Below are positions 1 to 64,000 of a stretch of 64,000 nucleotides of DNA, in pieces (the stretch's first letter is position 1; every line of letters starts with the position of its first letter). Source of the stretch: Antedon mediterranea (Eukaryota; Echinodermata; Crinoidea; Comatulida; Antedonidae); assembly GCF_964355755.1 (NCBI RefSeq), contig NC_092676.1:30267871-30331870 (forward strand). Direction: 5' to 3'. Below the pieces are notes generated by a model. That model worked only from the letters and a program-made list of their open reading frames with translations, searched no databases and had not been told where the DNA came from. Both the position numbers and the translations under genes were made by a program.

Positions 1-7098
<7,098 letters not shown>

Positions 7099-7699
7099 AG
7101 TTTGACAAGTATGTCAGAAGTCGTTTTTTGTTACCAGTGCTATCTGAACCATGACAATATTACAACAAGATGCAGAAATCAACAGACATTTATTTATTAT
7201 TTTTAAGTATTCTCAAATGGCATTACATTATTGCCATTCTTTGCTAAATTATTTACATTCCCTGTTTTATTTCATCATATTATTAAGCTCCTGAGACATT
7301 TTATGATTGCTATATGTGCTTCTAACATACATACTATTTCTTAACCTAAACAAGTATATATCTGTTGAACCATCACATGGTTTGTGAATATTAATAATTA
7401 ATTAGAAAGAAGATATATTTGATAAAAAGAGATATTTAATAAAAAATTAATTAATCAGTTAATTGATATTTAAATCCATTTTTTATGATCAAAGCAAAAA
7501 TTTGTAATTGTTTTTTAGGGTAAAGTTTGATAAAAGGAGAAATTGAGAATAAATTATTTGATGATAAAGTATATAGGCCTACTAAATGGAAACACTCACT
7601 GAAATAAATAATAATAACTATATTATTTATTATGTAAATACATTTGTTCAGTTTATAATTATATTGTTATACTTGTTGAGACAATTTCAACCATATGTG
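7099..7699. other. Convergent 3' region between SMARCAD1 and DFFA
   Basis: The 600 bp between the two stop codons is AT-rich 3' untranslated sequence. Plus-strand AATAAA candidates lie at 7438-7443 and 7603-7608 (SMARCAD1). A minus-strand AATAAA (TTTATT at 7626-7631) serves DFFA. The two poly(A) signals are about 20 bp apart, so the transcripts probably overlap or nearly touch at their ends. No other gene is seen. Confidence 0.6.
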
Positions 7700-9056
7700 T
7701 TAGTGTTTTGCTTGCTTATAAAGTTTCAAAATTTCTATACCATCTTTTAATTCATCATCTTCTCGTAACCTCTTATTGCAATATTGTTGAAGGTCATTGA
7801 CCTCAGATGACCTCATTTTTGTTATTTCAATGATTTCTGCTGCTGTTGCATCTGTAAGAATCTGGTGGAAATAAACACCTTGATATCAATATAAGAAGCT
7901 GGCCTTCCTCTTTTTATACATTGTTATTGGCAGGTACTAGTTTGACAAAAAAGTGCGATGTGCCCAAACATGGTATTGATATTACCAAATATGGTAGTGA
8001 TATATATATATGGGCACATCACATTTTTTTGTCACAAAAAGTTTAATAGAAGTGTAGAAAAAATGACATAAATTACTTTTAGATATCTATTTTTGACAGA
8101 CTGAGACTTAATATTTATGTTGGCATTCCCCCCCCCCCCCCTTGTTTGAGTAAAAGATCCAGGATCTGCCCCTAATTAAACAGTTGAAAATAATACCTTG
8201 CCTGTGTTGTAATAAAAATGATAAAGTAAGTGCAGTGTTACTTGTTCTTTGATTCTTAATTTTCAAATTAACTTTATCAATTTGTTTTAAATCATCATCG
8301 TTTCTTATTCTTGAAACATTCAAATATGAATTACAGTCTACCAACATGAAAACTCATGGCTGAAAAGTTCTGGTTTTCAGAATGTTCTCTACAAACTGTA
8401 GTAAGACAGTAAGAAAATGTATGAGTTGGTTTACCTGTAATTCATGTTTTGTCAGAAGTGGGATGCGTGCAGGATTTTTCTTGATTGATTTAGCCACGAC
8501 GCTCAACACCTTCTCTGTGGAGTCCGTCTGATCAGTTCCTTGAGTGTTGACCAGCTCAATATCTGTATAATTTATAATAAGTATCTTTAAGGTATAAAAC
8601 AATATTTGTAAAAAATCTGTTTTATTATGGAATATTTTGAAACATACAGTATGATATTTTGATGATTAGTATTGTAGATTAGGGAGGGGTGGGGGCTAAA
8701 TATTTCATAACTGATAAAAACGATCAGTCGAGTTGCAAAAAAATAAAAATAGCTGGTGGGGGCTAAAGCCTGTTTATCCGCGCCTGTATATATTTCACAA
8801 AATATGTACCACTTCTTTTTGCAGTCCAAGTTTGTCCATCAGCGAGGGCCATTAATAGCACATACTTCGGTAATGATTGAAAATATTCATCATCCTCTAA
8901 TATTGTACCATCAATATCTTCTACAATTGTCAGTCTGTCATTTTGTACATTGAAATACTTTTTGACTTTTTCCACAATGTCTGTTATCGTTGATGCCGTT
9001 ACTCCAATTTGTTTTGTTCGATCCGCATTACACACTTTCAAAGGTTTTCGGTCCAT
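7700..9056 (-). CDS. DFFA: DFFA/ICAD-like inhibitor of caspase-activated DNase, short form
   Basis: Three coding exons on the minus strand, 9056..8813, 8562..8435 and 7861..7700, join in frame to a 177-residue protein. Exon 1 encodes a CIDE-N domain (about residues 4-76; VEDIDGTILEDDEYFQSLP is the acidic patch). Exons 2-3 encode the middle DFF45 domain (LLTKHELQILTDA, then a helical stretch to the C-terminus), which aligns by eye with LLSEEDLQMLVDA of human DFF45. In that family the protein chaperones and inhibits the apoptotic nuclease DFF40/CAD until caspase-3 cuts it. A DQTD|S sequence (D92-D95) just after the CIDE-N domain resembles the known DETD|S cleavage site. The chain stops before the usual C-terminal DFF-C domain (vertebrate length about 331), so it resembles the short ICAD isoform. 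The exon 1 donor (GTGGTA) is weak. A distal alternative 3' exon cannot be excluded. Confidence 0.85.
7939..8044. mobile_element. MITE family A, copy 2 (both ends lost)
   Basis: Contains GACAAAAAAGTGCGATGTGC, a central ATGGTAGTGATATATATA block and GGGCACATCACATTTTTTTG, matching the interior of the other copies. The outer AAGCTCTGTCTACACTATC termini are absent. It lies in the DFFA intron. Confidence 0.75.
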
Positions 9057-9353
9057 AATGACATTAAATAACCATTACCAACTCCATCTAAAATATTATA
9101 ATATATAAGTTCATTAAAATTAAATTTGGCAAAACAAAGGGCTAATATACCATTCTGACACTGTACCCTTCACTGAATTACCCCCTCACTCAGCTAGTAG
9201 TACTAGCCTAGTACTACTAGTAGTAGTACTACTAGTAGTGTAGTAGGCCTAGGCTAGGCCTAGACCAAGTCACCAAGATTCATTTAAAATGTTCATCTTA
9301 CATTCATATAGACGATCCAATTATATTAAAATTCAAACCTTTTAAAATAACAA
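9057..9353 (-). promoter_or_regulatory. DFFA 5' flank (half of a split shared promoter)
   Basis: About 300 bp between the DFFA start codon and the giant element. A CTAGTAGTACTAG-type dyad microsatellite runs about 9192-9241, followed by a GGCCTAGGCTAGGCCTAG run. No TATA box is evident. Before the element inserted, this region would have been continuous with the SF3A2 5' flank at 22454. Confidence 0.5.
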
Positions 9354-9362
9354 GAATGTAGG
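9354..9362. repeat. 9-bp target-site duplication, left copy
   Basis: GAATGTAGG directly precedes the terminal ACCGGCGTGAAG of the giant element. The identical 9-mer follows its other end at 22445-22453. Confidence 0.9.
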
Positions 9363-9533
9363 ACCGGCGTGAAGTTGGTTACTTATTCCTTATTCGATAT
9401 TCAATTTTTTTTGTGAAGTTGGATCCTTATTCGACATTCACATTCACATTCACATGTATGGGGCGCAATATGTGTAATATTTTAATTAAATGATTTTATA
9501 CTTACGGCTTAGATTAACTAGGGCTATGATTTA
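9363..9533 (+). repeat. Left terminal inverted repeat of the giant element
   Basis: Reads ACCGGCGTGAAGTTGGTTAC onward to AGGGCTATGATTTAT. Against the inverse of 22279-22444 it differs only by one extra CATTCA hexamer in a short microsatellite and one substitution (GATTAAC or GATCAAC). Such identity over ~170 bp argues for a young insertion or recent conversion. Confidence 0.93.
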
Positions 9534-10820
9534 TATTTATATTTATATTTAAAACCTTACTACAATTTAACGTTTTTATAAAAAATGCAATATAACCGGA
9601 TGATATATAAGGCTATAATTACGTTATAAACGGCATAGACCGGGATGACGATACATGGGTTGGAGTGAGTAGGATCCAGTCATTTCAGAAAATTTTCTCT
9701 TGCCCGGCCCCGGTCCATGCCGTCTAGCTGTCATTTTACGCCATTTTAAAACGTTACTACAATTTAACGTTTTTTAAATAAAAAATGCAATATAACAGGA
9801 TGATATATAGGGCTATAATTACGTTATAAACGGCATGGACCGGGATGACGATACATGGGATGGGGCAAGTAGGGTCCAGTCAATTCAGAAAAATACAACT
9901 TGCCCCGGTCCATGCCGTCTAGCTATCATTTTACGCCATTTTAAAACGTTACTACAATTTAACGTTTTTTTATAAAAAATGCAATATAACCGAATGATTT
10001 ATAGGGCTATAATTACGTTATAAACGGCATGGACCGGGATGACGATACATGGGTTGGGGCTAGTAGGGTCCAGTCGTTTCAGAAAAATACCACTTGCCCC
10101 GGTCCATGCCGTCTAGCTGTCATTTTACGCCATTTTAAAACGTTACTACAATTTAACGTTTTTTTAAATAAAAAATGCAATATAACAGGATGATATATAG
10201 GGCTATAATTACGTTATAAACGGCATGGACCGGGATGAAGATACATGGGTTGGGGCAAGTAGGGTCCAGTCAATTCAGAAAAATACCACTTGCCCCGGTC
10301 CATGCCGTCTAGCTGTCATTTTACGCCATTTTAAAACGTTACTACAATTTAAGGTTTTCATAAAAAATGCAATATAACCGAATGATTTATAGGGCTATAA
10401 TTACGTTATAAACGGCATGGACCGGGATGACGATACATGGGTTGGGGCTAGTAGGGTCCAGTAGTTTCAGAAAAATACCACTTGACCCGGTCCATGCCAT
10501 CTAGCTGCCATTTCACGTCATTTTAAAACCTTACTACAATTTAACGTTTTTATAAAAAATGCAATATAACCGGATGATATATAAGGCTATAATTACGTTA
10601 TAAACGGCATGGACCGGAATGACGATACATGGGTTGGGGCGAGTAGGATCCAGTCATTTCAGAAAATTATCTCTTGCCCCGGTCCATGCCGTCTAGCTGT
10701 CATTTTACGCCATTTTAAAACGTTACTACAATTTAACGTTTTTAAAAATAAAAAATGCAATATAAATGCATGATTTATAGGGCTATAATTACGTTATAAA
10801 CGGCATGGACCGGGATGACG
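9534..10820 (-). repeat. Left arm: about 6 satellite monomers
   Basis: Monomer marks CGGCATGGACCGG recur near 9632, 9831, 10027, 10223, 10415, 10603 and 10801, a period of about 190-199 bp. Orientation is opposite to the right arm. The short open frames that recur in the monomers are conserved only because the units are copies. Confidence 0.93.
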
Positions 10821-11030
10821 ACTGGACCCTACTCGCCCCAACCCATGTATCGTCATCCCGGTCCATGCCGTTTACAACGTAATTATAGAACTAAAAATCA
10901 TACGTTTATATTGCATTTTTTATAAAAACGTCAAATTTTAGTAACGTTTTAAAATGGCAGCTAGACGGCATGGACCGGGGCAAGTGGTATTTTTCTGAAA
11001 CAAATGGACCATACTAGCCCCAACCCATGT

Positions 11031-11441
11031 GTAGTGAATTTATCTTTAGTTGGTTCCGAGCTTTCTCAGGCGTATATATATATAACTCCACGCGACGTAC
11101 ACTGTCACTGAATGATAACTCATACAAAAAGTATATTTAACTCAACTAGAACTTTTATTCCTTGTAATTCGATTAATACATCTTTCTACCACTACCAGTC
11201 AAGCCTTAATATTTTCTTTATCATCTTTCCGTTTATCTACTCTGATCTTATTCTCTCTTCTCCCCCTAATATCTATTACATTCCACTTTTATACTGGACA
11301 TGCAAATTTTAGGCTTCAGAGGAGGATAACATTTTCCCTCCAAAAATTATACGATTTTGATTGGCTAATAATATAAGGCGGACCTGGTCTAAAGCATCCT
11401 TCTCTAAACACAGAGAATCACAACATCAATAACATGACACC
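11031..11441. other. Unique spacer near the inversion centre of the giant element
   Basis: Monomer sequence stops at CAACCCATGT and resumes at CCATGTATCGTC. The ~410 bp between is unrelated to the monomer and is bounded by the short direct repeat CCATGT. It holds a GCGTATATATATATAACTCC run resembling a TATA box and a 66-codon frame at 11112-11312 with no recognisable homology. It is either the loop of the foldback structure or a separate insertion with a 6-bp duplication. Confidence 0.6.
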
Positions 11442-14400
11442 ATGTATCGTCATCCCGGTCCATGCCATTTATAACGTAATTATAGCCCTATAAATCATTC
11501 GGTTATATTGCATTTTTTATTTAAAAAAATTAAATTGTAGTAACGTTTTAAAATGGCGTAAAATGACAGCTAGACGGCATGGACCGGGGCAAGTGGTATT
11601 TTTCTGAAACAACTGAACCCTAATAGCCCCAACCGATGTATCGTCATCCCGGTCCATGCCGTTTATAACGTAATTATAGCCCTATAAATCATACGTTTAC
11701 ATTGCATTTTTTATGAAAACCTTAAATTGTAGTAACGTTTTAAAATGGCGTAAAATGACAGCTAGACGGCATGGACCGGGATAAGAGGTATTTTTCTGAA
11801 ATGACTGGACCCTACTCGCCCCAACCCATGTATCGTCATCCCGGTCCATGCCGTTTATAACGTAATTATAGCCCTATATATCATCCGGTTATATTGCATT
11901 TGTTATAAAAACGTTAAATTGTAGTAAGGTTTTAAAATGGCGTAAAATGATAGCTAGACGGCATGGACCGGGACAAGTGGTATTTTTCTGTAATGACTGA
12001 ACCCTAATAGCCCAAACCGATGTATCGTTATGCCGGTCCATGCCGTTTATAACGTAATTATAGCCCTATAAATCATCCGGTTATATTGCATTTTTTATTA
12101 AAAAAAACGTTAAATTGTAGTAACGTTTTAAAATGGCGTAAAATGATAGCTAGACGGCATGGACCGGGGCAAGTGGTATTTTTCTGAATTGACTGGACCC
12201 TACTTACCCCAACCGATGTATCGGCATCCCGGTCCATGCCGTTTATAACGTAATTATAGCCCTATAAACCATTCGGTTATATTGCATTTTTTATTTAAAA
12301 AAACGTTAAATTGTAGTAACGTTTTAAAATGGCGTAAAATGATAGATAGACGGCATGGACCGGGGCAAGTGGTATTTTTCTGAATTGACTGGACCCTACT
12401 TGCCCCAACCCATGTATCGTCATCCCGGTCCATGCCGTTTATAACGTAATTATAGCCCTATAAATCATATGTTTACATTGCATTTTTTATGAAAACCTTA
12501 AATTGTAGTAACGTTTTAAAATGGCGTATAATGACAGCTAGACGGCATGGACCGGGGTAAGAGGTATTTTTCTTAAATGACTGGACCCTACTCGCCCCAA
12601 TCCATGTATCGTCATCCCGGTCCATGCCGTTTATAACGTAATTACAGCCCTATATATTTCATCAGGTTATATTGCATTTTTTATAAAAACGTTAAATTGT
12701 AGTAAGGTTTTAAAATGGCGTGAAATGGCAGCTAGACGGCATGGACCGGGTCAAGTGGTATTTTTCTGAAACTACTGGACCCTACTAGCCCCAACCCATG
12801 TATCGTCATCCCGGTCCATGCCGTTTATAACGTAATTATAGCCCTATAAATCATTCGGTTATATTGCATTTTGTATTTAAAAAAATTAAATTGTAGTAAC
12901 AGTAACGTTTTAAAATGGCTTAAAATGACAGCTAGACGGCATGGACCGGGGCAAGTGGTATTTTTCTGAAATGAATGGACCCTACTCGCCCCAACCCATG
13001 TATCGTTATCCCGGTCCATGCCGTTTATAACGTAATTATAGCCCTATATTTCATCCGGTTATATTGCAATTTTTATAAAAACGTGAAATTGTAGTAACGT
13101 TTTAAAATGGCGTGAAATGGCAGCTAGACGGCATGGACCGGGTCAAGTGGTATTTTTTTTAAACTACTGGACCCTACTAGCCCCAACCCATGTATCGTCA
13201 TCCCGGTCCATGCCGTTTATAACGTATTTATAGCCCTATAAATCATTCGGTTATATTGCATTTTTTATTTTTAAAAATTAAACTGTAGGACCGGTAACGT
13301 TTTAAAATGGCGTAAAATGACAGCTAGACGGCATGGACCGGAGCAAGTGGTATTTTTCTGAAATGACTGGACCCTACTCGCCCCAACCCATGTATCGTCA
13401 TTCCGGTCCATGCCGTTTATAACGTAATTATAGCCCTATATATCATCCTGTTATATTGAATTTTTTATTTAAAAAAACGTTAAATTGTAGTAACGTTTTA
13501 AAATGGCGTAAAATGACAGCTAGACGGCATGGACCGAGGCAAGTGGCATTTTTCTGAAACGACAGGACCCTACTAGCTCCAACCCATGTATCGTCATCCC
13601 GGTCCATGCCGTTTATAACGTAATTATAGCCCTATAAATCATACGGTTATATTGCATTTTTTATAAAAAAAACTTAAATTGTGGTAACGTTTTAAAATGG
13701 CGTAAAATGGCAGCTAGACGGCATGGACCGGGGCAAGTGGTATTTTTCTGAAATGACTGGACCATACTTGCCCCAACCCATGTATCGTCATCCCGGTCCA
13801 TGCCGTTTATAACGTAATTATAGCCCTATATTTCATCCGGTTATATTGCAATTTTTATAAAAACGTGAAATTGTAGTAAGGTTTTAAAATGGCGTGAAAT
13901 GGCAGCTAGACGGCATGGACCGGGTCAAGTGGTATTTTTTTTAAACTACTGGACCCTACTAGCCCCAACCCATGTATCGTCATCCTGGTCCATGCCGTTT
14001 ATAACGTATTTATAGCCCTATAAATCATTCGGTTATATTGCATTTTTTATTTTTAAAAATTAAATTGTAGGACCGGTAACGTTTTAAAATGGCGTAAAAT
14101 GATAGCTAGACGGCATGGACCGGGGCAAGTGGTATTTTTCTGAATTGACTGGACCCTACTTGCCCCAACCCATGTATCGTCATCCCGGTCCATGCCGTTT
14201 ATAACGTAATTATAGCCCTATAAATCATTCGGTTATATTGCATTTTTTTTATAAAAAAACACGTTAAATTGTAGTAACGTTTTAAAATGGCGTAAAATGA
14301 TAGCTAGACGGCATGGACCGGGACAAGTGGTATTTTTCTGAATTGACTGGACCCTACTTGCCCCAACCCATGTATCGTCATCCCGGTCCATGCCGTTTAT

Positions 14401-17400
14401 AACGTAATTATAGCCCTATACATCATACGTTTACATTGCATTTTTTATGAAAACCTTAAATTGTAGTAACGTTTTAAAATGGCGTAAAATGACAGCTAGA
14501 CGGCATGGACCGGGGTAAGAGGTATTTTTCTGAAATGACTGGACCCTACTCGCCCCAACCCATGTATCGTCATCCTGGTCCATGCCGTTTATAACGTAGT
14601 TACAGCCCTTATATATATCATCCGGTTATATTGCATTTTTTATAAAAACGTTAAATTGTAGTAAGGTTTTAAAATGGCGTGAAATGGCAGCTAGACGGCA
14701 TGGACCGGGTCAAGTGGTATTTTTCTGAAACTACTGGACCCTACTAGCCCCAACCCATGTATCGTCATCCCGGTCCATGCCGTTTATAACGTAATTATAG
14801 CCCTATAAATCATTCGGTTATATTGCATTTTTTTTATAAAAAAACACGTTAAATTGTAGTAACGTTTTAAAATGGCGTAAAATGATAGCTAGACGGCATG
14901 GACCGAGGTAAGAGGTATTTTTCTGAAATGACTGGACCCTGCTCGCCCCAACCCATGTATCGTCATCCCGGTCCATGCCGTTTATAACGTATTTATAGCC
15001 CTATAAATCATTCGGTTATATTGCATTTTTTATTTTTAAAAATTTAAAAATTAAATTGTAGGACCGGTAACGTTTTAAAATGGCGTAAAATGATAGCTAG
15101 ACGGCATGGACCGGGGCAAGTGGTATTTTTCTGAATTGACTGGACCCTACTTGCCCCAACCCATGTATCGTCATCCCGGTCCATGCCGTTTATAACGTAA
15201 TTATAGCCCTATAAATCATTCGGTTATATTGCATTTTTTTATAAAAAAACACGTTAAATTGTAGTAACGTTTTAAAATGGCGTAAAATGATAGCTAGACG
15301 GCATGGACCGGGACAAGTGGTATTTTTCTGAATTGACTGGACCCTACTTGCCCCAACCCATGTATCGTCATCCCGGTCCATGCCGTTTATAACGTAATTA
15401 TAGCCCTATACATCATACGTTTACATTACATTTTTTATGAAAACCTTAAATTGTAGTAACTTTTTAAAATGGCGTAAAATGACAGCTAGACGGCATGGAC
15501 CGGGGTAAGAGGTATTTTTCTTAAATGACTGGACCCTACTCGCCCCAACCCATGTATCGTCATCCCGGTCCATGCCGTTTATAACGTAATTACAGCCCTA
15601 TATATCATCCGGTTATATTGCATTTTTTATAAAAACGTTAAATTGTAGTAAGGTTTTAAAATGGCGTGAAATGGCAGCTAGACGGCATGGACCGGGTCAA
15701 GTGGTATTTTTCTGAAACTACTGGACCCTACTAGCCCCAACCCATGTATCGTCATCCCGGTCCATGCCGTTTATAACGTAATTATAGCCCTATAAATCAT
15801 TCGGTTATATTGCATTTTGTATTTTAAAAAATTAAATTGTAGTAACAGTAACGTTTTAAAATGGCTTAAAATGACAGCTAGACGGCATGGACCGGGGCAA
15901 GTGGTATTTTTCTGAAATGAATGGACCCTACTCGCCCCAACCCATGTATCGTCATCCCGGTCCATGCCGTTTATAACGTAATTACAGCCCTATATATCAT
16001 CCGGTTATATTGCATTTTTTATAAAAACGTTAAATTGTACTAAGGTTTTAAAATGGCGTGAAATGGCAGCTAGACGGCATGGACCGGGTCAAGTGGTATT
16101 TTTCTGAAACTACTGGACCCTACTAGCCCCAACCCATGTATCGTCATCCCGGTCCATGCCGTTTATAACGTAATTATAGCCCTATAAATCATTCGGTTAT
16201 ATTGCATTTTGTATTTAAAAAAATTAAATTGTAGTAACAGTAACGTTTTAAAATGGCTTAAAATGACAGCTAGACGGCATGGACCGGGGCAAGTGGTATT
16301 TTTCTGAAATGAATGGACCCTACTAGCCCCAACCCATGTATCGTCATCCCGGTCCATGCCGTTTATAACGTAATTATAGCCCTATAAATCATTCGGTTAT
16401 ATTGCATTTTGTATTTAAAAAAATTAAATTGTAGTAACAGTAACGTTTTAAAATGGCTTAAAATGACAGCTAGACGGCATGGACCGGGGCAAGTGGTATT
16501 TTTCTGAAATGAATGGACCCTACTCGCCCCAACCCATGTATCGTTATCCCGGTCCATGCCGTTTATAACGTAATTATAGCCCTATATATCATCATGTTAT
16601 ATTGCATTTTTTATTTTAAAAAACGTTAAATTGTAGTAACGTTTTGAAATGGCATAAAATGATAGCTAGACGGCATGGACCAGGGCAAGTGGTATTTTTC
16701 TGAATTGACTGGACCCTACTTGCCCCAACCGATGTATCGTCATCCCGGTCCATGCCGTTTATAACGTAATTATAGCCCTATAAATCATTCGGTTATATTG
16801 CATTTTTTTTTATAAAAAAACACGTTAATATGTAGTAACGTTTTAAAATGGCGTAAAATGATAGCTAGACGGCATGGACCGAGGTACGTAAGAGGTATTT
16901 TTCTGAAATGACTGGACCCTGCTTGACCCAACCCATGTATCGTCATCCCGGTCCATGCCGTTTATAACGTATTTATAGCCCTATAAATCATTCGGTTATA
17001 TTGCATTTTTTATTTTTAAAAATTAAATTGTAGGACCGGTAACGTTTTAAAATGGCGTAAAATGATAGCTAGACGGCATGGACCGGGGCAAGTGGTATTT
17101 TTCTGAATTGACTGGACCCTACTTGCCCCAACCCATGTATCGTCATCCCGGTCCATGCCGTTTATAACGTAATTATAGCCCTATAAATCATTCGGTTATA
17201 TTGCATTTTTTTATAAAAAAACACGTTAAATTGTAGTAACGTTTTAAAATGGCGTAAAATGATAGCTAGACGGCATGGACCGAGGTAAGAGGTATTTTTC
17301 TGAAATGACTGGATCGACCCTGCTCGCCCCAACCCATGTATCGTCATCCCGGTCCATGCCGTTTATAACGTAATTACAGCCCTATATCATCCGGTTATAT

Positions 17401-18780
17401 TGCATTTTTTATAAAAACGTTAAATTGTAGTAAGGTTTTAAAATGGCGTGAAATGGCAGCTAGACGGCATGGACCGGGTCAAGTGGTATTTTTCTGAAAC
17501 TACTGGACCCTACTAGCCCCAACCCATGTATCGTCATCCCGGTCCATGCCGTTTATAACGTATTTATAGCCCTATAAATCATTCGGTTATATTGCATTTT
17601 TTATTTTTAAAAATTAAATTGTAGGACCGGTAACGTTTTAAAATGGCGTAAAATGATAGCTAGACGGCATGGACCGGGGCAAGTGGTATTTTTCTGAATT
17701 GACTGGACCCTACTTGCCCCAACCCATGTATCGTCATCCCGGTCCATGCCGTTTATAACGTAATTATAGCCCTATAAATCATTCGGTTATATTGCATTTT
17801 TTTATAAAAAAACACGTTAAATTGTAGTAACGTTTTAAAATGGCGTAAAATGATAGCTAGACGGCATGGACCGAGGTAAGAGGTATTTTTCTGAAATGAC
17901 TGGATCGACCCTGCTCGCCCCAACCCATGTATCGTCATCCCGGTCCATGCCGTTTATAACGTAATTACAGCCCTATATCATCCGGTTATATTGCATTTTT
18001 TATAAAAACGTTAAATTGTAGTAAGGTTTTAAAATGGCGTGAAATGGCAGCTAGACGGCATGGACCGGGTCAAGTGGTATTTTTCTGAAACTACTGGACC
18101 CTACTAGCCCCAACCCATGTATCGTCATCCCGGTCCATGCCGTTTATAACGTAATTATAGCCCTATAAATCATTCGGTTATATTGCATTTTTTATTAAAA
18201 AAAACCCCGTTAAATTGTAGTAGCGTTTTAAAATGGCGTAAAATGATAGCTAGACGGCATGGACCGGGGCAAGTGGTATTTTTCTGAATTGACTGGACCC
18301 TACTTGCCCCAACCCATGTATCGTCATCCCGGTCCATGCCGTTTATAACGTAATTATAGCCCTATAAATCATTCGGTTATATTGCATTTTTTTATAAAAA
18401 AACACGTTAAATTGTAGTAACGTTTTAAAATGGCGTAAAATGATAGCTAGACGGCATGGACCGGGACAAGTGGTATTTTTCTGAATTGACTGGACCCTAC
18501 TTGCCCCAACCCATGTATCGTCATCCCGGTCCATGCCGTTTATAACGTAATTATAGCCCTATACATCATACGTTTACATTGCATTTTTTATGAAAACCTT
18601 AAATTGTAGTAACGTTTTAAAATGGCGTAAAATGACAGCTAGACGGCATGGACCGGGGTAAGAGGTATTTTTCTTAAATGACTGGACCCTACTCGCCCCA
18701 ACCCATGTATCGTCATCCCGGTCCATGCCGTTTATAACGTAATTACAGCCCTATATATCATCCGGTTATATTGCATTTTT

Positions 18781-19579
18781 AGTCGCGTGGAAGCGACTCT
18801 ATAGTTCACTATGTCGGTCGGTCGGTCTGTCTGTCTGTCTGTCTGTCGGTCTGTGTGTCGGTCTGTCTGTCGGTCTGTCTGTCTGTCTGTCGGTCCGGTA
18901 TCACTATGCGTTTTATCGCTTTATGACCTTATCTTGATATCAGTTTAATCTAGCTAAATCAATTTTTCACAGAATATTCCTTATGGCCAGGAATCGATGT
19001 GGTTATGATTTCACGGTGCGCAATAAAAAATTACGCGGTCTACGCACGATTTAACGAAATCACGTTTGTAATCATATCTTAACAACCATGAATCACAATT
19101 AAATAAAATTTGGTACTCATAAATTTCAGGGCATAAATCATCATATGGCAATACAATTACGTGCGTAGCGCATGTAACGCATGCGTACGCGCGCCTAAAA
19201 TTTTCAAAATTTATTTTCGATAAAATAAGAGTACGTTTCAGGCAATTTTAAGCGTTTACAAAATTGCCATGAGTGCGCAGATTTTTGCGCGCGCACTGCG
19301 CGTTAAATGTTATTGCGCACTCTTTTTGCCCGATTTCTGTTTTCTTGACTTACTTTTCAACTTAAATTACGTTATACGAGCACGTCAAAAGTGACAGGCT
19401 ACGCACGTGTAAATTAAAAAAATATAAATATTTTAAACATGTTCAGTAATTTCGGTCAGTATAGTTCACTATGTCGGTCGGTCCGTCTGTCTGTCGGTCT
19501 GTCTGTCTGTCGGTCTGTTTGTCTGTCGGTCCGGTATCACTATGCATTGTAGCACGCGACTTAATGGCTGTTGGCCTTG
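18781..19579. mobile_element. Nested 799-bp element inside the satellite array
   Basis: Interrupts a monomer between GCATTTTT and TTATAAAAACG. It begins AGTCGCGTGGAAGCGACTC and carries the inverse CACGCGACT near 19553-19561. Each end holds a ~100-bp direct repeat of TATAGTTCACTATGTCGGTC, a GTCT/GTCG microsatellite and CGGTATCACTATGC. The middle is rich in GCGCGC and TACGCA motifs, unlike the surrounding satellite. No coding frame is seen. It inserted after the array had formed. Confidence 0.75.
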
Positions 19580-22278
19580 TTTATAAAAACGTTAAATTGT
19601 AGTAAGGTTTTAAAATGGCGTGAAATGGCAGCTAGACGGCATGGACCGGGTCCAGTGGTATTTTTCTGAAACTACTGGACCCTACTAGCCCCAACCCATG
19701 TATCGTCATCCCGGTCCATGCCGTTTATAACGTAATTATAGCCCTATAAATCATTCGGTTATATTGCATTTTGTATTTAAAAAAATTAAATTGTAGTAAC
19801 AGTAACGTTTTAAAATGGCTTAAAATGACAGCTAGACGGCATGGACCGGGGCAAGTGGTATTTTTCTGAAATGAATGGACCCTACTCGCCCCAACCCATG
19901 TATCGTTATCCCGGTCCATGCCGTTTATAACGTAATTATAGCCCTATATATCATCCTGTTATATTGCATTTTTTATTTTAAAAAACGTTAAATTGTAGTA
20001 ACGTTTTGAAATGGCGTAAAATGATAGGTAGACGGCATGGACCAGGGCAAGTGGTATTTTTCTGAATTGACTGGACCCTACTTGCCCCAACCGATGTATC
20101 GTCATCCCGGTCCATGCCGTTTATAACGTAATTATAGCCCTATAAATCATTCGGTTATATTGCATTTTTTTATAAAAAAACACGTTAAATTGTAGTAACG
20201 TTTTAAAATGGCGTAAAATGATAGCTAGACGGCATGGACCGGGACAAGTGGTATTTTTCTGAATTGACTGGACCCTACTTGCCCCAACCCATGTATCGTC
20301 ATCCCGGTCCATGCCGTTTATAACGTAATTATAGCCCTATACATCATACGTTTACATTGCATTTTTTATGAAAACCTTAAATTGTAGTAACGTTTTAAAA
20401 TGGCGTAAAATGACAGCTAGACGGCATGGACCGGGGTAAGAGGTATTTTTCTGAAATGACTGGACCCTACTCGCCCCAACCCATGTATCGTCATCCCGGT
20501 CCATGCCGTTTATAACGTAATTACAGCCCTATATATCATCCGGTTATATTGCATTTTTTATAAAAACGTTAAATTGTAGTAAGGTTTTAAAATGGCGTGA
20601 AATGGCAGCTAGACGGCATGGACCGGGTCAAGTGGTATTTTTCTGAAACTACTGGACCCTACTAGCCCCAACCCATGTATCGTCATCCCGGTCCATGCCG
20701 TTTATAACGTAATTATAGCCCTATAAATCATTCGGTTATATTGCATTTTTTATATAAAAAAAACGTTAAATTGTAGTAACGTTTTAAAATGGCGTAAAAT
20801 GATAGCTAAATGGCATGGACCGGGGCAAGTGGTATTTTTCTGAATTGACTGGACCCTACTTGCCCCAACCCATGTATCGCCATCCCGGTCCATGCCGTTT
20901 ATAACGTAATTATAGCCCTATACATCATACGTTTACATTGCATTTTTTATGAAAACCTTAAATTGTAGTAACGTTTTAAAATGGCGTAAAATGACAGCTA
21001 GACGGCATGGACCGGGGTAAGAGGTATTTTTCTGAAATAACTGGACCCTACTCGCCCCAACCCATGTATCGTCATCCCGGTCCATGCCCTTTATAACGTA
21101 ATTATAGCCCTATATTTCTTCCGGTTATATTGCAATTTTTATAAAAACGTGAAATTGTAGTAAGGTTTTAAAATGGCGTGAAATGGCAGCTAGACGGCAT
21201 GGACCGGGTCAAGTGGTATTTTTTTAAACTACTGGACCCTACTAGCCCCAACCCATGTATCGTCATCCCGGTCCATGCCGTTTATAACGTAATTATAGCC
21301 CTATAAATCATTCGGTTATATTGCATTTTTTATATAAAAAAAACGTTAAATTGTAGTAACGTTTTAAAATGGCGTAAAATGATAGCTAAATGGCATGGAC
21401 CGGGGCAAGTGGTATTTTTCTGAATTGACTGGACCCTACTTGCCCCAACCCATGTATCGCCATCCCGGTCCATGCCGTTTATAACGTAATTATAGCCCTA
21501 TACATCATACGTTTACATTGCATTTTTTATGAAAACCTTAAATTGTAGTAACGTTTTAAAATGGCGTAAAATGACAGCTAGACGGCATGGACCGGGGTAA
21601 GAGGTATTTTTCTGAAATAACTGGACCCTACTCGCCCCAACCCATGTATCGTCATCCCGGTCCATGCCGTTTATAACGTAATTATAGCCCTATATTTCTT
21701 CCGGTTATATTGCAATTTTTATAAAAACGTGAAATTGTAGTAAGGTTTTAAAATGGCGTGAAATGGCAGCTAGACGGGATGGACCGGGTCAAGTGGTATT
21801 TTTTTTAAACTACTGGACCCTACTAGCCCCAACCCATGTATCGTCATCCCGGTCCATGCCGTTTATAACGTATTTATAGCCCTATAAATCATTCGGTTAT
21901 ATTGCATTTTTTATTTTAAAAAATTAAATTGTAGGACCGGTAACGTTTTAAAATGGCGTAAAATGACAGCTAGACGGCATGGACCGGGGCAAGTGGTATT
22001 TTTCTGAAAAGACTGGACCCTACTCGCCCCAACCCATGTATCGTCATTCCGGTCCATGCCGTTTATAACGTAATTATAGCCCTATATATCATCCTGTTAT
22101 ATTGAATTTTTTATTTAAAAAACGTTAAATTGTAGTAACGTTTTAAAATGGCGTAAAATGACAGCTAGACGGCATGGACCGGGGCAAGTGGTATTTTTCT
22201 GAAACGACTGGACCGTACTAGCCCGAACCCATGTATCGTCATCCCGGTCCATGCCGTTTATAACGAAGTTATAGCCCT

Positions 22279-22444
22279 ATAAATCATAGCCCTAGTTGAT
22301 CTAAGCCGTAAGTATAAAATCATTTAATTAAAATATTACACATATTGCGCCCCATACATGTGAATGTGAATGTCGAATAAGGATCCAACTTCACAAAAAA
22401 AATTGAATATCGAATAAGGAATAAGTAACCAACTTCACGCCGGT
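22279..22444 (-). repeat. Right terminal inverted repeat of the giant element
   Basis: Starts ATAAATCATAGCCCTAG and ends CCAACTTCACGCCGGT; it is the inverse of 9363-9533. Confidence 0.93.
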
Positions 22445-22453
22445 GAATGTAGG
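22445..22453. repeat. 9-bp target-site duplication, right copy
   Basis: GAATGTAGG immediately follows the terminal GCCGGT, matching 9354-9362. Confidence 0.9.
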
Positions 22454-23086
22454 CCTCATTAGACGTTTATTATTCCCTAAACCTACTACTACACTGTACA
22501 ATAATCTGTCTAAAAATAAAAAAAAATGGTGTTTGGGTGGATGGATTGGGAAGGCTAACAAAATCTGCTTTCTAGAGGGAAGCAGACATTTTGTACGTTC
22601 GATCGGCGGCGGTCGGTCGTGTGTACCGTGAAAGCATTTTTATAATTTGATGGCCTAAATTTTTTTTTCATTAAAATTAAATACAAGTAAGTCATTATTA
22701 TTTTGTTTAATCCATAAAACGTTAACGTAATATATTGCCTACATTATCAGCAGAACTTGCCTAAAAAGGGAGGTCTCAATATGCTTAATTAGGTGGTGTT
22801 TGGTTGATCTGTACTGTAAAGTGTGTACTGACTAGTAGTAGGCTAAGCCTAAAGAATATACCAAAACAGGCAGCAGACAGAGGTGTTGAAGAACGTTTCG
22901 GCCGCCACATTTCGGTTGTCGGCTACTGTAGTACAGGCAGCTAGCTGTATTTGGTGATGATCAAATAATTATCAACCACAAAAATTTATTATATTTATAA
23001 TATTAATAATATAATCATTTATTGTTAATAATTTCGGTCAAATATCAGACTTTTTTTAATTCAGCAAGCAGAAGAAAGCATAAACA
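22454..23086 (+). promoter_or_regulatory. SF3A2 5' flank
   Basis: About 630 bp between the giant element and the SF3A2 start codon. It includes a GC-rich patch (GATCGGCGGCGGTCGGTCG near 22600) and CCGCCACATTTC near 22902. No clear TATA box is seen, as expected for a housekeeping gene. The short open frame at 22443-22631 has no recognisable homology. Confidence 0.45.
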
Positions 23087-25199
23087 ATGGATTTCCAAAA
23101 TCGAGCCGGCGGTAAAACCGGCAGTGGAGGAGTAGCATCCTCATCCGAGAGCAATCGGGACAGAAGAGAGAGACTCAGACAGTTAGCTTTGGAGACAATT
23201 GATCTTAATAAGGTAAACACATTGTACTGTATAACAGGGTGGTGACTGAATGTTTTTATTAACTTTGTACATTGAATTTTCTAATTTTACTTAAACATTC
23301 AACGCCAATTTGTGTTTTTATGATGATTTATCATTTTTGTTTACACAGGATCCCTATTTTATGAAAAATCACCTTGGCTCATATGAATGTAAACTCTGCC
23401 TCACTTTACACAACAATGAAGGAAGCTACTTGGCACATACCCAGGGTAAAAAGCATCAATCTAATTTGTAAGTTATATTTTAAAAAACAATTTATTTTGT
23501 TCATGTTTCGTGACGTTTTCTTCCTGTTTTGTAATTTGTATACCCTTTGTATTGTTACATATTTTTATATATTTGTAAAATGAGCAATGAATTTCCGAAA
23601 AGATTAATAAAAGATAATTTAATTAAAATTTATTAATTAAACATTTTTTATATTTTGTCTGTATGAAATGTTTATGGTTAAAAAGTTTGAACTTAATGTG
23701 GCTATTAAATTAACCTTTTTTTTATGGTAGAGGGCGACGCGCTGCAAAAGATGCGAAGGATGCACCTGCTCAACCGGCTCCAGAGAAAGCAAGAGTGGAA
23801 GTACGAAAATTTGTAAAAATTGGTAGACCTGGTTACAAAGGTAAGTTTGAGCAATTTCTTTTTACAATTGCTTTCCCTTTCTTCTCCATTTTATTTCACT
23901 TCTGAAAATTTCATCATCATCATAGTAACATTTATTTCCAAGTAATGGTGGCTTCACCAAGTAAACAAATGTATCAGGGACACCAAAACAAAACAGACAA
24001 AAAAAAAACAAAAGATGAAAAAACAGTAAACCAAATTTCACAATCACATTTATTTTTTAGTAACAAAACAAAAGGATCCTGATTCTGGACAACAGAGCCT
24101 GCTGTTTCAAGTTGATTATCCTGAGATTGCTGAGATCACTCCAAGACATCGGTTTATGGCAGCTTATGAACAAAAGATTGAACCTCCTGACAAGAACTGG
24201 CAGTACCTACTATTTGCAGCTGAACCATATGAAACCATTGCATTCAAGGTATTATTCTATAGTTTATTATATCAACCTTTTGTACAGTAATAACCTCTTC
24301 TTATCAATGTGTATTAAGTTTCTCAAAAATATCCACTTTGTATCAATTGTTTAATTCAAATAAATTTGTTACAGAATTAAGTGATTTATGAAAAATTCTT
24401 TTATTACAGGTTCCCAGCCGTGAAGTTGATAAAAATGAAAGTAGATTTTGGACACAATGGAACAGGGAAACTAAGCAGGTACTTAAAAGTTCTTTTATCC
24501 GATATGAAATCTGTTAGCTTTTCTTTAAAGGATGTATTTAATATGCTTAATTTTCTCTTTCAGTTTTTCCTGCAATTTCATTTTAAGATGGAACCCAAAC
24601 CAATCTCTGCTGTCCAATCAGCACCTCCAATGAAAGGATCAGCGCCTCCTGCAAATCTTCCTCCACCACCTGGAATGCAAAGAGGACCACCACATGGCAT
24701 GAAGCAATCTGACCATAACAGACCAATGAGACCAAACTTAGGTGATAGACCACCAAACCTTCCCCCTCCACCATTGATGGGAAGGAATGGACCACAAAGA
24801 ATGCATGGGCCTGGTTCTGGTAACCTACCTCGTCCACCCATGCCACCAATGCCCCCTCCACCTGGTATGCCACCATTTAGCATGCCCCCTAATATGTTTC
24901 CTCCTCCAGGATTTCCTTACCCCCCAATGCCCCCTATGATGAGACCCCCATCATCTTCACAATCTGATACAATGAACAACGCTCCTCCTCCACCACCAAC
25001 CTCTTCAAATCCTCCCCCTTTGAATCCTCCCCCTCCACCCATCGGTCTATTACCACCTCATCCTACTGGAGGTGTGCCACCGCCTCCACCGTCTCTCACT
25101 TCAATGAGTAGTGTGCCACCATCTCTTGGTAATATGCCACCTGTTCCCCCACCACCACTACCTATAGATGATGACATGGAGGAGGGTAATGATGATTAA
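23087..25199 (+). CDS. SF3A2: SF3A2, splicing factor 3A subunit 2 (SAP62)
   Basis: Six coding exons, 23087..23212, 23349..23467, 23731..23840, 24061..24248, 24410..24478 and 24564..25199, join in frame to 415 residues. The N-terminus (MDFQNRAGGKTGSGGVASSS) is nearly identical to the human protein. A matrin/U1-type C2H2 zinc finger uses C56, C59, H72 and H78. The conserved core continues through FVKIGRPGYK and the segment ending FFLQFHFKM. The last exon encodes a long proline/methionine-rich tail (about residues 214-407) with PPPP runs and an acidic DDDMEEGNDD end. As part of SF3a in the U2 snRNP, the protein helps prespliceosome assembly at the branch point. The tail lacks the heptad repeats recalled in mammals. 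All introns are short. Start codon chosen by homology. Confidence 0.97.
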
Positions 25200-25212
25200 T
25201 CCAAACAATTTA

Positions 25213-25362
25213 AAGCTCTGTCCACACTATCAAACTTTATATGACAAACAAATGTGATGTGCTCATATTTGGACATGATGATGTCATATCACTATCATAT
25301 TTGGGCATATCCCTACCATATTTGGGCACATTACAACTAATTTGATAGTGTAGACAGAGCTT
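25213..25362 (+). mobile_element. MITE family A, copy 3 (complete) in the SF3A2 3' region
   Basis: Begins AAGCTCTGTCCACACTATCA and ends TTTGATAGTGTAGACAGAGCTT: intact terminal inverted repeats of ~25 bp around a ~150-bp body. The body has ATATCACTATCATATTTGGG and GGGCACATTAC blocks. It begins 13 bp after the SF3A2 stop codon, so it probably lies within the 3' UTR. Confidence 0.9.
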
Positions 25363-26189
25363 AGCAAAATGCTTAACAGCCACTCCAATTACTGTACTCT
25401 TCCATATAACATCTGAGTATATTTTAAACAATATCTTTGGAACTGTTTTTAAAAATGATATCATAATTTTGTAAATGGATTATTCATTTGTATGTGTCCA
25501 ACTTACTTAAGTTATTTAAGTACTAATACTTTGGTGTTGTTTTTTTTATACTTTACTATGTACATGGTGTGCCACAAACATTAATCATGTAATTTAGTAC
25601 TTTTCAATGTATGATTTAAACTGAATGACATTAAATATCATGTTGACCACATTATTATTGTTTTGAATTGTGTTATAAAATCGTTTGGTTATGTACGTGT
25701 ATACTCCACGTGATTGTAATTATTTTGTTTGTTTGAAAATTCCTTGAACGATCCTCTGGACAGTAACCTACAAAATAACAGATATCGTCTAACAGTCCAG
25801 TGTTACTTTGACGGCATTACAGTTGCCATTAGCTGTGAATTCTCCTGAGGATGACACAATATACTATGAGGACAATTGACATACAACCTAACCCCCATGT
25901 GACATTTGTTCAGTCTAATTGACTTTACGAAAGATTCAAATCGAATTAAAAATGCGTGTGTTATCACTTACAGAAAAGTTAGTTAATTCTTTGGCGGTGT
26001 ATGTTACATGTAGTATGTTGATCTGTTTTCAGTATTTGGTACATTTATGTTTGTTGTTGATTATCGTTTTAATGTTAACCTACTAATCTATTAAAACATG
26101 TATTAGTAAAAATGAGAACTGCGACGCAACAAACCAAAATGTCAACATGCCAAACCAATTATCTAGTTTTAATAACAACAATTTAAAAA
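25363..26189 (+). other. SF3A2 3' UTR and intergenic sequence
   Basis: A weak poly(A) signal ATTAAA lies at 25630-25635; no canonical AATAAA was seen nearby. The remainder is unique AT-rich sequence with no gene or repeat I can support. Confidence 0.4.
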
Positions 26190-28620
26190 CTAGATTTGAA
26201 CTCGTCACTACGGACGAGTTAGGTTATCCGCAGTCCTAAAGCCACGTGCACGTCATACGTTGGAATATTGCGCGCAGAAAAACGATTATGCCATTGAAAA
26301 AATGTGAGTGCGCTCTCTATTTTGTGTCACGTCAACGTGTATACGGTATACACTATATACCGTATACGTACTACATACAGTTCAGAATAGGTGAAAATAA
26401 GTGACCAAAGTTATTGACGCTTTTGCACATGATGACGTCATAACAATTTTTAAAATGGTGAATCATGCGAAAGATAATTGATTGACATAGACAATATAAA
26501 GAAATGGAGGGCAATGGAATACGGATAAGTGGAGATGCGCTCTATTAAATGTGATGAGCTATACGAAAGAGAAAAAAATCCTATATTTTATATTCGAGTG
26601 GCCATACGATGACGTCACAATGTCCTGATAGCCATATTGATACATGATTCGATATCTACAACTCATCTACTACCAGAATATGTAATTATAAATAAGTTTA
26701 CCACGTAGTTTAGAATCTATGACTGTTTAAAAAAAGGCATAATTTTGACAAATTTTTGGACTTTTTCATCAAAATTGCGCGCAAATTGTTTAATTCTACG
26801 TGCTCGTATGACGAGATTTTAAGGCAAAATTGATTGAAAATTGGTAAATATATTATAAAAGGCAGAAAAAACGAAAATCAAGCAAAAAAAAGATGTTTTT
26901 GCGCTACGTGCGCACGGGCGCGTAAAAAAAGTGCGCACGCGTGGGAATTTTTGAAATGCTCAAAATGACATGAAACGCGTAGAAAGTTGATTAGAAATGA
27001 ATTTTGCGCATTTTGAAATTTTGAACGCGCGTGCGCGCGTAACTTTATGTAAAACATGCCATTTTTAATCCACAGAAAGTTTGCGCATGATATAACTTAA
27101 ATTTTCACCAAGTTTCAATAGAAAATGACTTTTTGTTTTTAATCTATGATCAATTATTGAAATTCATAAAATTGCGCGTAACTTACGCTGCGTAACTCGA
27201 AAATCAAAAAACAAAGTTTCTTGCACATCTACAGATATAGGTCAATCTTATGACAAAGTTATACAATCATTTGTTAGCCAGAATTAGAGATATGCTTGCA
27301 ACAAAATTCGTGGAAAGAAAGAAGAATATAGAAAAAAAAAAAAAAGAACTAGATTTGAACTCGTCACTACGGACGAGTTAGGTTATCCGCAGCGCAAAGG
27401 CCACGTGCACGTCATACATTAAAATATTGCGCGCAGAAAAACGATTAAGTCATTGAAACAATTTCAGTGTGCTCTCTATTTTTCGTCACGTCTGAATATA
27501 TACGGTATACGCTATATACTGTATACGTACTACATACAGTGCAGAATAGGTGAAAATAAGTGACCAAAGTTATTGACGCTTTTGAACGTGATGACGTCAT
27601 CACAATTTTGAAAATGGTGAATCGTGCGAAAGATAATTGATAGACCTAGACAACATAAAAAAATGGGGGAAATGGAATACAAATAAGGGGAGATGCGCTA
27701 TATTAAATGTGACGAGCTACGAGGAAAGAGACAAAAATCCTATATTTTATATTCGAGTAGCCACACGATGACGTCACAATGTCCGGTTAGCCATATTGAT
27801 GCCTGATTTGATATCTGCAACTCATCTACTATCAGAATATGTAATTATAAAAAAGTTCACCACGTAGTTTAGAATCTATGACTGTTTAAAAAAAGGCATA
27901 ATTTTGACAAATTTTTGAACTTTTTCATCAAAAACGCGCGCAAATTATCCAATTCTACGTGCTCGTGTGACGTGATTTAAAGTCGAAATTGATTGAAAAT
28001 TTATAAATTTACTAGAAAAGGCTGAAAAAACAAAAAACAAGCAAAAAAAGGATGTTTTTGCGCTACGTGCGCACGCGCGCGTAAAAAAATTGCGCACGCG
28101 TGGGAATTTTTGAAATGCTCAAAATGACATGAAACGCGTAGAAAGTTGATTAGAAATTGATTTTTCGCATTTTGAAATTTTAAACGCGCGTGCGCGCGTA
28201 ACTTTTTGTAAAACATGCTATTTTTAATCCATAGAAAGTTTGCGCATGATATGACTTAAATTTTCACCAAGTTTCAATACAAAATGACTTTTATTTTTTA
28301 TTCTATGATCAATCATTGAAATTCACAAAATTGCGCGTAACTTACGCTGCGCGACTCGAAATTTGAAAATAAAAGTTTCTTGCACATCTACAGCTACATA
28401 TCAATCTTATGAAAAAGTTATACAATCATATGTTGCCCAAAATTAGAGATATGCGACCAACAAAATTCGTGGAAAGAAAGAAGAAAATAGAAAAAAAAAG
28501 AGAAAAAAAAAAAAGATCCTGACAATAACAAGAGGTTATCCGCCAAGTGCGGATAACCAAAAAAAAAAAAAAAAAAGATCCTGACAATAACAAGGGGTTA
28601 TCCGCCAAGTGCGGATAACC
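26190..28620. mobile_element. Tandemly doubled ~1.16-kb CpG-rich element with hairpin/A-tract tail
   Basis: Two copies start TAGATTTGAACTCGTCACTA at 26191 and 27350, a period of 1159 bp. They are collinear, with substitutions and small indels. Each opens with a GAACTCGTC...GACGAGTT dyad followed by GGTTATCCGC. Each has a GTATACGGTATAC-type palindrome, TGATGACGTCA sites and GCGCGC-rich stretches, and closes with GAAAGAAAGAAGA and an A-tract. The second copy is followed by two 62-bp units (28515 and 28577), each GATCCTGACAATAACAAG plus a perfect hairpin GGTTATCCGC/GCGGATAACC. No coding frame is found. The composition differs from the flanks and resembles the nested element at 18781. Family unknown. 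Confidence 0.8.
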
Positions 28621-30208
28621 AATTAAATATAATTTTCCTTCAATGAAACAGAATATACAATTTGTGTCGATCCTTACAACAATCATCACTGTTTTCATGT
28701 TATCAAGTTAAACCATATTTTGTTAACGGTTAAATTGTAATTTATGCAAGTGAATGATTTAACAATTTAACAGATGTAAAAGACATTATTGTGACGAAGC
28801 AGTTCCGGAAACTTCCAAAACGGTCCATTTTTCTGTCATCATAGTACTGAAGTGTACAGTAATTAACTTTCTGCTTAAAAGGTTACTTTTGGTACAGTTC
28901 AATCAAAATTAACCTTTTCTCCCACGAGGAAGCAAGCACCGCATGCCTCGATCCTTTATATATTAATTATTTAGACTAATTCCGGATCAAGCAATTTCGT
29001 ATGCAACTATGTAATGATATAATTTATTATTCCAGGTAATTGGCAACACCCACGAATTCAACAAAACATTTTATAAACATCATTTTTATGATTATGAATT
29101 TATGTTTAAAATTGTGTTTTTTTAAAAAGGTGTTTGTTTTTATTAATTAACTGTAAAGGGTTTTCCCTCAAATGCAATGTAATTCATTAATTGCTCGTCT
29201 GATCTCATCAAATACATATTGCATACAAATAATATTAAATGATGCTGTTGTTAGTATTGCTTGGATTATTTTTTTGTCCCAAAAATTGAAGAAAAAAATA
29301 TAAAAACCCTATTTATTTGTATTTGTATATTTATTGATATGAAATATATACAGTATGCTTACCACTATAATGAGATAACGATGCTATAATTTAAATAACG
29401 ACCTAAGTTTGGTTTAACATGCTGCACAGAAACCAATTAAGCATTTACTTTATGGGCTATTCCATTCAAAATTATGAATAATGTGTATTTATTTAGTATT
29501 CATAGTCCGAGCCCTTAGCATATTTTAGATATTCACACTATATCAGTACAATACTAATAGGGCCTATTGATTAATTCCATCCCTGCAATAAAAGTTTAAT
29601 AATACTGTATAAATAAGGAAAACGCCGGTGCTAATTAATTGATTTCAGAATGCAACAGTCTGCTCTATAGCAACGAACTTTGACACTATAAACACTAACT
29701 GGTAAGGCGGGTTAGTGGAGCGTAAAATGAATGCACGTAAGTTTTCGTTCTTACACAATGCTATTTATTAGGTTATACTGGTTTATCTCATTTAGTATTG
29801 GGTGCCTATTCTTATTTATAATGTTAGTCTATGCATTATTACAGAGCCAAGTCTTTCACATTTTCTTAAATTAGTAGCCTATTCTAAGTTCTGACTTGTT
29901 GATTTGGTGGCTGCTGAGCTACTAACTCTAAGCATAGCATGTGTGTGCCTTTTTGACCGTGCTTACTGTTGTTAGGTTGACTTCATTCATTCGCAAGGCC
30001 TAATAGTAGGGAGGAGGATATATATATCCGTTGATGATGTTTTTTCCCGATTTTAACGTTCATTCAGGAATGTTATTACTATTAACTAACTTGGATGTAA
30101 TATGTTGGATAGTCGACCCTAACTGTAAAAATACGCCCGTGTATGACAGACCGAAATATGAAATTTTCACATTCTCACATATATTTTTTATAGATGTATG
30201 ATTAAATA
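28621..30208. other. Intergenic sequence and 5' region of the F-box/LRR gene
   Basis: Mostly AT-rich unique sequence. A splice acceptor (TTTTTTATAG, ending 30193) lies 15 bp before the start codon at 30209, so the gene probably has an upstream noncoding exon. A candidate donor, GCAC|GTAAGT, is at 29736/29737. The first-exon position and promoter are not resolved. Confidence 0.45.
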
Positions 30209-33200
30209 ATGGAAAGTGAAAAAGTACTGAAGTTGGCAGACCTCCGTCAGAAGAGGTTGGAATTCTTTCAAAGGAATTGTTTCAATAAAGAGAAAGAACC
30301 AAACAATTATTCTAGTACATCCCAGCGGAAACCAGATGAACTTATAAAAGACTGTTTTGAAGAGTCGCAGTGGTTACCAAGGAGCAAGGATTTATCAAGA
30401 AAATCTGAAGTGGAAAATCTTTGGTTGAACAATGGAAATGAAAATTCTGCAGAACGAACTGTTGATAAGAAAGAAGATTTATCACTTCGCAATACAACCA
30501 AAACAAGGAGGCCAAAGACAAGACAAGACAAACAAATGAAGCATCAAAGAAATACCCACCATAATAAAACAAATAAAGATGACATTGAAAAGATAAAACC
30601 TTTACATAGGCTACAAGAAAACGTCTTTGATCTAGACTCTCTGCAGAAAGCTGCAAGGGATGGAGATGATGTTCTAAGGAAATATATAAAAGAACTTAGT
30701 ACAAAAATGACTGACAGTCAAACAGGAGAATTGAGTAATAGACCCACTACAGATAACTTGGATCTTCATGTCCTACCAAGTGCACAGAATTATAATTATA
30801 CTAACTCATTTAAACTTGATGCAAAATATCAAAGACAAGATTCTAGTGATAGTCCTCGAGGGGACAACAATTTTTTTCAAAGTCAGAGAAAAAGATCAGA
30901 TGGCTGGTTCGATCTGAATCTTTCAAATTCAAATGGTTTAGAATCTCACAGGAGTTATACCAGTACTATCGCAGAATCATCTGATGATCACATGCAATAT
31001 TCTAGTTTAAAAGTTGAAAACCGAAAATCAAAATATGTTCCAAAGATATCAAGACCAGCAATAGAATCATCTCAACTCCAAAAGTGGGGTTTTTATGATG
31101 ACCATGAAAGTGATTTATCAATGCAAAGTGAAAGAGAAGAGGAGGAAAAGGTGTACCACACTTTTGAATCCGATCAAAATGATTTTGATCTCCTAACACA
31201 TCGTCCAAACAATCGTCCTTATTCGCCTCTTGTCTACTCTGCATCATACAGTGAAAATATGGGTTCTGAATCGACAAGAAATTCACCAAGTTATGATGAA
31301 TTCAACCTAGTAACTCACAGACCAGCTACAAATTCCAGTAATAAACTGTTTGAGAGAGTTGATCAGTGGTACGAAAGTAAATGCCACTTTCATGAAACTA
31401 TTAATAAACCCAGTTTATCTAGTGATAGCAATGATAGCATTGACAAGTTTTTAAAGATCGGTAGTGAGAACCGAAGGTCGACATCACCAGAACAACACAT
31501 GATTGGCATTTGGAAGTATCATCAAATTGAAAAACAGCGAAGAAAATCACACAAGAACAGTGATGATATTAATTCAACTGTCAGCTATGAGGAACTGGTT
31601 GCCACTGAAAAAAAAAATAGTGGATGCCAAGATAATCAACAGGAAAGTGCTTTCAAAATCAGTAATTGGAGTTCTGATGATGAAGATAAGAAATCCTCAA
31701 TGAATCAAGAAGTTTTGACATTGAAAAGAGATGATGAATTGTGTTTTGAGCATGCTCCATGGAGGTATTCTGCAAGCCCGGAATCGCCAAAAGAATATTT
31801 GACACTAAAGCCTGAAATAGCATTTAATGATGATGATATGAATGATAATGTAGAGGATAACAAAATTCCGGATTGCATTTATCAAAATCAAGATGTACGC
31901 AATTTACAAATAAGAAACACAAATGAGGTGGATACTGAAAAACCAGTTTTTGATTTTTATGATAAACAATTTAATTCTCTTCCTTTAAGTAGAAGCCCAG
32001 AACCTTCAGTAAGCCATTATCATCAAGTGCCAAAAGTTAAAAACAATTTTGAAAACGATATACCATCAAACGATTATGTCTGTGTACCTTCCTCTGCTGA
32101 AATTAAAGACAGGAAACCACCAACATTAGATCTTGCCTGTATTACTGATGATAACAACCAGCATGAACCAGGTGGTGAATTACCATTCATCAAAAAAATC
32201 ATTGACAGTGACCTTGATATCGAGCTTCAAGTGCCTGCAGAGAAAAAGAAACAATCAACTTCTCCATTGAATTCTAGGAAAAAGACGGCCAACAGACTAC
32301 TCGGTAGAGGACAATCGCAAAAACAAAGATGGTCAACATCGTCAAGCTTGCCTAGTTCAGTATTGGCTACAAGAGTGTCTTCTTTATTAAGTAGTTCTTT
32401 AAAAGATAGAAAAACTGGAAGTCTGAAAGAAGCATCAAGAAATAAACACAGAGAAGGAAATTCTGCTGAGAAATTGAAGAGGTCACATCAGAAGAAAGTC
32501 ATAAATGGAAACTTCTTTACTGTAACACCAGCAAATATGTCTACAGGTAAGAAAGTCCATTGATATTAAATAGAGCAAATTTAAATTAACATAATATGTA
32601 TTTCAATAATTCAGGTTTTAAGAGAGTTTCCAGTACTTATTTGGCACAATTACTTTTCTTGTTTTCTACAGATTTTAACAGTATAAATTTACTTTCACAC
32701 AAGGAATTTATTCCTCCTCTTACTTTGCAACTTTTATCTGATGTAAGTATAATTTATTTATCTTCCTAAAATAAAAAAGTATTAAGATAAGCGTGTAAGT
32801 TTTCATATTTTTTATCATTATTCGCGGTACGTACCATTTATTTCGTATCAACAGAATATATATATATTTCAAAAGTAAACCTTGAAAATTCTTTTACAGA
32901 GTCCTCGAGGAGGTGAAGGGTTGTCAATATGGCAGCTGCTACCAGATGAGCTTTTATTCCACATTTGTACGTACCTCTCGCCATCAAGTTTGGCTATTGT
33001 TGCTCAAGTTTGCCAAACATTTCATCGCATTGCTAACGATGAACTTCTTTGTAAGTGTAAAACATTTATTGTGCATAATTTTTATTTCTTCCAATATTAT
33101 TTATTTAACATCTATTTATCTTATTTGTCTATACTTTACTGGCTTTTTATTTATTATTTATCTTAATGCAATTTAATGGGCCTCCTATCACAAGCCCCTC

Positions 33201-36200
33201 TGGGTTTCTTGGAAGTCCTTTTTTAACTTGTACCATACACTTTTGGTGTTTTTTTTTTATTGATGTGTATTATTGTATTTGATGAATAAAGAGATTTGAT
33301 TTGATAGTTTGTCATGCCACTTTGTAAATTAACCTTTTAGCAAAAATGTGAACAATTTGAATTTTAAATTGATAGGGAAGACAATAACATTACAGAAAAA
33401 AGAATTAACAGATGATTGGTTGATTCAGATTGGTGAAAAGCACCCAACAGACATTTCTTTACTCCAGTGTAATGGCAGCAAAGTCACTGAAGATGGCTTG
33501 AGAACGATGTTTAGGACCTGTTCAAAGTCCCTGAAGGTAATAACTAGTAAAGGGCTGGGATTCTATAGGATTTTTAGAGTTATTATGTAGTTATAATTTC
33601 AATTTCTTATATTTTTGTATAATCATAATTAATATTTTCTTTATAAATCCCCTTTGCTGTTATGAAACAGCATGGCGAGCATCGGTTAAATTTGAATTTG
33701 TTGAAAATGACTATATAGACAGCTGTAGTTATTAAAAGAAGTATATGTTTATTTGAGTTAGACTTTATTAATGCATGAAAATATGTCTTTTATAGATCTC
33801 TCCTCATTATAAAAACATTGCTTAAAAGGTCACATTAATATGTTTTCAACAAAGGATAATTACTATAGTGATGGTTGTTGTAACATCTGGAAAATATTTC
33901 AAAATTTATCAATAAATCATTTCTTTCTTTTTCCTTCACATTAAAGGATTAAGAGATAAAATTTAGAAAAAAAGAAACAAGCTTAGTGATTATAAATGTA
34001 GGATGCTCTATAAACTGCTACTATATAATCAGAAAGTACAGTAACTGTATGATTGTAGGTAGGATAAGTGTTTTAGTTTTCTTGTATGACATACAGGCAC
34101 ATGTTTCAATCAAATACCATAATCAAGATTATACTATTCTAAAATTACTGTACTGTTCTAATATATTAGAATATTATCTGTAGTTTCTCCAGACCCGAGT
34201 CTCAAAAAGATGTATTTATACCTGCCAAATCAAATAAACAAAAATTGTAGTATTAGAATTTCTTTTTTCCAGAAACTGAACGCGAGTGGTTCAACTGGGG
34301 GCGATCTAATTGGTGATTCTATTCTTCTGCATGCATCTCGTTGTGTAAAGCTAACAAGTCTAGATGTTAGCTGGTGCAGCGTGACAAATAACGGACTTGT
34401 ATCTATCGGTGAATCTATCGAAAAGTATGTTCCCACTTTTTTTTATTTTTATGTTTTTATTAGAAAGGTTAAAGCTAATTGGCTTTGTTAGTTTAAGTGA
34501 GCTATATGATCTGATGACAGAATAATGATGTCACATTCACAAGAGCATTTCTGTCTATGATGATAGGAAATATGAAATATTGACAAAATAATAATAATAA
34601 TTATTAATATCATAATATTATGATAATGATATTGAGAATTGGCAAGGCAATTTCTGATGAATGTGTATTAAAAACAAAATTAAATGTTCATTGTTTGAGA
34701 TAAGGTTTTCCTATCAACATAAGTAGCTTTAAATTAAAGTATTTTTCATTGAGAAGATTGTGTTTTTGTTTTAAACAACGGAAGTAATTAACTTTACAAT
34801 TTTAGTCTCATGGGGTTACAGGTGGTTGTTCAATTCACAAATTTTGTTGTATTTACAGGATTTGTTGATGCAACACTAGATTTATGAGATATTAATCTAA
34901 AGCAGTGATATTCAACTTGGATTAATTCATAAAAATAATATAAATAGTGATATTTTGTTTCCATTAATTTGATATGATTATTTTTCCTGCAAATGTATAG
35001 GTTGCAAGTTCTGTGCCTGAATGGTTGCCAGGCACTAACAGATGATTCTATCAATATGGTCTTACAAAAACATTGCAAAAGGTATGCTAGCATTTAAAAA
35101 TAACTATTTGAAAAACATGGTTTTAATGATGAGTCTGACTTGGTTTTATTGTCCCTAATAAAGAGGCTAAGATATGTAGGAAATTGTTTAAAGAATACTG
35201 TATACAAATATAAAAATAATACACATTGTTGATAATGACATTGTTCTTTTATAGTATTAATGTTCTGGAGTTATTTGGTTGTTTTAACATTTCACCTGCT
35301 GTGATTACACAAGTTGGTAAACTGTGTAGACATCTTCGTACATTGAATGTTGGCCAGTGTTACAAGGTTTGTATACTATTTCTTAAGCTCTGCCTACACT
35401 ATCAACCTTTATGCGACAAACAATGTGATGTGCCCATATATGGAAATAATAAATGTCATATCACTACCATTTGAGCACAACATACCTTTTTTTGTCAAAC
35501 TAGTTTGATTGTGTAGACAGAGCTATGATGAGAAGATCCTTTTTGTTGATTTACATTTAGCATTAAAGGTACAATGTGTAATGAAATGCAGCATAGTACT
35601 ATTAAACTAACCAGTACTTCTAGTTTGATCCAATTGTGGAATGTGATACAACTCAATTAATGTTGCAAATTAAGTCTATTCTAAATTCCAATAATATTTG
35701 AAATATGTGATGATAAAATTAACAAAATAAATAATGACAATTTATTATATAATGACACGATACAAATATTATACCTTTGGGTGCCATTACGCAAATTGGA
35801 AATTAAACGGCCAGGCAATGTAGCTTTTATATAAAGCTGTTTCCGTATGGAACATGATTTTCCATAATTAAACTTTTCATAATGCTGAGGATTTTATTGA
35901 TGCATTACGCAAGTATTTTTATCTTTATTTTTCACACTATATTTAATGAACAAATTTTTAAATTAAACGATTTATATTATTACTGCGAAACACTGAAAAT
36001 TTACTGAACAAAGGTTTTCTATGAGAAAGAGATTACTGTAGCTCTGTGGTCCTCTCCCCAATATTGCCCGTCCCTGAAAAATGTTAAAAATGCTCACTGA
36101 AATCGCATCATGCCGTAGAAATATTATGCTATTAAATACTGTGGTGGTTGTTTCAGATGACAGATGATGATATGGTGACCATGGTAACTCATCTGGAACA

Positions 36201-37915
36201 TGTTCTGAATTTAGACATGAGAGGCTGTAAACAGGTATGAGTGGTTGGAAGTTAGAATTAGTGCCATTAAGTTGGCACTAAAAAATTGCATATCTTTTAA
36301 TCTAAAATGCACAAATCCAAATTCAATCCAGCCTACTAAAAGCAGAATTAAAAAAAAAAAAATTATTTTAGTCTAGTTTTGAGTTTTTAAATGTCTATTT
36401 GCTTCAATATTTGCATACAACCAAAGCCTACGCTTCTCAAGGGGGACGTTGCATAATGAATTGTATAATTCAGCTACGCTTGCCAGATCCTTTTGGGTTG
36501 TACCATTCTCATGAGGAAACATTGATTAAATGTCAAATGAAGTGCTTTAACACCTACTCACCTAATTCAGTTTGTCTAGGCATCAAGTAGAAATATGTAA
36601 TTGCCTGGAAAGTAAAATGTGTTTGTTTGTAATATATATTTAATAACTTTATTTCCAAAAATGTTAATGTTGCCACCCACTGTGAGTTACTAAATCTGAT
36701 CAAGTCTTACGTCTACTCTTAAGTCTACTCTTAAGTCTTAATACTACTTACAACCAAATAAATAAAAAGAATGAATCAAAATAACAATTAAATGCCTCTT
36801 ATTTCCATTGCTCACATAATACTAGACATACAAATAAAATGTTGTACACCTTAGAGTAGATAAATTGTGGTTGTCCAACTTTCTCGTCTATGCAAAAAGA
36901 GGTCACACATCAAAGCAGCTTTCTAAATTTAACGGCTATGATATGTACAGAGTTGCATTTGGTTTTTTATTATTTAATTAAGCATTTATTTAAAACTTTT
37001 TTTAAATTCTCAGATGCATGACACAACAGTACGGAAGCTAGTGAGAAGTTGCAAGAAATTAAAAAGCATTTCTTTAGCAAATTGTGGTCACCTTACAGAC
37101 GCATCGCTTATTGAAATATCAACATACTTACCCACCATCAAGTAAGTACTTAAGTCTCGAATGTTAGCACCACCATGTTGTGTGTTGAATAAACTGTAAA
37201 ACTATTGTTACAACAACTTCAACCAAAACTAAATTAATTAAAATTCTTGTTTTTATAATAGTAATCAAGAATGTTCAAGTTAATGCAAGCGGTATATAAA
37301 TAAAAGTTGATTATTATTTTATCAGAATGATTGATGTGTCTGGCTGTAAGAAGATAACAAACCAAGGTGTACACTCATTAGCTAAAAGCTCCTATAATCT
37401 GTCATCTCTAGATCTAAGTTCAACTTCAGTCAATTGTAAAAGGTTTGTTGAAAATTTGAACTAAACACTGATAAATAATTCATAAATATTAGATAAATTA
37501 TCCCTTTATTATATACAGCCTGCTGTATAAAACAAATTTAAGTTGAAAAAGGGTTTAAGAAATAGCTACAATACCCTTCCAATAAATTGTATTGAGATAA
37601 GTAATATATCTGTTTCTGTTTTATTTTACAGTATCTCTTCTCTGTCAAGTTATTGTGGAAAAAGCCTGAGAAGTTTAAAACTAAACTTCTGCAAAGATGT
37701 CACAGAAAAAAGTGTCTTGAAATTATTACAGAATTGTCATCGGTAATTGTTTTTTCAAAACATATTTTCTTTGTTCATGTGTACTCTGGTTTCATGATTT
37801 TATATGATTTTTATATATTTTTTAAAGATTGGAGGTGTTGCAGCTGTATGGTGTAAAGGGATTACGCAATTTATCTTCAATCAAGAGTCAATTTCCAGCT
37901 CTAAAGTTTGATTAA
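30209..37915 (+). CDS. F-box/leucine-rich-repeat protein with long disordered N-terminus
   Basis: Twelve coding exons: 30209..32546, 32672..32742, 32900..33050, 33376..33536, 34273..34424, 35001..35081, 35255..35366, 36157..36234, 37014..37141, 37326..37442, 37632..37742 and 37828..37915. They join in frame to 1,195 residues. The first exon (779 codons) is low-complexity, rich in Ser, Asn, Asp, Lys and Glu, with no recognised domain; it contains two THRP motifs (residues ~325-332 and ~364-371). An F-box follows at about 814-854 (IWQLLPDELLFHICTYLSP to W854). The rest is about a dozen AMN1-type cysteine-containing LRRs (LDVSWCSVTNNGL, LFGCFNISPAV, LDMRGCKQMHD, IDVSGCKKITNQG). Such proteins are usually substrate receptors of SCF ubiquitin ligases; the target is unknown. 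I do not recognise the orthologue name. The start is the first ATG after the acceptor. Confidence 0.88.
33170..33305 (+). mobile_element. Retroposon 3' tail (LINE-like), copy in F-box/LRR intron
   Basis: Reads GGGCCTCCTATCACAAGCCC, GGGTTTCTTGGAAGTCC, a T-run, GATGAATAAAGAGATTTG and a terminal TTTGATTTGAT microsatellite. It shares order and sequence with the inverse of 6468-6592. The short terminal microsatellite fits a 3' end of a non-LTR element. Confidence 0.65.
35385..35524 (+). mobile_element. MITE family A, copy 4
   Basis: Begins AAGCTCTGCCTACACTATCA and ends TTTGATTGTGTAGACAGAGCT. Terminal inverted repeats are recognisable and the interior is shorter than in copy 3. It starts 18 bp after an F-box/LRR splice donor. 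Confidence 0.85.
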
Positions 37916-38684
37916 AACATATTGCTGCTTTTTTTTACATGTGTGTGCAATTGACAGTTGACAAATATTAATGTGTTCATATATTTTTGTACAATTATTT
38001 TCAAATGGGAATGATAATGATATTATTTCTGGAAGGTGTGATGTTGAAGGTAGAGTGAATGTTTCTGATCTTAGTTGTAATGGTAATAGTTGTGATAGAT
38101 ATGATGAAGTAATGCTTCTCTTCTGCCATAGAAAACATAAAATAAGTATATAGTAGGTTGTAAACGCCAATCACGGAGGTAAAAGTGATCAATAATGCTA
38201 GTTCTAAAATGTTACAACTTGCGTCTTATTTCTAAAATAAAATTATGTAATGATTTATAGTAATTTTAGCAATATATTTCATATGTTTATTAATATTTAT
38301 TTTCATTTTTTTAATACTGAATCATGTATGCTATGATCATATTGAATCTTAATACTAAGTAAATTCAAATTTAATCTATTTTATTTATATTTATTATTGT
38401 ATTAAATTAAATAAATACAGTACTATGTATATTACATAACATGACCTATTTTATGTGAACTAATACAACTGATTTCAAACTCATAATAGGACTATAGTCT
38501 ATTTTATACGTTCCGTTTTATGCGTTTTCAAAAATGCCTCAAAAAGTGTAGATTCTGTTGGATGGTGGCCCATCCCCTAGAGGCGGAGTCATCGACGTCA
38601 ATTCCTATACACAATCATAATCTAAACAAAAGTATATAGCTTTGCTATGTAAATGTTTACTGACATCACTAAGTTTGAAGCGCG
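37916..38684 (+). other. 3' UTR of the F-box/LRR gene and intergenic spacer
   Basis: Poly(A) signals AATAAA occur at 38236-38241 and again near 38410. Short open frames here (37971-38192, both strands) have no homology. The last 150 bp precede the TATA box of the next gene. Confidence 0.5.
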
Positions 38685-38692
38685 TATAAATA
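38685..38692 (+). promoter_or_regulatory. TATA box of microseminoprotein-like gene 1
   Basis: TATAAATA lies in the symmetric context GCGCGTATAAATACGCGG. It is followed by a candidate noncoding first exon (about 38715-38769) ending TTTTAAG|GTAGGT. The coding exon acceptor is at 40149. The linkage is inferred from the matching layout of the second gene. Confidence 0.65.
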
Positions 38693-40162
38693 CGCGGATC
38701 CGTCGGTATCGTCTGCAACCTATCGTGTCGGGCCTCTGTCAACACCCTTTTTTGTTCGTCGATTTTAAGGTAGGTTTTGATTCATTTGGATATTATACCG
38801 ATTTAAATTTTTGCAATTGTCTACTAATTGTTAAATAACTTTGGAAACAAAAAAAGGAAACATTTGTGTTTTCCGATTCCTTTTTCGGTTTTAACGATTC
38901 TTATTAGTTTGGTATATTTGGTTAAGAGTTGTTAGGTTAAAATATACCGTTATTTATTCATTAAATTTACTTTTTAATGAATATGGAACTTACAAAGTCG
39001 CGCGGTCTTGTCAAGCTTAGCTGAATTATATTGTATTTATAATTATTAGGCCTAGGCCTATAGGTATCTTTTTGATACACTTAGCGGTACTTTGATGTAA
39101 CTCAAAAGTCACCAAACTTGCGCTTTATTGCTGTAAGTCTTACCTAAAACAAAGTTAAACAAAATAAATATTGATTTTTGTTTAGAAATGTTTGTTGTAG
39201 ATATTGTAAAAATCTGTCAAATTGTAGGATCTGTATAATTTTTCTTTAAAATAGCCGGATTATTTTATACCGTAGATACTTTCAGTTAAAATGTTTTTTC
39301 AAAGACGTTTACCAGGTACTTTGACGACTCTATTGTGGCCCACTCTCTACTCTCTGCAAGTAATACCCCAGAATCCTAATGTGGACAATGTCTTGACCCG
39401 CTTCATAGACACCCCTAAAGTTTAGGCGCCATTCTTGTATTAATGCCATTATGTCATAAAATTCATGTTTGTTAATAACTATGTCTAAATGGAATTCCAT
39501 ATGTTTAATAAACATTGCCTGTATATCCACAGATTACCAAGCCTCAGTCTAATGTATTACCATCTGGATAGGTCATAATTCTGTTATTACATTAAATGCT
39601 TTTCGTTTATGAAACTACTTAAGAGAGAAGATGAAGTGTAATTGGCATACATATTATTACGTAATGGTTAATTTGTGAATAAAAAATAATATTACCAAAA
39701 TGTGCAATACTTAGTTCCGGCTTTTTTTATTTAATAATGATTTGCTAGGCATATATTTATAATACTAACTTAATTGATGATGGGCTAGTGTTGCCCGAAA
39801 GCTCTGCTAACTTTTCTGGCTGTTTTACTTCTCGTTTTGAATTAGCTTTTCGCTTTTATTTTGTATCTCCATTGAGATCCAGCCACTGATACCCACAGCA
39901 TTGTCATTTTTTTTTCAGTAATTTGCCTTTGGATTTATAATACTAACTTAAGAAACTTAGTTTAATCGTTTGTTTATATTAAATATTTTCTTGCATCATC
40001 TTGATTGAATTTTGTAGGCCTAACATGGGATTTTTATTAACTGATAATTTAGAGAGTTTTTCCCAGACTAAAGCAAAGTAGACCTAAAGTATAGTAAAAG
40101 AAAGTAAAAGAGGTGATTATACCAATGTGATTGGTTTTCGTTTTTGTAGATCCCACGGCACC

Positions 40163-41523
40163 ATGAGGACTTCGGTGTGTCTTTTGATATCTCTTCTGTC
40201 TTTTCTTATGATCGCCAAAGTAAGATCGATGGAATGTGAGGCAGCATTTGATAAATGTAAGTTCTTTTTTAATGTATAAATAAAACATAAAAGTAGATAC
40301 TGAGTATAAGTCGACCATCTATATGAAGCGAATATTGAATAAAAAATACTGTACTAGAATCGCTGATTATTTTTCGCCAAACCTTAAAATGTTTTTAAAC
40401 ATTATTCCCAGACTCAACCTGCAATGTTTTTGTCAACGTCTAGATTGACACAATGAAATTAATTTTGATCAAGGACTTGTTTTTACTAAACAAAAAAAAT
40501 GTTTTAACTATTTTTGCAATTACAGGTTCTATTTTGTGAATTTGAGTTTTTCTTCCAAATATATGACACACCTCGCTAACATTATGTTGTCTCACCCTAA
40601 ATGAGAAAATGTTTTAAAACATCATATGAATCACGACCCAACTATCATCAACATCCAGGTTAGACACAAAGACATTTTTTGATCTATAAAGTAAATTTTG
40701 AGTTTTCTTTTTCCTTTCAAAGACGCCTGTAAGTACGGTAACGAAGAGTATGCCTTAGGAGACCAGTGGAAGACAAAGGACTGCAAGGAATGCAACTGTC
40801 ATGGAGCCTTCTCAATTTGTTGTACACTGTAAGTTGGCTTTCAATCCATCCATGTGTTTTATTTAAAGATATATTACCCCCTGAACATTTGTTTGTTGAA
40901 TATGCCATTTTAATCTCACATAATAGTTATTCACTTTGACCAAAAATTTGATCGAAAAACAAATTATTTACTTGAACAAACTGTCAAATTTAGTCTAATG
41001 GGTTTTGGTTTAATTAAAGTGAAAACATTTTTTTTTTTCTATGAAAGTGATTAACATTATTAAAACTGCGAAATGACCTATTCAAAGTCTTTTTCATTAA
41101 TCTTCATTTTTTATGTTTTTGGGGGAAGAACACATCTTTAAATAGATTTGGTATCGCACTGATGAGTCAGTTAGTAAAACTAGTTTGACCAGGAAAAAAC
41201 ATGTTTTGATTTTCTAATAACGTTTATGCGCAATTAAGGTTGTAACATTTATTGTTGTTGCTTGCAAACATTCGGGCGACGGACCGACTGGCTGTTATGC
41301 TAAATAGATTTTAATAGATCAACTAATTAGGCCAAAGTGTAGGCCTATTTCATTTATCCTGTATTATTTCATCAAACTGTTTGTTTTTTATAGCGTACCA
41401 AAATACTTTGATTGGTTTGATCCACCAAAGGGTTGTCGGTTTATTTGGGATGAAGCTGAATGTAAAAGCAGAGCAGTCGATGAGTTTGATGAAAATAAAC
41501 CATGTCCCGACTATGACTACTAA
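40163..41523 (+). CDS. Beta-microseminoprotein (PSP94/MSMB)-like secreted protein 1
   Basis: Exons 40163..40256, 40723..40828 and 41394..41523 give 109 residues. A hydrophobic signal peptide (MRTSVCLLISLLSFLMIAKV, likely cut near residue 22) precedes a mature chain with ten cysteines. The pattern includes ALGDQWKTKDCKECNC, a CC pair, P.YFDWFDPPKGC and a C-terminal PCPDYDY. Spacing, the G-x-x-W-x-x-x-x-C motif and the three-exon layout match the beta-microseminoprotein family: small secreted disulfide-rich proteins, often reproductive or immune in vertebrates, with uncertain function in invertebrates. The acceptor TTTTTGTAG lies 13 bp before the ATG, with CACC just ahead of it. The gene is a tandem paralogue of the one at 44435. 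Confidence 0.85.
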
Positions 41524-41644
41524 TACAAAACACTTACAAAACTATTCTCGTTAAAAAACGTCATCATCATGTTTATGCGCATGCACATAGATTTGTTACG
41601 TCATGCTTTATTGCTGTCACGTGGTGTGATTTTTGCTAAGTATT

Positions 41645-41650
41645 AATAAA
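41645..41650 (+). terminator. Poly(A) signal of microseminoprotein-like gene 1
   Basis: AATAAA sits 122 bp after the stop codon. Confidence 0.6.
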
Positions 41651-43865
41651 AACGTCGTAATTACTGTCGTCATCGGTTGTAATAGATTACGTAGGTGTTA
41701 AGTAAAATGTTATTAAGTCATGCTTAAGCTAGTGTAGGCATCATTATGCGAACCAAAAAATGTTTTCGCAGTTTACAAATGTGTATATTTTTTTCTCAAA
41801 AAGTATTTTAAATAAACTAGGTTCGCCTAGAAGTCTTTCCTCTGTAAATGTCTTCTTTAAACGAGTGAATTGAATAAAAAAGTGGTTGAAAAATACCCAG
41901 CTGTTATACTTAACGTTTTTTATGTTTTCTTCCATGTTTCTTTCAGATGTAATAATGTTAATGTTTCAAAACATAGTTTGATGAGTGAGATTTTTTTATG
42001 TTACTAACCAAGTAGGCCTATGACATTTGTCTTATTTTGAAAAAGATAGAAATGAAATCGATAAAATCGTGTTTTTAAATATATGTGAACTTTATTCAAT
42101 CAATCGTACATTTTTTAAATATTATAATGGTAACCATTGTGTATTTACAGTGATTTTTACAAAAAAAATCTGACTTATAAAATATATACAGTGATTATTT
42201 ACAGTAATGATAATAATAAAAATTAATTGTTTGTATTAACTATTATTGGAAACAGAAGTTGAATAATGAAATACTGAATAAATACAAAGTTTTGTTAGAT
42301 GTTTACAATCAATGGAAAAGATGAATACATATAATATTGTAAGTATCAAAATAGCAGATAGTGTTTAGGAAGATTACTGCATTCCCGAACCTAGGAAACA
42401 TTAACTACGACATCGTCATATGTTTCATCGTGATATTTAACTGTCAAGTGCATAAGTAACCTTTATAGAGTTTTGTTGTTTCAGTCTTTTTTCGTCGGAA
42501 TCAGTTCATGACAATAGGCCAGCATTTAAACATTCTGATATTTCTTACGCTTTGGTGGTTCCCATTTTAAACAAAATATATTTTACCCAGATACTTATAT
42601 AATTGAATGCAACCGTTAACTTCAAATTATGAATACTTTGATGATAATAACAAAGACACCAGAGTAAGTATGGTACCAATTGAGTACAATGGTACCATTG
42701 AGTGTGATGGTACCATTGAGTGCGATGGTACCATTGAGTGCGATGGTACCATTGAGTGTGATGGTACCAACTGAGTATGATGGTACCAACTGAGTGTGAT
42801 GGTACCAACTGAGTGTGATGGTACAAACTGAGTGTGATGGTACCAATTGAGTGTGATGGTACTAATTGAGAATGATTTGCATTATTTTGTAGATTCATTC
42901 ATGTTTCCTTTAGGAACAACAATGCACTTTTGGAATTATAACAAGTTTAAATTGAAAATAACCAGAATGTATTTGAAAAATCTAAATATTATAATGACGT
43001 CACAGCGTATAGTTTGTGGAGACGCAATAAATTAGCAATATCACCTGGGAAATTAACTAAGAAAAATTTGATCATCAATTATTTAGTTAATTATAAAGTA
43101 TTGACTAACTCTTACAAATATTGCATGCAATATGTTTCATAATATATAATTGAGAAATATTTCGTTTGTTTCGGATTGTTGCTCGTTTGTAACAGGAAAG
43201 AATGTCACTCTTTCCTGGTTTGTAACGTTTCAATTCTTTGGAATTTTGGTAATGGGCTAAGTTTTTAAGCGGATCGAATTGACCAATAAAAAGTGATAAG
43301 TCTAATAATCCATCGATTTTGATTGGTCAATTGCGTTGCGCTTACGACGTCCTTGCGTTGGAGAGTGGGAACAAAACGTTAGGCGTTTGATTTTGGAGAT
43401 CAATGCAAAATATTACACTCGCAATAAAATGTTGCTGAGGCTGGTTTGGCATATTTTCAAGGCAGCTTATCCAAAATGGAAAACTGTTTCATATGGCGTC
43501 GTATCCATAATCAAAATAACAGTCTCAACTACATAGTTGTAGCTGCTAACTACCGCTAGTTTGTTTTTATCGGAATTAACACAATGTATGTTAGTGTCAA
43601 GTAATATAATATACTTTGATGACAGACAGCCAGAATACAATGTAACTATTATTCTGAATTTAAACAAAGGCTAATTAATCTAAACGCCAATATATGTCAT
43701 GTTATTCTCATTCAAAAATGAAAAACAGAGGCGTAACGATTGTTTGAGTGGATCTTAACCGCGTGTAATTATTATACAATCCCCATTAGATCGGTTCCTA
43801 AGGGAGGCTTTCCATACTGCATTACAGTCACTATGGAAGATACCCTTTCACAGGATGTAGAGACT
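41651..43865. other. Intergenic region between the two microseminoprotein-like genes
   Basis: Contains the KpnI-site minisatellite at 42672-42868. An inverted pair AATTGACCAAT / ATTGGTCAATT at about 43277 and 43322 carries CCAAT-type boxes. A short hairpin GGAAAGAATGTCACTCTTTCC lies near 43196. No gene is seen. Open frames at 41744, 42545, 43336 and 43467 look spurious. Confidence 0.5.
42672..42868. repeat. 18-19-bp minisatellite with GGTACC in most units, about 10 copies
   Basis: Units read GGTACCATTGAGTGTGAT or GGTACCAACTGAGTGTGAT. The mixture of 18- and 19-bp units gives two open frames on the minus strand rich in Tyr-His-His-Thr-Gln, which are not genes. Confidence 0.93.
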
Positions 43866-43874
43866 TATATAAAT
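43866..43874 (+). promoter_or_regulatory. TATA box of microseminoprotein-like gene 2
   Basis: TATATAAAT is followed about 30 bp downstream by a candidate first exon (about 43897-43967) ending GTTACAG|GTAAGT. The acceptor before the coding exon is at 44421. The layout (TATA, noncoding exon, intron, ATG near the acceptor) mirrors gene 1. Confidence 0.65.
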
Positions 43875-44434
43875 AAGAGTGTGGCATCCATCAGTTGCAT
43901 CAGTTATAGAATTTGGATCATTTGATACACAGCTTCTAGAATTTCTTGAGTTATCGTTTTGTTACAGGTAAGTCAGGCCTAGCTATCCGATTGACTTTTT
44001 TTTATTAGGCAATATTTTACTTTGAGTTTACATGTAAGAGTAGAGTTACAAAATAGTTTTTTAGTCACTTTATTGAAGTGTTATAATTTGGGATGAAATG
44101 GGTATTAATGTCGATTATCCTTGTTTTTTTCCTTTCAAAATTATTATTTACAGAGAGGTTATTTTTGTAAGTGAATGTTTCTGTACGGTACCATGTGTTG
44201 CATAAAGGACATTATCATATCCTCAGCACTAGCCTATAGTTAGGCTACTTTGTTCGCGCTTTTTCGAACTTGGATTAACATAGTTTAAAAACCGTTAAGG
44301 ATATTTTATTTCTATTTTTTAGGCCCAACCTTTTGATACATATCATTCTTCAAATTATATAGAATAAATACACGTCATACACATTTTCATATAATTATAT
44401 ATATTTTTTGAAATATTACAGATATTTAGTTAGA

Positions 44435-46373
44435 ATGCAGATGATTATTCAAGTTAGTCTGTTAACGTTGACAGTGTTGCACGTGGCATACGCTAACAAA
44501 TATGGTTGCCCGATGTACAAAGCAACGGAGTTGATGGCTGGCCCACGTAAGTAAACTGGTCAGATACTGCAGTAATTTACGTTGATTAGATCTTCCTCAT
44601 TTATTTATTAAGATCGTTAATTTGTATTTTTGTATACTGAAATAATTTTTGAAGAGCTTTAACTCATGTTTGATTAACTGATTTTATTTTAAAATTATTT
44701 TCATTTTGGAAACCAATTTCTACGACTTTTATGTTGATTTTTGTAAACCGATAAATAATAAATATTTACGCTGACAAATTAATAAAAATAAAGGTTTAAC
44801 TCATTTGTATGTTTGATTTGCTGATTTTATTTTTTTAAATTTATTTTTTATTTTGGAAACCAATTTTTATGACTTTATGTTGCTTTTTGTGAGCCAATAA
44901 ATAAATATTCCACTAAATAATACATATTTACGCTACCGCCGAAGAATAACGAAGAATATGCCTATACGTATCTCCACCAATATAATAAACATAATTATAT
45001 TACTTTATATTTGGAAGATGCTTACATATGATATTATAGCCTACACCAATTAATAATGTATCCATCGTGTTCGTTCTGTTCCATCAACCCTGACTCGACG
45101 CATTTATTTTTGTATTTCATTCACGTGTACTTAATATCATCAATATGCTGTCATGTTTATTGGAATTGTAAACTAAATAGTATATTTTAAACAGTAATTA
45201 TACTGATGCTTGTGTATATTTACGCGCGCGCGTCTTTTTATCGATATATCGGAGTGGTCTTACTTATTACAAATCTATCACAAACTTATTATTGTTCGAT
45301 TGAGAGTATGTGGTTTGCTTGAAGGGTGTTAGAAGCCATCGAAATGCAGACTTTTACTTTTTTTTTAGTTATTTTCACTTACGAAAATATTAATTGAATG
45401 CCAAAATATTGAAATGTTTATTGATCTTTATTTTATTTATTGCGAATTCAGTTTTATTTCGAAGGTTGGTATTGTTAAAACCAATGTTTCAAATTTACAC
45501 ACAGATCCACTGAATTGACAGCGCTCGATGTACAATTTTTCTTATTTTTTTTATAAATAAAATACAGTCATTACAATTTATTTCTGGTATGAAAATGATA
45601 AATTATAATTTCAGAGAAATGTAAGGATGTGGACGGCAACGAACACAGAATAGGCGATACTTGGCGCACAAAGGATTGCAAGAACTGTGAATGCTATGAC
45701 TATTACCATGCGTGCTGTGACCTGTAAGTTAGACCCATACACCACAGATAGTAAATGCATCCCTTTGTCATACAAATGTATACTACTTAATATAAAAACG
45801 TCAGTGTTGCTATGACTATAAGCATGCGTGCTGTAACCTGTAAATTATTACATGTTAGGCCCATACACCACCACACATAACATAACTGCATTCTATGCTT
45901 TATCATACAATGTACTTATACCGTCGTACATATTAAGGGATTCTAGATTGCTTAAGTTCTGTCTACACTATCAAATTTTGTGTGACAAAAAGTGTGATGT
46001 GCCCAAATATGGTAGTGATATGACATCATCCTGTCCATATATGGGCACATTACATTTTTTTTGTCACACAAAGTTTGATAGTGTGACAGAGCTTTCGTGT
46101 AATAGATCAAACCGTCACTGTTTGTTTGTGTTAGTGTGTCTAAAGAGTTCTTTCTTTAAATTATATCATACAGTTATACAGGGGCTCATAATTTAGATAG
46201 AAAAAAATCAGTATACCTAATGTTTTATTTTATTTTATAGCAAACCTCAATACGTTGATTGGAAATACGCTCCTGACGGTTGTACATCAATATGGAACAC
46301 TCTCACTTGCGAAGAAGAATTTGTTTTGGAATATGACGAAAATATTCCATGTCCATACACTGACAGCAAATGA
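44435..46373 (+). CDS. Beta-microseminoprotein (PSP94/MSMB)-like secreted protein 2
   Basis: Exons 44435..44546, 45615..45723 and 46241..46373 give 117 residues. The signal peptide MQMIIQVSLLTLTVLHVAYA is followed by a mature chain with ten cysteines at positions equivalent to gene 1: HRIGDTWRTKDCKNCEC, CC, P.YVDWKYAPDGC, TC and PCPYTDSK. Intron phases are identical to gene 1, so the two arose by tandem duplication and then diverged. Intron 2 carries a broken copy of the exon 2 end (45807-45915) and MITE copy 5. Function in this organism is unknown; secretion is a firm prediction. Confidence 0.85.
45807..45915 (+). pseudogene. Partial tandem duplicate of exon 2 and its donor
   Basis: TTGCTATGACTATAAGCATG, then CGTGCTGTAACCTGTAAAT and CCCATACACCAC, repeats 45692-45784 about 115 bp downstream. 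It copies the last ~30 coding bases (encoding CYDYxHACCxL), the donor and intron start. There is no matching acceptor or 5' half, and the donor has decayed from GTAAGT to GTAAAT, so it is a non-functional exon fragment. Confidence 0.85.
45954..46094 (+). mobile_element. MITE family A, copy 5
   Basis: Begins AAGTTCTGTCTACACTATCA and ends AAAGTTTGATAGTGTGACAGAGCTT, with well-preserved terminal inverted repeats. The interior is inverted relative to copy 3 (ATGGTAGTGATATGACATCA). It lies in intron 2 of microseminoprotein-like gene 2. Confidence 0.88.
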
Positions 46374-46569
46374 ATACTATACGATGGTATCATCATCAAC
46401 TACTTTACGAATCTTTTCAATTTTTGCTGCATCCACAACATAAATTAAATACTCTAATATGGACTATGCGATTGACACTGAAAATAATTTTACAATGAAC
46501 AATGGTCCACTGACTAAGTCTCCTTTATAGTGACAATAGTTGTTCATTAGAAAATGTCACATTTGTTGA

Positions 46570-46575
46570 AATAAA
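46570..46575 (+). terminator. Poly(A) signal of microseminoprotein-like gene 2
   Basis: AATAAA lies about 200 bp after the stop codon. Confidence 0.6.
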
Positions 46576-47478
46576 GAAAGAAACCAGAGAAACCAAGTCA
46601 TTCTTGTCTTAAGTAAATATTGTCTTGTGGAATTAAAATAGTGTGATACAGTACTGTATATATTTATTAAGTTTTGATGAAAGTTTTTTGAAGAACGAAC
46701 ATAGAGGGCGGGTGTCGTAAAGCGCATAATCCTCTCAGCCAGTGGCCCTCTAGAGTCTAGCTAGTACAAACTTGTTACACTCAATCCATAGGGCGCGCCA
46801 TGCCTGCTTTCTCTTTACTTTTAATTTTGTAGTGATGAAAGACCGATGACCACTAGGCTAGAGGCTGTACCTCTACAATTTGTCATAGGTTAAGTAATGT
46901 ACTGTAATTAATGTACTGTAATTACGATGAATAAAAATGACCAAATAAATATAAAACAACATTTGACTGGCATTATTTTGTAAACCATAGATAGAAGCTT
47001 ATTGTTCTGTGTGTAGGCAGCCCTTCTCACACGATCTCAGAAACCCGTTATACAAGTTCACCCCCCTGGTCAAAGGGCCTAGCAAAATGATGCATCACAA
47101 ATGAGCTAAATGGAAACGGTATTATGAAACTTCCTGTTCCGGGGAAACTCAGAAAATATTTAATAAATATTTGTGAAGTCCGAAAGAATAACAAAATAAT
47201 TGTTTCATTACAATCAATCATTTATTGAATCAAAATTTACATGAAACAATTTCTAGGCCTACGTTATTTATGTTGACAAATTCTCCCGCGTAGGGGGTTA
47301 CGGTGTTCTTCCCACACGTACACAACACAGAACACAACTAAGCCTACATTGTTGAAAATTCACACAGCGGCGGCGACAGGAGCCGCTTATTGCTCATCAT
47401 CAATTTAAAGTACACTGTCGAGGGGCCTTCTTGTGCTGATGTTGGATGTGACAGGCACATTCACTTTAATCAGCAATC
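46576..47478 (+). promoter_or_regulatory. Intergenic region and CRK 5' flank
   Basis: About 900 bp with no gene seen. A GC-rich patch (CACAGCGGCGGCGACAGGAG near 47365) 100 bp before the CRK start is the likely core promoter or 5' UTR. No TATA box is evident. An inverted pair AGAGGGC / GCCCTCT lies near 46703-46752. Confidence 0.45.
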
Positions 47479-51922
<4,444 letters not shown>

Positions 51923-54739
51923 AATAACACAAAAGAACTTAGAAGATTACCAGCCAGCCATGATGCCAAAAGGATTTAAAACTAAATATTGTTTTATTCC
52001 TTGGCTGGATATAAAATAAGAGTACGATTGCTCGCCATATCAATTGAGGTTGCCCACATCAATGATGAGCATGTTGGCTAATAACAGGGAGTGTCAATTT
52101 GGGGATGTGATTCATTTTATCAATTTAGGGTGTGATTCTTATGAATTTAAAAATAACTTGATTTTTGCTCATTCAATTTATACATTATATTACAAAGTTA
52201 TCACTGACATTCAATTGAGTTCATAATAGAAAGGCACCACTATCTTACAACACATTTCTTACCAATCATTTGACCTTACCAAAGTGTTCAAAATCATCAG
52301 GGGTATAGATCATCAAAGCCAATTCATTTTCCACTCAATTACAGCACCCTAGAGGATATACAACTAGACTCTCATACATTATATAAACCTAGATATAATA
52401 CCATCAGGAGAGAGTTTTGATGTCAGAGCAATTACCGTAATCAACAGAACTCACATTAACAGCACAAATACATTGAAAACTAACCCCGACATTCACACAA
52501 ACAAAAGAAGGCAACTATTATGAGCATTAAGCTGACTGCCTATTTACATCGCTCACAAGTAGTCTTCTTCAGGTACTATTCTTCAGGTACTACTTGCATT
52601 GCTGACATCCAATATGTTGATAAGAAAATTATCTGAAGAATGTATACTGCAGAAATGTCATTATTTGTATTTAGTCAGAGCTAGAATACTCACTATGCTG
52701 TACACTCAAATGTTCTGTTCTTCTTATTATATAGTTAAATTGTTTATTATCTAAATAGAATATGCCAGCAGTTACAGGACTATTTTTGGAATATTTCAAT
52801 AATCATGTACGAAGCTTATTTACATACTAATTATATTCTTTCATCATGCAACAGTACTTAACTCATGACTTATAGGAGTGGAAGTCCATGTGTCTTCATT
52901 GCGTCTTGGCCAGAAGTTAAAAATGAAAACGCAAACATGCTGTCTGAACATAAAATTAAATGTTTACAAATTAGCCAAAACATTTTGAGAAGCAAGCAAA
53001 GCACATCAAGTTTTACACACAACATTTAATGATAATAAGTTTGTTACACCATCTGCATTTATACTTTATACTATACATAATAATACTAGTATAGTGTAAA
53101 AAAGCATTGTACATCATTTGATAAATAAGTGAATGTTAATTACTTTGTTAGATAGCAATCTTTTGTTATACCATTTCACTATTTAATTTATACCATTACA
53201 GTAAAATCCGATAATGCCTCATTTGTCATCTCCATGTTTTATGTTATACATTAGTGTATGCTTACTTTAAGCAGTATTATATCATCTGTAGAAAGCATAC
53301 ACTAAGCACCCAACAGTTTGTGAAATACTTGTTTGAATATTGCACCATGCACACGATTGAGATGATTTTGTATTGAAATGTTTCCTATTGGAATATTATA
53401 CCAATAATGATATTGTGGATGATCAAAGTTATACCAAGTATACACTTAAAATATGCTAATATTTGTCATTAAGTGGCTTAGGGAGTGTGAGTGTTAATCA
53501 TATCTACCAAGGTAACAAAACTCTTATTATACTGTTAATACTGCAATCTTAAGCTTTGCATCTATTGTTCAATTCTAGTCTTTAACTTGCAAACAAATTA
53601 GAGGTTACGGAGGAGAGCATGTAAATAGAGCTAGGAGTTTTGTAATATTATCGGTGCTAGTTTTTTTTCCCAGCCTTAGTACATTCTTGATTTTTGTGTC
53701 ACTCCCTAAGCTTCATAATAATGAGGTACTTAATTTAAATCCTAACTACACTACAGATCCAATTAACTTATTAGAAATTCTCAAAGAATTACAGAGAAAT
53801 GTCTAAATATGATAATCGTGTTTTTATGTAAAAATGTATACTGTAACTGCTTTTTTTATTACCATTTTTTTTTATTTTACGATTTAGAAAATGATTTTAA
53901 TAATATCCCATTGGTTAGTTAATTTGTACAGTAGCAAACTTGTAATAATACATACCCAGTATATGGTATATAACAGCTGTTTGATGAATTTTTGTTTGCG
54001 AGTTGTGGTTTATGACCTTCCCTTTTCCCCTGCCCCACCCACTTGGTCAAGTACTGTATATACACCTTACAAAATTGATGAGTGTTGTGCACTTGAAGAC
54101 CTCAAACATATTTTAACAGCACTGATTATTTTAATCATAAATCGTAATTTGTCTATATTATGTGTGCCTTGGTGATTCAAACAAAAAAGACAGAAAGCAA
54201 ATAATTCTATTAGCAGAAAGATTTTAATCCTATAACATCAAAATTTAAACACAAAGAAACCAAATGTTTGAGTCCTTTTGAACATGCAAAATGCTGTAAT
54301 TTCTAGTGATTGGCTGCAGCACCCCATTTAAATATCATCACATACTCTCCAATACCCACAATTGTTATACAGTAATACTGTAGTATGAAGAATCATAGAG
54401 TACAATAAGTGGGCCTGTGAATGGAAGGTAACTATGCCAACAACACTGAGAGCAACATCAATATGATAGAATAGACCTGAGAGAGAGAAACGTAGGTATT
54501 GTATCAAAGGCAACATTTGTTTTACTTATTCTGTATAAAATACCATTAAATAGTTTACATCAATTGTACTACAAATTTATTGTTTTCAATAATTCTTCGG
54601 TAGTAACCTAAATGTAAATCTCTCTAAAAATGGACCAGACTTGGTCTTTAAATGTTATTTTGTAATTATCAGAATAGTTCTTTGGAGGAAAATATAAATA
54701 ATAAAAATTATAATATGCACAACAACGCCGCATAGTCCA
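51923..54739. other. Convergent 3' region between CRK and APH1
   Basis: 2.8 kb containing the CRK 3' UTR (end not resolved), a probable degraded LINE fragment near 52265-52515, and a minus-strand AATAAA (TTTATT at 54576-54581) about 160 bp after the APH1 stop. Open frames at 52044, 53891 and 54328 show no homology. Confidence 0.5.
52265..52515 (+). mobile_element. Degraded LINE ORF2 C-terminal fragment (tentative)
   Basis: In one frame it reads LTKVFKIIRGIDHQSQF; later LDSHTLYKPRYNTIRRE; after a frameshift SFDVRAITVINRTHI. The order of 'VFKI..GID', 'H.LYKPR.NT.R' and 'F.(V/I)RA....N' resembles the C-terminal tail of the LINE protein at 59880-60818 and of CR1-type elements generally. A stop and a frameshift break it. 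Confidence 0.4.
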
Positions 54740-56547
54740 CTAAATCTTGTAAGCATTGGAAAAACTTATCGATGTTGTCAATGATTTGAGAGATCCACCG
54801 GCTATGAAAAATGCCATTACTCCCGTAACTGCTAGTACAACATATACAACTGCTAAAACTAGACCATATAAATGATGTGTTGAGAGGAGAAGAGACTGAA
54901 AATAAAACATATGGTAATTAAATTAAACAAAACTTCAAGAATTTGAATTAGAATTTGAAGACTGTCTAAATAAACTTGTTAACTTATTAATCATTCTCCT
55001 ACAAAGCAAAATGTCTGCATATTTTTACTTACCATAAGTGAAACACCTAGATGTGTTGCTAACACATATACAATGGCCAGATACTTGCGATTTTCACATC
55101 CCCAGAAGAAAATGACATTCCAAAATGTGTGTAGTAGAATAAATGCCATCGTCATAAATGCTACAAGTAAAGAAAAATGGTTAAATTCTGTATTTATTTT
55201 ATTCTTTGTCAATTCGATAGTATCATGTATATTTAACAGGCATCCCAATAAATACTGTAAATTCAACTTACCTGATGTAATAAGGAATTGATGTGGTCCA
55301 CCAGTGAGACCAACCGTTCCAGGGCCCTTAGAGTCTGCTAAAATATTACTGAATGAGAACAGCCCACTCATAACACCGAATCCAAAGCCAGACACTATGT
55401 TAAAAATAAAGCAATATAAAAACTTTGATACAATGAGAAGTGTGCTATTGTAGTCCCAGGGTTGTGGGTTCAAGTTAGTACTGTACTTGGTACTGTACTT
55501 AGTTTGCTCTTGTGACCATTGTTGGAATAGCCAGAAATCATTACGTACCATAAGCATACATATGTTGGCTTTTTTGTGAGGTAGCTGATGTCTGTGAGCC
55601 ATTGTTTGTTCTATTACTAGGTTCACTGAACTGCTGCAAACCATCTTCAGCTTTCCTATAAAATTGAAATTATTGGTTATAATATCTACTGAATAAAATA
55701 TTTAAAAAGCAGACTTTTGTTGTTTGTTCAATTTCCAGATAGTCTACATGAAAGAGAGAGTTTCAACCTTCTTACAGTTTATGTATTTAATTTAGAGTCA
55801 CTCAGAATGACTATATATTAAGCATAGGGTAACTAAACATTTTGTCTCATTATTTCATGTTTTTTGTTTATAGGATGTACATTTACTTTGATTAACATGA
55901 AGCTGTGGCTTCGGAGTGGAGCTGTGGCTTGGTGGTTATGATGCTTGGCTACCAATCTAAGGGTCCTGGGTTCAAGTCCTGTCATATGTCAGGGTTTTTT
56001 TCTCATGACAATTTACAACTCCACTCCCAAAGACTTAATAATAAGTCTTTGTTTATGTAGAGCATCTTGTGTATATGTTTGTCTTGTGAAATTATTAAAT
56101 AGTTTATCCATCCTGTAATTGGCGGGTTACTCGCTGTTGGATGAGTATGAAATAAAATAAAAAAATTAAAAAAATTACCGAAGAATTCTAAAGTAGAGGT
56201 ATCTGAAAGCTTCTTGAAAGAAAATCGAGAAAACTAAACCAAAAGCCAGTTCATCTTTGAGAGGTACTACAGCTGCCCACCAAATTGAAGAAATCAGTAA
56301 CGCTATCAGCCAGAAAAACATTCTGAAACAAAAACATATAATATTTAAACTGAATAAGTTGATTGTTCGTTAAGGCCTAGTTTTTTTTTTTAGAACTATT
56401 TACTCTAAATTTGAAACAAGGTTCTAATACCTACCCAGCAATCATTACAATTATGCGTAAGGGTTCACTAACAACGGTGAACAGGAACATTGCTACTGCC
56501 GGACCATAAGCAATGAACATGGCACCGAAAAACTGCATCACGGTCAT
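54740..56547 (-). CDS. APH1: APH1, gamma-secretase subunit
   Basis: Six coding exons on the minus strand, 56547..56435, 56322..56179, 55655..55549, 55394..55272, 55160..55033 and 54895..54740, join in frame to 256 residues, the family's usual length. Seven membrane segments are visible. The TM4 GxxxGxxxG motif is G124, G128, G132 (YVSGFGFGVMSGLFS). The conserved histidines are H173 (LLHTFW) and H199 (LATHLG), and the chain ends with FFIAGGSLKSL. APH1 scaffolds presenilin, nicastrin and PEN-2 in the complex that cleaves Notch and other type I membrane proteins. The loop near residues 90-116 is variable and Ser/Asn/Gln-rich. The second methionine, M4, would also fit the human start (MGAAVFFG). 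An acceptor-like TGTTACAG about 60 bp upstream suggests a noncoding first exon. A SINE sits in intron 2. Confidence 0.95.
55917..56177 (+). mobile_element. tRNA-derived SINE
   Basis: A polymerase III box A-like TGGCTTGGTGG (55925-55935) and a box B-like GGTTCAAGTCC (55969-55979) are 44 bp apart start to start. They are followed by a ~180-bp tRNA-unrelated body and an A-rich tail (AAATAAAATAAAAAAATT). The box spacing and tail fit a tRNA SINE inserted in the APH1 intron, opposite to the gene. A preceding AGCTGTGGCTTCGG (55901) partly duplicates its 5' end. Confidence 0.8.
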
Positions 56548-57870
56548 GGTGATTTTTTCCCAACTACAGGACTGTGTTTTATTCAAGGCACTTGTTTGAT
56601 AAATCTGTAACAAAATGAATTGTTTAGAACCTTCCTGACCAACCACTGCTTTGAATCCATTTAGTATTTTATTTAAAATTATATATTTTTTATATTTTAG
56701 TCAGTAATTAATCAATGATTTAGGTTATTAATATTAAAAACCAATAAAAAGAGACATCATATTATTGATTACCCTTCAAATGTTATTGATATTTATAATA
56801 GCCAACGTATGCATCGTTAGAGAACCTGTATCGTTAGGTCTAAATAATTATATAGATTTCCCTTCCACACACCTTACTGTATATCTATATACATTACTGT
56901 ATATCTATACCTCCCTCTTTGCACACACCACATACAATGCATTGCTTGGCACAACAAATTGAGTTTGAGCCGGTCACTTGATCATTCCAAACAGAGAGAG
57001 GCGAGTAGGCAGGCCTTCGCCAACCTAAACCAGGGAACAACTCCCTGCCTAAACATTGGCTATTTAGTTCTGAAATGGCGGTAATCATCACTGTGTTATA
57101 TTCATTAACGGATATAATATTTATTTATACAAACCTTTCAATTTAAATTTACTTAAATTACAAATCGAATCGGTGAATTCATCGACGGTGGTGGTAAACA
57201 ATGAAATCTGATCAAGATCGTCGACTTCCTGCTTTTGTACTAGGCCTAGACTTCAAATCCAGCATGCTTTATTAATTTAGAGTGTCATTTGGCGTATTCG
57301 ATTGGGTAATTTTTGTTCTCACCAGAAAATTTTCTATACAATTTTTCCCTCCATTGTTTTAAATTTTTTCTTCGAATGGTAACGCAAATTGTTCATTAAA
57401 TAAGTACAACTTAAAATTCGAAATACCTTACTCTGTTAATTTTTTTTCTAAACGTTAGTCCTCCAATCGAATACGCCAATTTGTTTTAAAATAACTAAAA
57501 CTAAAGAGGCATTCAAAAACAATTTAATATAAAATCATTCAATTTTATTCATGTTTGTCTAAAAGTAAAGATATTTGTTATTCTAGGTCTTGCCTAGTGA
57601 TTACAAAAATATATGACAAAAAGTTGTAAAATGTGTTTCTACACTGAGTAAAAAAATCAGTTGTAATTGCATAGTTTTTTCCAAGGTATTTGGGAGATGT
57701 CGATTGTTGTGGTCCAGATCATCTAACTAATTGTTTTTCCATATTAACGATGTGCTTTCACAAATTAGATTGTCATTCAAATGTTTGTGTTTAATTGAAT
57801 ACAGAAAACTCTATCCAATTACAGCTAGGCTATTCTACAACGATTAATGTGTGATTACATTGAGTGTATA
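56548..57870 (-). other. Region between TMEM35-like gene 3' end and APH1 start
   Basis: Includes the APH1 5' region, with a possible noncoding exon ending upstream of about 56604. It also holds a small inverted-repeat element at 57289-57479 and the 3' UTR of the TMEM35-like gene, with a minus-strand AATAAA (TTTATT at 57544-57549). The ACCGCCATTTC on the minus strand near 57073 resembles a YY1-type promoter site. No further gene is seen. Confidence 0.45.
57289..57479. mobile_element. 191-bp element with perfect 17-bp terminal inverted repeats
   Basis: TTGGCGTATTCGATTGG (57289-57305) and its exact inverse CCAATCGAATACGCCAA (57463-57479) bound an AT-rich, non-coding interior. Size and structure fit a MITE unrelated to family A. 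The target duplication is unclear (short ATT-type at best). Confidence 0.65.
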
Positions 57871-59057
57871 CTATTCTTTCTTTGGCTTTATTTGTTGCGT
57901 CGTCTCTTTAAATCCATGAAAAACACAAACAAATAACAGCAATGCAAGCAGAATAGCTGGTATAACTTCTACAGTACTTCCAAGAACAACCATTGAATAC
58001 ACAGATATCACTGATATTGACATCAAGATTAGAGCAGAGCCTCTTCTAACGAACGGTTTTCCAAAAGCAAGGAGTGATCCAAAGCACAGTTCCGCAACTC
58101 CACATAAAGTGCGATAGAATGCAGCATTTGGCATTGGGAAACCAAGCTCTACTAATGGACACACATGAGCCCAGAATTTAAAAGTGTCAACCTGCAAAAT
58201 ACAAAAGGATTACATTAGTTTTCAAGAAAAAAGATTGGGTATTTGATATAATTAAACTATTAAATTAAAAGGTTTTTTTTTCTTTTTCCATTTTGAATAC
58301 CAATTTGTTCATAATTTGTTGCCGAAAGTTTAGCTCCTTCATCTTCCTTCTTTGACTTCTCGGATTGATTTCCAAACTATTCTTTGTTGTCAAATGTTAA
58401 TACACTATTTTTGATCTCGATGTTTCTTCTTTTTTTTTCTCCTATTTCTCGTCAAAAATTTGATGTTCTATTCAGGCCACCCTTTGCTCGAACTGTCTGT
58501 TTTCAATCTTCACTCTTTCCTACATTCTGTAAACTTTGCAATGGTCTTCCCTCTGAATTAAGTGAGCTTGCTCTTGGCAGGTTTCGAGAATTCGAGACTG
58601 GTCTTCGCCAACACTATTTCTTTTGATTTTACCTGGTCCCTGCTGTATTTTTTTACATAATGTCTTAGATTTTTATTATTTAATTTTTTCTCGTCATTTA
58701 TTTTATATTTATATTATATTTTATTTATGTTAAAGGAAAGTCTTTAAACAGTGATTGGGTTCGCTTGTGACACTAATCCTGGCTTTTTGTTTCATTATAT
58801 ATTTTTATGTATTCTGTTGTAATTGTAATGAGCCAATATTGAATAAATCAAATGAATAGTAGTTTAGTACAGACAGTATATTATTATTTATAATTTTTAT
58901 AAGCAAATATTAAAAATAAATGAAAAGTAGTTATTATTTATGTTCTCCTTACCATCATATCATGATACGGTTGCAATGGGACAATCTTTGGAATACATCC
59001 TCCAACAAAAAATACTCCAACTATCACTGCTATCTTGTCAACAATTGATGCCCTCAT
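57871..59057 (-). CDS. TMEM35B: TMEM35-family (DoxX-like) four-pass membrane protein
   Basis: Two coding exons on the minus strand, 59057..58953 and 58191..57871, give 141 residues. Hydrophobic segments are about residues 8-24, 66-78, 84-102 and 107-127. The segment FKFWAHVCPLVELGF...LCGVAELCFGSLLAFGKP follows the family pattern MxxxFxxFAxxxPL..G....IxVGxLELxxGLLL. The C-terminus is lysine-rich (IKPKKE), a possible ER-retrieval-like tail. TMEM35A (NACHO) is an ER chaperone for nicotinic receptors; TMEM35B is little studied. By eye this is slightly closer to TMEM35B, but A versus B is not settled. It is divergently arranged with GPN1, with 475 bp between start codons. The intron holds a LINE fragment. 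Confidence 0.75.
58470..58860 (+). mobile_element. LINE ORF2 C-terminal fragment with 3' UTR
   Basis: The frame RTVCFQSSLFPTFCKLCNGLPSELSELALGRFREF matches the usual C-terminal tail of LINE-encoded proteins (RT.xF..SFFP...xLWNxLP..I......F...L). A stop follows, then ~230 bp of AT-rich 3' UTR ending ATTGAATAAATCAAATGAAT. It is 5'-truncated and lies in the TMEM35-like intron, antisense to the gene. Confidence 0.6.
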
Positions 59058-59532
59058 TTCGTATACAAATAAATTTAGTACAATTTACAGTTGGATCACC
59101 ACAGGCAGGTACTGAGTAAAGAGAGAGAGGTAAGAGAATATATTTGAGGGCGGGGAATCAACTATCAAAGAGATTAAGTTATGCGAGTTAGATTCATGAA
59201 TAAATTAGAAAGTAAAATAAAATTGCAATTTTAGGCATAACAATCCTCTTTGCTCTCTCTAAGTACGTCTAAACTAAGCTCAAGGTGACGACGTGTGTGT
59301 GTTATTTGATTTGTTTTTCATGCAGTTGCCAGGATGTAATCTTCATTAAATCTTTTTTTATTTACATTACGTTTGTAAAATATAGTTTAATGACGTATAT
59401 AATTACGTAACAATTATTTTGTGTATTTAAATCTAATAAAAGCATGATTAAAGTAATTTATGAAACGATTTAAAGTGGTTAAACCAATTTTAACTCTCTG
59501 GCAATTGACAAACGAGGATCGGATTGCAAAAC
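59058..59532. promoter_or_regulatory. Bidirectional promoter between TMEM35-like gene and GPN1
   Basis: 475 bp separates the two divergent start codons. It contains a GC box GGGCGGGG (59148-59155) and a GAGAGAGAG stretch, with no TATA box. A shared promoter is the simplest reading. Confidence 0.6.
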
Positions 59533-62500
59533 ATGGCGACTTGCAGTGAACTCAATCGTGAGAAGGCAGATACAATTAAATCAAGTCAAACAGAAGATAC
59601 CAATGCATCGGCTTCGAAAAGTTCAAACGAAACACCATGTTTAATCGTTTTAGGAATGGCTGGTTCAGGAAAAACAACATTTGTTCAGGTAACAAGGCTG
59701 CATACACAATAGCTAAACTGTAGGCCCTTTCTTAAAACTGCACCATCTGCAGTTTCCAGGGATAAATTGCTTCAAGACATGGGGCGAAACGTCCACAGTC
59801 ACACTTATTTACTCCTGGTAGCGCCCGGTGTGTTTTGTAATTTACCTTGATTTACCTTGACCTTTAGACTATAAACCTGTTAAGGTTTGTGAGTCCCTCT
59901 TTGAACATCTTGGTTATATGGCTCAAACTTTAGGTTGTGGGTTTTCCAGTGTGTTTCAAGATGGGTTTTAAAATTATTTATAGAGGATGCATTTACTATA
60001 TGATATGGCAAACTATTCCAATCATTTACTGCAGATATTGAAAAGAATTTCTGTCTGTGTTTCGATTTACTATCATGAACTTTTTTAATTTTAAAATTGT
60101 GGCCTCTAGTTACAGTAGATGGTGCTAATTCGAAAAAGACACCCGGATTAACATTATCATACTTTTGTATCATTCTAAAAATCTGTAAGCAGCAAGACCT
60201 CTTTCTTCGAAATGCTAATGATGGCAGTTTCATAAATTTCATTCGGTCACTATATGGTTGAGTTTTAATTTCCACAGCAAGTTTTGTGGCTCTTTGCTGA
60301 ACTTTTTCTAAGAGAATAGAATCACCAACAAACTGAGGAAGACAAGCCGTACTAGAATATTCTAAAATCGGTCTAACCATTGATTTATAAAGGATAGACA
60401 CTAAATGACTGTCTAAATATTCAAAGGTTCTCTTAATTAAACCAAGTCTAGAGTTAGCCTTTTTAACAACTTCAACGATATGATCATGAAAATTCAATTT
60501 ATTATCAACTAAAACACCAAGATCTCTCATCTGAGTTACAACTCCTAACTGAATTCTATCTGAACCTGTTCCCATAAAGTATGTTGTGTTCAAGGATTTT
60601 TTACCGAGATGCATAACCTTACATTTATTAATATTAAAGGGCAACTGCCACTTTACTGACCATTTATACATCTTATCAATGTCCGCCTGAAAATCAAGAG
60701 CATCTATGTCTGAATCAACAGCTTTGTATGTCTTTGAATCATCAGCAAACAAAAAAAGAGTAATATAAAATGTACCGCTATTATAAGTATAGTACATGTT
60801 TGTTATTAAATATGTCAATGATATGGTATATTTAGTTTATATTAATTAATTGTAAAACCAAATTATGTTGGAATTTTTTTTTGTGACAAAATCAATTAAT
60901 TAACACATTTTATTTATCATAATAATAATATTTAAATGTTATACTTATAGTGTACTAACTAATATCACATTCATAATTAACGCGAATCTCCTACTTTTAT
61001 GAAATTGGAGCAGAGCAGCATCAGAATGAACCTAAATCACTAACAATTTATGTCAATAATTAAATAAATATAATAAACATTTTTCTTTTATTTCTTATAT
61101 TGCAGAGATTAACCGGCCATTTGCATGCAAAGAAGACCCCTCCTTATGTCATTAACTTAGATCCAGCAGTACATGAAGTTAATTTTCCAGTCAACATTGG
61201 CAAGTTATAACAAATTATCTTTCTCAACATTTCAATTCAATTACGCTTTAAAAAAAAGAGCTTTGTAAACCAATTTTGTGTTAAAGTAGTGCCATGCTAA
61301 CTAGAAACTGTAACATGTGTAATTCTTGCAGATATTAGAGACACTGTAAATTACAAAGAAATAATGAAGCAATATGGACTTGGACCTAATGGGGGAATTA
61401 TGACATCACTCAATCTGTTTTCTACAAAATTTGACCAAGTCATGCAGTTTGTTGAGAAAAACAGTACAGATTCAAAGTATGTTGAATTCATTCATTCATC
61501 AACATTTCTATTTGAAGATAAAAAAAAAAACATATAAAAATACAACAAGAATGATAATGGAAGGGATACAAAATAAGCACAAGTGCTTTAAACATGTAAC
61601 CCTAACAACATTTAACAAAAATTAGTACAAAGAAACAAAAAAGAATAAATTCCGAGTTTACTTCCAAAATTGTGAATGTGTTTATAAATCAGTATGATGA
61701 TGAGGTTTATCTGTTCTTTCAGGTATGTAATCCTTGATACACCTGGACAAATTGAAGTGTTTACTTGGTCTGCATCTGGCACCATCATATCAGAAACTTT
61801 GGTTAGTATGATATAGTTTCATTATCATTGTTTAAGCATTTAACAAATTCTGTTATAGAAAAAGGTATGCTTAAAAATGATTATTTTAAATGCTGATAAA
61901 TTGAAAAGATAGTAACAGAAATGACTTTAAAAATAGGGGGCATGATGATAGAAAGGGAATTTTTATTTTTGCTTTTTCTTGTAGGGCTCAACATTTCCTA
62001 CTGTTATAGTGTATGTTATGGATACTGCCAGGAGTGTTAATCCAGTCACCTTCATGTCAAATATGTTATATGCTTGCAGGTAGGCTTCAGTTTGTTCCAC
62101 ATAATTATCTCTGTCATATCAACAATCTTATTTTTAGTAATCACCATCATTTCCTAAACTGATAAAACCATCATTTTCTAAACTGATAAAAATATTCTTT
62201 TTTTTTGTAGTATTCTCTACAAGTTTAAACTACCCTTCATTGTAGTTATGAACAAGGTAAGTTTTTACCATTTATACACCCCAATTTACAGTACTTGGTA
62301 ATCATTTAATGCTAATTATATTTTTTTTATGGTATTGAAATCTGTTGCTGTGCTTCAAACATTGTATGCAAAGCTCAGATTAAAATTACATTTATAGAGA
62401 ATCGTTTAAAGTAAACTATAAATAAACTATCTTTAATTTTAATTAGACAGACATTATATCAAACGATTTTGCTGTTGAGTGGATGCAGGATTTTGAAGCA

Positions 62501-62593
62501 TTCCAAGATGCTTTGGCACAAGAAACTTCATACACTTCAAACCTGACACGTTCCATGAGTCTGGTATTGGATGAGTTCTACCAAAACATGCGT
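59533..62593 (+). CDS. GPN1: GPN1 (XAB1), GPN-loop GTPase 1 (N-terminal part, 3' end off-window)
   Basis: Seven exons, 59533..59688, 61106..61199, 61332..61476, 61723..61801, 61985..62079, 62211..62256 and 62447..62593, encode the first 254 residues. Motifs: P-loop GMAGSGKT (41-48), the family-defining GPN loop (101-103 in YGLGPNGG), DTPGQIE (137-143) and NKTD (204-207). The end, [17 protein letters not shown]-like, matches human GPN1 closely. GPN1 with GPN3 assembles and imports RNA polymerase II. A 33-residue Ser/Asn/Thr-rich leader precedes the GTPase core. Intron 2 uses a GC donor (ATTG|GCAAGT), required by the conserved INIDIRDT frame. Intron 1 contains a LINE and intron 7 a large minisatellite. 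The ATG at 59533 is chosen by homology (MA start). Confidence 0.95.
59720..60818 (-). mobile_element. 5'-truncated non-LTR retrotransposon (CR1/jockey-like) with intact ORF2 C-terminus
   Basis: A 312-codon frame (60818 to 59880, minus strand) begins just before the catalytic FADD box ([12 protein letters not shown]). It continues through the RT thumb and C-terminal tail: [69 protein letters not shown]. This arrangement is typical of CR1/L2/jockey elements. No stop or frameshift breaks it, so insertion is fairly recent. The 3' UTR runs toward 59720 and includes two AAGGTAAAT units. It lies in GPN1 intron 1, antisense. The endonuclease and most of the RT are missing, so it cannot move on its own. 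Confidence 0.85.
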
Positions 62594-62602
62594 GTAAGTA
62601 CT

Positions 62603-64000
62603 GTATATGCATGTCAAATGATACAACAGTATTTGTATCTGCTGCATATTCTATGCATGTCAAATGATACAACAGTATCTGTATCTGCTGCATATTCTAT
62701 GCATGTCAAATGATACAACAGTATTTGTATCTGCTGCATATTCTATGCATGTCAAATGATACAACAGTATTTGTATCTGCTGCATATTCTATGCATGTCA
62801 AATGATACAATAGTATCTGTATCTGCTGCATATTCTATGCATGTCAAATGATACAACAGTATCTGTATCTGCTGCATATTCTATGCATGTCAAATGATAC
62901 AACAGTATCTGTATCTGCTGCATATTCTATGCATGTCAAATGATACAACAGTATCTGTATCTGGTGCATATTCTATGCATGTCAAATGATACAATACTAT
63001 CTGTATCTGCTGCATATTCTATGCATGTCAAATGATACAACAGTATCTGTATCTGGTGCATATTCTATGCATGTCAAATGATACAACAGTATCTGTATCT
63101 GGTGCATATTCTATGCATGTCAAATGATACAACAGTATCTGTATCTGGTGCATATTCTATGCATGTCAAATGATACAACAGTATCTGTATCTGGTGCATA
63201 TTCTATGCATGTCAAATGATACAACTGTATCTGGTGCATATTCTATGCATGTCAAATGATACAACAGTATCTGTATCTGCTGCATATTCTATGCATGTCA
63301 AATGATACAATAGTATCTGTATCTGCTGCATATTCTATGCATGTCAAATGATACAATAGTATCTGTATCTGCTGCATATTCTATGCATGTCAAATGATAC
63401 AGCAGTATTTGTATCTGCTGCATATTCTATGCATGTCAAATGATACAATAGTATCTGTATCTGCTGCATATTCTATGCATGTCAAATGATACAACAGTAT
63501 CTGTATCTGGTGCATATTCTATGCATGTCAAATGATACAACAGTATTTGTATCTGCTGCATATTCTATGCATGTCAAATGATACAATAGTATCTGTATCT
63601 GCTGCATATTCTATGCATGTCAAATGATACAACAGTATCTGTATCTGGTGCATATTCTATGCATGTCAAATGATACAATAGTATTTGTATCTGCTGCATA
63701 TTCTATGCATGTCAAATGATACAACAGTATCTGTATCTGCTGCATATTCTATGCATGTCAAATGATACAACAGTATCTGTATCTGCTGCATATTCTATGC
63801 ATGTCAAATGATACAATAGTATCTGTATCTGCTGCATATTCTATGCATGTCAAATGATACAACAGTATCTGTATCTGCTGCATATTCTATGCATGTCAAA
63901 TGATACAACAGTATCTGTATCTGCTGCATATTCTATGCATGTCAAATGATACAACAGTATCTGTATCTGCTGCATATTCTATGCATGTCAAATGATACAA
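62603..64000. repeat. 46-bp minisatellite, about 30 copies, running off the window
   Basis: ATGCATGTCAAATGATACAA plus TATCTGTATCTGCTGCATAT recurs every 46 bp (62653, 62699 and on). Variants are CAGTATCT/CAGTATTT/TAGTATCT and CTGC/GGTGC. One unit near 63222 has lost a few bases. The array begins within 10 bp of the GPN1 exon 7 donor and continues past the end, so the rest of GPN1 lies beyond it. Confidence 0.97.

What the first reader, a model, noticed from the sequence alone, without database searches (positions are those of the whole stretch)
9363..22444. 13-kb foldback-like mobile element built from satellite DNA
Seen: exact terminal inverse (ACCGGCGTGAAGTTGG / CCAACTTCACGCCGGT), ~170-bp near-identical terminal inverted repeats, perfect 9-bp flanking duplication, and an interior that is almost all ~196-bp monomers in two opposed arms (about 6 and about 50). 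Known: foldback elements such as sea-urchin TU have tandem-repeat inverted arms; Mutator-like elements make 9-bp duplications. Inference: a non-autonomous element can carry and spread a satellite array, so satellite and transposon are one object here. I know of no described element with this exact structure.
Basis: partly seen in the sequence, partly recalled or inferred. Interest (0 to 1): 0.87.

Follow-up and report, generated by a model that had tools for sequence, protein, structure and literature searches.

The report
Jumping elements made of satellite DNA
In the genome of a feather star, a family of 12- to 24-kilobase jumping DNA elements is built almost entirely from two opposed blocks of satellite repeats, and the evidence suggests that whole blocks were carried to new places rather than each growing up anew on the spot.

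Summary
In detail: 9363-22444 has 173/167-bp terminal inverted repeats (TIRs), an exact 9-bp duplication (GAATGTAGG) and two opposed arms of ~194-bp monomers, 6 and 54 hits. The host is the crinoid Antedon mediterranea. A multicopy solo LTR (11030-11439) and a ~0.8-kb insertion (18781-19580) interrupt the right arm.

It is one of many. The genome holds 11 complete elements of this family (12-24 kb), 8 of a second and at least 2 of a third family with related ends; 19 of 21 have exact 9-bp duplications, mispaired flanks 0 of 420. The 10 family-1 copies read whole are monomer arrays with exactly one orientation switch and no ORF of 150 aa or more. Mean monomer identity is the same within (92.2%) and between elements (92.0%), and unlinked copies share monomer order (up to 15 monomers at 98.8%), so long arrays appear to have moved as units; local duplication then edited them.

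Closest precedent: Tetris, a Drosophila foldback with 220-bp repeats. No transposase was found; Mutator kinship rests on duplication length and TIR form. Verdict: a real, new variant of satellite-bearing foldback transposon.

The parts
9354..9362 (.). left 9-bp target-site duplication GAATGTAGG
9363..9535 (+). left TIR, 173 bp; holds GTGAAGTTGG twice (9369, 9413) in a 27-bp repeat
9548..10821 (+). left satellite arm, 6 full ~194-bp monomers plus a partial one
10822..10849 (.). 28-nt loop at the single orientation switch between the two arms
10822..22288 (-). right satellite arm, 54 monomer hits, interrupted by two later insertions; exact internal duplications up to 636 bp
11030..11439 (+). solo LTR inserted in one monomer, duplication CCATG (11025-11029, 11440-11444)
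18781..19580 (.). ~0.8-kb insertion in one monomer with inverted ends AGTCGCGTG/CACGCGACT and GTCT/GTCC microsatellite; Helentron-like by features only
   Evidence: comparison with passages of PMC7492417
22278..22444 (-). right TIR, 167 bp
22445..22453 (.). right 9-bp target-site duplication GAATGTAGG

Best explanation
This is one copy of a family of non-autonomous DNA transposons whose whole 12-24-kb body is satellite DNA: two opposed arrays of nucleosome-sized monomers between ~170-bp TIRs, joined by one orientation switch. Shown: TIRs, 9-bp duplications, architecture, copies at unlinked loci, shared monomer order. Inferred: a transposase made elsewhere (best guess Mutator-like) binds the GTGAAGTTGG-containing ends, makes a 9-bp staggered insertion and moves the whole array as cargo. 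Between moves, unequal exchange duplicates or removes blocks of monomers, exchange between the two arms shifts the switch point without changing total length, and breaks or template switches at short homologies renew the centre.
For: TIR search: 42 matches, 40 of 66 candidates scored, giving 11 complete family-1 pairs. Duplications are exact in 10 of 11 (E02 has 2 mismatches); over three families 19 of 21, mispaired flanks 0 of 420. 10 of 11 were read whole (E11 ends only): each has exactly one switch and no ORF of 150 aa or more. Apart from E01, lowered to 87-88% by its two insertions, 95-98% of each sequence (400 bp of flank included) matches the other family-1 copies. Monomer hits total 60, 62, 103, 91, 60, 62, 96, 79, 61, 61 while the arms run from 6|54 to 52|39. 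735 monomers: mean identity within an element .9215, between .9198. Shared order: E04R/E05L monomers 1-15 from the TIR at 98.8%; E03R/E04R 1-12 at 99.0% and the last 7 before the centre at 98.7%; best between-element score .496, maximum of 20 order shuffles .167. Monomers in such runs: 13-72% per element, shuffled order at most 2.4% overall. Five of 10 share one centre junction: 4 by an exact 18-base motif, E10 with two substitutions. Arms also match each other (E07L/E07R 15 monomers at 99.4%). Second family: TIR 83% over 82 bp, related monomers (score 70, maximum of 300 shuffles 25), one switch in both copies read whole.
Against: No autonomous partner was found: of 36 MULE, 11 Merlin-type and 35 P-type domain matches the nearest to any of 122 listed ends are 19.8, 64 and 43 kb away. 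Local duplication is visible everywhere: against equally many monomers drawn from other elements, the nearest relative of a monomer is closer inside its own element in 10 of 10, beyond all 200 draws in 9; without size matching the best match is outside for 341, inside for 275, tied for 119 of 735. E09 and E10 share little order with others (13% and 23%). Averaged over all arms, in-register identity clearly exceeds background only for monomers 1-2 from the TIR (.954.940 against about .925), so collinearity is specific to some pairs. Conversion between copies could also spread monomer types. E12 has family-1 TIRs (pairs of 1.1 and 3.9 kb) but no duplication.
Confidence: 0.82

Rival explanations
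1. Tetris-like: a short foldback element with a few monomers per arm inserted, and each array then grew at its own locus by unequal exchange.
For: Local duplication: 13 of 61 E01 monomers have exact twins, exact repeats to 636 bp; size-matched nearest relatives are closer within an element in 10 of 10. Five of 11 elements exceed 62 monomers (79-103 counted, about 124 by length in E11). In Tetris, longer arrays are read as amplification inside the element.
Against: Growth from a few founders predicts a much higher mean identity within than between elements; observed .9215 and .9198. Shared order of 12-15 monomers and a shared centre between loci. Six of 10 elements have 60-62 monomers. None of the 11 complete family-1 pairs is shorter than 11.9 kb.
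Confidence: 0.13
2. The arrays are ordinary dispersed satellite, moved by segmental duplication or conversion, and the TIRs are only edge sequences of the satellite.
For: Monomers also occur at C6:10674497-10677452 without a recognised TIR.
Against: Nineteen of 21 copies have exact, mutually different 9-bp duplications right at the TIR tips. The flanks differ between copies, unlike segmental duplications.
Confidence: 0.02
3. The same element, but mobilised by a non-Mutator transposase (Merlin, P or another superfamily). This is a variant of the best explanation, not an alternative to it.
For: Merlin elements have 8-9-bp duplications and can hold tandem repeats (PMC8101967 passages). Merlin-type and P-type domains occur in this genome. 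Foldback form has arisen in other superfamilies (Galileo in P; PMC3169594 passages).
Against: Merlin TIRs end in GG; these end in ACC, AGC or ATG. TIRs over 100 bp with subterminal repeats and 8-10-bp duplications are as in animal MULEs (PMC5225508 passages).
Confidence: 0.3

Closest known systems
Tetris (Drosophila virilis and americana), Dias et al. 2014, PMC4079207 (outline with abstract, first parts of Results and Discussion seen)
   Same: Non-autonomous foldback; TIR = flanking domain + tandem ~220-bp repeats; 8-10-bp duplications; no transposase known; repeats also form satellite arrays.
   Different: Tetris has TIRs up to 1,735 bp (3 or 4 repeats in the left TIR of one locus) and a middle domain; 395 of its 610 repeats lie in repeat-only contigs, arrays up to 66 copies. 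Here 60-103 monomers lie inside intact, duplication-flanked elements without a middle domain. Tetris sequence was not compared.
Tm1 (root-knot nematodes), PMC3169594 (passages)
   Same: Foldback-type TIRs with variable numbers of tandem units, mostly 9-bp duplications.
   Different: 1-9 units of ~14 bp, internal sequence, and a Phantom-like transposase copy is known.
Cg_HINE Helentrons of oyster, PMC7492417 (passages)
   Same: Satellite-like monomers carried through the genome by a mobile element.
   Different: Helentrons (rolling-circle type, no TIR-type duplications: recalled); fixed orientation of repeats to flanks; mostly up to 5 monomers, longest 29.
TU elements of sea urchin (recalled; no sequence or paper read)
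   Same: Echinoderm foldback with tandem repeats in inverted arms.
   Different: By recall 15-bp units and 8-bp duplications; homology not testable here.

Membership tests
Foldback elements (structural class) | inverted arms made of tandem repeats, outer unique TIR domain | tested here: met
   10 of 10 family-1 copies read whole
Foldback elements (structural class) | mobile: flanking target-site duplications at several loci | tested here: met
   19 of 21 exact 9-mers
Mutator/MULE superfamily | 8-10-bp duplication, usually 9 | tested here: met
   definition from PMC5225508 and PMC3169594 passages
Mutator/MULE superfamily | long TIR (>100 bp in 12 of 14 mosquito families), often with short subterminal repeats | tested here: met
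   173-bp TIR with a 27-bp repeat twice, 81% alike; the mosquito repeats are 9-15 bp
Mutator/MULE superfamily | MULE transposase in a copy sharing the TIR | tested here: inconclusive
   36 PF10551 matches in the genome; nearest to any of 122 listed ends 19.8 kb; end lists are capped and most family-3 elements could not be read
Merlin superfamily | TIR terminal 5'-GG | tested here: not met
   ends ACCGG, AGCGC, ATGTC; definition
P superfamily (Galileo-type foldback) | 7-8-bp duplication (recalled) and P-type transposase | tested here: not met
   duplications are 9 bp; nearest P-type domain to a listed end 43 kb
Tetris family | sequence homology to Tetris TIR | not tested
   Tetris sequence not held
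TU family | sequence homology to TU | not tested
   TU sequence not held

The most novel reading that the evidence does not exclude
A lineage of transposons has turned long satellite arrays into its unit of transposition: about 61 nucleosome-length monomers (60-62 in six of 10 copies) are moved as one piece to new loci, arm exchange keeps the total while shifting the switch, and the body monomer can change (three families with related ends: two related monomers and one unrelated). Transposition, not only unequal crossing over, is then a main way in which long satellite arrays seed new loci.
Probability: 0.52. Interest if true: 0.83.

Novelty: new variant of a known kind. Interest (0 to 1): 0.74.

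Why it matters
How long satellite arrays reach new chromosomal sites is an open question; the mobile carriers described in the papers seen here hold few monomers. This genome gives intact, duplication-flanked carriers of 60-100+ monomers at many loci, so array growth in place and movement of whole arrays can be told apart by monomer order. It also gives related families, including two smaller classical foldbacks (arms 7|10 and 8|10 with a 1.27-kb middle), as an evolutionary series. And it shows 13 kb of satellite between two divergent genes.

Tried and rejected
Scans of viral contigs and genome contigs: the 16-base TIR tip hit 24 viral contigs, not read and regarded as chance for a 16-mer; the monomer box hit nothing in either collection. 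Rfam: no match in the window. Origin of the monomer from the TIR (as proposed for Tetris): a 20-bp similarity, reached by 47 of 500 shuffles, so not supported. Inverted box of the monomer: a first control that counts palindromes double gave 20 of 500 shuffles reaching the score; a stricter one, arms at least 30 apart, gave 0 of 300. CENP-B box: no exact box in the window; a related degenerate motif occurs in most monomers, not tested further. Monomer of family 3 against family 1: score 18, maximum of 200 shuffles 31, so unrelated as far as detectable. Self-BLAST returned nothing and was replaced; one search failed and was replaced. Search for the autonomous copy: MULE, Merlin and P domains, distances, no GTGAAGTTGG or GAAGTTGGTT in the eight MULE loci held, about 1.5 kb on each side, and two family-3 elements read whole without a transposase. 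Rows dropped before the TSD count of 21: E12 (C10:11434941, no duplication), the degenerate pair C4:12969235-13002766 (ends not located by the script), the short element C4:53565-54987 (read by eye only), family-3 pairs not fetched, and unpaired TIRs.
Full report
WHAT IS THERE. The body is ~194-bp monomers in two opposed arms, 9548-10821 (+) and 10822-22288 (-), meeting head-on with a 28-nt loop. As single strand, 10620-11029 round the centre folds into one long hairpin (z = -28.7 against 100 shuffles). Each monomer consensus also holds an 18-bp inverted box, 17 of 18 paired; 0 of 300 random sequences reach it with arms at least 30 apart, though a cruder control was reached by 20 of 500.

LATER INSERTIONS. 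A 410-bp solo LTR (11030-11439; TG...CA; duplication CCATG) interrupts a monomer; the same LTR has 39 other listed matches at 95-98% (40 of 269 candidates scored), some about 5.6 kb apart in the same orientation as in full retrotransposons. A ~0.8-kb piece (18781-19580) with inverted ends and GTCT/GTCC microsatellite interrupts another; these features resemble Helentron-type HINEs described in oyster (PMC7492417, passages), but I did not test membership.

HOST. ORF 30212-32560 is 100% identical over 86% of the query to a protein named Antedon mediterranea; the only other hit is Anneissia japonica at 35%. The window lies at C7:30267871-30331870 of a 354-Mb assembly in 18 contigs. The element sits between a CIDE-N-domain gene (start codon near 9056, minus strand) and SF3A2 (start codon near 23087, plus strand): without it the two divergent start codons would be under 1 kb apart.

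THE FAMILY. The left TIR finds 42 matches, 40 of 66 candidates scored. Eleven complete pairs span 12.0-24.4 kb on seven contigs. Ten of 11 have an exact 9-bp duplication; E02 has 7 of 9. Every one has exactly one orientation switch and no ORF of 150 aa or more. In pairwise comparison, apart from E01, whose two insertions lower it to 87-88%, 95-98% of each sequence (400 bp of flank included) matches the others. Of 13 further stretches with single, partial or family-2 TIRs (L074-L086), 12 have monomers inward; L084 has none and a truncated TIR. E12 on C10 has three family-1 TIRs, only 31% coverage by the others and no duplication.

RELATED FAMILIES. The 7.8-kb pair at C1:2305352-2313134 is a second family: TIR 83% identical over 82 bp, exact duplication GATTTTACA, 14 and 15 opposed ~189-bp monomers recognisably related to family 1 (score 70, maximum of 300 shuffles 25), in the same orientation relative to the TIR, and a nested insertion on the left. 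Its TIR finds seven more good pairs of 14-20 kb, 40 of 60 candidates scored; six of these seven have exact duplications. One, F2-3, was read whole: 44 and 36 monomers, one switch. A motif of 29 bases from the TIR has 61 matches with up to 3 mismatches, 0 in the reversed control, and a shorter form has 126 against 2. That led to a third family, with 54 matches of its end (40 of 97 candidates scored). Two of its elements were read, 4.1 and 5.2 kb, both with exact 9-bp duplications, arms of 7|10 and 8|10 unrelated 148-bp monomers (left arm of the second interrupted), and a 1.27-kb non-coding middle domain 99.8% identical between them. So family 3 has the classical foldback plan and was probably active recently; families 1 and 2 have no middle and consist of arms.

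DID THE ARRAY MOVE, OR GROW IN PLACE? 735 monomers of E01-E10: mean identity within an element .9215, between elements .9198. Growth from a few founders at each site predicts within far above between. Shared order: E04R and E05L run together for monomers 1-15 from the TIR at 98.8%, E03R and E04R for 1-12 at 99.0% and again for the seven monomers next to the centre at 98.7%, although the arms have 68 and 39 monomers; the best between-element score is .496 against a maximum of .167 in 20 order shuffles. Between 13% and 72% of the monomers of an element lie in such runs with another, against at most 2.4% with shuffled order.

RESULTS AGAINST. Averaged over all arms, only the first two monomers from the TIR clearly stand out in register (.954.940 against about .925). 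E09 and E10 have few shared runs. E01's right arm holds exact block duplications up to 636 bp. When each element's monomers are compared with equally many monomers from other elements, the nearest relative is closer inside the element in 10 of 10, beyond all 200 draws in 9. So every element has also been duplicating locally. I conclude that long arrays were carried to new sites and afterwards edited by local exchange; conversion between copies remains possible for part of the sharing.

THE CENTRE AND THE TOTAL. E02, E03, E04, E07 and E10 share one centre junction (in E07 and E10 seen in mirror; 4 of the 5 by an exact 18-base motif, E10 with two substitutions). E01, E05, E08 and E09 have their own with 0-4 shared bases, and E06 joins inside a 16-base box that the monomer holds in both orientations. 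Arms match each other within an element (E07L/E07R 15 monomers at 99.4%, E03L/E03R 15 at 99.2%). Crossing-over between opposed arms inverts the part between and moves the switch but keeps the total; that fits arms from 6|54 to 46|15 with totals of 60-62 in six of 10 elements (E01, E02, E05, E06, E09, E10; 59.4-62.4 by length). But these six have five different junctions, and only some share much order (E01/E06 nearly half, E09 and E10 little), so the set size itself is unexplained, and it was noticed after the fact.

MECHANISM. Shown: ends, duplications, architecture, shared order. Inferred: trans-acting transposase on the GTGAAGTTGG ends, insertion with 9-bp stagger, arm exchange, centre revision. 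TIRs within an element differ by 0-4 of ~168 bases, as much as between elements (.0098 against .0101), as in a recent burst from one source.

COMPARISON. In print, as far as the held library shows, the nearest is Tetris (PMC4079207; abstract and first parts of Results and Discussion read). Its authors suggest that larger arrays may have disrupted transposition; here exact duplications bracket arrays of 60-103 monomers. Passages on Tm1, Merlin, Muta1 and Cg_HINE and two reviews describe tandem repeats in mobile elements, with at most 29 satellite-size monomers where a number was given. No listed paper describes this family; a search for Antedon mediterranea showed no repeat study by title among 20 of 44 papers. 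TU of sea urchin is cited from recall only.

LIMITS. One assembly; no reads. Of family 2 only two copies, and of family 3 only two, were read whole. Candidate lists are capped (one search lists 100 of 126 places). The transposase search covers three domain families; the nearest MULE domains lie 19.8 and 20.4 kb from an unpaired end.

Noticed in passing
9056-9362 and 22454-23087: The element separates a CIDE-N-domain gene (minus strand) from SF3A2 (plus strand); without it their start codons would be under 1 kb apart, so it may have split a shared promoter region.
   Followed up: partly
family-1 elements: Six of 10 elements have 60-62 monomers despite different arm lengths and five different centre junctions; none of the 11 complete pairs is shorter than 11.9 kb. 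Unexplained.
   Followed up: partly
11030-11439: Solo LTR of a multicopy LTR retrotransposon (39 other listed matches at 95-98%; 40 of 269 candidates scored).
   Followed up: yes
18781-19580: ~0.8-kb insertion with inverted ends and two GTCT/GTCC microsatellite blocks, Helentron-like by features.
   Followed up: partly
L111 and L112: Third foldback family, 4.1 and 5.2 kb, 148-bp monomers, 1.27-kb middle domain 99.8% identical between two loci: probably recently active.
   Followed up: partly
L105 (C4:53465-55091): Short family-2 copy with a one-orientation array of about 6 monomers and, by eye, an exact 9-bp duplication.
   Followed up: no
L087 (C6:10674000-10678000): About 3 kb of family-1 monomers without a recognised TIR.
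   Followed up: no
4552-6239, 62606-64000, 49047-49512: Minisatellite arrays of 46, 46 and 47 bp; the one at 62606 adjoins a predicted exon (ATP_bind_1 domain) and runs to the end of the window.
   Followed up: no
26185-28507: Tandem duplication of about 1.16 kb at 90% identity.
   Followed up: no
2855-2995, 7936-8050, 25212-25367, 35378-35524, 45947-46095, 48853-48978: Dispersed ~110-150-bp repeat in both orientations (CATATCACTACCATATTTGGG-like core).
   Followed up: no
59883-60836: ORF that looks like the C-terminal part of a LINE reverse transcriptase (by recall; no Pfam match).
   Followed up: no
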